From positions 2,666,001 through 2,730,000 of the forward strand of contig NC_037310.1 in the NCBI RefSeq assembly GCF_000143535.2: a stretch of 64,000 nucleotides of DNA, read 5' to 3'. Made by a program: the position numbers and the translations under genes. The first letter of the stretch is position 1, and each line of letters opens with the position of its first letter. The notes beneath the pieces are model-generated. The model was not told the DNA's origin. It saw only the letters and a program-made list of their open reading frames with translations, and did not search any database. The DNA comes from Botrytis cinerea B05.10. Taxonomy: Eukaryota > Ascomycota > Leotiomycetes > Helotiales > Sclerotiniaceae. Positions 1-64,000 of this stretch are shown piece after piece.

Positions 1-3000
1 GGGATAGATGCTGCATGCTCAGAATAATCTAAGTTTTCAAGACTTTTGGGTTCCTCGATCTCTGGATGGACAATGGTTTCCTCAAGAATTGGGACTGATG
101 GATTAAGGTCAAGAGATGGCTGTAGATTCTCGAAGTTTGTGGGTTCGTCAAGTTCGATGGCCTCATTGACATTATCATCCGGAAGCGGTACAGCAGCAGG
201 TTCTAAGAAATCACGACTTTCTGGCTCGATGGTCTCAACTAGTCTTTCGAACGGCTGCTCCAAGGCCTCACGATTAATTGATTCCGTAGCATCAAAAGGC
301 TTCTCTAAGATTTGGTCCTCGACAAGAAGAGTTTGTTCAGGCTCTTTGGTGACTTCGATTGGCACCTCAGGCTCTGACTGGGACTTGTTCTTACTCTTCT
401 TATTTTTCTTGCTTTTCTTGGACTTCTTAGTTTCGGGTGAGGTCGGCACATCTCGGACATCCGTTTTCTCAAGATCAATTTCGCTTGGTGGTTGAACTGT
501 TTCAACTTTTGCTGCAGGTTCAGTGGATAAGAGACTCTCTCCATCAGCATGGCTTGGCTCGAAAGCTTCCAGAACTCCCGACTCCTCCTGTGAAACAACT
601 TGATTTGGTAAAGACTCGTCGGTACCCTTGCTACTTTCCTCGAGAAGTTGCTCTCGTGGTGAGAAAGACTTATCGAAATTATGATTTGGCTCAGTAACTT
701 CAATCTCTCTTGAATCTTCCTCTGAGGCAGCGTGACTTGGCAAAGGAAGCTCATCAACAATGCCTGGCTTATCAACTTCAATAGTATTGTCCAACTCTTC
801 AGAAGGCGGTTCAACTGACAATTCAGACTCTTGAAGACTTGTATCTGGATCGACATACTCGACAGATGCCATGATATCATCTTGGATCGATTCATTTGGC
901 AAAGAAGATTCATCAACCAAGCTTGGTTCAGAGATATCGACATTCTTCGTGACTTTTTCGAGAGTGTATTCATTTGGTGAAACCCCATTACCAATCGTGC
1001 TTGGTTCAGTAGCAAGGTCAAATGGTGCTTGTGATACATTACTATCATCCTGAATAACCTCAAGAGGTATCTTTGAGGGCTCGTTTGATCTTTCAAGAAT
1101 TGCTTGCTCTGGAGTGTCCTCCGACAGGGGTTCTGGCACGAAAATGCTCTCTTGGTCAATTGCGCGAGGAGACTCTGAAGATTTGCTGGGGCTCTCAACA
1201 TTTTGTTCAGGGATATGCTCAGACTGTGGCGGTGAAGTATGAGGATCATTCTGAATAGCCTCACGATCAACTTCCTCGGACTCCCTAGGGTTTTCGATAA
1301 TTGGTTCAGGGGCATCTCTAATTGACACTTCGGGAGCTTGAATCTCTTCCAAGGTAGGTTCGTGTTGAATTTCAGAGGGCTCGCTACTGCTTTCAACAAA
1401 TGGCTCGTTAAGTTCCGGCACTTGAAGCTTAGGTTCCTTCTCAACAACATCATCCCTTGATATATCCGATCCTTGATTGGCTGATTCCCTAGCTCTAAAT
1501 GCTTTGGAGGCCTCTTCGGATATGAACGATTGTAAGCTGTGACGCTTCTTGCCCTTTTGTCTTTTCGATGTTTGGTCGTCCTGTAAATCCTCGGTCGATT
1601 TCATGACTGATGGCTCCGTGATTTGTTCAGCAATTTCTTCCTTGGGCTCAATGGGTAAAGTTTCTTCCTCGATGATCGTACTTGGCACTGGTTCAAAATC
1701 TTCGCTCGCGAACTTCTTGCCCTTTTTCGAATTTGTCTTGAAGTTTTCGTCTGCCAGAGCCCATTCCTCAAGTTCCGCAGTAGGCGACGGTGCTTTGACA
1801 GGTTCAGTCTCGGTGGCCTTTAGCATGGCAGACTCAGACACAATGCGTGGTGTAGACATAAAAGATTCAGATGAAGCGCGTGCTGTAGATGGTCTTGGAG
1901 GGAGTCCTTGCTCAGCGGCGGCAATTGCAGCCCTGTCCTTCTTTTTGCCCCATCCCAAAGCTTGAACCATTTCCAAAACACCCTTTTTTCTTCCTGTCAA
2001 AGGACCCATAAGGCCAGAAAGTCCTGCTGTCATTGGTGCATCGTTGAGAGCTGGCTCTTTCGCGGGGATCGTAATGATTTGTTCCACGGGCATATCGTTT
2101 GGCTGTTCAATTGGCATTTCAATATTGGACGATTCGCCAGTAGTTTTGGTGTCATCGGCAACGGTATCATCTTCAACCAAATCCTGTACTTGCTTGCCAC
2201 GCTTGTTTTTATCTTTCTCGGACTTCTTGGGAGGTGCAGAAAATTCGATTCCACGGTCTACAGTAGAAGGCTCCAGGGGTGTGTTTGGAAGATCTTGCCT
2301 AACATCAGCAGATTCTTCTCCTTGTGTCTTCTCTTCCTCATTGTTGACTTGATCCAAATTATTGGGAATAGAGACTTCCTCGATGGGTGTTAACTCATTC
2401 ACATTGTCTTGGCTCTTATCAAGAGTAACGGACTCCGGTTCAGGGTCGACGGCAATAGAAGATTCATTGAGACTTTGCGGATGCTCCAGCTCTAGTTGCT
2501 CTGGGAAGGTATCCACAGGCATCTTTTCTTCCTCATTGTTGACTTGATCCGTATTCTCGGGAACAGAAAATTCCTCGATGGGTGTTGGTTCAACCACATT
2601 ATCTTGGCTCTTATCAAGAGTAGCGGATTCTGGTTCAGGGTCGACGGTAATAGAAGATTCATCAAAAATTTGTGAGTGCTCGGGCTCGAGTTGCTCTGGG
2701 GAGGTATCTACAGACATCTTTTCTTCCAACGTGCCGGGTATCATGATGTCTTCGGAAGGATTAGATGCAAGCGAACTATCGCGTTTCTTCTGTTTCTTGA
2801 GCTCCTCGCTTTCGGTCTTTACCTCAGGTTCTAGTGTTAGAATTGTCGGATCAATAGGTGCCTTTTCGGTCGTTGCTGGCTCTGGAAAGTCCTGGTCGAT
2901 ATGCACATTTTCGATAGTCTCTGGCTCTTGCACAGGCGTTGAGGTCTCTTCCAAAGAAGTCTGTTCCTTGACAACGTCCTCGACAGGAACAATGTCCTCG

Positions 3001-6000
3001 GGCATTTGTGGCTTCTTGTCAGCTTGCTCAGTCTCCTCTGATTCTTCAAGTACAGGCTTGATAGTCGGCTCCTCGATAATCTCTGTCTGAGATGTAGGGA
3101 CATTTGTTGGCTCGTTCAAATCCTGAATATCATTGTCTGAGGAGGCGGTATCAGAAGGAACCAAATGGTCTTGATCTTGATTGGCATGCTTTTCACTTTT
3201 CTCGTCCTTGGCACTACCAGATTCGAGTTCCTCCTTCAGATCCTTAGGAAGCGCTTGTTGATCGTCTTGATGCCCAGCTTCAAATCCAACCGGAGTTTCA
3301 GTCTCATTGGAAATTGGTTTCTCTTCTCTTTCTTGAATCTCAATTGTAGGAACTTGATCACGTTCTTCTTGTGGCGTATGATTCTCTTCAATGCTCTCTT
3401 CGATCTCTGCAGGTAGTTGGCGAGGGAGAGATGATCCGTCTTCTTGAGCATTGACCGAGAGTCCATTGGATTCAGTAACGTCCCTTTCAAGCCCCTTAGA
3501 AACATCCTCAATCACAATTTCTTGTGGTTTCGATTCCTCTGGTAATGCGTTTGCAAGGCTAAGTTGATCATCTTCATGTCCAGTACTAAGGCTATCAAGT
3601 CCATTCTTATCTTGAGAAATATCATCGGATTTCAATTGTTCGAAACTAGGCATAGTATCTTCGGCAGCAATGATTGGTAGTATTGTTTCTGCAGCTGGAA
3701 AGTAGTCCTTTTCATTCGAGGTAGAGGTTTCTTTTGCACCTGCGGTCCATGGCGTAGCGGGAGTGATTGGCCAACCACCAGGTCCAACCATTGGTGTTGG
3801 CTTCTCTGTTACGCTCTCTGAATTAGGACCAGGGATTAGCGGCTCCATGGTTTCCTCTATGTCTGCAGTCTTACCATTTTTATCCTCATTTCTATCCTCC
3901 ATGGAAGAAGAGGCGGTAGCGTGAGTAGTATCATCGAGGACCGGTGTCTCTTCAAAAGCAAGAGTTTCTGGTAGTTCCTTTTCTTGCGGTTCAGGTACTT
4001 GCTCCTGCTCCTGAATGGCGTCAATTGAGTCCTGCTCGACATTGGCAATTTGTTCCTTCTCTGTCTTTTTCTTGTCCTTCCTGTTATTCTTGGAGTTTGG
4101 AGTTGAGAACTCTTCAATTGGCTCAACATTGACAGGCTTAGTTGGTTCTTGAATAGTTTCTTGAATGGTTTCTTGAGACAAATCTAGAGAATTTCTCGTG
4201 CCATCCTCAGATTGGGAAACCTTAGACTCATCGAGCTCGGGTTGTACCACAGCTTGTTCCGGTTGTGGATCAAGAGGAATTGGCTTAGATTTTTTTGACT
4301 TCTTCTTATCTCTCTTCGATTTAGGGCTAGAAAACTCGGAAACTATGGGCGTGATATCACCAGAATTTTCAGACAGTACAGAATCATCGAATGCCTGTGT
4401 CTCAGAGTTGGCTAGAGGAGAAGATGGCTCCGAAATCTCGCGAGAAAGCTCTGGCGATACCTCGAGTGATCGTTCCCGCATTGGAACTTCAATCATGGAT
4501 TCAACAACTGGCTCGGATATAAGTCCTTCCAGTTTAGGAGTGTCAGCTTTTGCCTTCTTCTTGTCCTTCTTCCTGTCCTTCTTTGACTTGGGAACAGAAA
4601 GTTCCTCGATCGGGTTGATCTCAGCTGAAGGCAAAGTTTCTTCCGTTTGACTAGATTCCGGCACTTGCTCTTGCAGTTCCTCAACTGATTTATAAATTGA
4701 AGGGTCATCATCCATAGGTTTGAAAGGCTCTACGCTATCCACATTTTTTGTCTTCAATTCGGGCTCCAAGGATAAACCATTTGTGTCTGCCTTCTCGTGT
4801 GCTTTCTCTTCTTCGGAGTTCTGGGTAGGATATTCAACGGGTTGAACCTCGGAGGTAGCTGCTTGTTCGATAAGATCTCTAACCGGTCCAGTCACGTCAT
4901 GTGGTTCACTTGAAGCATAGTCGGATTTTGGTCCTTGGGTATCCTCTTGACTGGGAATTTCGCTTTGGAGTTCCAGTTCCGGCTCCTGAGATAATAAAGC
5001 TGTTTCATTCTTACCCAGGCTGTTCTTGGACTTTGGAGTAGAGAAGTTATCTACGGACTCGACATTTTCGGCCTCAATTGGAGTGGAAGGTTCTTGCATG
5101 GGCTCCGGAGTATTCTCGGCTTGATCATGAATGTCATCTGATTCAAGCGTCAAACCTTTGCCCTCATTTTTCTTGAAATCTGACAAAGGAAATTCTTTGG
5201 TCGGCTCGACCTCCTCTTCAATACTCATGGTTTGGTTGCTCGAAGTTCCACTTAAGGTTTGCAATATCTCCTCCCGTTCGGAGGGTGTGTCATGTGACTC
5301 AGATGGATATTCTAAATGGTCGTTTCCACTCTTGTTCTGGATCTCTTGGGAAGATCTTGGTTCCTGCTCATTGCTTGTATCATGAGATACAATAGCAAGG
5401 CCGGCTGCAGTTGCAATTCCTGCGGCTCCAATGGCTTTAGCTATTGATTCAGATGAAGATTGTTTATGAAATGCATCAGAAGATAAAGTTTGCTTTTCTT
5501 CCACTGAGGGGAAAGAATCTTGAAGAAACTCCACTGATGGCGCTAAGTCCCTTTTAAAAGTAATCGCAGTCGGTGTGGATTCTCCGGAGGCGTGATCATC
5601 GGAGGGGAGGTTGGTTGAAAGTGGGTCTAGTGAAGGGCGGTGAAGGTCCAATTTTTCCAAAAAGCCCGATTCGGGTAGATCCGCCACGTCAAGCTCTGAA
5701 TTGGTTCGGGACGGCGGTAAATGTGGGAGCGGGTCAATTAACTCTTCTGGTACGAACGACCCACGTCTGTTAGTCTCTAATAGATACAGGGGCTTGAATT
5801 CCTTGGTATTATCCCACGACATAGGTCTTGATCTAGATCTTGGAATTGTGGTTGACTCTGCAATTGGAGAGGGATGGAAAGTATGAAAGGGCGTATTACC
5901 AGTTGATCTCGTTATAACAGGTGACGCCGAATTGGGTCGGTTTCCCATGACGAATTTTAATGGCACTGCACTTTGGCTTGGAGATTTTACAGGAGTCTCC

Positions 6001-9000
6001 TGCAAACTCTTACGATTTCGCGGAGTCTTCTCCCTTGGCGTACTTACAGTCCGTTTTTCAGATTCAGGTGTTGTAGGTCGACTTTCTGGGAGTTTGGGCA
6101 GGTCATCAATTGGTTCACAATTAGGTGAAACTGAACCACTTGGCGGCAATGGTAAAAGATCTCCATATTGAGGGTCAATTGAGGGTCTGATTTGTCGTTC
6201 GATAATCTCTGGGTCCAATATATCTTCCTCTCTTTCCTGCTTTCCCATCTCCCCCGTACTTCCCTCGCTATCATTATTATTAGCGGCATGTTGCTGTTGG
6301 TGCTGAGCAGAAATTGCAATTGCACCAGCAGCAAGGCCGGCACCCGCGCCAAGGATGCCGGCATTATCTAAAAAAGAACTCTTCTTCGAATCTGAACTTT
6401 TACTCCTCTTCCTCTCTCCATCATTCCTAGAATCTTGCACACCATCCTCACCGCGTGTTTTGTGGCCATTAGTTTCACTTGAAACCAATTGGGAATCACT
6501 GAAAGATTGACCCTCAGTTATCCCATCCGATGTTGAACTCCGTTTTTTCTTTTTCTTCTTGACGTCGTCAGGATCATCACGACTTCCCTTCGTTAGTTCC
6601 TCCTTCGCTGCTTCTGCTTTTGCACCGCTAAAGAACCCAAACAATCCACCACTCTTCTTCGGCGTTGCTTCCTTTGCCTTCTTCTTTGAATCTTCGTTAT
6701 CATCACGAGTAGGGTCCGAAGCGATTGATCGTGTAGCATCATCGTTTTCTTTGGTGCTACTGCGATCTTTTCGCTTTTTTTGCGGCGAATCTTCTTCATC
6801 CACCTTTGAGCTACTACCAGCTGATAAGATTGAACGGGATGAAGCCCACAGTGGATCATCACCATCTCGGCGTGATGGTCGGTCTGGCTCTCTTGACAGC
6901 TCCATATCTTCATAGTTATCAGCGGCTGGTAATGAGATTTGTGAAGGATCAGGAGAATCATAACGTTCGCTCTTGCTTCCCAATTTCTCCTTTGACTTTC
7001 TTCTCAATGATCTGCCAGATTCGGAGTCACCCTCTGCAGGGGGAGGTGAGTTAGAAGGTGAGTCAAATCTAACACTGTCGCGCTTCGACTTTCTGGGTAT
7101 TTTTGATTCGTCGCCATTTTTGATATCATCCATAGAGAATGTTCTGCGACTTTCACGCAAAGGAGAGTCAACTTTCCCATCGTAAGTTGATGAGCGCTTG
7201 CTAGGTTTCCTTTTTGGCTTTGAATCAAGGTCGATATCCTCATACGTAGATGATCGAGATGACTTTTTTGATTTCTTGGGAGTGTCAACAAGGTCAACGT
7301 AACTTTCCGGTTCATCGACTAATTCGCGGTTTGGCAGAAGATCGACAAATGAAGATTCTTCCCTCAAAAGTGACTGTGTTCTTGTTTCCTCCTTGTCACG
7401 TCTCTTTTGTTCCTTTCTACTCTGCCTAGATGAATCAAAATAGCTTTCGGGTTCTTCAACAATAACATCAATGATTGGCGATGATAAATCACCACCACTT
7501 CTTCTTCGTTCTTTGTCAAGCTTTCTCTGTTCTTTCCTGCTAAGATTGGGTGATTCCTCGTTGGAAGGCGATACACTTGACCAGTCTTTTGGAGTTTCTG
7601 GCACCTCGCCCATGACAAAGCCACGATTTGAAGAGCTTTCACCAGGGACGCTTGAAAGGTCGTCGATGGATTCTGCCCATGGCGTTTTGTATTCATTAGA
7701 ACCAGGTGGAGAATCACGTTTTCGAAACGCGAGGTTATCAATCACGAGATCAGGATTGAAGCCAGTATCTTCCAAACCAGCTGCCACTGTTGCAGTGAAA
7801 TCTAAGTCGTCGTCGAAAGCGCCAGGCATATGTGGAGTCTGTGACGGAACAGGCTTGGGGCCGACGCTTGGTGGGCTATCTCTTCTCGGATGCTGAGATA
7901 AACTTTCCCTCCTGTTATTTTGAGGTGGACTTTGACTTCTCATTTCTCCGTATGGACTCTCGGGCTCTACAGTCACGCCTCGGTAGATACTGTCTCTTTC
8001 GATGTCTCGAAATGAATCTCCGTATGGACTCTCAGGCTCTACAGCCACGCCTCGATACAGGCTGTCTCTTCCCATATCTTGAGGTAGACTATCTCGCCTC
8101 GGTTCTCCGTATGGACTCTCAGGCTCTACCACTACGCCTCTGTACTCATAAGGCCTTTCATTGCGCTCCTGTTCCCTTGCTTTCAAGATTCTAGCAAGCT
8201 CACTGACTTCGGCACGCTTAGGAGATTCGGGTCGCTCACTTTCCCTAGCTTTCAAGATCCTGGCGAGTTCACTTACCTCGGCTCGCTCGGGTTTCTTAGG
8301 GGATTCAGGTCGCTCCCTTTCCCTTTCTTTCAAGATTCTAGCAAGTTCGGTAATCTCAGCTCGCTTGGGAGATTCAGGTCGCTCACTTTCCCTGGCTTTC
8401 AAGATCCTAGCGAGTTCACTTACCTCGGCTCGCTCGGGTTTCTTAGGGGATTCAGGTCGCTCAAGTCTTTTAGGAGGTTCACTCGAGCCTGCTACTGCAG
8501 CACCCATGCCTGCACCAATGATACCTGCTGCCATTGCGGCCCATCCGCCCGGAGATTTTGGTTCAGTCTGTGACTCCAATCTTGGTTCCTGATATCTTGG
8601 CTTCTCGGGGGTTTCTGGGGATGATTCAGAAGTGTACTCGTCCTTTTGTTCGGTTGGACTTTCTACTTCGAAGTGTTTTGTCTCGTTTGGACCCCAGGTA
8701 ACAGCTTTTGAGACCGTTGATTGAGTGGGAGATGGAACGGGAACATCAGATGACCGAATAAGGTCTCCTCTTGGGCCAATAATGATGGGAGGAATATCTT
8801 TTCTATCACGCTTTGGGCGATTTTGATCATGCGACTCATCTTTTGATTGGTGTGATGGAGTCTCTTCGCGGATCTGTGCGGTTTCGCTAGGCTTGTCTTG
8901 TGATCGATATGATGAAGTTTGTTCACGGTCCTCAATTGTATCTCTGGGCTGGGTTGGTTCGTCTTGCGATCGTATAGTAGCTTGTTCCCGCTCTTCAATT

Positions 9001-12000
9001 TGATCCTCAGTTTTAGAATGACGTTCAGGTTCAGGTTCAGGTTTAGGTTCAGAACGGCTTCTTTCATCTGGGCGATTATCCGATCGATTAGAATTATCCT
9101 TTTTCACATTTCCATTCTTAGCCATAGAAGAAAACTGTTTCTCGGGTGATGGTGTTGAAGTAGGAGTGGGCCGGATCAAGTTCAAGAGAGGTCGAGGCAG
9201 TCTAGCATCCGCATCTTTTGTCATGAATGGACCCTTCAAATCAGCTTGGTCAACCTTGTATCGCCTGCTTGGAATGCTGTAGACTTTTAGATCTCTAGGC
9301 GTCATGATATAATCAAGCTTGAAATCAGCATTTGGTGCATCATAGGGACCTTTCTTGCGTTCATGCATGCCGGGAGGAGTGACAATGCGTGTTGGTTCTT
9401 CTTCTTCTGACTCTTCCTCGTATTTGTTCATCACTGAGCGCTCAGGTGATGGAGTGCGAGAACGGCGGACTTCTGCTGCAACTTTCCTAGCCATGACAAT
9501 TTCACGATAAGCTCGATCCGCCTCTGCCATAACTTCATCGTGAGATTTTTCCGGACCATTGGCGGAATCACTGTCTTTTGAAAGATCCTCCGAGTCAGTT
9601 CTTCTCTCTCCTCGTCGTTTCGATGATCTTGATTCTCGGCGAGTTTCCCGAGCCAAAGCAGCAGCGGCGGCGGCAATGGCTGCTGCCTCAATAGGAGCTG
9701 TAGAATGTTCAGTCTCATCATAAATCATTTCCGCATCATGAAGAGTTCTGGAATGTTCTTTGTATTGTTGTTCCTTATCATCTTTGTCGGAAACTTCGGT
9801 GCGTGGTTCGGAGCGGGAGATGGAAGATGGTTCATTAAATGATGAATTTTGATTTCGATTGAATTCTGGTTCGCGTTCGACAGTAACAACGGTAGGTGTA
9901 GATTGGTCTTTAGCTTGACGGCTAGAGCTTTCCTGGCGAGTAGGCGAGTCTGCAACCTGATATTGGAATGGATCCGAGGATGTGCGAGCCATTGCCGATA
10001 TTTCTGAGAGTACGTGGGCTCGTCGCTCTTCATAGTTGTCTTCAATGCGATCAGGTGCACGTCGTTCTTCGCGTCTCTCTCGTCGTCTCCTCTCTCGCTC
10101 CTCTGCAGCAGCATCAGGATCATCACGACTCTTTTCTCGATTCTTATCACGATCAGAATTAGAAGTTGAGCTTCTAGAATCATCTTTTCTTCGCTCCTCG
10201 CGACGCTTCTCTCGTTTTTCATCCCACGTAAGGTTACTATCAGCGATGGAAGATTGATCATAATCACGACGGCGCTCCTTTCGGTCTTCATCACGAGGTC
10301 TAGAGACGCTGCTATCGGCAAGTGAGTATTGATCCTCTTCGTAGCGTCGTTCCTTTCGGTCGCTATCTCGTCGAGTAACGGCGCTTTCACTATAGCTCCG
10401 GTTGTCTCTTCTGTCATCATCGCGATAGTTATCCTTTTCATCTCGACGACCAGATGCAATTGCAGCTCCAACAGCGGCTCCAGCTACGCCAGCTAAGGCC
10501 GCGCCAGCTAAGGATTTAGATCTGCCAGTGGAGCTTTTCAAGATTCCGCCAGACTCTGAACGAACGTAGTTGGGCTCGTGATAAACACTCTGAGAAACGG
10601 GAGTGATGGGTTGAGGTTGCTGAATTGGAACTGGTGCTGGTCTTGAGGCATTGTATTCCGACGAAGATGCTCGCGCCACATCAAATCGAGAGGGATCATT
10701 GGTGGGGACTGGGAAGACTTCTTGAAGAGGGGTCTGCGGACCACTTGCAACACTGTGGGTCCTGCTCACCCTTACCCTTTCGTGTACATACAAAGTATCC
10801 ACCTGTCTCTCTGGATGGCTGTAAGGAATGTAATTGTGTTGACCAAAATCACTACCCGACTCCCATTGCACGTCTTCGAAACCAACAGCTCTATCTGATA
10901 AATAACCATTGAGGGAATTCTCTGGCCCAAGGAGTCTTGGATCGACCACATTACTCTTTCGACTCTTTAGGCTATGGGTTCTCTTGCGCCCGAAGAAGTT
11001 GGATTGACTTTTCTTGCCAGGATGACTACCACCTCCGAACGCCAAACCGGTATCAACACTTGAATCCGACTCGTCATCAGAGGCTGATTCCCATCCTTCA
11101 TCATCATTAGGGTCGGTCTCGTACGGAGTAGCCTTAGAAGGGGGGAGGCCGCGCTCATCCCTTCGACTAGAAGTAGCGGTTTCAGGAACACCGCGTCCGT
11201 TCTTACCGTTCTTGGCGTCTTTTTTGCTATGATCGAGTGCGAGTTTAGCAAGTCCAGCGAGTCCAGCACCCACAGCCAAAATGTCAGCATCGGTAGTTGG
11301 TCTTCTCGAGCTTTTAGGTCTGTCGTTCGTGGCAGGTCGGGTATCTCTCAAGCTTTCCTTGCTAGACTTGTATCCTATGGTTTCCCACTGCCTGTCTCTT
11401 CCATCCCTGGCTCTCACACTCCTCTTCCTTCTGTATCTTAGAAATCCGGTCCCAAAAGCTAAATCTTCATTCAAAGAGGAGCTTGATGAGGAATTGTGTT
11501 TCGTCAATTTCTTAGCTTTCTTCTTCTCCTTTTTCTTTTTAGAATCAGACTTTTCGGATGGTGTCGTAAAGAAAGACCTGAAACTAAACCCTTTGGTAGG
11601 AAAATGGCGAGAGATATCGAGGTACGAAGAAGTAGATGATCCTGATGTACTCAAATATTCCGTGGTTTGCGGCCCGCGTTCCATTCCTGAAGGTTGGCGC
11701 ATTCCACGTTCTCGTTCTGATTTCTCGCGCTCCATCATTTGTCGTTCATGTTCTCGTGCCCGTTCTGGATCATAATATTCTGCTACCGTAATTGTATTTT
11801 CTTTATCATATGGTCCTGTTCGTGATGGGTCCATTGACATGGTAGTTGCAGTCGTATCATAATGAGCAGTACGTGGCGTATCGGGATGCGCGATAGAGCT
11901 TTCCATACCCGGATCGAATCGACCAGTTCGCGGTGTGTCAACAGACATAGTGCTCTCAGCAATATCATACCTTCCTGGCCTAGGAGCGCGACCTTCGGGA

Positions 12001-12437
12001 TAATTTTCTCCGCCATTAAATCGCCCGGGTTGTGGTGTGCCACCATTATAAGAGCTTTCTCCGCCACGATAGCCTGCAGCTCCTGGTGTAACTGCTGGAC
12101 GTCCCCCAATCGCACTCTCTCCCCCATAATAACGATCGTGTCTCGGCGTATCTGTTGAAACGAAACTCTCTCCGCCATCATATCCTGCAGTTACTGGTGT
12201 GTAAGGGGTGTAGGGTGTGAAGGGCGTCATGGGCGTGTTTGGGGGCATAGACCCAAATCTCCTATCATTTCGTTCCCGACCCGAAACTGAGCTCTCCTCT
12301 CCATCAAATCCCAAAGTTGGAGGCGCGCGTCCATTATATCCTCGTCCCCCATTACCATTTCCACCGCCATATCCATTCCCTCTCGGCGCAATCGATGGAT
12401 CTCCTCCCCTGCCATATCGATCGCGTTTCTCAGCCAT
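1..12437 (-). CDS. Giant Leashin/involucrin-repeat-like protein, N-terminal 4,145 residues (3' end outside window)
   Basis: The ATG is at 12437-12435, begins MAEKRDRYGRGG, and is preceded in frame by a stop at 12452-12450. The frame then stays open to the left edge: 4,145 codons without an intron. Order: Gly/Arg-rich start and 'DTPR..GRYD'-like repeats (about residues 1-230); a Lys-rich patch (about 300); long charged, probably disordered Ser/Glu/Arg sequence; tandem repeats near residues 1320-1500; then a Glu/Pro/Ser/Thr-rich region with recurring Lys-rich blocks. Five Gly/Ala-rich hydrophobic stretches interrupt the charged sequence. This architecture and size match the fungal proteins annotated 'involucrin repeat protein', which include Leashin (LAH). 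LAH tethers Woronin bodies to the cell cortex or septal pore. The family's conserved C-terminus is outside the window, so the assignment rests on N-terminal style and composition. Another giant disordered scaffold is the alternative. Confidence 0.72.
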   Translation of the reverse strand, partial: MAEKRDRYGRGGDPSIAPRGNGYGGGNGNGGRGYNGRAPPTLGFDGEESSVSGRERNDRRFGSMPPNTPMTPFTPYTPYTPVTAGYDGGESFVSTDTPRHDRYYGGESAIGGRPAVTPGAAGYRGGESSYNGGTPQPGRFNGGENYPEGRAPRPGRYDIAESTMSVDTPRTGRFDPGMESSIAHPDTPRTAHYDTTATTMSMDPSRTGPYDKENTITVAEYYDPERAREHERQMMEREKSERERGMRQPSGMERGPQTTEYLSTSGSSTSSYLDISRHFPTKGFSFRSFFTTPSEKSDSKKKKEKKKAKKLTKHNSSSSSSLNEDLAFGTGFLRYRRKRSVRARDGRDRQWETIGYKSSKESLRDTRPATNDRPKSSRRPTTDADILAVGAGLAGLAKLALDHSKKDAKNGKNGRGVPETATSSRRDERGLPPSKATPYETDPNDDEGWESASDDESDSSVDTGLAFGGGSHPGKKSQSNFFGRKRTHSLKSRKSNVVDPRLLGPENSLNGYLSDRAVGFEDVQWESGSDFGQHNYIPYSHPERQVDTLYVHERVRVSRTHSVASGPQTPLQEVFPVPTNDPSRFDVARASSSEYNASRPAPVPIQQPQPITPVSQSVYHEPNYVRSESGGILKSSTGRSKSLAGAALAGVAGAAVGAAIASGRRDEKDNYRDDDRRDNRSYSESAVTRRDSDRKERRYEEDQYSLADSSVSRPRDEDRKERRRDYDQSSIADSNLTWDEKREKRREERRKDDSRSSTSNSDRDKNREKSRDDPDAAAEERERRRRERREERRAPDRIEDNYEERRAHVLSEISAMARTSSDPFQYQVADSPTRQESSSRQAKDQSTPTVVTVEREPEFNRNQNSSFNEPSSISRSEPRTEVSDKDDKEQQYKEHSRTLHDAEMIYDETEHSTAPIEAAAIAAAAAALARETRRESRSSKRRGERRTDSEDLSKDSDSANGPEKSHDEVMAEADRAYREIVMARKVAAEVRRSRTPSPERSVMNKYEEESEEEEPTRIVTPPGMHERKKGPYDAPNADFKLDYIMTPRDLKVYSIPSRRYKVDQADLKGPFMTKDADARLPRPLLNLIRPTPTSTPSPEKQFSSMAKNGNVKKDNSNRSDNRPDERSRSEPKPEPEPERHSKTEDQIEEREQATIRSQDEPTQPRDTIEDREQTSSYRSQDKPSETAQIREETPSHQSKDESHDQNRPKRDRKDIPPIIIGPRGDLIRSSDVPVPSPTQSTVSKAVTWGPNETKHFEVESPTEQKDEYTSESSPETPEKPRYQEPRLESQTEPKSPGGWAAMAAGIIGAGMGAAVAGSSEPPKRLERPESPKKPERAEVSELARILKARESERPESPKRAEITELARILKERERERPESPKKPERAEVSELARILKARESERPESPKRAEVSELARILKAREQERNERPYEYRGVVVEPESPYGEPRRDSLPQDMGRDSLYRGVAVEPESPYGDSFRDIERDSIYRGVTVEPESPYGEMRSQSPPQNNRRESLSQHPRRDSPPSVGPKPVPSQTPHMPGAFDDDLDFTATVAAGLEDTGFNPDLVIDNLAFRKRDSPPGSNEYKTPWAESIDDLSSVPGESSSNRGFVMGEVPETPKDWSSVSPSNEESPNLSRKEQRKLDKERRRSGGDLSSPIIDVIVEEPESYFDSSRQSRKEQKRRDKEETRTQSLLREESSFVDLLPNRELVDEPESYVDLVDTPKKSKKSSRSSTYEDIDLDSKPKRKPSKRSSTYDGKVDSPLRESRRTFSMDDIKNGDESKIPRKSKRDSVRFDSPSNSPPPAEGDSESGRSLRRKSKEKLGSKSERYDSPDPSQISLPAADNYEDMELSREPDRPSRRDGDDPLWASSRSILSAGSSSKVDEEDSPQKKRKDRSSTKENDDATRSIASDPTRDDNEDSKKKAKEATPKKSGGLFGFFSGAKAEAAKEELTKGSRDDPDDVKKKKKKRSSTSDGITEGQSFSDSQLVSSETNGHKTRGEDGVQDSRNDGERKRSKSSDSKKSSFLDNAGILGAGAGLAAGAIAISAQHQQQHAANNNDSEGSTGEMGKQEREEDILDPEIIERQIRPSIDPQYGDLLPLPPSGSVSPNCEPIDDLPKLPESRPTTPESEKRTVSTPREKTPRNRKSLQETPVKSPSQSAVPLKFVMGNRPNSASPVITRSTGNTPFHTFHPSPIAESTTIPRSRSRPMSWDNTKEFKPLYLLETNRRGSFVPEELIDPLPHLPPSRTNSELDVADLPESGFLEKLDLHRPSLDPLSTNLPSDDHASGESTPTAITFKRDLAPSVEFLQDSFPSVEEKQTLSSDAFHKQSSSESIAKAIGAAGIATAAGLAIVSHDTSNEQEPRSSQEIQNKSGNDHLEYPSESHDTPSEREEILQTLSGTSSNQTMSIEEEVEPTKEFPLSDFKKNEGKGLTLESDDIHDQAENTPEPMQEPSTPIEAENVESVDNFSTPKSKNSLGKNETALLSQEPELELQSEIPSQEDTQGPKSDYASSEPHDVTGPVRDLIEQAATSEVQPVEYPTQNSEEEKAHEKADTNGLSLEPELKTKNVDSVEPFKPMDDDPSIYKSVEELQEQVPESSQTEETLPSAEINPIEELSVPKSKKDRKKDKKKAKADTPKLEGLISEPVVESMIEVPMRERSLEVSPELSREISEPSSPLANSETQAFDDSVLSENSGDITPIVSEFSSPKSKRDKKKSKKSKPIPLDPQPEQAVVQPELDESKVSQSEDGTRNSLDLSQETIQETIQEPTKPVNVEPIEEFSTPNSKNNRKDKKKTEKEQIANVEQDSIDAIQEQEQVPEPQEKELPETLAFEETPVLDDTTHATASSSMEDRNEDKNGKTADIEETMEPLIPGPNSESVTEKPTPMVGPGGWPITPATPWTAGAKETSTSNEKDYFPAAETILPIIAAEDTMPSFEQLKSDDISQDKNGLDSLSTGHEDDQLSLANALPEESKPQEIVIEDVSKGLERDVTESNGLSVNAQEDGSSLPRQLPAEIEESIEENHTPQEERDQVPTIEIQEREEKPISNETETPVGFEAGHQDDQQALPKDLKEELESGSAKDEKSEKHANQDQDHLVPSDTASSDNDIQDLNEPTNVPTSQTEIIEEPTIKPVLEESEETEQADKKPQMPEDIVPVEDVVKEQTSLEETSTPVQEPETIENVHIDQDFPEPATTEKAPIDPTILTLEPEVKTESEELKKQKKRDSSLASNPSEDIMIPGTLEEKMSVDTSPEQLEPEHSQIFDESSITVDPEPESATLDKSQDNVVEPTPIEEFSVPENTDQVNNEEEKMPVDTFPEQLELEHPQSLNESSIAVDPEPESVTLDKSQDNVNELTPIEEVSIPNNLDQVNNEEEKTQGEESADVRQDLPNTPLEPSTVDRGIEFSAPPKKSEKDKNKRGKQVQDLVEDDTVADDTKTTGESSNIEMPIEQPNDMPVEQIITIPAKEPALNDAPMTAGLSGLMGPLTGRKKGVLEMVQALGWGKKKDRAAIAAAEQGLPPRPSTARASSESFMSTPRIVSESAMLKATETEPVKAPSPTAELEEWALADENFKTNSKKGKKFASEDFEPVPSTIIEEETLPIEPKEEIAEQITEPSVMKSTEDLQDDQTSKRQKGKKRHSLQSFISEEASKAFRARESANQGSDISRDDVVEKEPKLQVPELNEPFVESSSEPSEIQHEPTLEEIQAPEVSIRDAPEPIIENPRESEEVDREAIQNDPHTSPPQSEHIPEQNVESPSKSSESPRAIDQESIFVPEPLSEDTPEQAILERSNEPSKIPLEVIQDDSNVSQAPFDLATEPSTIGNGVSPNEYTLEKVTKNVDISEPSLVDESSLPNESIQDDIMASVEYVDPDTSLQESELSVEPPSEELDNTIEVDKPGIVDELPLPSHAASEEDSREIEVTEPNHNFDKSFSPREQLLEESSKGTDESLPNQVVSQEESGVLEAFEPSHADGESLLSTEPAAKVETVQPPSEIDLEKTDVRDVPTSPETKKSKKSKKNKKSKNKSQSEPEVPIEVTKEPEQTLLVEDQILEKPFDATESINREALEQPFERLVETIEPESRDFLEPAAVPLPDDNVNEAIELDEPTNFENLQPSLDLNPSVPILEETIVHPEIEEPKSLENLDYSEHAASI
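2332..2730. repeat. 195-bp direct tandem duplication in the giant gene
   Basis: The segment beginning ctcattgttgacttgatcc near 2337 recurs 195 bp later near 2532 with high identity. It encodes 65 residues that include 'LDKSQDNV', 'TPIEE' and 'DQVNNEEEK'. The spacing is a multiple of three, and the few differences suggest a fairly recent duplication. Confidence 0.85.
7945..8155. repeat. Three imperfect in-frame repeats within the giant gene
   Basis: A block reading tctccgtatggactctc on the plus strand recurs at 7945, 8017 and 8104. Each copy encodes a 'YRGVxVEPESPYG' motif. Copy spacing is 72 and 87 bp, both multiples of three, so the frame is kept. Confidence 0.85.
8176..8475. repeat. Four tandem repeats, alternating 69 and 78 bp, in the giant gene
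   Basis: The string tttcaagat recurs at 8181, 8250, 8328 and 8397. Each unit encodes 'AExxELARILKxRExERPESPK', about residues 1320-1420. Unit spacing alternates 69, 78, 69 bp because every other copy carries an extra three codons (KPE). The array therefore looks like a duplicated 147-bp dimer. All units keep frame. Confidence 0.87.
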
Positions 12438-14204
12438 TATGCCGTACCCTTAGGCAGGGACTTCTTCTCAACTTCAGCTCCGGGATTGGTATTTATTCGT
12501 GATCATATCATTAACATATCATCCAGCTTCGTAAATGATTCCTTCAATCGGAAATCGGAAATCGTCTCGTCGTTGTGTATCTTATCCAAATTCGTTATCA
12601 ATTGTGCTCTTATGGTTCGGCGATTCGCAATGGTAAAATTGCCTAAGTTTGATGCTCTAGATGATGAAACTAAGGAGGGGATGGGGACGCAGATGATAGC
12701 TTGTGATAGTCCAAGATCTGGCTCCTTTCGATAAAATTTAGAGATTGCGTTTCTTTAGCTAGGGAGAAAAGTAGGAGTGGAGAGGTAGCGTAGCCGTGGT
12801 GAATTGTGGTAGACGGTTGACAGTAGACCACAAGATGGGGCGGGCTGTAATTTTAATTAAGAGGCTGGAGAAAAGCGCCAAATGGAAAACAATCGGGGAT
12901 CAAGCGAATCTCGACTTTGGTTTTAGTGACGTTTAGTGGTGTACCGCTGGGCAATCCTTGATTGAACGCCACAAGTAATGTTGATCTTTAAAATGATTTT
13001 TTCATTCAGCTGAAGTTTGAATTTCTTGATACGAGATGCGTAGATTCGTGGTGAGGGAAGATAAAAAAGGGAGATGCCAATTCAAATGGTCGTTGATGGA
13101 GTGAATCGTTATTGCTGTTGTTGTTGTTGTTGTTCTGGTCGTTATCGTTGTCGTTGTCGTCGTCGTCGTCGTTATAACACACAAAAGAGAGAATTGTCGT
13201 GATCAAGGGAGGTGGGAGGAAAACTACCAAGTACCGTATAAGTATTGTAGCAAGTGGCCTTTCTTCTGAGATGGAGTCTGTCTCTCGTTCCTTAATACTA
13301 CCTTTCCATCCCTTTAGAGCTACATTGTTGTCGGTGGGTTTCCCTCGATGGATCCCCCAGGAGACCCCGATTATTTACAGTTTTTAATGTCTGAGGGCGG
13401 TGAATATCAAAGCCTCTCATTGACTTCTTCGCCTTACATGAGAAATGCTCTTGGGCGATTGGACTCCGAGTTCGAGATGACGAACTTGCTTCTTGCCTCT
13501 CGATTGAGTCAAGTTGCATGTGTTCCATTCAAGCTGAAATATACATCCCATCAGTCAATCCATCGATCAATCAATCTTCGCATCTCCCTCCCATACATGT
13601 TCGAAACCATTGCAAGTTGCAACTATCCGACCCATTATTTTCTACCCGGCGCCAGTGATGCATCTCTACCAAATGTGGCAATCACCTCTCTGTCCTCCCC
13701 ACCATATTGGACCAGCCAGAGCTCCTCCCTCGTGCAGTGAGTAAGTGCACGGAATGCAACAATAGTGGATAGCGTGGGTCAAAGTTACGACTCGGTGTAC
13801 TTTTATATTTAACCTCAAACTCACGATAACCTCTCGATTACCTCTCAATTGCCTGCTCAATTTCAACACAATCAACCAAGAACCAGCCAATTTAACATCT
13901 TACAATCAACTACCAAAAAGTCCCTCTAAAGTCAGAGCGTATGAAAAACCATGAATTGGGCATGATCTACGTCTACGTGTCAGTTTATGCACAGGATGCA
14001 CAAAATATGCACTGCAATATTACCGAGCTCAAAATGCCAGCTCATAGGTTAATGAATATGTGAGAGGATTCTAGATTGTACATCTGATTGTACAGAATTT
14101 AAGTGGAATTCATTTGTCCTCCGCCCAATCGTATAGTTGGGAATTAATACTTCTAATGCAAATAAGTTGAGCTGAAATATTTTGCTTCCTGCGGTTTTAC
14201 ACGT
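12438..14204. other. Intergenic region upstream of the giant gene
   Basis: This is 1.77 kb between the giant gene's start and the end of the ABC transporter gene, so it should hold the giant gene's promoter and 5' leader. It contains a TTG/GTC trinucleotide tract at 13112-13173. A 130-codon plus-strand frame at 13348-13740 has no recognisable features. No RNA gene seen. Confidence 0.6.
13112..13173. repeat. Trinucleotide microsatellite (TTG)n/(GTC)n
   Basis: An imperfect run of TTG followed by GTT/GTC units lies in the presumed upstream region of the giant gene. Confidence 0.85.
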
Positions 14205-17200
14205 CTATCGGTCAAGTGCTTGAGATTGACACTGAGGTTTGTAAGTACAATGAAGTTTGAACAGACTTGAGGCGGGGTGACGTTAAACTTTTGAAGACTT
14301 ACCATTTGATAATATACACCTTTCTTCCTTAACAACGCTGAATGATCTCCCACTTCCAATACCCTACCTTCACCCAACACAAAAATCACATCTGCATTCT
14401 GCACAGTGGCTAATCGATGGGCTACGACAACCATCGTCCTACCTGTTGCCGCCCGTTCAAATGCTGCTTGTACAAGCTTCTCGCTCTCAGAATCCAGACT
14501 AGATGTTGCTTCGTCAAGAAGAAGAATCTTGGGATTGCGAATGAGCGCACGAGCTATTGATATTCGTTGTTTTTGTCCTCCTGAGAGAGCAACTCCTTTG
14601 TTGCCGACATTTGTATTGTAACCATCAGGGAGAGACATGATAAAGTCGTGAATCTCGGCATCACGACAGACTTCATGGAGGGTCTCTTCTGGAGTCGACT
14701 CATCGACACCCAAATATATGTTCTCTTTGATGGTGCCTTCAAACAAAGTAGGCTCCTGTGCTACGAGCGAGATCATTTTCCGGTATTGTCGGATATCGAG
14801 TTCGGAGATATCGGTGTCGTTGCATAATATCTTACCCTTCTGGACATCGTAGAATCTTTCAAGGAGACTGACTAGTATCTAGTTTAGTAAATTATATATC
14901 AATCGACAAATGTGAAATTACCAATTGATGTTTTTCCACAGCCTGAAGGGCCAACCAACGCAGCAAATTGTCCTTTCTTGATCTATGATGGTCAGCATCC
15001 TCATCAACTATGCTACAGATTCGACTTACCGTGATATTCAAACCAGTAAATATTGGAACATCACGAGTAGGGTACTTGAACCAGACATCTTTCAATTCTA
15101 TCTTCGCCCCGCCCTCTATATTCTGGATTTGCGGTGCTGAATTTCCAGTTGCTTCTGCCGGTAGTCGAAAACTCAATATTCTGTTTGCTGCTGCTGATGC
15201 TTGTGCAATATCTATCGCGATATTAGCAACTAAGAACAGGGGGAGTTTACCAACAGAGTACTAACTAGGGCCAAAACTTAAAAGACTTCCAGCGCTCTCG
15301 GCACCATTTATTATAGCAATATAAACCACAAAGAAGTTGACTGGACCATATTCTCGAGAAGCAAGGAGGGTGCCGCCATACCACTACAGGGCAATTCATA
15401 TTAGCTTAGGCTTCAGACCAGTTCGGACCGCAGTACAACAAGAAGAATCTCTTAGATTTAAGGGCCATTTCGTGCATCCAACCCCCAAGCTTGGATAACA
15501 ATGCAATAGCACCCTAGATATGATAAATGAACTCACAAATGATAAAGCCATACATCCCAGTCCAAAGCTCTCGCTAGCGGCAAAAACGATCGATGAGTAT
15601 CTGCTTTTCTTGGCGTGGCCCTTTACATGCCACTCCAGCAGTTCCTCGTAACGGGTGCAAATCATATCCTCCAAGGTCAACGAGGTAACTGTTCGAAATG
15701 CAGAGATTGCTTCAGCGGCAAATTTGGAACTTTCAGCAAAGACTGCTTGGTTCATCTTCTCAAACTGAATCTCATACCGAATGCGATAAAAACTGCCACA
15801 GATCAACAAAGGAAGGGCGACGAAGGCCACCACACAGGTTAGCTTCCAGCCAAAAACAAAAGCGATGATGATGCAACCAGTAATATTACAAATTGCCGTC
15901 AGTACCATGGCCATATTAATGCCAAGTAACTGTTGAAGTTGGGTTGGGTCATTGGCGACACGACCAGTAAGCTCACCGCTGGAGTTTTCCTCTGCGTCAA
16001 AAAAGGCAATCGGCTTATGTAGAATACTCTCAAAATACTCTTGGCGGTATATGGAAGTAATGTGACCAGATATTATGGTCGATGAATAACCCATAAGGAA
16101 CCAAGCTAAACCAGCACCCAGCCCAAGAATGAAGAACATCAAGGCGTAGTGCTCTGTGGCAGCCTTAAGTTTGGGTCCGGTCAATGAAAACACTGAAATG
16201 ATTTGTGCAAATAGATAGGCTTGAATGGGATAGGCGGCGCCAGCAGCTATAGCACCTATTATAAGCATCAAGTACCATTGCCATCGAGCGCGTTGCTCAT
16301 ATAGGAAAAGTCCGAGACTTCCGGCGAGACCCTTGGGTTTGTATGCCACTACTTCTTTTTGTTCCTTTTCCTTTCCCGCTGCGCTCATTTCCTGTATTAT
16401 GGGGTCCATTGTCTCCACCAAATTCGACTCCTCTTGATAGATCTCCCCTAAAGATAATTGTTGGGCATTAACGAGAGCACTATATGCGCCGTCCGGGTTA
16501 GAAAGCAATCCCTCATGAGTTCCCTCTTCGATAAGCTTTCCCTTCTTCATGACCACAATCTTGTCGGCTTTTTTGATCGTCGAAAGTCTGTGAGCAATCG
16601 TAATGGTTGTTCTACCCTCGCTCACTTTATCCAAGGCTGCCTGAACAATTCGCTCTCCTCTTACATCAATTGCACTGGTAGCTTCGTCTAATATCAAGAT
16701 CTTTGGTCGCTTGATAATACTTCTAGCGATGGCCAATCTCTGCCTCTGTCCGCCGCTCAGCTTAATACCAGCATCGCCAACTTGTGTATCATATCCCAAG
16801 GGCAATTTTAATGATATATTCATCAGCAAAAGCTTCTTTACAAGCCTCTATGACAAGCTTCCTCTTCGTTTCGGCACTTTCGAGCTCCCATTCTGAACCA
16901 ATCAAACCATATTCAACGTTTTTAGCTATCGTATCATTGAATATGAACGGCTCTTGTTGTACAAGGCCAATTTGTGTTCGCCACCATCTGAGGTCGAGGG
17001 ATCTCAAGTCGTTATTCCCACATGCAATAATACCGGATAGAGCAACTGAATCCTGTTTCTCGTCGTACTCCTCGGGGCTCTTTGATCTTTCTTCTTCTCC
17101 CTTCTTCTTATCTTCTTTCTCATCTTTCATAGCGCTTGGAGGTATCACAATTCGTTGCTCCTCGAGATTGTACCATCTTTCTAAGAGACCTAGTAGTAGG

Positions 17201-19388
17201 ACGTCAATAATTTGGCGAATTAAAAAGTGTAAAGCATCGAGAAATCTAATCCGACAAGAAAAAATACACATACCTACGATAGTACTCTTGCCAGATCCAG
17301 ATGCTCCCACAATGGCCGTGATTTTACCAGACTCAAATCTCATCGATAGATCATCGAGAACTTTCACATGGGGTCTACTCGGATAGGCAAAAGTAACAGA
17401 GTTGAGAGTAATATCTTCACGGGCAGATACATCAGGCTCTTTGAGCCCACTGGTATCAGGCCTAGGAGTGTCGATTACAGCGAAAAAGTCTGTTGCTGCT
17501 GTAGCTGCTTTACCAGCAGCCATGATGGGTGCAGCTGTTTGACTCACTGCCATTGCAACCATCACCACGGACATCAATACAATTAGTATAATCCCAACAT
17601 TCTCCAGGTGGCCTTCTGAGAAGAGCCGGAAGCCGAACCAAAAGCACAATGCCATTGTCCTGGGATCAATGATTAGTTTGATGTCGCGCATGCGAGTAGA
17701 AGAAATGTGGTTGGAAAGATGAACACTAATCGGCGTCAAATTATTGAGGAATCAAATACTTACGCGTAGATAGCAAACATGACTGAATGATTGTTAGCAG
17801 GTAAATAAGAAAGAATCCCATTGGGGACACGTACGTGGTGAAAATTGAACACCGACCCAAGGGCTCATTTTCAATGTTCGCTTCCGAGATTCTTCAACCC
17901 ATCCAGAATACTTTTTCGCAATCCTATTTTCAGAACCACAGGCTACAATCATTCGTATTGACCCAAGCACTTCACCTGCAATTCCAGAAGCTTTCTCGTC
18001 GGCATGCTCGATATTCTTTGACATTTTCATGACAATTGGTATGACGGTTCCTGTTGTCATCAGCTTTGGTAACGTAAGAGGGGCAAAATTATCAAGTGCA
18101 CAGAGCGAGCTCAGTATAGGAGAAGTCGAATCGCTTACCATAAGCTAAAGCAACAAATATAAGAACTGAGCTAGTTACTAAGGTCAATGCCCAACTGTAG
18201 GTAAATGCAACTACGATGGCTGTGATTAGCATTGCCAAATATTGTAAAATAGTTCCCAGTTTTTCCGAAATGCCCACTTGCAATATGTTTGCAGTAGTTG
18301 TGATTGTATTCGAAGCTTGTCCGCTAGGTAGAGTATCAAGGGCACCAACGGGTAAGCTGAATAATGCCTTTAAGTAATTGAGTCGTAATTTGGCGGATAT
18401 TCGAAGGCCAACCAGGCGAAATGTGAACATCGAGATATAACTCAAAACCCATCTTGCGATGAAGAGATAAGTAACGAATAAGCTTCGAATAATTAGTTCG
18501 ATTTGTACTTCCTACTTGCGTGTTGCCTTGTAGAATTTGAATTCCACATATATAAGCTTTATAAAATATATCATGGGCCTGCACTGGTCTAGAATGCATT
18601 TTGACGGCGATGAGACATAACTTTTAATGCCCGTTTACCACTTGAATCTATGTGATACATGGGAAACATCTGGTATATTGAGTCTGCTCCAACACACCAA
18701 AGATCTATGGAACATTCAGAGGTTCAATTTCAGATGTGAAAAAAGCTCTGTACTATTGGCAATTCCGAGCACTTGCTCGTTCTAAGAATAGTATTCCACA
18801 GACCCCAAAGGCATTTGAGACATCGAATAGAGACGGATACGATGCAGAAAGAATTGGAAAGAAGCGAAAAGAAAAGCGGTTCACGAACGTAAGGTTATTG
18901 AGGGAACTGGTGAATTCGGCCTTGGTAGTAGTCGTACCAGGTACAAAGTAGTCTGAAAAATTGCCCACCAATTTACCTAACATAGCCTTTAGTTGATAGT
19001 TCTCAATTGAAGCGAACGTATATTTACCAAAAACAATGTTCATGAGTGGTAAAGTCTATCCAAATATCAATCAGTCAATCGGTCTTCAATGAGTATCCAG
19101 TACTATATAAACATACAACTCCAGTCCCAATTTGTGCAAGACAAGCAATTGTGAGTACGAGCTTATCAGCCGAAGTCGAATATGAAAAAATTCTCTACCG
19201 AAATTCATTAGTTTTGTGTGATTGTGAGGAACTTGGCTACAATTTACCATAAAATCTTTAAATGATGTTTGATTCTGTGCTTGACTTGAATATTTATCTT
19301 TGGCCTCATCTTCGTTACTCTGCGTCGCTGCATCCCCGTCACTCTGTGTCGCTGGGAAGTGATCGGTGTTGATTTTCTGTTTATCCAT
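14205..19388 (-). CDS. Full-length ABC-B (MDR/P-glycoprotein type) transporter, 14 exons, with an apparent 1-base frameshift
   Basis: Layout is TMD1-NBD1-TMD2-NBD2, about 1,302 residues if the shift is discounted. Exons, 5' to 3': 19388-19248, 19194-19117, 19055-19028, 18976-18889, 18482-18139, 18050-17835, 17782-17764, 17659-17274, 17189-15537, 15383-15266, 15211-15030, 14982-14922, 14871-14303, 14231-14205. All introns are GT..AG and in phase. NBD1 has Walker [10 protein letters not shown], signature LSGGQRQR, Walker [13 protein letters not shown] and H-loop AHRLST. NBD2 has [29 protein letters not shown] and AHRLAT. The C-terminus [10 protein letters not shown] is typical of fungal MDR pumps. 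Summed exons give 3,910 bases, one more than a multiple of three, because of a surplus A at 16806-16809 (about codon 560). Read literally, translation stops at 16789, before the NBD1 signature. Expected role is ATP-driven export of lipophilic compounds at the plasma membrane; the substrate is unknown. Confidence 0.88.
16806..16809 (-). other. Apparent +1 frameshift in an A4 run of the ABC transporter gene
   Basis: Upstream of this run the coding frame ends ...[13 protein letters not shown] and then meets TGA at 16791-16789. Downstream the correct frame reads [12 protein letters not shown] into LSGGQRQR. Counting three A's instead of four joins the two halves exactly. No GT..AG intron of suitable length lies here. 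It may be a true mutation, an allele, a base-call error or, least likely, a programmed shift. Confidence 0.82.
18483..18888 (-). other. 406-bp intron 4 of the ABC transporter gene
   Basis: The donor is GTTCGT after NNLT and the acceptor AAG precedes LFVTYLF. It joins TMD1 residues in phase and is several times longer than the gene's other introns (47-153 bp). I see no coding homology inside it. Confidence 0.65.
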
Positions 19389-19514
19389 GTTGACAATCTA
19401 TCATATCTCGAGCTGAAATAAATGAGGTGTCGCAAGCTTTTCTTTTTAACGTGACTGTCGCCAAGAAGTAAAGAAACAAAGAAGGAATGCAGAAAGCAAA
19501 TCAAGATGATAAAT

Positions 19515-19541
19515 GCAGGCAGGCAGGCAGGCAGGCAGGCA
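19515..19541. repeat. (CAGG)n microsatellite
   Basis: About six perfect 4-bp units lie some 130 bp upstream of the ABC transporter start. Confidence 0.9.
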
Positions 19542-21242
19542 AACTTAATATCCGAAGAAAAGAATGACGGCTTGAGACGTGTCAGAATGAAATGATCTTT
19601 GACCAAGCAACGTATTCAATTCTAGATAATGTTGTCGTCGTCGGTGCCTATGTCAAGATACTGGGCAGAGTCAAATTATGCTCGACTCAATCGAGGTGTA
19701 CGGCGGGCGACCTTTTGACGATTTGACGAACGAGAACTTTGTCGGAAACAGAAAGAATAATAAACTACTATTGTATATCAGGATATTCACTAAGCAACAG
19801 GTAAAAACTGGGATTGAGCCGAAAAAGCTGAAATTGAAGGGATTACATCTCATTTTAATTACTGCAGCCAGTTGAGTGTACGTACTGATCAAGCCCACCG
19901 TCTCCACCTTACCCCCAGACTTTCTGTAGACGAATACGAAATCCGAAATCCGAAATACGATCCAATGCGGGAATACGCTTCGCTCGATGCTAGTGTGGAA
20001 TGTGAGTCGATGCGTGCTTAGTCATTCACGTCAGACCACGTGGAGCCACTCTCGACATAATCGAAAGGAACTCTCGTTGAACCAGCTCCATCACGTTCCT
20101 TGACCTACACAAACCAGCATATTCATCCGTGAGGTTAATACAACACTCGCGTCTCCGCAGAAACGCTCTATATATATACACCCCAAACCACCATTTACCA
20201 AACCAGTGAACACAACCCGACATTCAAAAACGTGCAGATAGCATCCCCATCTCATCTCCCCATCCATGAAACAGTTTCAAATCCCTCAGACACAGATACC
20301 ATTTTCCACATCTCACTCCAATTGCCATCTTGCCAGTACAACTTTAGTTATCTTCGATTTCCTAACTTTCCCCACGATCTGTTTATCGTGTAGGTAAGAT
20401 CAACCTGTATCCAAACCAAGTTCCCACCGCAATCTGCATTCTCGTGCTTTCCAACATACCAAGTAATCCATATGGAGTCTCCGAACTGTATATACGTATT
20501 TAGAATCTTCGCGGCACACGTATGATCTTTCCTTCCTTCCCACATCCGTCAACAAGATATAAAACACATATGTATATCCGTGAAAAGTACCAAAATCCAT
20601 CCACCAAATATGGAAACGCAACCACAACCCAGCAGAAACAAACCAATAAAGAATCCAGACAAGGTAGATAAACAACATGGACAAGAGAAAGAAAGAAAGA
20701 AAGAAAGAACAATCACAACAAAGAACCAACCAAAAACAACCCACACAAACTCCCAACCCACTCCAAAGCAGACCACAAAAACACAGCATCAAGATTCCAA
20801 AACCTGATTATCCCCACCCAAATCAAAATCAAAATCCTAAAAAATACTCTCTCCCCGATCTACAAAACTTAAATACCCCTCCCCTCTCCTCCCCTCTCCC
20901 CAATTCCTCTCCTCGCTCACTCTCCCCACTCAATCCCTCAATCCACTCTCATCCCATCTCCCCTCCCCTAACCTAACCCCAAACCCAACCCCAACCCTCA
21001 CAACCGCAGGTCTCTGCACCCCCCCTCCCCCTCTCCTACTAATCCTTCTCCCCCAGCTCTACAGCTACCGACACCCCTCGCCGAAGCACAAAGATGCGAT
21101 CAGCGATCAGCGATCAGCGATCAAGATACCGATACCGATAGATGCAAGCGACACATCGAGGGACGAAGAGCGAAAGCGACAGAGAAACAATACGAATGAT
21201 ATATATGGATTTAAACATTTCCATTTCTTTATATTCTCAAGC

Positions 21243-21315
21243 TGGGAAAGGGAAGGGAAGGGAAGAGAGTAAGTAAGTAAGTAGATACACAAAAAGAAAG
21301 AAAGAAAGAAAGAAT
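21243..21315. repeat. Purine-rich GGGAA, TAAG and AAAG repeats
   Basis: Short runs of GGGAA, then AAGT, then AAAG units follow one another on the plus strand. Confidence 0.8.
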
Positions 21316-21714
21316 TTCCGGCTAGCCGACTGGAAGATTCTGATGAGGAGGGTGGGGATGATAATATATATATATACATATCTATCATCACCTAGTAATT
21401 AGATACATCTTTCATGATGAGATTTGCCTGAGATTCGTACCAGATTACATAAAGGCTGACGAGACCGTCACGCGAATAGGTGAATCGTCAAAAGAGTATA
21501 ATTAATCGATCAATCTGATCATGTAAAGTTGAAGTAACATCCTCATGTACCAGTCAAGAAAGCAGTCAGTCAGTGCCTTTTCACGAGCAAACAAGTAATC
21601 TAACAACATATCTTTTACAGATACAATACAACCTCTCATCTACTGGTATATATATATATATAAAACGAAATAGGCAACACAGTAGAATCATACATCCTGC
21701 CTAGGGACAGAAAC

Positions 21715-21718
<4 letters not shown>

Positions 21719-21753
<35 letters not shown>
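21719..21753. repeat. (AG)n dinucleotide microsatellite
   Basis: A perfect AG run of about 17 units. Confidence 0.92.
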
Positions 21754-21758
<5 letters not shown>

Positions 21759-22209
21759 GGATACTGCATCCAATTATTCGCACCAAGCCGAATCGATTCA
21801 CCAAGCTGTGTTCGAAACCTCTCATAAACACGGAAAAGTTGTATATGCTTTCTCACTCTGCACCCCCGGAGCAGCAAGACAAGTAATGAACTTGGACATG
21901 TCATCCGGAGACCACGACTGTATTTCCGACGGGGCGAAACAAACCCAACGACCTGATTGATTTTGTACTGACGAGCGGAGGAATCGCGAGAATAAACTGA
22001 GAGAGATACTTGGATAGACGGTTAGAAGAGATAGGGATTCAGATGGAAGGGAAAGCGTGGAAGTTCGGATGAAGCATGACCTAAAGGAACCTAACGAGAG
22101 ATGAGGAGGTATTTTTGATAGGATGACGGTATAAGTTTGCTGCAGTGAGCTATAGGTAGAGATGTCAGTGAAATTGGTTAGGGTTTTTGAGAAGACATAA
22201 AATGGAAAG

Positions 22210-22215
22210 ACGGAC

Positions 22216-22249
<34 letters not shown>

Positions 22250-22254
22250 ATGGA
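22210..22254. repeat. (GGAT/GGAC)n microsatellite
   Basis: About eleven 4-bp units, starting with GGAC variants and then uniform GGAT. Confidence 0.9.
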
Positions 22255-25200
22255 GGCAACATTTCCCCTTGCACTGATGATGTAAAAGCTCAATGTGATA
22301 TACATGTACGGAGGTGAAAGTTTATTCGTGGACCGAGAACATTCGAGTCGATTCGCAATATCGAATGCAATTTTTTGGATTTACCATATGTGTCTATCGA
22401 GAATAACAGAATACGATAGTTGGTGAACAGGCAACGTTAGTCTTTGCCCGTCTCCAACTTTTTTTTTACGTACGACTCACAACGTCGTCCGCAACATCGC
22501 TTGACGATTGGATTTACTTTGCCTCGACTTTACCTGATTCGATTTGTCTTGGGTTTGCCCCGCTCAATCCTGCCTATCTCATTCTTGCAGCCTCGTCCTG
22601 GACTCTACTCGGCGTTGCCCAACCCAGAGCTTTGCAGAGCGGAAATCTTGGTATGATAATTCACATCGATATTGCCGTCAGAAACTGAGCTCCACACACA
22701 TCGATACATATGCAATGAGAAGCTCTATTTACAAATGCCTCCACTATCCAAATACGCATCGCTTTTTACTGGGCTATTGTCGATTGGATGATATTACAAG
22801 AGTAAACATGACTCATTACTTCCTATCATGACTCAAATTCGAGCCTTGTCATTTCATCAAGCCGCTTAGCTGAAAATTCCCTCATTCCTTTTGTACAATG
22901 CAGGCCAATTTCTGATAGGAATATAAATTTCTTCCTCGTTTTTGATTGAGTACGTATGAAGGAATTGGGTGGAAAGTGGCGTTGTTAGTGAGTGACGCTA
23001 AAGATGTACCGTTCGGCGCTAGCTTACTTGGGTAATGATATTTGTCGATTCTTTCAAGCATTCATTCGAGGGTGAAACGATTGAATAGCTCAATAATATT
23101 CACGCGGTATGCTTTAAGATTTCGTAAACAATACTGGTGCGAAGTGGAATCATGCTTGGGTAAGGGGCTAATATCTTCGTTGTAGCGCATAATAGTTCTT
23201 TCAAATCGTAAGTGATCAAGGTGGATTCAGTTGGTAGAATTCACCAGAATATTCAAATACTTGCGCTTTCTATTCCAGTGTCAAACTCAGTATCAAACTA
23301 TCCAGCTCAACCCAACATAATGCTGGTGTGTAGCTCCTTCCTGGTAGGATACATACCTACCCAGCACATCACGAGATCGGTTTAAGATAGTGGCGAACTT
23401 CCCACGGGTCTCCGAAGAGGTCAATGGCGATGGAGTACAATTTTTTTTTATAGCTATATGATAGTCAATATCGCTGCAACTCATACGTACAATGGAAATG
23501 CTCATGTGTGGCAAATTGAGATCGCATAGAAAATGACCAATTGTTATTGGCAAACCTGAGTATGTTCAATGATTATCTCATTGAGCGCATATAATCCGGG
23601 GCCATAAGGATTCCATCCATGAAATGCCGCATAATGAGAAACTTATTAGGCTTCTGAGATATTTGTCACCTTGAAGTTGTACGAATCTGATGATGTGTCA
23701 TCTTGGGTACGCAGCTAACCTCACCGTTGAAATTGTGCTCGCCTATTTGAAGAACCACATGTTTGTTCCCAGTTAGAGAGTGATGCTGTGTATTTGAAGT
23801 GGACAAGAGAGGTGCGACTCAAGAAATAAGAGTTACGATGATTAGTTCTCAGGACTTACTGCCATCTGAATCAATCGATGATGAGAATTTAGGGGGATTC
23901 TCATTGAAATACTGAGTACAGTTTGTGACCCTTCAGATTCAACTGCATCAATCAAATCTTTCAAAACCACTTGTTTGAATAATGTCATGCTAATTTAGCA
24001 GTTTTAGAGATGACAGGTATCTCTTGATGCAGTACAAAAGTAAATGTACCCCTCCTTTGTGCGTGATGTCAAACAATCGATTATTGTACGAAGCAAACCC
24101 TCAAAATTTCCGAGGTAAATGAAGATACTCCGGTCTCAACTCCGGTCCCAACTCGTTCGAGAACGGAGACAATCGCAATTGTGAGCACTGACTCAACGAC
24201 AACGTGATGTGAGCAAGTACTCTTTGGCACGGGATACCCTCATTTTGGATACCCCCCGCACTGTGAATCTCGCTTCATTAATTCGGTTGGACCGGTGGAA
24301 CCCGCCCCTCATTTCTTCCTGCCACAAAACAAGTTTAGCCGTTTGCCTTTTGACCGATCAATAGGGCGGGACGACAGACACATCCACCTGACTGAATTGT
24401 GATAGTGACTGTGATAGTGATAAGCAGTATCTCAACCGACGAAAGAGTATATTAGCAAACACGTGAAAGATCTTCCATCATATTCAGAGGCTGATTTGTA
24501 TGAGGCTTAGTAAGAATTTAAGAGTCATCAGCCATCTGTCTCGAAACCTGGACCTCAATTTAAGAAGCAAAGCATTTGCCTTGTCTCGCCCGGCCACCCG
24601 TTTATTTGTATCCACGGGTTGAGGCTGAACAAGTACCACGCTCCGAAAATGCTGGATAAGATGAGTCAAAAAAGACATGAAACGCGGGTACCCTATGATC
24701 CGAGGGCACTCCTCCTGTTGTATCACCTATCATATTGTTTGGCCCCCAAAACAGCGAAAAATTGACCCAAAGCATGATTTGTGTGGTAGGAAATGTCTCA
24801 TGAGGCTGACACTTCAAGCTCCTAAAGTTGCGCAATAACTTTTATTGGCTGCGTTTTTGTGACTCTCAATGCGCCTCTTGAATCCGATGACCCTTTCGAA
24901 GTCCAGAATTTGCGCCCACAAGTATAAACTGCCCAAACGGCTACAGCAGGTAAATTTTCTTCTTGGGCAGAAATGAAGTGCCATCGTCATACCCACCAAT
25001 AAGCATATTTTATTTAATTTTTTTTTTTCCTTCTTTGCGGCAAATGTAAAAATTAATCTCTTTGCGTGATGGAACGTCTGGCTTCTTGAGAAACTGGAGG
25101 GGAAGATAAATCTTTTTTTTTCTCTTTCCATCTGGGCTCTTTCGACGTTCAGTACGTCATTCAACGTACATATTGGGCCTTCCGTTGTACGACACGTGTG

Positions 25201-25844
25201 CATAGACCGCCTTATACAGTGTGTGGGTGTGTGGGAAGAAGCCTTATTATATGTATGGAAAATTGAAAATTGATGCTATCGATGCAAGTGAGAAAGACTT
25301 TTTCTCTTTAAGCAGTAGGTCAATAATTCGGGTACAGGCAGCTAAGAGATCTAGCCAATGTTTGTACATGCAGTACTTTAGAGTACATCTCAACGGGAAG
25401 TGGCACAGGGGTATGTATGTTCTCGCTGCTTGATCCTGTACAACGTTGGTTTCCGCACACAAGGGTTCTCTAAACGAATAAGATCTGAGAACATGCAGCA
25501 AAATAAAAGAGAGCTCCGGCCACTCATGATTCAGAAGGACAGAAGTAGAGAGCCATTTGATGCATGTCAGTAAGGGAGTCGATCAAGTCGTGAAAATAGA
25601 AGATGTGCTCGAGACGGTGAAGGAAAGTTTGCATCAAACTGACTCAAATCGATCAAATTGATGAAGATGCGTTCGCACACCGAAAGTTTGGGTGAAAACT
25701 CTGCAAAAGTTAATCAATCCAAGAAGCAGGCTCGCAGGGCTGTTGAGACGGGGTGGTGGAAAGATGGGGAATAGAATTCAACAATTGATTGATGGGTATC
25801 ACCGCCCCCTCGTAGTGTGTATTTTGGTGGTGGATGATTGTGGA

Positions 25845-25992
25845 TGATGGTGGTGATGGTGGTGATGGTGGTGATGGTGGTGATGGTGGTGATGGTGGTG
25901 ATGGTGGTGATGGTGGTCATGGTGGTGATGGTGGTGATGGTGGTAATTGTGGTGATGGTGGTAATTGTGGTGATGGTGGTAATTGTGGTGAC
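25845..25992. repeat. Hexanucleotide (GGTGAT)n array, about 150 bp
   Basis: Uniform GGTGAT units degrade at the right end into GGTAATTGTGGTGAT variants. Two copies of a 13-bp unit, ctgtggataacaa, follow at about 25990-26020. The array makes His- or Thr-Ile-rich spurious frames on the minus strand. Confidence 0.9.
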
Positions 25993-28180
25993 TGTGGATA
26001 ACAACTGTGGATAACAACTGTGGAGGGTTGAGGAGTTCTGAGGAGGGGTAGTAATTTTATGTACAAGTAGCAGATGCAGATAACCTAAGAGGGTAAACGA
26101 CTGATCTAATGACGACCGAGAGAAGGCAAGTCACAGGTGTGTGTGGCTCAATATACCGTATTCATTCGAAAAATCGTCTACTCACTATTACTGACTATTT
26201 ATCATGGCCACTTTCTCGTCACTGCTGCAGCCAATGTGGTGATACCTGCACTTCCACTTCCACTCCCACTTGCATTCGCACTTGCATTCGTTTTTCATTA
26301 GGGTTAGGTCTAAATTTCTAATGCCTGTGTGCATTGTGAACTATGAGCAGTAGTTCTGTCGAGGTATGCATGCACGAAGAACCCGCCGCAGTGGAATTTT
26401 CAATTCATCATTGTCCGTTCCAAGTCTCATTTGATGTTAGGCCCGGCAACTCTGCAGATGAAATGCATGACAAAAGCATGTCGATATGCATCCCTGCTCT
26501 AGTAAGGTTCTGAATGTTTTCTTTTTCTTGCCCGCTGGTTGCCCATAGCTTATGAACTGGTTGGATTCTGGTTCATTCAACAACCCTGCGGCCAATTTGT
26601 GACCAAACTTCCATACGGCAGGCAATAGACATCCTTCGCATCATGGTTTGGGTGGAAAGAAAGGCCGAGTCGTAAGTTCTCAGGGAGCAAATGAGGGGGT
26701 TGATTGGCGGAATGATAAGTAAAATTGACTTCCCTGGCTGCCCTGGCTTTCCTGGCCCTTTTGGCTTTTCTCACTCTCTCACTCCGCAAGGTTTAATTCG
26801 ATATCAATTAACTCATAGACGGGTCCCGCCCCCTCACAACCCTGCTTAATACTACCTACCTGGGTACTGTACATATCATTCCACGAAACCCGGAGACGAA
26901 GGGCATTGCTTCCGTATTGACGAACATGGAGGAGATGGAGGAGACGGAGGAGATGAAGGAGATGGCAAGAACAGTTGGGGATTATGTTCTGGTCCGAAAT
27001 TGTTTATCGTATTACCAAAAGCGGAGGGTGGTGAGCGAATGGACGTGGAATTGAATGCGAATGCCTGTGAAGATGCTTTTCCATGTGATATCCCGAAGGA
27101 AAGTCCGGACATAGTCAGACTACCTAGTACCTAGGTACTTATTACATTCGAATACTGCATAGACAATGGGAAAGTGCTTTTCGAGACGTGAAATCATGGA
27201 GGCAGGGACGAGAGAGGATGGACGGGGCAACCTTCAACAAAAACCTTGATGCTCCTACCAGTTTCGCATGTGTGCTTCTCTTGTTGTCGATGTTGTCGCT
27301 GTTGCAATTGTAGATGTTGTAGATAGCGCACACAGTCATACAAGCACCATTCATTCAAAACATCGAGAACTTCAAATCCCCCTCGAGCTTCCTGCCCAAC
27401 ATACATATTACTTAAACGGGCCCCTCTTTATTGTACTGAACCTGCATGCATGTAAGTGCAATCCATACCATCATCCATACCATCCACCATCCATACCGTG
27501 CACCCTCGTATTGTACCAAGGAGTCTTTTCCTCCTCCATGTACATCCATCCCCATCCAGTCAATCCCCTCGGACCCTATCAGCCTTCCGGAGGATGCAAA
27601 TATCGGTGTAACTTTGACTTGAGTGTCTTGACCCGATTCACTGCGCGTACGTCCACCTGGCGGTCCCAAAGGGTTCTCAAGTGTGGCCAGCGTCAAGGTC
27701 GTGCTCAAAGCTCAAAGCGCAAAGCTCACAGCAGAGCATGTCTATCCACCGGCGATTTGATTGTAACCCCTCGTCTTATCAGCTGCTGACCTTGGACTCG
27801 ACCAATTTGCCTCTTCCTCGAGCAATCCTTCAGTCGATGCAGCATGTACCGCCCAAGGCACGGTACCCAGTAGACAATATTGCGATCTTCATAGTAGAAA
27901 AGTCGATATCAACCATTACAAATCGCCCAATCAAATTTGCCACGCTGAGACGAACGGATGGAAGAACACACAATAAATGCGTGGTCTGAAAGGTAATCGC
28001 CCTCACCCAATATATCCGCCCCCTCTCATGCTGAGAAGCCTTGGACGAGGACACCTTTAAGAGATCCAGATTATATCACATTCTGTACATCAAACTGCAC
28101 CTACACACTGCATACATTCACTCCTGTATTCGATCCGTCAGAAATCTCCAAGCCAATCACACTCGTCCCAACCTCGTCTT

Positions 28181-28216
28181 CCCAAGGTTTCCCAGGGTTT
28201 CCCAAGGTTTCCCAAT
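28181..28216. repeat. Short direct repeat cccaaggttt
   Basis: Three near-perfect 10-bp copies and a partial fourth, in the presumed far-upstream region of the gene at 30323. Confidence 0.85.
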
Positions 28217-30322
28217 ATTCAATTTCCTCCAAATTCCCAGATCCTTGAAGGTTCGTTCCTATCCACAATTTCGATCTTCGGTTTCTCCGCTATTCACTTT
28301 ACGGTATCGCGAGAAGCCGCGGCAGCTAGGTGACTTCTTCCCCGTTGCACCGTTGATAGAATCTCTGGCGTCTGGGTCCCTGGATCCCAAAACAAGTTGA
28401 AGCTACGAAGATCTGTGCGTGGAGCAATTCCTCGCCGGCGTCACATCCATCGAAGGTCTTCAAGCTTCCAATTCTGCTTCTTTTTTAGAGTTTCTTTTTT
28501 TCGAGTAGCGCAATCCACATTGTCTCTCTTCAATTTCGCTACAGGGGGACTTTTTCCTCAGATAAGACGACGCTGCCGGGCACAGACTGCTTCCATCCCG
28601 CTCGAGAGTCAATCAAGACGCAAGCTAGACAATCTAAAAATCTAAAAATCTAGAAATCCCAAAATCCCAAACTCTATCAACTTTGCGCCCCAGGGGTTCT
28701 TTCACACACGACGCGCACGATTGCCGATTGCGATAGAGGGCTGTTCTAGACATTCCGAGAAGCTCATGCGCACATTCGCAACCCAATTGGAAAACAATTG
28801 CATCAAAATCACCTCATTCGTCGAAGAAGGGTCGAAAGGGTGTTTGTCACAGCAGGCGGTAGTACGCAACACGATATCAGACAAACCTACGCAGCATCAT
28901 CGCTATCACCAACATCAACAATATCAACGAGAATATTGTGAAAAGTTTGCAGGAAGTGAGGAAGCCATTTCGAGTTGCATTGTCGATTTGATATTCCCGT
29001 TACTTAGGTATGTGATGTGGTTGACTGCTTTCTTTCTTTCTATCACCCCCTCCCCCTCCCTCTCCCAACCATCTGTGCCGGCCTGTTGTACTCGTATCCA
29101 TCCTCACCCTCATCACACCTTACCAATCAATCTCCTCACTCCATTTGATACACACATCCACTTCGTTCCACCAACATCCATCTCATCGTTATTACTCGCA
29201 CGCCGGCTTTCTTCTGTTGTATCAGCATTACTCACAGCTGCTATCTTTATCGGTTGAATCCACTCATCGATTCATCATCCTCCACTCTCCAGCATCCATG
29301 ACTTCACTTGGAAAAGGGCATCTGTCCAATGACCCTCCAGAGAACAGTGAACAAGCACAGCACAGCACAGCACCGCCTTTCCTCTTCTTTGTTTTTTGCT
29401 TTTCCCTTTTCTTGGTTTTTCCCCTCGACGCAGGACTCATCGCCCCCCCCTGAGAATCGATTATTTCATCGACACACGATCGCATTCCTTTCCGTGGCCT
29501 TGGTCGGAAATCAAGATATTTTTAATACTAATTCCAGTCTAGGACGAATTGCTAAATTAATTGATTAATTGGTTTTTTCCGTGCCAGGATATTCCTGTCC
29601 ACCCTTGTGGCTGATGAATGAGCACACGAACCTTGTCCTGCACTCACTGCACATTTTCGGGTAGAGTTGGGTTTGTGTGTTGGCTGCAGAGAGGAGAGAA
29701 AAAAATAATTTCGCTATCCCTGGCTAAGAACCATACTAGGCTTATACACACAATTCCTACCCACCCTTAACCAGAATTATCCGCGCACACATCTAATTCA
29801 TATTAAAATACACGAACTCCCCCAACCTCTTACAATCTTCTTTTCGATCGAACTTCTACTCGAATAAATTTTTGAGAGAAAGAGAGAGTGTGTGAGAGTA
29901 AAAGGAAGACGCTTTTGGCCCCCCCAATTCCGAACGAGGCGAAATACCCATATACACATATACACGATTGATAATATCTCTTTCAAACTCAAGCTGTCGA
30001 ACTCTATTCGTCTAGCTTCTACTAGAACATTCGAAGTCGAAATAATTATTTCGACTCCGAACTCTTCGCACAGATATCCTTTTGAAGGAATCAACCGGCA
30101 GTTATTGACATGTGTGGATCAACGATAAAGGTCTCTCCTCCTTCTTCTCGTACCGACTACATACCAAGGTGACGGGCTTGTCACATTCTATCGCGTCTTC
30201 GATCCATTGGCGCGAAAAACTAGACCTTTCTCGCTCCTCTTCTATTTCCTTTTCAACCCTTCTCTCAGGGTATTCTTTCATCTCTTCTCAAGATTTCATC
30301 AAAACATACATAATAGGATAAT

Positions 30323-31522
30323 ATGTCCTTCTCATACACTACACCTCCCGGCCATCCGGGCGCCGCTTACTACGGCTTCTCGACCAGCGCTTCCCCTTCG
30401 CCTGCCGGCTCGCCATCTGGATCCCCAGGATACTCTTCTTCACGACACCCATTCCGAACTCATTCTCGACATACAAGTTATGCAGATACTACTACATATA
30501 GAGCGTCCACTACTGAGGCGAGGCCTTTCTCTCCCAGATTTACTTCAAACGGATACTACGCTACTGGTGCTGGTCCAAATGTGAGTCGAAACAAAAGTTC
30601 TTGGTCATCACCGCCGCCGCGTCATGAGACAGAGGCTCAGTATTCTTACTCCCACCGAACCCCTCATGGGGGTGCCGAGGACGACGAATATTATGAATAT
30701 TTAGAAGATGTAGACGGGACAATATATTTGTGCAGAGTGCCTCGTCGATCGGCGGCGCACACACCTTACAAGTATAGTAGTCATGGTACTGATAAATATT
30801 ACAACCAGAGCCCAAAGTATGCTGAAGATCCTGAGTCGTCATACAGACATCGTCGAAATGCTTCAACTACAGCTACACCTCAACGACCAGCGACCACTCG
30901 ACCCGGAGCAACTCGTCCTACGGCCACTTCAACTAGGACTAAACCTCAACCACCCCCGGAAAAGGCCACTGAAGCCGATGCGCGCCGACACCACATCCCA
31001 GCCGGATACTCTCTTAAGAATTGGGATCCAACCGAAGAACCCATCATGCTCCTCGGCAGTGTTTTCGACGCCAACAGTCTTGGCAAGTGGATCTACGACT
31101 GGACTGTCTACCACCACGGTCCTGCTACCCCACTATCCGATATGGCTGGTGAACTCTGGTTACTACTCATTCAATTAGCCGGCAAGGTCAAGCGTGCAGA
31201 GGAGTGCATGCCACGCATTCGACAACCAGATAATAGAGAAATGGTCGACGATTTCATTGAGTCTGGAGAACGCTTGACAGACAAGTTAAAGAAACTCCTC
31301 AAGGCATGCGAAGCACCTATGTTGAAGGCAGGTCGAAGCGGAACCAAGTCGGCAACAACACAACTCGGCAAGAATGCCGGTACTGAATTTGTTGACTCGA
31401 TCTTTGGACGCGACAGACAACTTGAACACACTGAGAAGTTCATGGCATCAGTTCGATTATGGAATATGCGATTTGACGCCAACTGCGAAGAAATTCTCCG
31501 CAAGCCGGGTCAACATGCTTAA
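30323..31522 (+). CDS. Fungal low-complexity protein of the 'vegetative cell wall protein gp1' annotation family, 399 aa
   Basis: Single exon with ATG at 30323. Residues 1-220 are rich in Ser, Thr, Pro and Tyr and look disordered. From about residue 225 a conserved-looking domain begins: HIPAGYSLKNWDPTEEPI, then GSVFDANSLGKWIYDWTVYH and amphipathic helices to the end. I recognise the C-terminal half as typical of filamentous-ascomycete proteins named after the algal gp1 only because of their Pro/Ser content. There is no signal peptide or membrane segment, so a cell-wall role is not supported; a cytoplasmic or nuclear protein is more likely. It stands alone between two large gene-free regions. 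Its long pyrimidine-rich upstream region suggests an extended leader. Molecular function is unknown. Confidence 0.85.
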   Translation: MSFSYTTPPGHPGAAYYGFSTSASPSPAGSPSGSPGYSSSRHPFRTHSRHTSYADTTTYRASTTEARPFSPRFTSNGYYATGAGPNVSRNKSSWSSPPPRHETEAQYSYSHRTPHGGAEDDEYYEYLEDVDGTIYLCRVPRRSAAHTPYKYSSHGTDKYYNQSPKYAEDPESSYRHRRNASTTATPQRPATTRPGATRPTATSTRTKPQPPPEKATEADARRHHIPAGYSLKNWDPTEEPIMLLGSVFDANSLGKWIYDWTVYHHGPATPLSDMAGELWLLLIQLAGKVKRAEECMPRIRQPDNREMVDDFIESGERLTDKLKKLLKACEAPMLKAGRSGTKSATTQLGKNAGTEFVDSIFGRDRQLEHTEKFMASVRLWNMRFDANCEEILRKPGQHA

Positions 31523-32609
31523 ATACACTCAACACATGTTTCAATACATCACACAACAAACAAAAAAATATTATGGATCCATACACAAACGGATTAGAAG
31601 GAGGGAGTTTGTTTATTTCTTCCATCATCTCGATTTCTTACGAATCAAACGATACCCATGGGACCATTATGAATGTGTTCTCATTTGCTTTACGGGGCAG
31701 TCATTGTAAGATAAAAAGGATGGTTTACAAAGGGAGGCGCAAGCCAAAACTTTCCGGTTCAGTCAGGCATTGGGCGGGATTTTTCTAAAAGATTACATTT
31801 GCATGTTGGACAAGGCATGTTTATTATAGCGGATTGGGAAAAAAGTTTATGCATTTTCCATCGGTATTGGAGATTGTTAATTAAAGGGTAGTAGCTCGAT
31901 GGATGGATTGTTTTGTTTGATTTTTATTTCTAAGATTATCACGGTTGTTCAAAGACATGCGGCGGGACTTTTATTTTATTTTACGCATTTATGGGAAAGG
32001 AAAATGGATTGGTAGGGTTCAATGGCGATGGCAAATTTGTAATAGTAGTTTTTAGTAGCTCGACGGGGCATGGTTGCTTGCTGGCTTTGGCTTTGCTTTG
32101 GCGTTTGCCCATCACACGGCACGGAGATGATTTCGAGAGATCGCATCGTCTGGATATACCCTTCATATACTTCTGTTTGAGTTTTAGCTTTGTCAATCAT
32201 TGGCTGCCGCGAATAGTTTCAATTCATGGAAAGGACATTTTCTCTTCTTCACATTCGCGTCGCTTTGAAATTATGTGTATATGCATGATTTGGCAAGTTT
32301 CTGGATGTGTTATAAATTTGCGAGCATTGTGACTAATCTCTAACATTGTACTTGTACGAACCCCCTCTCACGTAAGGTACGAAACTGACTCATGCATGTA
32401 ATCGCGAATATTTTTTGGGAGGGGTTGATGACTTCATTTTCGAAGCAGATATCGACCAGTTATGCATGTGTCATGTATGTATGTACATCACTTCGCCCCC
32501 CCTTGGGTTTCAAAATAGTAACAGTGAGCACATACCACATAGTTATATTAATTTAATGTCTAACTAAGCTGCAAAAAGGAATGATGATGATTATGATGAT
32601 GGTGGTGAT

Positions 32610-32648
32610 GAAGAAAAAGAAGAAGAAGAAGAAGAAGAAGAAGAAGAA
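32610..32648. repeat. (GAA)n microsatellite
   Basis: A near-uniform AGAAGA run of about a dozen units, followed by further purine-rich sequence to about 32695. Confidence 0.88.
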
Positions 32649-33687
32649 AGAGTTATAGATTTGAGAGGAGGAGGAAGAAGAGAAGGAGGAGGAGGAATAT
32701 TTGTGTTTATATGAAAATGGGAATGTGGGAATTTAAGTTACATGGAGGGTAATTTGTTAATAAGTCTAGTTATTAGTGTGAGTGCGTTGATTGTATTATC
32801 TATTGATTTATCTGTATATCTGTATATCTGTATATCTTTCTATTTGCCCATCTATCATCTTGAGACTTGGGGTATAGGAGTGTAGGAGTATGGACGAATA
32901 GATGACGGATGGGGGAAAGATGGGGGAAAGATGGGAGATAGATCTTATATGCTGTATAGCTAGCTAGGTGGGTAGGTAGGGAGGGAGGGGGAGAGAGAGG
33001 TGCTTGCAGAGAGGGAGGTTGAATCTTTGGGGGTGGATGGAATGGGGGTTTAGCGAGTTTGGGTGTAGATTTGGATTTGTGGTGCAGAGCGGGAAAGGAG
33101 AGGAGAGGAGAGGGGAGAGTGGAGAGAGAGGTATATTGATGTATTAGTGTATGTGGCTTTACTAGAACGTATGTAGAATAGTATAGTATACATGGAAAGC
33201 GAATAATCAATAATGATAATGATAATGATGATGATAAAAACCATAACAATAATAATAAAAACAATAAACTTTTTTACTTTTTTTAGTTGGTTATTTAGTA
33301 GATCTATCTATTTCTTTATGGATTTTCATTTTTTTAATATTTTTTTAATATTTTTTTTTATTAAAAAAATTCACTTTGTCTAGTGGAGGTATGGTGTTGG
33401 TGTTGATATCTACATGCCTAGGATGGCGTGGGATGGGATGGGGATCTTGAGATGAGATTGAGGAGATGGATGGTTGGATATTTGAGATGGAGGTTTAAGT
33501 TGGTTAGATGGTTAGATGGATGCTTGCTTGCTTATTCGATGTGATACGATGTGGAAATCAAATGGGGTTCGTATTGCCATGCGACGTCTGTCTGATATGC
33601 GACGCGGTGCCGTATGCAATGTCGATGCGCGTAAGTTGATTCTTTCTGGAAAGGGGTGGTGGTTACTCGTGATGTTGGGAAGGGGGG

Positions 33688-33734
33688 AGGATAGAGGATA
33701 GAGGATAGAGGATAGAGGATAGAGGATAGAGGAT
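33688..33734. repeat. Heptanucleotide (GGATAGA)n minisatellite
   Basis: Six perfect 7-bp units and a partial seventh. Confidence 0.9.
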
Positions 33735-35434
33735 GTGGATCAAATTCTGGAGAGGGGGAGGAAGGAGAGAAGAGAGGATTGTGTGGAATGCAGGGGTGGA
33801 ACACTTTTGGGATGTGACGGATGAATGAGGTGGATGAATGAATGAAATGATTATTTTCGCTTAATTTTAGTTTGGTCATTGGAGTGTTATCTCACATGGA
33901 TGCTGCGTTGCATTGTATTGTATTGTATTGATTGAGTGTTCGTATCTAGGATCTTGTACCTATCGATTAAATATACTAGGTTTGGTTCGATGTTCAATAG
34001 TCAATTATATCATATGTTTCCATGGTTCACCTGTTGTGAGTAGATAGATAGATATTTAAAAAAGGGTCTAGGTCCAGGTCGAGGTCTTAGAATTAGTCTA
34101 TTTTTCTTCTTTCTTTTCTGACCGTGTAGATTTGTTTGCGACTAGACAATACATGCATACATACATGGGATACAGTTGCGCTGCCCTCAATGCAGCTCGG
34201 AGGGAAAACACGGCGATGGGTTGGGAACAGAAACAAATCATGATTCGCATGGTCCTACCGAATGCCGACTTGGTCCTAGTCTTTTCTGAATTTTCATTTT
34301 CTTTCACCCAGAACCAGTAGTGTTCCCGTCACATGTAACTGCGAGGCTGCCCATTTGTGACGACCTTTGCGGAAAAGGGTGTGGTGTGGTGCACTATCTG
34401 TCGCTCACCATTCCACACAACATCTCTTGGGAAATGAACTCTTTTGTTGGCGTCCCTTTCTCCCCCCTCCATCTTCTTACAGTCAGCGGAGTTGGGTTCA
34501 CATTCGTTGGAAAAATATTTATATATGACGACCCACCCTCCTTGTAAGCGCAACTAGCCATGTACTGGGTGGGAATGGTATCACCGATATCACCTAAGAT
34601 TTACCTTTTCCCAGATGGGTCATTTACACAATAATTTCAATCTTTGGAAAACGATAGGAGGACTGGGTATTGTCTCCCCCCTTTTCTCAGGTTTTATTAC
34701 TTTAATGCGGTGTTCTTTCCCCAAAATGATGTGTGCTTCCCCCTGCCTCGCCGCTTGCATTCTGAGAATGCGGACGCAATGATAAATGCAAATGTAGATG
34801 TAAATGCTGTGAAACCATTTTATTTTTTCGGGCCTTCCATGCTCGGGCTGACTATCACTATTGTAGAGCACGAACGTTATCTGTGTAAGCGGGTTCTCAA
34901 AGACGAGATGATATCAAGATATCAATATGTCAACATGTCAACATGTCAGATCAGAGTATTTGATGTTGATGCAGCGCTTAATAAAGCTGATAGTGGGATG
35001 CAGTATGAATCATCGATGCCCGAGGAGTTGGGTTGGCGCTTGATGAATGATGATTGATCTATCTCTCTAGATACGGGCTGAGCAAAAGTACCGAGACCAG
35101 CGTGGACAACCGTTATAATGTTTTCAGCTGTCGCGGTTAGATAATGATATGATTGGATTATCTAGGATTTTCTTGCAATCTTTTCCTTTTCCCGGCACCG
35201 TTTGGGTTTGGGTTTGGATTTGATGACGAGACAGCCCTCTCTCAATCATCCAATTCGTTCCTGGAGCATTTTGCGAAGTCATAGAAACTTGGATTTGTCT
35301 TGCGCCAACCCCTTCGATATCACATGCGCATTTAGGCTTCCGTTATTTGGCACCCTAAGCATCATCACGGCATTATCTGGCTTGATCTGGGATAAGACGA
35401 ATTGGTAAAATGAAAATGGAGAGACGGATGATGG

Positions 35435-35460
35435 TCAGGTCAGGTCAGGTCAGGTCAGGG
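35435..35460. repeat. (GGTCA)n pentanucleotide repeat
   Basis: Five tandem GGTCA units. Confidence 0.88.
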
Positions 35461-35857
35461 TAATTGGATAAATCCAAAAACACTCACATACCACCATGCT
35501 GTGCGCTTACGGTCACACAGCATCCGATACCATTCTCAGTACAGTATCACACACACACCTTCTCAAAAAAGCTGTGCCTCTTCTCTCAACGCTGCGTCTG
35601 CGCACATATTTACCAGAACGAACTATTTATAGTGCATTCATATGGTAGAATCGCAACAGCCACGAGCTATGCTCCATCCAGAGGTAAGCGACGGAAGGGT
35701 TGCAGAATCTGACCTGCAGCAAGGCGTGGTAGAAGAATTACATGTATGTAACAGCTGGGAGAGAAAAAGAAAGGAAAAAGAGCCAGCCCTGTCAAAAGTA
35801 GATTAGAGTGAGATCAATAAGAAACGGAAGGATTCACGATTAGAAGTTCTGACCTGA

Positions 35858-35882
35858 CCATCCATCCATCCATCCATCCATA
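35858..35882. repeat. (CCAT)n microsatellite
   Basis: About six 4-bp units. Confidence 0.88.
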
Positions 35883-36741
35883 TAACGACCAGGTTGTAGA
35901 TAATCGAACTTGGAAGGAATTTAATTTTCAGGGGGGAGGGGGTGGAGAACGGAAAGAAACGAACGAGGAAGGAACATGGTCCAAGCCAAAGGCCAAAGCT
36001 AAATTAGCGTGAAGGGTGGGTGCGTCGATAAACGGGAAAGGAAGAATTTGAAACGAGGGGGAAGATTTGCCATGTTTCTGCAATATAGCTGATATGCAAT
36101 GCGAAGAATAATATATGCCCATTTTCAGTACGACCTAGTCCCCTTGAAGCATCTCGCCATTCCATATCCACACGACGTACGTCAAGCATCAACGCAACGG
36201 AGCGAAAAGGTTAGCTGCGGAACGTGGAACGTTGAACGGAAGAAGAGAGGAAGAGAGACGGCGTAAGTTGTGTGAGAGAGGCTTAAAACCAGGGATTTTC
36301 TGGGAGTGGTGCAGGAGATTGAGTCTGCGGATTGGATGCTTTGTTAAGTTTAAGGTTACTGTTACGACCAGCGCGCACAAAATTGCACACGTACTGTATA
36401 TTGCGGTATATGTATATGCAAGAAGGGAAAACGTTAAACGGCGACTAAGACAATCTCTGGGAAGGGTATCTGTGGTGATAGACGGGAGTTTTGGATTGAG
36501 CAATTACCGTGCTGGGCTGAGACATACATATCTACATACTGGTTGGTACATGTCTGAGCCGTACCGTAGGAACAGAAGTGTGCGATAACGATTACGAAAG
36601 TTAGAAGTTCGAACGGAGGAGATTAGCCTCAAAGGCTGAAGGATTTAAGCTATCTCTCTAGCCTTGTCTAGATTCCTACAAGGCTGCTATATTTATAGTT
36701 TGCGGATCGATCTTTCCTGGAGGGAAATCCCATACGATATC

Positions 36742-37916
36742 ATGCATTACATACGGTTATTCAAGCAGCCTCGTCTGCTACCTATTGCATCCTCCTCCTC
36801 GTCTTCCCCTCGGATACTCGCTGCGAAGATTACCATCACCACGGATTTGGGGGAATCGTATTTGATGTCCGATGTTAAACTCCGTGCGGAAGTAGAAGTC
36901 GATGGGATCAGTCTTGGGAGCGGGAAAGAATATATATGGAAAGGCACGAATGGGATGAGGAGTTTGGAAATCCAGATACCGATAAAAGTACAGCGTGGAG
37001 TGGAACAATGGACGACGATGATTGTGGGACCCGCGGACAATATATATGGTGTCGATTCTTTTGACGATGTTTTGGGAATAAGTCAGAACGAGGGTGGAAT
37101 CGTGAAGGTGAGAAGTAGGAGTATTGACCTGAAAACTGGAGCCACGAGATCAGAGGGTATGGCCGAACGGGTCTTCAGTACTGGTTTTGGAAGGCGGGAT
37201 AAAATCCACATTTGGGAAGAAACGGGAGAGAGTATCGCAAGACATATCTGTAGGTTTTTCTCGGGTTCAAGGTAGGTGGAAGTTTTTTCTTTTGGAAACT
37301 AATGCATATTCATGATGTAGGGGATGCGGGTCTAGTGCTCTCATCATATCTATCATCTCTTGCGAGTTCTCCTCGACCCGCTGGCTCCCTGCCTACTCTA
37401 GAGAAGTTTCTGGGCACGCAACAAGATATCAATATTCTTGAGTTGGGAGCCGGCTGTGGAATCGTAGGTATCACACTCGCGAAGGTCTTTTCTGATCGAA
37501 TTAATAAAATTCTACTCACCGATCTCCCCGAAGCCTCGGAGATCCTGGAGAAGAATCTTTCTGCCATGACTCCAGATTCAGATGTCTCACTCTGCAACTT
37601 CTGCTCCCACCAAGTGCTAGATTGGTCGGCCCCGCTCCCGCAAGATGTGCGAGGCGAAAGGTGGGAGTTGGTCGTGGTGGCGGATTGTACGTATAATCCT
37701 GATGTCGTACCCGATTTGGTAAATACATTAATCAAAGTGAGAGATGGGAATCGAGAAACGCTTGTTTTGCTCGCGATGAAAGTGAGACATGATAGTGAAA
37801 TGGTGTTTTTTGAGCTCATGGAGAAAGGAGGGTTTGGGGTCGTGGAGAAGTGCAAGGTACCGTTGGGGATGGTGGGGGAGGAGGACCAGGAAATTGAGAT
37901 ATTTGTTTTTAGATGA
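36742..37916 (+). CDS. METTL21-type (methyltransferase_16) protein lysine methyltransferase, 367 aa
   Basis: Two exons, 36742-37249 and 37321-37916. The 71-bp intron has donor GTAGGT, a CTAAT branch site and a TAG acceptor. Splicing creates the motif ARHIWDAGLVLSSYL, which the family uses just before the Rossmann fold. The fold shows the SAM-binding motif LELGAGCGIVGITLA, acidic LLTDLPE after strand 2, and VVADCTYNPDVVP, the usual family post-motif. The family methylates lysines of proteins such as translation elongation factors and chaperones; which substrate applies here is not visible. An N-terminal region of about 160 residues, rich in beta strands, precedes the catalytic fold. The ATG chosen is the first in the open frame; the frame extends upstream to 36664 but has no ATG there. 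Confidence 0.88.
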
Positions 37917-38320
37917 TGGCGAATGGCCATTAGTTTCAGGGATGTAAATTCAAGTCTATGATTTGTCGTTTACTATATCAAGAATATTTGAGTCCTTCGC
38001 GCACTCGCTTTAGTCTGTCGATTTCATGTCTATATCTCTACAACCAGATTCATACAACTTCATTTCATTGCACATAGGTACTGCTTCTCATACGCATTGT
38101 CCATCTACAATCCTTTCGCCATTCTTGTATATGCATGTGACACAATCAATTATCGTTTGCACATGATTCTGTCAATCTAGAATAAAACAGAACGAGAGAG
38201 GATGAAGATGAAGACGGTTAAAATAGTAATCATCTCTTCTTGCTATGGTTTATTCACCGACCCTTCTAAATATTTGCACTCCCCATCACCGCCACATCCC
38301 TCTCACACCTTTTCCCACGC
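37917..38320. other. Convergent 3' intergenic spacer
   Basis: About 400 bp between two genes that end toward each other. Only AT-rich sequence suited to 3' UTRs; nothing else seen. Confidence 0.6.
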
Positions 38321-40882
38321 CTACGAAATCTCGCGCATACTCTCTGTGGCCACCTCCTGCAGATTTAGACCCGCGCCCCCGTGATCTGACACTATCCACT
38401 TTCCAGGCCCATTCTCTTCCTTTGCCTGTCGATAACTCATGACTAATTCACCACCTCCTTTCAACAAATCCTCAAAGAGCGTGCGTCGCATGACCGCCAT
38501 TTCCTTCCCCCTATTCTTCAATAGCTCACTAACAAGCACCAGCGCATTTTCCCGATCAAGACGTGCCATTTCCGCTGCTTGTGCGTGAGGCTGTACGGGT
38601 TCTGGGTCGGGGGTTTGAGGCTCGAGACTTAGGGTTCCGGAAGATTCACTTTGTGGGTTTGATGGAGATGTGTTGGTTGTAGTGGTAGGCTTGTATTCGA
38701 GGAGCGGTTTGCCGGTGAGCATTTCGACGAGAGGTTGGAAGACGGTCACATCTTGCATCATATCGCTAATGCATTGTGCACTATCTGGGTATCTCGCCAT
38801 GAGGGCGAACACGAACCATCCTTCGCTTCTGACAATTGGCCATTTATTTTGAGAGACCATGAAGCTTAAGGGTCGTCCGATGTCAGGATGACGAAGTAGA
38901 AATTTTCTTCGAGTTTCGTTTAGTTCTTCAGCCGGTCGACCTTTGTAGGCTGTGAAGACTCGGCATACAGCTGTAATTAGACGCGAGATTTCCATTTTGA
39001 TTGGCTCTACATCTGTACGATCGAACAAGGCGATTAAGAGAGAAATGTTTGAACGTTCGTGAGCTGGCGAATCTTTATCTGTTGAGAGGCGTGCACAGAG
39101 TCGTTCGACATTTTCCATGGAACCATTGACAAGTTGTCGAGCAAGAGATATGGATGACAGTTGAATTGGTTGTAGGATGTCAAGAAGCCAAAGTCTAGGA
39201 AGCACCTCGAAGATACCGGAGCTTCCTAACACTTCCTTATTCTTCATAGGCAACGCCAAGTTCTTGAGGAATCCCAGCGCCGCGTGAAGTAATTGTGAAT
39301 CGTTAACATCCCTGAGTATAGGTACGAGGGGTAAATGAACCCGAGCCGTATGTACAAATAATTCACACGCTTCATTGTTACGAGCAAGGTTACCTAACAT
39401 AATACAAGCACAAACTTGTAATTGTATCTGTTCGCTTGATAACCATCGGCGTAGTGAAGAAGAGAATGGAGATATAACTGGGCATGCCTCTTTAAATTCA
39501 GGTAAGGCCGAGATATCGGACAGGGCTGAATTCAGGTTGATGCGCATTTGCGACAATAACTTTGCATCGTCCTCGTGTGGTGTCGAGGGGCCGATTGATG
39601 GATGAGAATCGAATCGTGTATACGAATTAACAAGAACAGCTAGAGCGGTATCGAGCGCCTGGGGAGTTTTGACCAATGTTTTCTGGAATTTTTCGTGTCC
39701 CAGGTACGCCACAGCGGTGTTGACAAGAGCAATATAATCATCCATGTCCACTGGGTTTTCTCGATCTGAAGCCAACTTTAATAGAACAATGGGTGTATCA
39801 TCTGGTGCCGTATCTGGTTCGGAAGCTATGTGCAATTAGTCTCAATATCGACCGATGTCAAATATAACACTTACGTTGTTGTACTAGTAGATCGAGTAGT
39901 TTACATACGTATCCAAGGAAATGCACGCTATCTTTGAATCGAGGGCTTGCAATCAGTGCAATGAGTTCCTTGCTTAAATATGCACCGGACGCCTGTTGTT
40001 GAGCAGGAACTGAAAATGTAAGTGATTGACCACCAGTTCAAAATTTACATTGTACTAACCATAGTCGACGCAAACATTATAGAGAACTGGTATTGCAAAA
40101 GCGAGTAAATTGGTATCCGATAGCTGAGTAATAATCAAGGGGATACAATTTGACGCTACGACACGAGCTCGGTTTTCATCTATCTCAATGTCAGTATGAT
40201 AGAATACTATACGGATGTCAAGCTTACCTGTATCTGCACAAGAATTCCCCACCAAACGCAAGATTTGAAGTTTGAGAGCATGGCGTAAAGTATGTGCACT
40301 TAACAGCTCAAGAAAGAAATTCAAAATACCGGAGTCTCCGAGAGGTACTCGCCATTTGGCTACTCCCAAGTTAGAATCGTGTTAAATCACTGAATGCACA
40401 TTTCAAGAATGTGTTATCACATCACAATAGCCACTTGACCACGTGAAAATGAATCTCAAGTAATAGACATGTTTTTGTAACTCAGAGGGTAACTCACGAT
40501 CTCTACTCCCATCCGCCAATTTTTCTGCAGCTTCATTGATTGCTATTGAATCTTGCCACCATAAATGCACCAACTTTCCCAGTGCCCCCTTTAATCTTTC
40601 CGTCCTTCTCTCCCTATCCTCTACGTCCACCACCTCTTCGGCATCATCATCCATATCCACATCTTCTGCACTTACAGACTGCTCCTCCAATTTGAAGATG
40701 TCTGCAATTGATGACGACATGTCTTTCTGTTCTTCCTCAGTCAAATGTCTCTTCTCCCCATTGCCATCTTTAAAAGGTGCCGGACGGGCCCTCGTATTTG
40801 AGTCCCCATTTACCGTATCCATTGGATCGACAGATCTCGTCCGATTGCTAGATTGCGGGCTGGTGTCTACTCTGTCCTCCAT
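38321..40882 (-). CDS. SmgGDS/Rap1GDS1-like armadillo-repeat protein, 758 aa
   Basis: Five exons: 40882-40498, 40359-40228, 40179-40060, 40009-39875, 39825-38321, summing to exactly 759 codons. The introns are 48-138 bp with GTGAGT, GTAAGC, GTTAGT and GTAAGT donors. The N-terminal 70 residues are acidic and disordered. From about residue 90 the protein is helical armadillo-like repeat, for example GILNFFLELLSAHTLRHAL and LAFAIPVLYNVCVDY. The block QLQVCACIMLGNLARNNEAC, followed by HAALGFLKNLALPMKNKEVL, parallels the signature repeats of animal SmgGDS (Rap1 GTPase-GDP dissociation stimulator 1). SmgGDS binds small GTPases with C-terminal polybasic or prenyl groups. A role in Ras/Rho-type GTPase handling is inferred. 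Start chosen at ATG 40882; no ATG occurs in the open frame further upstream. Confidence 0.83.
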
Positions 40883-42310
40883 GATTGCAATTCTACAGAC
40901 TCGTGAATGCAGGTGTAGGGGCTTGAGCCTTGGGTTATGTAGAGCCAAGAAATACTGCGCCACAAACTCGTTCGCAACCTGACACGGATAGAGAGGAACA
41001 AGTGATACGGCACTCGATATACAAGGTTGTGAACGTAAGGTCCTGGCCTGTAACTTTTGATATGTGTTTTGATAGGGTTGACACACGGTGAAATAATGTC
41101 CCAGAAGATGCTAGCGGGAAAAAAGTGGACTGGGACAAGGAAGATGATGAATACTTTATTTTGACGTGTGATTTTGAGGGATAGACATTAATAGAATCTT
41201 TGTTAGACTTGGATTGATAATCTAGCATCAAAACATGACAACCTTATAAGATGTTCGGAGGGTTGAAGGCCGAAGTCTACATCGGTTTCAAATATGATCT
41301 GGTGGATTGAGTAACTTGCTGACAAATAGTGACATTCACCAGCCTCTTCGGCGAAGTAACAAGGGCCGGAATGGAGGATTCAAAAATACGCATTGCTCTG
41401 GTGGTGTGCACGGTTCTCATTTCGGCCGCCTTTTTCTCCCCCGAAGAGCCAGCCATGCCAGCCTCATCTGATTGTGGGCGAAACTCAAAACTAGATTATG
41501 CTTGAAGAATACGAAGAATACGCATAGGACCCATGACTGACTGATATTTATACCAGGCACACCCATCTATACATCTATGTATCTATACATCTATTTCAAT
41601 CTCTCAGTGAGCAACACCTCTAACCGACTCAATTCCTATCAAGACTAAATATGCATATATCTACTTCTAAACCGTGTAATCTCACACATGATTTCTCCAT
41701 ACCCAGGTATCTAACGTCAGCATCGGTATCAAGTACTGCCGTCTGTCAGCAAGATGGTTTGGCCTGCAACCCGAAGATGGCTTGCAGGAGGCTTTGAGGA
41801 CATGTTGACGCGTACAGACCGCTGCCATATTGATTCTGAAGACAGCAAGCAGTCTTATAAGTGACGGTTGTACGAGGCGGGCTGGAAAAAGGGCAGTGAA
41901 TTGACACGTAGGAATCATTTGAGAACGTTATAGAGATTCTTAAGGGGCATTAAATTCATTGGCTAGGCATTCAGCAGACTTCAGGTTGGCAAATGTTCGC
42001 TAAAATTCTCCTTGCTTTACCCAACAACTTCCCCTGGTCAAATACCAAAACAATTCAGTTGCGAGAATAAAATATTCTTTCTAGCATGCTACACCACGCT
42101 TCCTTTAATTACCTAGGTATCTTAGACATGCTTGACGTTTCTTGTTCGAGCAATGAAAGAGTTAGACATGAGATAAATAGAACATATTGGTCTACAAAGA
42201 AGTATGAAATGATAAAATGACAAGAACGATGTAAAGATTTTCTATCTTACAAAAACTTCTCAAGACACAAATTCGTTCCCACAAATTGGTGGCCATCAAG
42301 GAATTAGACC
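40883..42310. other. Intergenic region
   Basis: 1.4 kb between two minus-strand genes. It should contain the promoter of the SmgGDS-like gene and the 3' flank of the coiled-coil gene. No motif or RNA gene identified. Confidence 0.5.
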
Positions 42311-43948
42311 TTAAACCTGGGGTGCCTCGTAACCAATACCAAGGCCAATAGGTTCTGAAGCCCTCGATTTCTTGTTCGAATGGCCAGAAGAATAATGATC
42401 ATCACGTTTTCTCTTCTCAACTACCGGTTTAGTGACAGTTCCCCAGATCTTGGACTGTAAAAGTTCACTCTTTGCTGTAACAGGATTTGGAGTATTGGTT
42501 CTAGAAGGTGCAACCTCAAAAGATTCACGAGGATTGGCGCGTAGCATCTCGTTTGCACTTTGAGCGGCTCGGCTTTCTTGTATTTCTTCATAGTCCCCAC
42601 TTCCACGTCCACGTCCTTCAAATCTAGAGTGACTAAACTCCTCAACATCCTCAGCTGAAATGGTGCTATCCCGACTTTCACGTCGACGCTCGCGAGGTGG
42701 GAGTTTCGGGGTGCGGTTGGTGTAAGCTGACCGAGAGGCACTGTGTGGTATGAATTGTGCAGAGGGAAGAAGTGTTGACTGCGCAGTGCCTGGACGAGCC
42801 GAAGGGGGTGTCGCAGGTAATGAAGAGAGGGATTGAACACCACGATTATGCCTATTGACTGGTGTGCGTGGACCAGAACGTTGGCCGATGAGAGGAGTGG
42901 ACGGTGCGCTATTGTTTTCATGGTGAGCGGCAGCTAAGAGAGCAGCGAATCCGGGTTCTTGGCCATGTTCGCGAGATTCAGCGATTGAGCGACTGGTCAC
43001 GGGAGTCTGATGTGGCGTTCGACGGTACTGTTGCGGAGTAGCTGGGTAGCTGTTGTGTGATATCTTTGGCGTAGCAACATGAAAGAAGCCTCCAGGACTG
43101 CGCATAATGTTGACGTGCTCTCGATTTTCGCGAATACGCTGAGTGAGACGATCATTTGTCTCACTAGCAGCCTCCAATTGATCGTCCCTTGCCTCTATTA
43201 CTTTCTTGGCTCTTTCAAGACGACGTTTGATGGTTTTGTTCTCTGTTTCCAAGCTCTTACAGATGACCCTGAGCCTTGAAACATACTCCGGACTGGGTGC
43301 GTGGGGATCGCTTCTCCCTTGAAATGCAAGTTTTAAGACCTGGACTTCTCGACGCGTCAATTCATGTTCTGCCTCCAAATGCTTAATGGCTTCTTCAGAC
43401 TCTAGGGCTAGAAGCGTATTCTGCAATTTGCAATGCGCTTGTTCCATACGAGATTCTCGAATTGCGTTCTCTAATTTGCCGTTGTCGGAAATCAGCATCT
43501 TTATCATTTCTGTCTTTTCTTCTGTAGACGCGTCCGCAATCTCTTGAGCAGTCGGTACTCGGGCGATATAAGGAACAGAAGCTGCCTTGATTTCATTTGA
43601 ATCTGTGGCATGTGAAGAGCCAAGATCAGATGGCGAAGTTGTTGAGTTTCTTTGATTTGGGAGCGATTGATGAATGTTTGATATTTGAGATGATGGTGGA
43701 GGAGTCGTTGACGATGAAATATGTCGACCGAATGACGAAATTCGCGTCAACGTATCCCTTGCTGCTAAGGAGTCATCGCACTCCGATTCTCTGATTTCAA
43801 CTTGCGAGTTACCGGCTAACAAGAGAGATGTTGAAGGTAAGTGACTCGGTTCTTCATCTTGAGATGAGGCAAGACTTTGAGTGAGTTGGACTGTAGTAGA
43901 AACATCGGGTGGAGTCGACGCATCGTCGAATGAACTAGTGGAAGCCAT
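42311..43948 (-). CDS. Fungal coiled-coil protein of unknown function, 545 aa
   Basis: Single exon with ATG at 43948. Residues 1-140 are Ser/Thr-rich and disordered. Residues of about 145-290 form a charged heptad-rich coiled coil, including ETENKTIKRRLERAKKVIEA. This is followed by RSPGGFFHVATPK and a Pro/Thr/Arg-rich tail with repeated 'TPxxR' motifs. Near the C-terminus KPVVEKRKRDDHYSSGHSNK resembles a bipartite nuclear localisation signal. Fungal databases hold similar proteins with an unlikely 'FAD-dependent oxidoreductase-like' label. I see no dinucleotide-binding motif, so I do not apply it. A nuclear or cytoskeletal scaffold role is possible but not shown. Confidence 0.78.
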   Translation of the reverse strand: MASTSSFDDASTPPDVSTTVQLTQSLASSQDEEPSHLPSTSLLLAGNSQVEIRESECDDSLAARDTLTRISSFGRHISSSTTPPPSSQISNIHQSLPNQRNSTTSPSDLGSSHATDSNEIKAASVPYIARVPTAQEIADASTEEKTEMIKMLISDNGKLENAIRESRMEQAHCKLQNTLLALESEEAIKHLEAEHELTRREVQVLKLAFQGRSDPHAPSPEYVSRLRVICKSLETENKTIKRRLERAKKVIEARDDQLEAASETNDRLTQRIRENREHVNIMRSPGGFFHVATPKISHNSYPATPQQYRRTPHQTPVTSRSIAESREHGQEPGFAALLAAAHHENNSAPSTPLIGQRSGPRTPVNRHNRGVQSLSSLPATPPSARPGTAQSTLLPSAQFIPHSASRSAYTNRTPKLPPRERRRESRDSTISAEDVEEFSHSRFEGRGRGSGDYEEIQESRAAQSANEMLRANPRESFEVAPSRTNTPNPVTAKSELLQSKIWGTVTKPVVEKRKRDDHYSSGHSNKKSRASEPIGLGIGYEAPQV

Positions 43949-45731
43949 AGGTTTTAATTTTGTGTATCTCGTAGAGGGGAATGTGTCTTATAGGAATATT
44001 AGCAAGTGTGAGCGCATGGAAGACTGATAACGTATTACAATTTTCCAATTCTGTGCCGAGCTCAGGAATAATGGAATTAATTGCGAGCCTGCTTAGGCCT
44101 GCGCGACCGCTAGTACTTCCTCTAGGGAATCGCAGATATACGAGTAGTATTGGAAATCAGATGCGCCCGGATTGAGGAAATGCAAAGTCGGAAGGAGGGT
44201 ATAGGTATGCGCTCGGAGGGGATTTATTTGTATTGCGATCGACTTGTTTGCGATGGCTACAAGACAATTTGTGACACAACTTCCGCTGAACTGTTGAAGG
44301 TAGCAAATGCGATTGCAGGGTAAGTAAGACAGAGGGGACAGTTTATTCTTGCAATTGTAGTATGCATGTATGTTTGTGTATGTGTATATGGCAATGAAAT
44401 AGATTTGTTCATATGGTGTGTTGTTGTAAGCTAGAGTGATAAGAGAGGGTTGGAGGTGGGACAGTTATTTTGCTTTGCGATGCTTTGCAGAAAATGACTG
44501 GGGTTAGCTCTGTTGCTAAGGTGATAGTCAAAGTCATGTGGGGAAGTGAAGTGTGAAGATGAGCCGGAAGAGAAGAGGCTGAGGCTGGGGGTGATGATGA
44601 GGCTGCCCTAAGCCTATTTCGATGCTTGCGGAGATTTGATGATAAGAAGGCTGACAATGATTACTGTAGCTACGAACGAGCAGAAAGTCGACAGAAACTG
44701 ATATTGTACAAGTCAGAGGAAATGACAATTGATCTCCTCACGCGCTGGGTCATGTGGCCCTGCCTACATAAGGTATATGTGAAGACCATCAGACATGAAG
44801 ATGCTAAGAAGCAATACACACAAGAGAAAAAGAACAGATACGTTTCTCATTGCTTTTTGCTGCGAGGATTGTTTATTACTGTGTGATAGCTATAATCTTC
44901 TTGCCTATCCTAGAGGTCGCACATACCCATCATGCACCTATCATGTACCTATCATTCTGTGTCGACTGACCTAGTATCCTTGGCGTTCTCCAAGCTCGGA
45001 CAATTGGACCCATCTAAGCATTATTTGGTGTATTATTATGAACTACATGAACAGCGATGTGAACCATATGTGAACCATCAGGGCTTCACAAGTCTAAATT
45101 GTGAATTCAATATCGACCTACCTGGCAATAACCCTGTCTCAACCCGACTCAAGCCATGTAATATCGTAATATCGCAGCATCAGCCATACCTCCATGGCAC
45201 ACAGCACAGCACAGCACATAGCACATAGCACATAGCACCCGCTAGGTATCCCAAATTCCAATATCACAACCCGAGCGCACCCCCCACCTCAGACCATTGG
45301 TTCTCCTAATCAATGATAAATACCACCTGGGTATCCACAAGGTAATAAATAAACTACCTGGTATTCTCCGGAGAATTGAGCTTCTATGGCGATTGGGAGA
45401 TGAGATATTTCAATAAGAGATCCGCTTTGTAAAAGCAGTTCTTGACACGGTCACTCGGTTTATTATCTATCGATCGGGAGAAGGAGAGAGAAGAACCCTT
45501 CGAAGTCTCTTTTCCTTTCGCAGATACTAGATACCGTACAATTTGTGCCATCAGAAGGTAGTTTATAAATCGCTTTCCCCTTTCCTTTTCTGCGGACTTT
45601 GCGTTTGTTTACAGGGGAAACCTGTTTGTTTACTTCGAGCACCATCTCCGATTTTTACGAATTCACAGAGCTCCGGCAAGGTATGATTGATACTTGAATG
45701 TATTATTACATCCACGAGTACAATTGCAATC
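43949..45731. other. Divergent intergenic region, 1.8 kb
   Basis: It separates the minus-strand coiled-coil gene from the plus-strand LRR gene and should carry both promoters. A CAGCA/CATAG short tandem tract lies at about 45198-45238. No other element recognised. Confidence 0.55.
45198..45238. repeat. (CACAG)n and (CACATAG)n short tandem repeat
   Basis: The plus strand reads cacagcacagcaca and then three agcacat units in a row. Confidence 0.82.
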
Positions 45732-48700
45732 ATGGACAACACTCCGGTCAACAAGCCAAGGCCATCTGGTCTTCCTAGACCTTCACGTCTCCCACGGCCT
45801 TCAGCCTCGAGGGAAAACTTGCGACAGCAACAGCAACCTTCCCGGCCTGCGAGTACTATAAACAACCCACGTTTGCGAAGCACACCGTCGAGAGATCAAC
45901 TATCTGCACCGACATCCTCGAGACAACGTATCGCAGCTCCTGCTGCCAGTCATTTACATCCGCGGCCAATACAGCCCAGGACAAGCTATAGTTCCTTCCG
46001 AAAGCCTCCAACAATTGAACAAGAACAATTTCGGCCAACTTCAAGTGAGGATGGGGATGCGAAGGAACACAGATTCTCTCCAGTAATAAGCGATGACGAA
46101 GAGCTTTTGAGTGGGAGCTCGTCTTCTCGACCTTCCCTATCCGAACGAACAATGGAAACACTGCAGCATATTCCCCCATCGCCAGCTGTTCGGAGGAGAC
46201 AATCGAACTTTTTCAATCCATCGGCTACTCCACGTTCCGTGTCTCGCGCAAGTTCATCATCCAGACCTGGATCCAGTTATCAAAATGATGGGTTTATGAG
46301 ACCACCATCTCGCCGTTCCGTCAGCTCAAGGCCAACATCGAGTGCGGATTCTGCTCAATCAACTACTGACTTCCGGTCATCTTCGGGCACCTTCCGACCT
46401 CCACCCACGAATTATCAAGCATCTACACCAATGAAACGACCAAGTCCTGCAAAGGCACTCAAGACGCCAACGGTTCGAAGTAGCTTCAGTCCTGGAAGCA
46501 TAGCACAGCTTCCCTCTCCTGGTAATGCGTTACAAAGATCTCCAAGTCCGGTAAAACCAGAGAGACTACCTACAATAAAGTCTGGTAGCAAGACATTCAG
46601 TGCCCGATCAGTGAAGGAGCGTGCCTCCGTAACCGGTCTGTTTCGCAAACCTTCAATGCCTTTAATGGATCAATCGTTTGAGGAGGACAGAATTGGTTTT
46701 GGTTCAAGAAAGCTGTCAATGAATTTCAGGGATATTCCTTCTCAGTCTGTCACATCGGCGCCCAGTGAAGAAGTCGCAGAGAAGCGCACTGCCATGAACA
46801 GTATCAGCCCTGTTGATAGAAAGAGGTCAATGAACTTTAAGAGCATTCCTCACAGACCTATGTCATCGGCCTCTAGTGAATCTGCTTCACCCGACAAGAC
46901 GGAAGAAGCGGCAGCGCCGAAATCATCTTTATCCCTTAGAGATCAGATTGCGAAAGCCAAAGCAGCAAAGCGAGCGGCAGCAACCGCAAGTGCCGCGAGC
47001 AATCACGAAGAAGTACCTGTAATTCCTACGGCGAGTTTTGATTTCGGCCTTTCGGATGATCCCTTTAATCAACGCATTGATCCAAATGCCAGTAAAGGCC
47101 TCCTACGCAAACGAATTTCTGCCGCTCGTACAGATGGCCGCCTCAACATCGCTGCCATGGGCCTCAAGGAAATGCCTGAGGAGGTTATGTCCATGTATAA
47201 CCTTGATGCACTTGGTGATCAGGGTGGATCTTGGGCTGAAGCTGTCGATTTAACCAGATTCATTGCGGCTGACAATGAATTTGAATATCTTGGTGACAAC
47301 ATTTTCCCGGATGTCGACCCACGTGAAGCTATGGACGATGATGAGTTCGAAGGCAACATTTTTGGTGGCCTTGAGACATTGGACCTGCATGGCAATCTTC
47401 TGAAAGAGATCCCTGCGGGTCTACGTAGACTTGAGAATTTGACATCTTTGAATCTGGTAAGTTGACCGTCTAACAGTTGATGTACTAGAATGATCAATTG
47501 CTAATTGTTAATAGTCAAACAATAAGTTGGGTAATGAATGCCTCCCAATAATCACACAAATCAATTCTTTACGAGAACTCAAGATAGCAAACAATGGTCT
47601 CTGTGGGACTTTAAGCCCAGATATAGAATGCTTAAAAAATCTCGAAGTTTTAGAGATGCAACACAACGCTCTTGATACATTTCCGGACACGCTATCACAA
47701 TTAGATCGATTGAGGATTCTGAATATCACTGAGAACAGATTCCAATCATTACCTTTTGATATTCTTAGTCGCATACCCCTTATTGAGCTTATAGCTGTCA
47801 AGAACGGCCTCGTCGGTATTCTTGTTACAGGAGCCGTGAAGACCCTTCCACAACTTCAAGTTCTGGACGTCACAAGTAATGCAATTACTGCTCTGTGCGA
47901 ATTAGAGCTCGAGCTACCTTCGCTTCATCAGCTGAGCTGCTCCTCAAACCGCATTGCAACTTTCCCAGATCTGACTTCCTGGTCATCTTTACGCACACTT
48001 ACAGCCGAAGATAATAACCTTTCTGAGCTACCAGCCGGATTTGTCGACCTTCTCAAGGTTAAAAATGTCAATTTTAGCGGAAATAACATCAAAGTTCTGG
48101 ATGATAGAATCGGACAAATGGAGAGTCTTGACATCTTTCGAATAAGTGGAAATCCACTAAGAGAAAGAAAATTCTCAGCAATGTCTACCGAAGACCTGAA
48201 AAACGCTCTACGAGCCCGAATTGCACCAACTGAGCAAGAGAAAGACGGGTTCTTGTCTGAGCCAAGCACTCCAAGTATTTCAAGTCGACCGTCGTCTCCT
48301 CATTGGCCCGTCAAAGAAGGAGGGATTCTAGATCGATCTAGCACGACTTCTCACTCCCTCAATCCAGTGATGGCCGCAGAAGTGGCTGCACGCGATACAA
48401 TCAAAGTTTTGCACTTGCAACATAACAATTTCAGAGAGATACCCAGCTCTATTGCTTTCTTTGCATCTACTCTCACCTCCTTGAGTATCGCTCACAATGA
48501 ATTGACAAGCGACACGTTCCTAAAGGATGACTTAGATCTACCTGCTTTGAAGGAGTTGAACCTCAGCTCCAACACTTTCAACTCTCTACAACCACTCATA
48601 CAGCATCTAAAAGCCCCCAACTTAGAAAAACTCGATATCAGTTTTAATCGTCTTACTTCCTTACCTGTTCTAAAGCCCCATTTCCCTAGCTTGATATTCC

Positions 48701-48984
48701 TCATGGCATCAAACAACACAATCCGTGAATTGCTGCCGGAAGCAGTTCAGGGCTTGAGACATTTGGACTGCAACAGCAACGAGATAAATAGCTTGAATTC
48801 GCGAATCGGGCTTATGGGTGGACCAGATGGATTGCAGACTCTGAATGTCAGTGGAAATCGATTCCGTGTGCCAAAGTACACGATATTGGAGAAAGGTACA
48901 GAGGCCACACTTGCATGGTTGAGAGATAGGATACCCTCTGCAGATATGCCTTCAGGGGAAACTAGTCCGACAGACGTCGATTAG
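45732..48984 (+). CDS. LRRC40-like leucine-rich-repeat protein with long disordered N-terminus, 1,064 aa
   Basis: Exons 45732-47456 and 47515-48984; the 58-bp phase-0 intron falls inside an LRR (SLNL/SNNK). Residues 1-440 are Pro/Ser/Arg-rich and disordered. At about 450 the sequence SKGLLRKRISAARTDGRLNI begins the part that parallels animal LRRC40 (lead-in GLLKAARKSGQLNLS). About 18-20 LRRs follow (LxxLxLxxNxL), for example LETLDLHGNLLKEIPAGL and LRILNITENRFQSLPFDIL. A non-repeat linker of about 100 residues (near residues 810-890) separates two LRR blocks, as in LRRC40. Expected role is protein binding; the partner is unknown. The ATG at 45732 is the first in frame; the frame extends to 45687 without an ATG. 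Confidence 0.85.
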
Positions 48985-49494
48985 AATGTGATTTAATGTA
49001 TTAACTTAGATTATTAAAGTGCTGAAATGGGCGTTGAATGATACTGGGTAGGAGGAGTAATATTCCCCTGTGGACGGGGAATTGACTATCATATATCGTA
49101 TAGTTTTGTAATCAAGATTGTCCTATGGACTATATGTAATATTTCAAACCCTTTCAAATAACTTTCATTCTCCCCAAAAGCATGTCCATGGCTATATATT
49201 TGAGAAACAACTTTAGAATAAGACAATAGGGAAGACAATAGGTAGGATTCTCGAGAAGCGGCACGTGACATAGTCGACGTTTGGGCCCCAATCCAATCGC
49301 GACTGACTGACGAGCTGTCCTCAAATCAACCCAATCCCGAGACAAAAGCAAAATCACAACTTTCCTTACGAACCACACTCCTTTGCCCACCTTTGAGAAT
49401 CTGCCAACTCATACACGCATCACACACCCTGAAGCCCTAACCTTATAAAACACATCAACCCCGAACCTGAGCAATCGCACACGGAATCGCAAAG
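48985..49494. other. Tandem intergenic region upstream of DPM3
   Basis: About 510 bp holding the 3' flank of the LRR gene and the DPM3 promoter. A TATAAAA sequence lies at 49444-49450, 45 bp before the DPM3 ATG. Confidence 0.5.
49444..49450 (+). promoter_or_regulatory. TATA-like element before DPM3
   Basis: TATAAAA 45 bp upstream of the ATG, which would leave only a very short 5' leader. Weak support. Confidence 0.3.
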
Positions 49495-50312
49495 ATGACG
49501 CGCGCACAGCAAACTATCTCTATTGGCTTACTCGTCACTTCGGTATGTTTCTGCCTCTGATTGTATGAATTGGTCATCATGTGTTGGGATTATTGTGTGC
49601 AAATTTGCAAACACATAGTAGGATGTTACGGCAGACTCGGGGGGAGGGGGGCGAACTTGGAATTGGAAAGAGAAATGGACGAATGATTACTGATTCGAGG
49701 AATTTACTTAGTTATACCTGGCAGTTTACTTGGAGTTAATACCTCTTCCTGGAAAGGTTTCTGAGGAGGTCATTCCTGTGGTACGTTATGTTTGTGTTAT
49801 TATCTTTTCTACACCCTCCACCTCTCCCTCTCCCTCTCCCTCTCCTCTCTCCTTTCCCTTCGTGAGCACGCACCGAGGGAAAGAAGGATATGGCTACTTG
49901 TACCATACACATAACATCTCTTCCCGCTCATGATGCCGATCTCTCTCTTCCTGAGAACTGGGAGAAACTCCCTCTCTCCCCTCTCATAGGTGATTGGACA
50001 TACGAGTCCTTTCCCTTCCCTCCGCCCGCTTCTCCCTCCTCGACTTTGTTTTCGCGTCGTGATGGCTCGATCAAATCGATAGCCACAATATCGATCGTCG
50101 CCCACATCAAGAAAACCATCGCTGACTTGGTATTTTTCTTGCGCAAATAGTTGCCATTCTGGGTGTTGGTTTCGTTTGGAGCGTATCTTTTGGGGAAGTT
50201 GGGCTATGGCGTTTTTACATTTAACGATGTGCCCAAGGCGCATGCGGAATTAATGGAGGAGATTGAGTTGGCGAGGAAGGATCTCAGAACGAAAGGTGTG
50301 GATGTCGATTAG
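49495..50312 (+). CDS. DPM3: Dolichol-phosphate mannosyltransferase subunit 3, 92 aa
   Basis: Three small exons, 49495-49542, 49712-49780 and 50151-50312, total exactly 93 codons. The first reads MTRAQQTISIGLLVTS, the second LYLAVYLELIPLP..EVIPV, the third LPFWVLVSFGAYLLGKLGYG and then TFNDVPKAHAELMEEIELAR, ending KGVDVD. This matches fungal DPM3 in length and at every landmark. DPM3 is a small ER membrane protein that anchors the DPM synthase catalytic subunit, which makes dolichol-phosphate mannose for N-glycans, O-mannose and GPI anchors. Two N-terminal hydrophobic helices and a C-terminal coiled coil are visible. The second intron, 370 bp, is unusually long. Because the exons are small, automatic ORF calling easily misses this gene. 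Confidence 0.93.
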
Positions 50313-50731
50313 ATGGTGAAGGACGTCGTATTTCAGGCAAGGAGAGGCAACGCGAATGGATATTGAGTGTCATATTGGCAGCGGGTTGGAGTCGGAAGGT
50401 TGAATGGATGGAGTAAATTTGTCGAATAATTGAAGGGATATTCTTTACATTGGCGTGCCGTTCGTTAAGGTGCGAGGGATAAGTGAAGAGTGTGTTCTAC
50501 AAGACCAAGCCGTGATTGAGCATATCTATCTACAGTGTATGGTATACAGGCACCAATGAGATCTACCGCATTCCCTTATGCCTCTACGCTGTGAGCGTCT
50601 GGTTCTTTATCTTTTGTACTCCATAAGAGCACCTCTATTTGCTGCAATCGTACCAATATTCTTCTGGTGCCTCCTGTTCGTGTCCTTCCATTTGATACCA
50701 TCTAATAAGTCGCGGAGAGAATTTGTCTCCA
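50313..50731. other. Convergent 3' spacer
   Basis: About 420 bp between DPM3 and the OXLD1-like gene, which end toward each other. Nothing besides UTR-like sequence seen. Confidence 0.5.
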
Positions 50732-51415
50732 TTACCCCGTCGTGCCTTCTCTTTGATGCTTTTCCTTTAACTTCTTTTCCTGCGCCATGAAAGCTCTTAT
50801 GCCAACCGGCACTCCTTCAAATAAGTCGTCGCTATTCCCATCCCCTCCTATATCCCAGTTTCCCTCGCTCCCGCCACCATCATCATCCATACTCGTAGCT
50901 GCCTGCGCCAAAATCCCCGTACTTTCTTTCCTCCTTTCTTTCTTCAACGCTCTATCCGCATCTTTCTTAGCAGCAGCCCACTCCTCAATTTCATCCCGAT
51001 AGCGATCCCAAACACAATTCACACACCCACTCATACAACAATTATCTGGTTCTTCTGGGCGAGGCGGGACGAGGACTCCTGCTATACGTTGACTTTTGCG
51101 CAGGATCTCGGTCCGTCGTTCTAAAGGGGAGGAGAGACGAGAGGAGAAAAGAATTGAGGGTTCGGGGTCTGCGGCGGGTTCTGTAGGAGAAGATGCAGTT
51201 ATAGGCGGATTTGAAGGAGAGGCAGTAGTGGGGGGCGCGGAGGATATTTCTGGAGAAGAAGAGGAGAGGAGTAAGGAGTAGTAGTCGCCTACAGGGTGGG
51301 CTTGGTGGGCTGGCTTATTGGATGTAGATTCGTGGCGTGGAAACGAGGGGAGTTGGCGGATTGAGGGTGGGAGTTTGAGGCGTTGTGACAGTCGGAGTAG
51401 GGTTCTTGGTTCCAT
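50732..51415 (-). CDS. OXLD1-like protein (oxidoreductase-like domain), 227 aa
   Basis: Single exon, ATG at 51415. The N-terminal 25 residues (MEPRTLLRLSQRLKLPPSIR) are Arg-rich, amphipathic and free of acid after residue 2, as in a mitochondrial presequence. A Ser/Pro/Thr-rich linker follows. The domain PPRPEEPDNCCMSGCVNCVW, then DRYRDEIEEWAAAKKDAD (about residues 115-155), is the Pfam 'Oxidored-like' core with its four conserved cysteines in CCxxGCxxC. Family proteins are small and mitochondrial, and despite the name no enzymatic activity follows from sequence. The C-terminal 70 residues are Gly/Asp/Lys-rich and unique. Its divergent neighbour starts at 51965. Confidence 0.8.
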   Translation of the reverse strand: MEPRTLLRLSQRLKLPPSIRQLPSFPRHESTSNKPAHQAHPVGDYYSLLLSSSSPEISSAPPTTASPSNPPITASSPTEPAADPEPSILFSSRLSSPLERRTEILRKSQRIAGVLVPPRPEEPDNCCMSGCVNCVWDRYRDEIEEWAAAKKDADRALKKERRKESTGILAQAATSMDDDGGGSEGNWDIGGDGNSDDLFEGVPVGIRAFMAQEKKLKEKHQREGTTG

Positions 51416-51964
51416 GTTGTGTAGTTCGGTTGTTGTATTAAGAAATGTACTCTGTTCTTTAATTTGTAGGCTTTGTGCTATCGTAAAATCATGAGAGGGG
51501 CGGTTGGATCTTTCAAATGGTTGGTTGATTATACGTAGGTGTAGAATCGGACGGTGGGCGCATTATTTATTTTTCGGGATTGAAGCTTCGGAAAGTTTTC
51601 GAGGAACGTCATCGCTATGAATTGGAATGGTCAGCATCCGCAATAGCATTGAAACTTCACTCCACATTCACGCAGCAACATTCGTTCCAGGTTCAAAACT
51701 GTAATCGCATTTAATATTAATTATGAGAGTTTTCCAAGAACTGTTATAAAACGAAACGGCGTTAAGAATTGATTAATGTTACTATTTCTGTTTAGGTTCA
51801 TGATTGTAGTGAAGTGGTGAACTTTATATTTCTAGCTGTCTCGCGAAACCCCTCTCGTCGCGTCCTCCCAACACGCGATCCCAAATTAAAATAAACATTG
51901 CTTCATAACAACGTATTGTTCTCCAATTGAGACGGCAATGGGATAGCGCAAGACACCCACAGAT
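51416..51964. other. Divergent promoter region, 549 bp
   Basis: Lies between the OXLD1-like gene (-) and the coiled-coil gene (+) and should serve both. No clear TATA box. Confidence 0.5.
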
Positions 51965-54724
51965 ATGGCTGATAATACCCCCTCACGCCGTTCGAAAACT
52001 CCAATCCCCACTGCGAATGTCCCACCAACCCCGAGTCGCATTCCCGTCCCTTCACAATCATCGCGTTATGCCTCGTTTGCCTCTCCGACAAAGGCAAGCT
52101 TAGCACGCCACAATCCGCAAATACTTGCAAGGGCCACTTCTACAGGACCGGAAGTTGGCAGATCTCCGAGTAAAGGGAGAGTACAGAATACTTTCAATAA
52201 TGCGCTGGGAAACACACCGCAAAGAGAAAGAGGAAGAAGTGTCACTATTGGTGCAGAACGATCAATTCCAGGATCGACCAGGAATGGAAGAGATGAAACG
52301 ATTACTCGCACACCCACGAGGGCTCGATCGATTGGAGGTGGGATGGCATCGAAACCAAGGAGAATGTCAAGATCCCCTGCCAAACGACCAATCGCAAACG
52401 AAACTCCAAGAAGCAATTTCAAGCCCGCGGCAGAATTTGAGAATATTCAGGGAATTGCAAATCCATTCAAAAAGACGGGATTAAGAAGGTCGCCCGTACC
52501 GGGACAAAGTAGCCAGCCTACGGCAGAACCGCAAGAACAACCGCAAGACGATTTCAATCCTTTCAAGAAAACTGGGCTAAGGAGGTCACCACCTGCTGCA
52601 GGGCCGGCATCAGGACCAACTGTGCCTCAAATGTCCATAGAAATGGATGAGTCTGTCTCTACCACTCCAAAAGATTCAGCACCTTTACATGCCTCTACTA
52701 CACCAAAGGACCCAGTGCCTGTGTTCCCTTCAACGACACCCAAAGAACCAACGCCTGTATATGCTTCAACTACACCGAAAGAGCCAGTACCTGTTCAAGC
52801 TTTAGAGCCTTTTCTTAGGGCTCCAGAAGAAGTGGTCATTAGAAGTCGAGGTTCAAGTCAACTTCGTTCTTCTCAAGCTTTTGGGTCTATTAGTGTTCCA
52901 GGTACACAAGTTGCACAATCAGCTGAATCTGCTTTGCCTGCGAGCCCCGCCGAACCCTCTCCAGCTCCAGAGGAGGAAGAGATTGTGCCCGACTCTCAAA
53001 CCGCAGACCAAGTTGTTTCCACTACCCCAAATGATCCTATGCCACCTCACCCACGGACCTTACAAACAGATGCCGCTTTTGTAATCGATGTACCTCAACA
53101 ACAGGAAGTAGAAGATGATCCTCAAGTTCCCGAGCTTCCAAAGTCTGATGATGTAAATCCGTTGATGAGTGATGACTCTCCCACCGAGCGTAAAGCGCGA
53201 CAATTATCTATGTCTAGGCCAGCGCAACGGCCACTGTTTACGTTTTCGGAAAAGACGTTTCTATCTCCATCTAAAGCAAGACAGAAACCCGCAACACCAG
53301 AAGAGCCTGACTTGCCACCGACGCCCACGCAGCGTGGTATCGCGGATCCAGTCGTTACAACAGCACCTGTTGGAATTCACAATACTCCAAGCAAGACTGC
53401 TCGAAGGAATAGGGCCCTAGGCGCAAAGATGAAGTCATCTCCATTGAAACCACGTCCAGAATCTCCTCCAGAAGTAGATGCACCACAAGAGCCACCTGCT
53501 AAGAGACGAAAGTCCGCTAGATTTTCGATTCCGCATGATCCGCATGCAGCGAAGAAGAAAGTTAGAGATGATCTTCTCAAAGAATTACAGCAATTGCAAG
53601 CCGATGTCAGTCTAGCGAATCAGGAGAATGAGAGGATACGTTTGCACTACGAGTCGAACAGTACAAAACCGCCAAGAGCATCAAACCCCGAAGAGATACT
53701 AGATTTACTTCTACGCTCAACTGCAATTGAGAAACAAGAGAGGCCAGAAAACGTAAGCGCTTTGAAAGCCACTAATCTCTTCTTACCATTTTCTGGGCGG
53801 CGCAAAGCCCGACAAACAGTTATACCACCGGTTGAGAAGCCTCTTCCATCATATCTTCCTATAGCACTTGACGATCCACTTCCGCATTTGCAACTATTCA
53901 GTCATCTGACATACACATCCAACATTACTCTCCTTCCACCTGCACCCATTTCGTCCAACGAATCTACTACGGAACTTCTCGTACCGACTCTACAACATCA
54001 TCAAATCTCTGCATCTCATCCTTCTGGACTTTTCAGCGCACGCCTTTCTATGATAGTCGACACCTCTTCTCTGACCATATCCTCGCTTAATGTGGATTCA
54101 TTAGATCCTAACGCAGAGCCCGAACTCGGACCATTCGTGCGGCGACGAGCAAGTGGTGATGGGCCACACACAAAAGACATCGGTACAGTCTGTTGGGCGA
54201 TGGGGAGGTGGACCGAAGTATCCGTGGCAAGAGCAAAGTTTTGGTGTGATGCTGAAAGAGAATTTGGGACAGCAGAAGCCAGGAGGAAAAGTATAGAGAA
54301 GCAAGGGAAGAAAAGAAGGAAGAGAAAGGCTGTTGAAGATGACGAGGAAGATGACGCGGAGGGAGAAGAAAAGTCCAGGAAGTGGACGAGAAGGGAGTTG
54401 TTTAGACAGATGGGACGGACGAATCTTGTTCTTGATGGGGATGATGTCCAGATTCGAGTAGGGTGGAAGATTGGTTTTGACTGGATGGGCGATGCGGAGA
54501 GTCATTTGGATCTTGATATAGGCTTGCCTAGCAGCTGTAAGTACAAGTCTTTCAAGCATGTCGTCGATAAATTTGGTGATACTAACACTCGTGTAGGGCA
54601 TAAACAAGACGATCGTAAGAGTTTGAGTAAGATTAAAGATATGTTCGGAAAACTAGTTAAGGAGAAGGGGCCACTGGGAGCTCTGAGAATTACTGTAGGA
54701 CTTGTCATGGCAGAGTCTTCGTGA
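51965..54724 (+). CDS. Coiled-coil protein with C-terminal globular domain, possible kinetochore-type protein, about 899 aa
   Basis: ATG at 51965. A 60-bp in-frame intron, 54537-54596, is marked by GTAAGT, ACTAAC and TAG; splicing gives LPSSWHKQDD, so the unspliced frame of 919 codons overstates the protein by 20. Residues 1-520 are disordered and Ser/Pro/Thr/Arg-rich, with duplicated NPFKKTGLRRSP motifs and four 'TTPKxxxPV' repeats. A basic stretch (PPAKRRKSARFSIP) could be a nuclear localisation signal. A heptad coil (about 523-565) leads into a globular region of about 330 residues with an acidic-basic insert. The coil followed by a beta-rich domain ending 'LGPFV' recalls inner-kinetochore RWD proteins (CENP-P/Ctf19 or CENP-O type). 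That is only a weak structural impression, and I do not recognise the family. Confidence 0.82.
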   Translation: MADNTPSRRSKTPIPTANVPPTPSRIPVPSQSSRYASFASPTKASLARHNPQILARATSTGPEVGRSPSKGRVQNTFNNALGNTPQRERGRSVTIGAERSIPGSTRNGRDETITRTPTRARSIGGGMASKPRRMSRSPAKRPIANETPRSNFKPAAEFENIQGIANPFKKTGLRRSPVPGQSSQPTAEPQEQPQDDFNPFKKTGLRRSPPAAGPASGPTVPQMSIEMDESVSTTPKDSAPLHASTTPKDPVPVFPSTTPKEPTPVYASTTPKEPVPVQALEPFLRAPEEVVIRSRGSSQLRSSQAFGSISVPGTQVAQSAESALPASPAEPSPAPEEEEIVPDSQTADQVVSTTPNDPMPPHPRTLQTDAAFVIDVPQQQEVEDDPQVPELPKSDDVNPLMSDDSPTERKARQLSMSRPAQRPLFTFSEKTFLSPSKARQKPATPEEPDLPPTPTQRGIADPVVTTAPVGIHNTPSKTARRNRALGAKMKSSPLKPRPESPPEVDAPQEPPAKRRKSARFSIPHDPHAAKKKVRDDLLKELQQLQADVSLANQENERIRLHYESNSTKPPRASNPEEILDLLLRSTAIEKQERPENVSALKATNLFLPFSGRRKARQTVIPPVEKPLPSYLPIALDDPLPHLQLFSHLTYTSNITLLPPAPISSNESTTELLVPTLQHHQISASHPSGLFSARLSMIVDTSSLTISSLNVDSLDPNAEPELGPFVRRRASGDGPHTKDIGTVCWAMGRWTEVSVARAKFWCDAEREFGTAEARRKSIEKQGKKRRKRKAVEDDEEDDAEGEEKSRKWTRRELFRQMGRTNLVLDGDDVQIRVGWKIGFDWMGDAESHLDLDIGLPSSCKYKSFKHVVDKFGDTNTRVGHKQDDRKSLSKIKDMFGKLVKEKGPLGALRITVGLVMAESS

Positions 54725-55777
54725 TGGATTAGGAACTGAAATTAATGTTATATTTTTGATACCCTACTGATTGATGAGCAATACTATTCGGCTGATACTT
54801 TGGAGTGTTAGGCGAACGTCTAGATGGAATGTTTAACATCAATTTAATAGAGATATTGGAACAACGTTTTAAAAAAAAAACTTATGAAGAGGAAATAATA
54901 TGCTTGTGAGTAAAGTTAATAAAATTTGCAATGGCAGCTTCTAGTGAAGGTCTGTAAAGTCTGCTCTCAATGCCTATGAGTACAAAATGTAACTCCAGTC
55001 GGCTTCAAAATTGATCGCTCTTCATGATTGTTAGCAATGTGAATCTCATTCATTCATTGTTTCTCTACTCATTGCGAATACAGTCTATGAATCTGTATTG
55101 CAAATCTGTAGTATGTGTTTATTAACTGAGATTGTTGTCTTGTTACGGATAGCTTTGGGTATTTATAATTAAGTAGTCCTGACTTTTATTTTATTATCGG
55201 GTATTCGATTGTTGTTATGGTTACTGAATGGGTCTCATTCTTTATTCGTCTCATTTCTGGCAACTATGATTGAGTAAGATTGCTCAAGAGGGCGAAGTAC
55301 ATTATCACTGTGATGAAACAATACGGAGTACATTAATGATTCAAGCCCTGTAACTGAAGCTTACAATTCCAGATTTAGACATCGGTGTTACCACGATGTT
55401 GGTTGACAGGGTTTTTACCTATCCCTCATTGGCTCAATGCTGAGATCCTGGAACTCTGAGATTGCCATGTCAAATCATCCGACTCTTGCATACATACAAA
55501 AATGCCCATTTTATTGGGGGTTCAATGATTGCTGAAGTTTGGGTGGCAGTGTGACTTAACTTGTGCCTTAATTTGCACTTCAGACTAGTTGTCGAAACAA
55601 CTCATGATAAGAAAGCCGGGCTGTGTTTCCTCACCCTGGGATTGAGTACATGTCTATTTGTAATACATATAAACTGGTCGATTATTAAATAAAGATTCAT
55701 GATATTCTGGTTTCTCCAACGAGCTTCACGTCACATCCATCTTACCATATCCCACTTGTTTACTCCTTCTCAACAAA
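54725..55777. other. Intergenic region, 1.05 kb
   Basis: AT-rich tandem intergenic DNA; no motif or RNA gene recognised. Confidence 0.5.
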
Positions 55778-57802
55778 ATGCCCGTCGTCAAGGTTTGGAA
55801 TTCTTGGGAGATACTTGGCATTGAGGTGGGCAAGTGTCGGTGGGAACTGAACACTTCTGAAAAGGCAGTTGATGGGTGCAAAAGATTTATTTTTGCCAAC
55901 GGGGCTCGAGATGCCATTTTGAATGGCATGGAGCTGGAACCGCCATCAGAAGCCTTCGCACACCTTAAGAAGTTGGCAGAACAATCTCTATGCGAGTTTT
56001 GCGTGAAAGACTCTGCTCGACATCGTCAGTTGATAGTGGCATGGAAGCTCAAATTGAATGAAGCTATGTGCGTGTATCTGGGGTTTTGCCTGGTTCAGCA
56101 GAAGTACTTGACGAGTGAGTTGGAGTTAATCAGGAAGGCTAAACAAAGTCTAGATGTAGAGGTCGGCGAACTGAACGAGACGATAGCTCAATTGAAGTTG
56201 AAGGCGAAAACGAACAAGTGTGATGCATCTCATGCCCAACAAGCAATAACTATAATAACTCTGCAAGAGCAGCACTCGAGTCTCCTCCGCGAAAAAGAGC
56301 TGCTTCTGCTGGAGAAGAGAAGCCTGGAAGATCAAATCGAGTCACAGCATCAGGATTTGAAGACTTACAGAGCTAAAGAATTTGAATTAGAGGGCTATAA
56401 AGCCGAAGTCCTTGTTCTTCGATCAAAATTAAAAGAATGGGTGGAGTTTAGTAGTACTATGAAGAAGGACTTTGACAACCATCGTCAGTTTACTCCACCG
56501 CTGCACCCATCTCCGCATTTGCAAAACGAAAACGAGCCTTCAAGTAGCAGGATACCGAGGTTTGACTCGGCCGACCAGCAATTCCCGTTTTCCAGAAGAC
56601 CCAAAGTGCTGCCTGCAAAGAGCCCAACTCCCCAAATTCGTCTCTCGGACTCTGATTCCCAGGAGACTGCAAGTGGATCCTCTAAAATGCCAAAAACTTC
56701 ATCAGCAATAGGCTCTGCATCTGTTGCAGAGACAGAAACAAGAACAAATTCAACTTCATCAACAATCTCGACCCCAAGAAAAGAAGGGATGCTTAAAGAA
56801 TCAGCTGCTGCTTCACCGGATCAAATGCCCAACACTCATGACATATTTGGAACACGAATTTCATCTTATTCGAAAATACGTACGTCTAAAAGCCATTCGA
56901 GCCTATTTGAAACTCCAACCCCAGAAACATCCACAGCAACACCCTCTTTCAAGGGTAGCTCATTTGATTTTTCGATGCCATCTTCGCTCACGACGGCATC
57001 TGGAACGCCATGCTTCTCGTGTACAAATAAATCCCATGCACCAAGACCATCTTCTTCCAGATCTACACAAAGACATAGAGCAACTTCCTCTTCATCAGCA
57101 ATACCTGCAATTAAGAGCCCTCCAAATCTGTTCGGAGCATCATCCCCAGTGTTTTCGTCAACGAAGTCTTTAACCAATAATCCAGGTTTCTTCGGAGCAC
57201 CAACCCCATCAAACACGAATAGCGAAACTCGTGAGGCGACCTCTAAGCCATCTCAACCTTCAGAGACGCAAAGCTCTAGCTCGGATGGAGTGTTCAAAGG
57301 TACATTTGGTTCCCCAAGGCCCAAAACTCCTCCTTCGGTCAATGGTTTCTCTTTTGGGCCTGCAAATTCACTTTCGACAGAGTCTGGCGAAAATAATTTT
57401 AGTCCAAATCCTCAGCGGAATCCAAGTCCATCGGATCACAGAGAAGGGCAAAATTCATATCATGATAACAATATCCATTCAAATCCCGAGAAGATTAATC
57501 CCTTCGCTCGCCCAGAAGTATTGGTTCAGAATCATGGAGATGCAGAGTCTAGCTCCGACGAATGTAGCGTATCTGGTATCAGAACCCCAAGTGTATCATC
57601 TACGGCAACTATCACAGAAACTGTGTTCTTTATGGGAGGCAGTCCCACTCCTTCTGGAGCGACAACGCCCTTTTCGGTAAAAGGGCTCTTTGGGAGTATC
57701 CCGCCTAAATCCTCGATAGACTTATCCTCTACTTCAGGCGAGATTTTTGGAAGATTATCTTCAAGTAAGAAATGCTCTGGTTCAGATAGAGAGAGAGGTT
57801 AG
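55778..57802 (+). CDS. Coiled-coil protein with FG-type low-complexity tail, 674 aa, function unknown
   Basis: Single exon, ATG at 55778 in context caaaatg. Residues 1-100 are mixed, with some cysteines and an NSWEILGIEVG start. Residues of about 105-235 form a strong coiled coil, including LLREKELLLLEKRSLEDQIE. The rest is Ser/Thr/Pro-rich and carries scattered Phe-Gly motifs: DIFGT, NLFGA, GFFGA, GTFGS, FSFGP, GLFGS and EIFGR. Such spacing resembles FG regions of nucleoporins, which usually also have a structured anchoring domain. I do not recognise this protein as any known nucleoporin. It could be a lineage-specific protein. The single-exon structure contrasts with several neighbours. Confidence 0.75.
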   Translation: MPVVKVWNSWEILGIEVGKCRWELNTSEKAVDGCKRFIFANGARDAILNGMELEPPSEAFAHLKKLAEQSLCEFCVKDSARHRQLIVAWKLKLNEAMCVYLGFCLVQQKYLTSELELIRKAKQSLDVEVGELNETIAQLKLKAKTNKCDASHAQQAITIITLQEQHSSLLREKELLLLEKRSLEDQIESQHQDLKTYRAKEFELEGYKAEVLVLRSKLKEWVEFSSTMKKDFDNHRQFTPPLHPSPHLQNENEPSSSRIPRFDSADQQFPFSRRPKVLPAKSPTPQIRLSDSDSQETASGSSKMPKTSSAIGSASVAETETRTNSTSSTISTPRKEGMLKESAAASPDQMPNTHDIFGTRISSYSKIRTSKSHSSLFETPTPETSTATPSFKGSSFDFSMPSSLTTASGTPCFSCTNKSHAPRPSSSRSTQRHRATSSSSAIPAIKSPPNLFGASSPVFSSTKSLTNNPGFFGAPTPSNTNSETREATSKPSQPSETQSSSSDGVFKGTFGSPRPKTPPSVNGFSFGPANSLSTESGENNFSPNPQRNPSPSDHREGQNSYHDNNIHSNPEKINPFARPEVLVQNHGDAESSSDECSVSGIRTPSVSSTATITETVFFMGGSPTPSGATTPFSVKGLFGSIPPKSSIDLSSTSGEIFGRLSSSKKCSGSDRERG

Positions 57803-58362
57803 TAGCTTGCTTTGGGCATTGGTATCTCGCGCATGTTGAGCTGAGATTTTTGAGACTAGATATTCACATGTACTAGAACCGGTATCAGCCAATTGAAGAT
57901 TCTCGATCAACTGCTGGATGACTATTTGGCCTCACCAGATTGAGTATACAAGTGTGTGCACACTGGCGGGTAAGTTAACGATACTTCGAAGAAGTTTGAT
58001 TAGCAGCCAGAAACAAAACTCCGTTTCAAGATAGGTGAACATAGGTTACTTGTAGTGGGTGCTTTTAACTGGCGATGTTTATGATTTTATTCAATGTCTT
58101 TAATGTCGCATTATTCTGGTGCATTGCAAGTTTAGTGTAATGAAAGTTTGAGGCATGTTAAACGCTGTATTCCACTGAATCGCAATTTTGATAACGTACT
58201 TGTTGCATCCTATATACATGACACTAATGATTTGACGCCCCCTCCTCCCCTCCCCAAAAAAACCCAAGCTGAATTTGTGTATTGATTTGATTTGAGTATA
58301 ACTGCCACTTCTGAACCCTCCTTCATCCAGTGTAACGCTCACTTCTGTATTCAATCGTATTC
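57803..58362. other. Convergent intergenic spacer, 560 bp
   Basis: Between the FG-tail gene and the aldo/keto reductase, which end toward each other. Only 3' flank sequence seen. Confidence 0.5.
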
Positions 58363-59427
58363 CTAAGAGAATCCTACGATTTTCCTAGGTTGATATAATT
58401 CATCAATGCTTGTTTCTTCTTCCTTGGTTAACTCAAAATTAACAGCATCGACTGCCTCTTGAACTCTCTCAATCTTTCCCATTCCAACGATAGGCGCGGT
58501 AACATACTCCTTGCTCAAGCTCCAAGCCATCGCCACAATCGCCATACTGACACCTCTCTTCTTCGCTATCTCTTGAATCTTCTCATTAATCTTTAAGTCC
58601 GCCTCCGTTAAGTCATTCCCCATGAACTTTCCATTCATAGCTTTTCCTCTGTCACTTTCTGCAGCCTGGTCATGAGGCCTGGCTAGATGCCCCATCATGA
58701 TTGGACTCCAAGGAATCATACCCATACCGAATTTCTTCAAACTTGGCACCATTTCTCTCTCTTCCTCCCTATAAGCCGCATTATGCAAATTCTGCATACT
58801 GATAAATTCCGTCCATCCATTTAATCGCGCAGTATATTGCATTTCCAACAACTGATGCGCATACATACTAGACGCACCAATGTATCTAACCTTGCCACTT
58901 TCAACCACATCATGCAGGGCCTTCATCGTCTCCTTTATTGGCGTGCGTGGGTCAAATCGATGGATTTGTAGTAGATCAATGTACTCCAGATCCAAGCGTT
59001 TCAAACTCGCATCCACACTATCGAAGATATGTTTGCGACTCAATCCATACGCATTAACGTATCCGTTTGCATCTCTATCATCAGGCGTCATCTGAAGTGC
59101 ATTCTCCCATCCCTCTTCCTTTCTCTTACCAACCGGTGCAAACAGTTTTGTGGCAACAACGATGTTCTCACGAGGCAACGCATACTTTTTGATGGCGGCA
59201 CCGAGGATCTCTTCGGATGTGCCGTTGCTGTAGACGTTTGCAGTATCGAAAAAGTTGATACCGGAATCATAGCAGGCTTTGAGGATAGGGAGAGCCTCGG
59301 CTTCCTCGACCGCCCACGTTTTGAAGCTTCCGCGACGGTCGCCATAGGTCATGCAACCTACGCAGATACGGGAGACCTTGAGACCAGATTCACCAAGGTT
59401 GGTGTATTTCATTGTGTTCTTGGCCAT
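58363..59427 (-). CDS. Aldo/keto reductase, 354 aa
   Basis: Single exon with ATG at 59427. The (beta/alpha)8 aldo/keto reductase fold is complete. The catalytic tetrad is visible as Asp61 (NFFDTAN), Tyr66 (NVYS), Lys94 (ATKLF) and His156 (LLQIHRFD). The NADP-binding C-terminal segment PIVGMGKIERVQEAVDAV is present. The start YTNLGESGLKVSRICVGCMT is typical of fungal AKRs often named versiconal hemiacetal acetate reductase-like or YajO/AKR9-type. No secondary-metabolite genes surround it, so a general carbonyl-detoxifying or reductive role with NADPH is more likely than toxin synthesis. The substrate cannot be read from sequence. A TATAAAGG on its strand lies 84 bp before the start. Confidence 0.93.
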   Translation of the reverse strand: MAKNTMKYTNLGESGLKVSRICVGCMTYGDRRGSFKTWAVEEAEALPILKACYDSGINFFDTANVYSNGTSEEILGAAIKKYALPRENIVVATKLFAPVGKRKEEGWENALQMTPDDRDANGYVNAYGLSRKHIFDSVDASLKRLDLEYIDLLQIHRFDPRTPIKETMKALHDVVESGKVRYIGASSMYAHQLLEMQYTARLNGWTEFISMQNLHNAAYREEEREMVPSLKKFGMGMIPWSPIMMGHLARPHDQAAESDRGKAMNGKFMGNDLTEADLKINEKIQEIAKKRGVSMAIVAMAWSLSKEYVTAPIVGMGKIERVQEAVDAVNFELTKEEETSIDELYQPRKIVGFS

Positions 59428-60320
59428 GTTGAAAAAGGAGTTCTTTTGTTTGCTAGTACTTTGTGTGCTGTGATGTAGAATAAAGCACTCTTTTTAGAGG
59501 GAAGCTTATGCCTTTATACACACACAGGATATAGGCAAGAGAACTTGACGTCACCCGGAGTTTAGATTTAAGTCCTGGCTTTATTGTTGAGTTTATGATT
59601 AACAATCAAAGTCTCCATTTGTATGCAGACTGGCGGGGTAAGGATTCCCCACGCAAAACCTAACATATACCAAAACACATTGAGAGATCGTTGTAACTAT
59701 CAAGTTTGATTTGAGATTGGAATCTATCATGAGTGTTAATTTCAATGCATCTTTTAATTCCCGAATATTCGGCGGTCCAAATCTTGAAGAACGATATAGT
59801 ATTGATACTGTTCTTGTTCTTGATGTTGTTGAAACATGTGGTAAACTATTCTCAAGTACGTACCCCTATCGCCTCGGCGAGGAGACCAATCCTTCCAAGA
59901 AGGACTACGCAACATTTTAGCCTGCCTACATCAGGTGCCTTACCATCGCGAGTCTCCACTGCCCATGGAGTTAGGTTGTAATACCTTTAGGGCCGAGATT
60001 GAATAGAGTAACAGGATATATCTTCATGTAACACAGCATTTTATCACCGAGAGAATAAGAAGATCGGTCCTATTCATCCCGTCGGCTATTAACGTAACAG
60101 CGACAAGATACAGAATAAGCATATGTCTGAGAAAATCAAACATATGTAATAGTAAGGTTGCCTAGCAAGAAAAAAGAAACTGGCAGGATATCATTTTTCA
60201 GTATATTTTTGTTCAATTATTGTGATTGCACCGAGAATAGCCACGAGGGAGTTCGGGCAGAAAGATAATACAAAAAGTTACGACACCCAAATAGCGCCTA
60301 GTAAACTCCACGCATGTCAT
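59428..60320. other. Intergenic region, 0.9 kb
   Basis: Contains the reductase promoter and the 3' flank of the thioredoxin-like gene. The short plus-strand frames at 59711-59981 have no supporting features. Confidence 0.5.
59511..59518 (-). promoter_or_regulatory. TATA box of the aldo/keto reductase gene
   Basis: TATAAAGG on the minus strand, 84 bp upstream of the ATG, a usual distance for an inducible fungal promoter. Confidence 0.5.
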
Positions 60321-61055
60321 TCAGTCTTTGCCCGCTATATCAGCGATAGTCCCTAGTTTCTTTCCGACCTGAGTAGATGCTCCAGTTCTTCCACCGGGCG
60401 TTTTTGCCGCCGGTGCAGCAGGGACCTTGTGAATGTTGAATGGCGAGTTCTCTGCTGCAGTATATGCATCAAATGAGAACAGGGAATAGAGGTAGAGTCC
60501 GAAAAATGCAATAATATCGTGGAGTAGCCTATCAAAACTGAATTGTCTGGTTATCGTGGAGCGCGTAGGGGCAGATCCGCCCAGTGTTTGTCCTGGGCTG
60601 GAAAAGGATGGCTTTGGTGCACCAGCAAGTTTCACAGCGTTCTCGATGGCGGTCGTGAGCTTACGAACATCTGCGCCTTGAATGGTTTCGATGACAGCGC
60701 CGGATCGAAAGATGAGGAAGGTTGGCATACTAGTAGGGTTATGAGAACAAGCTCCAGTAAGTATCGAAGGGCCTTGCTTACGCTCTAACTCCATATCGCT
60801 GAGCTATGGACTGCTGATTGTCTACATTAACTTTCGTAAATGTAACACGATTTGGCTTCGAGTGCTTGGTAGCTAAAGATTCATAGGTTGGAGCGATGGC
60901 TTTGCAGGGTCCGCACCAGTCCGCATAAACTGTATGGATTGTTAGTGATATGCATCCATTGTATTGAAGGAAGTCAGATTACAATCGGAAACAACTATAG
61001 TTGATGAGCCCAGCAATTTGCTAAACTGCATAGAAGATTCGATATGTACCGCCAT
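60321..61055 (-). CDS. Thioredoxin-like protein with C-terminal hydrophobic segment, 209 aa
   Basis: Three exons, 61055-60983, 60929-60782 and 60729-60321, sum to exactly 210 codons. The introns are 53 and 52 bp, with phases that rebuild VVSDFYADWCGPCKAIAP and YGVRAMPTFLIF. WCGPC is the redox active site, and the cis-Pro lies in 'AMPT'. The thioredoxin fold fills residues 1-105. A linker (SFSSPGQTLGG) then leads to a hydrophobic stretch, LLHDIIAFFGLYLYSLF, that could be a membrane anchor or amphipathic helix. The end is Ala/Pro/Gly-rich. Ordinary cytosolic thioredoxins are about 105 residues, so the tail is an extension found in some fungal thioredoxin-like proteins. It diverges from the SPOUT methyltransferase gene. 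Confidence 0.88.
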
Positions 61056-61303
61056 TTTTATTGAATTATATGAATATCTTGCAAGTTCTGAAATGTCAAG
61101 TAAGTTGGGTCGTCAGAATGTATGTCTTGTTGCTTGCTTGCTTACAGATTAAGCTTATGAAAGCTTCAAGTGGAGATCTGGTCTGGTCTGCTTCTTTATC
61201 GGGCGCTTGGACTATCAGATTCTGCCGCTTTATCGGGATAACCTTTGACCGCCTCCATATATATTTTGGAAAGAAATCCAAAGTTCCCAAATTATTTACA
61301 AAA
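61056..61303. promoter_or_regulatory. Shared 248-bp divergent promoter
   Basis: The start codons of the thioredoxin-like gene (-) and the SPOUT1-type gene (+) are only 248 bp apart, so both promoters must overlap here. No TATA box seen. Confidence 0.6.
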
Positions 61304-62568
61304 ATGGGTAGAGGAGAGACAAACGCAAAGGTACGTTTGATTTGAATTCACCGATTGGTAAATGAATACTTACGCATCCAACATCAGAAGCGGAAGCGCC
61401 AGGCTGAAGCCGCCAATGCCACTGCGAATGCTAATTCCACTGCCAATGGACAAACATCTAACGGCAAAGTGACCGCTCCTGATGCGGTTGATACATCTAA
61501 ACCTACAGCTGTATTTCAACCCAAGAAAGGTAGAGATTGGACAGTTAGTGTAGCTTTACCAGGAAGTATTATTGCCAAGTATTTTACCTCTTCAAATAAC
61601 AATGACAAAATCATGCTGACTTTTTCAGCGCGCAAAGCCATGATCTAAAAACATCTATGGCGGGCCAAATTGCCCGCGCCCTCGCAGTTTTCTGCGTCGA
61701 CGAAGTCATTGTTTTTGACGATGGCAATGCTCGTCCTGCGAAGAAACCTAAACATCCACCCACTCAATCCCATAATTCGCAGCAGAAGCCGCCCCTGGAA
61801 GACGAGTACACGGCAAAGTCAGATCCCGATCATTTCCTTACCCATCTACTCAGCTTCCTAGAAACACCTCCAAATTTACGAAAACATCTATTTCCAATTC
61901 ATGAGAATCTAAGGACGGCAGGCGCATTGCCTAGTATAGACTTACCACATCACTTGAGGGCAGACGAATGGTGTATGTATAGAGAAGGTACTACATTACC
62001 TGGCGCAGATGAACATGGAACATTTGTGGAAGCAGGATTAAGAATACCAGTCACAGTGGTGGAGCAGATACCAGCAAATAATAGAGTTACTCTAAAATTT
62101 AGCGTGGAGGGGGAGAAGGCTGCAAAAGATAAATCTTGCGAAATTATTCCAGCAGAAGCTGTGAGCCCAGAAGAGCCAAGAGAAGAGGGTGGCTACTATT
62201 GGGGATGGAATGTTAGGAGAGCAGGCTGTCTAAGCGACGTGTTCACAGAATGTGGATATGATGGAGGTTATGATATGACTATTGCAACCTCCGAGCGAGG
62301 CGTTGATGTCCAAGATCTATATGATGATGAGGAACAAAAAGTAGGGAAGTTTAAGCACCTGCTAGTCGTCTTTGGCGGCGTTGCAGGCCTAGAAGTGGCT
62401 GTGAAGAATGACGAAGAACTACAGAAATTGGGAGTTGTAGAGGCAAAAGATGTCTTCGATAGATGGATAAATGTGTGTCCTGGTCAGGGGAGTCGAACTA
62501 TTAGAACCGAGGAAGCGGTTTGGATAGGTCTGATGGGCCTGAGACGATTAGTTGTCAAAAACGAATAA
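61304..62568 (+). CDS. SPOUT1/C9orf114-type RNA methyltransferase, 385 aa
   Basis: Three exons, 61304-61330, 61388-61578 and 61629-62568, exactly 386 codons. The introns are 57 and 50 bp. After splicing the protein reads MGRGETNAK, then a Lys/Arg/Ala/Asn-rich stretch, then RDWTVSVALPGSIIAN and AQSHDLKTSMAGQIARALAV, the hallmark start of the 'putative RNA methyltransferase' family (Pfam Methyltrn_RNA_3). FCVDEVIVFDDG follows. The C-terminal part has LLVVFGGVAGLEVAVKND and DVFDRWINVCPGQGSRTIRT, which fit the trefoil-knot SAM pocket, and an S1/OB-like insert (RADEWCMYREG to AEAVSPEE). The family is nuclear/nucleolar and linked to RNA methylation; target RNA not shown here. Confidence 0.9.
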
Positions 62569-63066
62569 AGTGTAATTCGATACCCAAGGCTTTCGTTCAC
62601 GGTCTCAACGGCCCATCTTTGTTATCTTAAATTGCACACTACGCTGAATTGTGAACAATCTACACAGCAAATTAGGAAGATTGGAATCTCGAGTATGCAT
62701 CATAGGACTACTCTACTTTTAGACAATCGAACTAGATTTGTTCATCGACCTTTGTCCCTCTTTGTCTTCTGTTTAGAATCTCTTCGACTTTCAAAAACAA
62801 CCTGTGAAGCTTGCCCTTCGGCTTTATGCACTAACAATGTTCATTTATAGAACTTTTGATGCTTTGTACCATCGAGAAAGGGAAGATTCTTTTGACAAGG
62901 CGTTGTGTCTTTGTTGATACTATGAGTATATATGACAGCTCGACCTAGCAACAAAGTTTCTGATTCCACCGAAGCAAAAGTTTCAAATTTATACACATAC
63001 TTCAAAACTCCGTGTTCTACGAACTATTCCAAACTACAAAAGCAGCTCACCACTAAACCTACCACA
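62569..63066. other. Intergenic region with promoter of the secreted-protein gene
   Basis: About 500 bp. TATATAT at 62927-62933 lies 134 bp before the chosen ATG, and the leader between them is CAA/ACT-rich, as in well-expressed fungal genes. Confidence 0.5.
62927..62933 (+). promoter_or_regulatory. TATA box of the secreted-protein gene
   Basis: TATATAT is followed by a leader with no GT..AG interruption. Its position argues that the upstream ATG at 62932, which overlaps it, is not a translation start. Confidence 0.45.
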
Positions 63067-63540
63067 ATGCAACTCATCAACTACCTCCCAATCTTAGCCG
63101 TGCTTTCCCCAGCACTTGGTCTCCCAGCTCCAGCTGTCATCTCCACAAATCCCAACACCCTCACCCCTATGTGCATCAAGCAACTAGACCCTAAAATGTG
63201 TATACTCAACTGGAACACCAACACCATGGCCGTCAACAACGATCTATCCAACCCCAACAACCTCGTTGCTTACGCCCGCGCAACCGTTTACTCAAACACC
63301 TGTACCGCCATCGGAGCCATTAAGAACGGGCTCGTCCAAAACGTCTTCATCGACACTCAGGAATGGAGCCAATCGCTGATTCTCCAAAATGTCTTCGATG
63401 AGAAGAGGGGCTTTAAGGTTCCTCGCTGGAGCTTTAATGGAAAAGCGTACACGGTCGATAACTGTGCTTGTTTCGATGGCCCTTTGTTGGGCGAGCCAAA
63501 GGATACACATGTTTGCGAATGTTCATTCGAATGCGCCTAG
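63067..63540 (+). CDS. Small secreted cysteine-rich protein, 157 aa
   Basis: The ATG at 63067 follows accaca and begins MQLINYLPILAVLSPALGLP, a clear secretion signal with likely cleavage near residue 17-23. The mature part of about 135 residues has eight cysteines: single ones in LTPMC, PKMC and NTC, a CAC pair, and a terminal CxCxxxC cluster (HVCECSFEC). There is no membrane or GPI-like tail. The open frame extends upstream to an ATG at 62932, but that would bury the signal peptide behind 45 charged residues and sits on the TATA box. Size, cysteine content and signal fit a secreted effector-like or extracellular protein of a plant-associated fungus. I do not recognise a family and infer no activity. 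Confidence 0.82.
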   Translation: MQLINYLPILAVLSPALGLPAPAVISTNPNTLTPMCIKQLDPKMCILNWNTNTMAVNNDLSNPNNLVAYARATVYSNTCTAIGAIKNGLVQNVFIDTQEWSQSLILQNVFDEKRGFKVPRWSFNGKAYTVDNCACFDGPLLGEPKDTHVCECSFECA

Positions 63541-64000
63541 ATCTATCATTTATAAGGTAGTTAGTTGACGAGTAGGCGCTCTTTCTACTCTTGCCCTTTC
63601 TTTCGGTTATTGCATTCAATTTCTGTTGTATACTTCCCTTCTTTCTTTGTCTCTCTTTCTCTCTCTCGCGTTTATTTATGTACTTCTTTATTTGAGAAGT
63701 ACACCTCACTCATTTGGTTCTCAATCTAGTTTTCTTCTTTTCTTTTTCTCTGCAAATACAAATCTTCTCAGCTACTTCAGTTTTAAACTCCTATGCTATG
63801 CTGTGACGTATCATCAATGAGACATCAATTGCTTCTTTCCTTTGCATCTGCTCGTACTCCTTTTCTTCCATTGTTCTTCGACACCCCCTTGTCCCAGCTT
63901 GAAACCACAGTCAATATATGAAGATTCACACACTCTATATATGAACGGAGTCAAGATCACATCTATACTCCACTCCCCTAGCAAAACTCTTTTTAATCCA
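63541..64000. other. Right-edge flank
   Basis: Pyrimidine-rich 3' flank of the secreted-protein gene. TATATAT at 63936-63942, followed by CAAG/ACTCC-rich sequence, could be the promoter of a further plus-strand gene beyond the window. Confidence 0.4.

What the first reader, a model, noticed from the sequence alone, without database searches (positions are those of the whole stretch)
1..12437. A 4,145-codon uninterrupted frame that leaves the window
A start at 12437 with an in-frame upstream stop opens a frame with no stop to base 3 and no intron. Because it never closes here, an ORF finder that needs a stop shows only its shadows in other frames. Composition and layout suggest Leashin, the Woronin-body tether.
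Basis: partly seen in the sequence, partly recalled or inferred. Interest (0 to 1): 0.75.

Follow-up and report, generated by a model that had tools for sequence, protein, structure and literature searches.

The report
Giant fungal Woronin-body tether gene
The open frame is the first 60% of a fungal gene for a 6,847-residue rope-like protein, very probably the Leashin/Lah tether that holds plug organelles (Woronin bodies) next to the pores between fungal cells.

Summary
In detail: ATG 12437 (-) opens 4,145 stop-free codons to base 3, with an in-frame stop 5 codons upstream. Sequence to the left carries the frame to codon 6,344; a 55-nt intron and a 503-codon last exon give 6,847 aa.

The Leashin reading is supported: conserved ends, an acidic, poorly conserved middle of about 3,750 residues, and a C-terminal domain that matches Aspergillus and Sordariaceae relatives and reproduces the published Lah pore-anchor layout. 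The genome looks like Botrytis cinerea (inferred).

Beyond that reading: (1) a predicted 5,201-aa form of this gene lacks the anchor through a 356-nt splice, and a Sclerotinia nivalis model ends at the same splice with the same residues; (2) eight Gly/Ala-rich hydrophobic segments stud the chain, two aligned in 35 of 35 chosen relatives; (3) the published Lah 'transmembrane' segment has a central Glu and an Arg in 232 of 240 proteins held, which suits a membrane helix poorly. Functions are inferred throughout; no transcript or localisation data were available.

The parts
3..12437 (-). lah (leashin) exon 1, codons 1-4145 of 6344; continues 6.6 kb beyond the left edge of the window (to C1:2659406), then 55-nt intron and last exon C1:2659350-2657839
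5769..11639 (-). conserved N-terminal region, aa 267-2223, a string of 24 short conserved blocks; the candidate Woronin-body side of the tether (binding inferred)
   Evidence: 35 chosen relatives
3..5687 (-). start of the poorly conserved acidic P/E/L/S-rich linker (aa 2251 to about 6000; aa 2251-4145 lie in the window), punctuated by Lys-rich clusters
11232..11288 (-). Gly/Ala-rich hydrophobic segment s1, aa 384-402
   Evidence: aligned equivalent in 15 of 35
10455..10511 (-). Gly/Ala-rich hydrophobic segment s2, aa 643-661
   Evidence: aligned equivalent in 35 of 35; conserved block 641-660
9651..9707 (-). Gly/Ala-rich hydrophobic segment s3, aa 911-929
   Evidence: 30 of 35; conserved block 906-922
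8484..8540 (-). Gly/Ala-rich hydrophobic segment s4, aa 1300-1318
   Evidence: 29 of 35
6306..6362 (-). Gly/Ala-rich hydrophobic segment s5, aa 2026-2044
   Evidence: 35 of 35; conserved block 2018-2041
5388..5444 (-). Gly/Ala-rich hydrophobic segment s6, aa 2332-2350 (s7 aa 5583 and s8 aa 6208 lie left of the window)
   Evidence: 15 of 35
5747..5899 (-). 153-nt in-frame stretch (GTAATACG..CGTACCAG), 'intron A' of the predicted form P0002; also missing, with the same borders, from the S. sclerotiorum model P0018; it encodes a block (aa 2204-2223) present in 119 of 125 relatives
8164..8463 (-). tandem coding repeat (units around RPESPKRAEVSELARILKARE) inside the N-terminal region
2327..2727 (-). 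195-nt tandem coding repeat, 2.1 copies, in the linker
12474..12522 (-). four short upstream open frames within 85 nt of the start codon

Best explanation
This is the 5' 60% of the single leashin (lah) gene of a Botrytis-like fungus. The 6,847-aa full product is one continuous tether: a conserved N-terminal third that binds the Woronin-body surface (inferred, through WSC), a long disordered acidic linker acting as an elastic spacer (inferred from composition), and a C-terminal coiled-coil plus helical domain that docks on the septal-pore rim (inferred from the published Lah anchor). Unlike Neurospora, where the locus is split into lah-1 and lah-2, both ends here lie in one uninterrupted reading frame plus one small intron, the layout proposed as ancestral. 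Shown here: the gene structure by frame and splice signals, the conservation pattern, the homology to Aspergillus and Sordariaceae relatives, the anchor layout, the Gly/Ala segments and the Lys clusters. Inferred: binding, tethering, elasticity and localisation.
For: Gene structure; a 6,854-aa database protein (P0003, other contig, source withheld) is 98.1% identical end to end and has the same last exon. Size and charge: 6,847 aa, net -513, against 5,936-7,480 aa outside Neurospora and acidic in PMC2690989 (parts 1-3 of 6 read). Conserved ends with a poorly conserved acidic P/E/L/S-rich middle; same description in PMC2690989. C-terminal match: 490 proteins with E<=1e-3 (best 120 listed) and 145 in a shorter length range (best 120 listed), including A. 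nidulans FGSC A4 ANIA_10735 and the Sordariaceae Copromyces (4,342 aa) and Pseudoneurospora (4,475 aa). Anchor layout: PMC5345055 (parts 1-2 of 5 read) gives 49 aa + membrane-type segment + 219 aa, with two valines whose change abolishes targeting; 9 of 9 Aspergillus relatives examined carry VV in the segment and 217-223 residues after it, 2 of 2 Sordariaceae 222 and 226, and the window's gene has the homologous segment with 222 after it. Family label: many relatives are named 'Involucrin repeat protein', and PMC8227032 (passages) names A. fumigatus AFUA_2G08060, 'involucrin repeat protein', as the Woronin-body tether. PEQIALPESP (3 times) and PAQISLPESP resemble the Neurospora R2/R3 consensus PEEVELPASP.
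Against: No sequence of an experimentally studied leashin was aligned directly. The A. nidulans hit is a 3,667-aa model, shorter than the 5,936 aa given in PMC2690989. The repeat resemblance is modest: 4 of 500 (R2/R3) and 6 of 500 (R1) shuffles reach the best score, and the reversed R1 consensus scores almost as well (36 against 37). Pfam gives no family above cut-off for the 4,145-aa piece or the last exon. No transcript, localisation or binding data. The leashin name rests partly on annotation labels.
Confidence: 0.93

Rival explanations
1. The locus makes two products from separate promoters, as Neurospora lah-1/lah-2 do, and the single long frame is only a relic of the fused ancestor.
For: Neurospora precedent (PMC2690989); the frame gives no information on promoters.
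Against: One frame of 6,344 codons links both conserved ends with no stop. Most Sclerotiniaceae relatives in hand are single proteins of 6.6-7.3 kaa; the exceptions are the shorter models P0014, P0016 and P0020.
Confidence: 0.07
2. Alternative splicing makes a second, anchor-less tether: intron B (donor GTGAGT, acceptor TTTCCAG, 356 nt) shifts the frame to an early stop (...NDHSTG) and gives a form with the Woronin-body end but no coiled coil or pore anchor, a splicing counterpart of the Neurospora gene split. Intron A is a second, independent choice.
For: P0002, from a contig of this chromosome's length, is exactly this form. The Sclerotinia nivalis model P0016 (OCU04_000350, 5,053 aa) ends in the same residues...KNSKDINDHSTG, so the donor, the acceptor and the stop in the new frame recur in another genus. 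P0016 keeps intron A; the S. sclerotiorum model P0018 removes intron A with the same borders and keeps intron B, so the two choices vary separately. Canonical donor, acceptor and a CTRAY at -23. The only fully invariant 7-mer (DTHTSFQ) in the 220 aa around lies on the acceptor in 15 of 15 Sclerotiniaceae relatives.
Against: Whether these models rest on reads or on predictors, or on one another, is unknown. Only 2 of the proteins held (P0002, P0016) end this way; the 15 relatives aligned read through (one, P0013, with a gap at the donor). The invariance test was made after seeing the model; my rough estimate of a chance hit is a few per cent; of four near-invariant runs one is on the acceptor, one starts 3 codons after the donor and two are elsewhere. 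No DNA of relatives was available.
Confidence: 0.45
3. The C-terminal pore anchor is a soluble helical docking domain; the segment called transmembrane in A. fumigatus Lah is a buried helix of that domain.
For: The segment (FMSMTMTMVWEFIFTRYLFGM here) has a central Glu and an Arg at +5 in 232 of 240 proteins held. Plain-sum insertion energies on a scale recalled from memory are +3.8 to +8.0 (median +5.5) for these 232, against +1.6 to +2.8 for six of the eight Gly/Ala segments. A locus on C14 encodes a relative of the domain (31% identity, E 1e-10) next to a coiled-coil-like frame, and its counterpart of the segment also carries the Glu.
Against: PMC5345055 reports that the isolated segment goes to internal membranes, that the protein pellets, and that two V-to-E changes abolish targeting; TMpred and Phobius predicted a membrane segment. 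Two of the eight Gly/Ala segments score as badly (+4.9, +5.3). The AlphaFold2 model was unusable (pLDDT 45). The segment-level match with the C14 locus is weak (2 of 1000 shuffles as good; its stretch further upstream gives no match, 151 of 1000), and that locus has one in-frame TGA.
Confidence: 0.5
4. An unrelated giant disordered scaffold (involucrin-like or other), not a leashin.
For: Repetitive acidic composition alone could mislead; no Pfam match above cut-off.
Against: The C-terminal region is strongly conserved with Aspergillus and Sordariaceae relatives and reproduces the Lah anchor layout; one search found no other strong match to it in this genome.
Confidence: 0.03

Closest known systems
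Lah of Aspergillus fumigatus (AFUA_2G08060, 'involucrin repeat protein'; PMC5345055, PMC8227032)
   Same: Giant tether with a C-terminal anchor whose hydrophobic segment lies about 219 residues from the end; the homologous segment and spacing are found here and in 9 of 9 Aspergillus relatives.
   Different: The window's gene is about 1.3 kaa longer than the residue numbers used for A. fumigatus imply (my estimate from V5303); SMTM instead of SVVM at the mutated valines; A. fumigatus Lah itself was not aligned.
Leashin LAH-1 / LAH-2 of Neurospora crassa (NCU02793; PMC2690989, PMC7275032)
   Same: Conserved ends, acidic P/E/L/S linker, PEEVELPASP-like repeats; C-terminal region matches two Sordariaceae proteins of about LAH-2 size (4.3-4.5 kaa).
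   Different: Neurospora splits the locus into two genes with a promoter between them; here one frame spans both ends. The anchor-less end here would come from a splice (intron B), not from a separate gene.
'Involucrin repeat protein' / hypothetical proteins of Sclerotiniaceae (e.g. Botryotinia calthae, Sclerotinia sclerotiorum sscle_02g014340)
   Same: Direct orthologs, 57-96% identical over aa 1-520 and 93-99% over the C-terminal 525 where they have it.
   Different: Differences in predicted splicing and in the fast-changing linker; no functional work seen in the papers searched.

Membership tests
Leashin/Lah | Giant, strongly acidic protein of roughly 5.9-7.5 kaa from one locus (outside Neurospora) | tested here: met
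   6,847 aa, net charge -513; range from PMC2690989
Leashin/Lah | Conserved N- and C-terminal regions separated by a poorly conserved P/E/L/S-rich linker | tested here: met
   identity to 35 chosen relatives (of 125 then in hand) 0.14 in aa 1-250, 0.28-0.48 per 250-residue bin in aa 251-2250 except 0.15 in aa 1251-1500, 0.08-0.20 in aa 2251-6000, 0.26 then 0.56-0.78 after 6000
Leashin/Lah | C-terminal anchor: hydrophobic segment followed by about 219 residues, conserved with Aspergillus | tested here: met
   (9 of 9 Aspergillus, 2 of 2 Sordariaceae and the window's gene)
Leashin/Lah | Coiled coil just before the anchor | tested here: inconclusive
   heptad-like sequence by eye and sub-threshold Pfam matches to coiled-coil families; no coiled-coil predictor run; AlphaFold2 model of low confidence
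Leashin/Lah | R1 and R2/R3 repeats of the Neurospora protein | tested here: inconclusive
   PEQIALPESP x3 and PAQISLPESP; best scores reached by 4 of 500 (R2/R3) and 6 of 500 (R1) shuffles
Leashin/Lah | Direct sequence match to an experimentally studied leashin | not testable with these tools
   A. fumigatus Lah and N. crassa LAH-1/2 not among listed hits; A. nidulans ANIA_10735 and two Sordariaceae proteins were
Leashin/Lah | Found only in Pezizomycotina | tested here: inconclusive
   organism names shown are Pezizomycotina by recalled taxonomy, but two lists are capped at 120 and many entries are unnamed
Leashin/Lah | C-terminal segment crosses the membrane (claim of PMC5345055) | tested here: inconclusive
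   central Glu and Arg in 232 of 240 proteins; high insertion energy on a recalled scale
Leashin/Lah | Binds Woronin bodies through WSC; localises to the septal pore | not testable with these tools
   needs cell biology; five loci of the PMP22/Mpv17 family exist in the genome; that WSC belongs to this family is recalled, and which locus is WSC was not resolved

The most novel reading that the evidence does not exclude
Leashin is not a plain spring with one membrane foot. The pore end is a soluble helical docking domain, and membrane or self contacts are made instead by a conserved ladder of short glycine/alanine-zipper helices set along the disordered chain, with Lys-rich clusters folding back on the acidic linker to give elasticity. 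In Sclerotiniaceae a conserved splice choice additionally produces an unanchored tether, doing by splicing what Neurospora did by splitting the gene.
Probability: 0.18. Interest if true: 0.6.

Novelty: new member of a known kind. Interest (0 to 1): 0.42.

Why it matters
It gives a complete leashin gene in a widely studied plant-pathogen genus, in the fused form proposed as ancestral, and shows that predicted anchor-less forms of it recur with the same splice in two genera. It also makes two open points testable: whether the Lah pore anchor really crosses the membrane, and what the conserved Gly/Ala segments in the supposedly featureless tether do. How Woronin bodies are moved into the pore, and whether Lah contracts, is described as speculative in PMC5745230 (passages).

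Tried and rejected
Pfam on the 4,145-aa piece and on the last exon: no family above cut-off. PDB sequence search of the last exon: nothing better than E 0.038, to the coiled-coil-like stretch. AlphaFold2 of the C-terminal 314 residues with 14 sequences in the alignment: mean pLDDT 45, not used, no fold search made on it. A second job was not run because further accepted relatives are too alike to help. The eIF-5A family, tried as a way to HEX-1, gave one locus on C7, not resolved between eIF-5A and HEX-1. The PMP22 family gave five loci, WSC not resolved. tRNA and Rfam scans of the window: none. The A. oryzae leashin paper was not held. Hydrophobic segments without the Gly/Ala filter are not rare: 200 shuffles of the protein average 1.8 and reach 7; with the filter 500 shuffles average 0.008 and reach 1. 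A simple collinear BLAST coverage table was superseded by the alignment. The C14 locus as proof of a soluble domain: kept only as weak evidence.

Full report
CHECK OF THE OBSERVATION. The minus-strand frame from ATG 12437 to base 3 is open for 4,145 codons. An in-frame TAA lies at 12450-12452. The window is C1:2666001-2730000 of a genome of 42,630,066 bases in 18 contigs; the best named relatives are Botrytis species, and the size and contig number fit Botrytis cinerea B05.10 (recalled, not from a call). I fetched the 20 kb to the left. The frame has 6,366 sense codons before a stop at C1:2659339. A 55-nt intron (GTAAGT...CTAAT...GCAG) after codon 6,344 joins it to a last exon of 503 codons (P0128), for 6,847 aa. 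P0003, a 6,854-aa database protein from another contig (source withheld), is 98.1% identical end to end, and the last exon is letter-identical in it.

WHAT IT IS. A search with residues 1-520 found 21 proteins of 2,414-7,032 aa, many named 'Involucrin repeat protein'. A search with the C-terminal 525 residues of P0003 found 490 with E<=1e-3, best 120 listed, Leotiomycetes and Sordariomycetes where named (recalled taxonomy). To reach LAH-2-sized and Aspergillus relatives I searched the C-terminal region of a Thyridium protein with a shorter length range: 145 proteins, best 120 listed, among them A. nidulans ANIA_10735, other Aspergillus and Penicillium species, and the Sordariaceae Copromyces and Pseudoneurospora at 4,342 and 4,475 aa. 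Over the last 300 or so residues the window's gene is 67% identical to A. nidulans, 69% to A. bombycis and 67% to each of the two Sordariaceae. PMC8227032 (passages) ties the label 'involucrin repeat protein' in A. fumigatus to the protein that tethers Woronin bodies to septal pores.

ANATOMY. In an alignment with 35 relatives that I picked from the 125 then in hand, mean identity per 250 residues is 0.14 in aa 1-250, 0.28-0.48 in aa 251-2250 except 0.15 in aa 1251-1500, 0.08-0.20 in aa 2251-6000, 0.26 in the next bin and 0.56-0.78 at the C-terminal end. The N-terminal region is a chain of 24 short conserved blocks (aa 267-2223); the C-terminal block 6496-6804 averages 0.79. Net charge is -513, concentrated in aa 2001-5500, where P+E+L+S make up 37-52% per 500 residues. 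PMC2690989 (parts 1-3 of 6 read) describes leashins as 5,936-7,480 aa outside Neurospora, with complex ends, a poorly conserved acidic middle and, in Neurospora, PEEVELPASP repeats; the window's protein has PEQIALPESP three times and PAQISLPESP once, though 4 of 500 shuffles reach the best score.

ANCHOR. PMC5345055 (parts 1-2 of 5 read) narrows the A. fumigatus pore anchor to 288 residues: 49, a membrane-type segment and 219, with the valine pair V5303/V5304 essential. In 9 of 9 Aspergillus relatives examined FMSVVMTM(V/I)WE(F/Y)(V/I)FTRYLFGM has 217-223 residues behind it; the window's gene has FMSMTMTMVWEFIFTRYLFGM with 222. So the anchor is homologous. The segment is an odd membrane helix: a Glu in the centre and an Arg five residues on occur in 232 of 240 proteins held; of the other eight, five lack the region and three are variants, two with Asp in place of Glu and one that keeps the Glu but changes neighbouring residues. 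On the Hessa scale, recalled from memory and summed plainly, it scores +3.8 to +8.0; six Gly/Ala segments score +1.6 to +2.8 and two +4.9 and +5.3. AlphaFold2 gave no usable model. A locus on C14 matches the domain at 31% (E 1e-10) in a shorter gene with a coiled-coil-like frame and one in-frame TGA. The published experiments favour a membrane segment; the sequence favours a buried helix. I leave this open at even odds.

GLY/ALA SEGMENTS AND LYS CLUSTERS. Eight 19-residue stretches rich in Gly and Ala reach a mean hydropathy of 1.2 or more at aa 384, 643, 911, 1300, 2026, 2332, 5583 and 6208; 500 shuffles give at most one each. Across 109 relatives longer than 5,000 aa the number is 1-11, median 6. 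Aligned equivalents occur in 15, 35, 30, 29, 35, 15, 28 and 24 of the 35 chosen relatives. The two Aspergillus models looked at have one and two hydrophobic segments besides the anchor, so the series is shown for Leotio- and Sordariomycetes only. The linker carries 11 basic clusters (shuffles: mean 0.7, maximum 4 of 500). The motif K[KRS]S[KR][KR][DNE][KR][KR] occurs once in the window's protein; 97 of 135 relatives longer than 4,400 aa have it, 38 do not, with 635 sites in all, mostly at 0.4-0.8 of the length and often after acidic and aromatic residues. Functions are inferred: self-association or membrane contact for the first, electrostatic folding back for the second.

SPLICE FORMS. P0002 (5,201 aa, contig length equal to C1, 38 member sequences in its cluster) is reproduced exactly by removing 153 nt (window 5899-5747, intron A) and splicing a 356-nt intron (intron B, 3.3 kb left of the window) into a stop after ...NDHSTG. 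It keeps the N-terminal end and loses coiled coil and anchor. P0016 keeps intron A. Two further models (P0021 unnamed, P0022 Rutstroemia) end by reading into the last intron, a third way to lose the anchor, or an annotation slip. The intron A block is present in 119 of 125 relatives. The peptide over the intron B acceptor, DTHTSFQ, is the only fully invariant 7-mer in the 220 residues around it in 15 of 15 Sclerotiniaceae relatives; of four near-invariant runs two are away from the splice sites. Shared predictors could explain recurring models, so this stays a candidate.

MECHANISM. Most likely the N-terminal region binds the Woronin body (in Neurospora residues 1-344 bind through WSC, PMC2690989), the acidic linker spans and springs, and the C-terminal domain holds the pore rim. 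At 6,847 residues with both ends in one frame, this is the septum-tethering form, not the split Neurospora form. The gene structure is shown; binding, elasticity and position are inferred from the family.

NOVELTY. An ordinary but complete member of a known family: PMC2690989 already states that homologs exist in all Pezizomycotina genomes sequenced then. In my searches I noticed no work on the Botrytis gene itself, and in the parts and passages I read nothing on Gly/Ala segments; most of those papers I saw only as listings, and supplements were not read.

Noticed in passing
window 12474-12522 (-): Four very short upstream open frames crowd the last 85 nt before the lah start codon; they could damp translation.
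   Followed up: no
window about 14150-17751 (-): The next gene upstream on the same strand looks like an ABC transporter (ABC_tran in 16792-17751; LSGGQ-type signature read in the frame 15396-16847).
   Followed up: partly
G000 C14:1392114-1392587 (+) (L005): A shorter gene with a distant relative of the Lah anchor domain and a coiled-coil-like frame before it; one TGA in the matched frame, so intron or pseudogene unresolved.
   Followed up: partly
P0002 and P0016 (S. nivalis), intron B: Models of this gene in two genera end at the same 356-nt splice with the same residues (HSTG) and lack the pore anchor; P0002's cluster lists 38 member sequences on one contig, possibly many predicted isoforms.
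   Followed up: partly
P0018 (S. sclerotiorum), window 5747-5899 equivalent: The model skips intron A with the same borders as P0002, although the stretch encodes a block present in 119 of 125 relatives.
   Followed up: partly
P0021 (unnamed) and P0022 (Rutstroemia), last intron: Both models end by reading into the last intron (MADVYVS...), losing the anchor exon.
   Followed up: no
P0013 (Monilinia laxa), site of intron B donor: The model has a gap starting at the conserved donor peptide (SKDINDR|EFGF), perhaps another splice prediction there.
   Followed up: no
P0234 (Elsinoe batatas), residues 189-493: The Lah anchor domain sits near the start of a 3,043-aa model that also carries PF07539, PF23099 and PF20416 (P0235 of E. 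ampelina has the same Pfam set), probably a fusion of lah's end with a neighbouring gene.
   Followed up: no
window 51947-54724 (+): A 925-codon open frame without any Pfam match at E<=1e-5, with a 36-nt tandem repeat at 52700-52794.
   Followed up: no
window 47515-48981 (+), 58366-59493 (-), 61606-62565 (+): Leucine-rich-repeat protein, aldo/keto reductase and putative RNA methyltransferase frames (Pfam).
   Followed up: no
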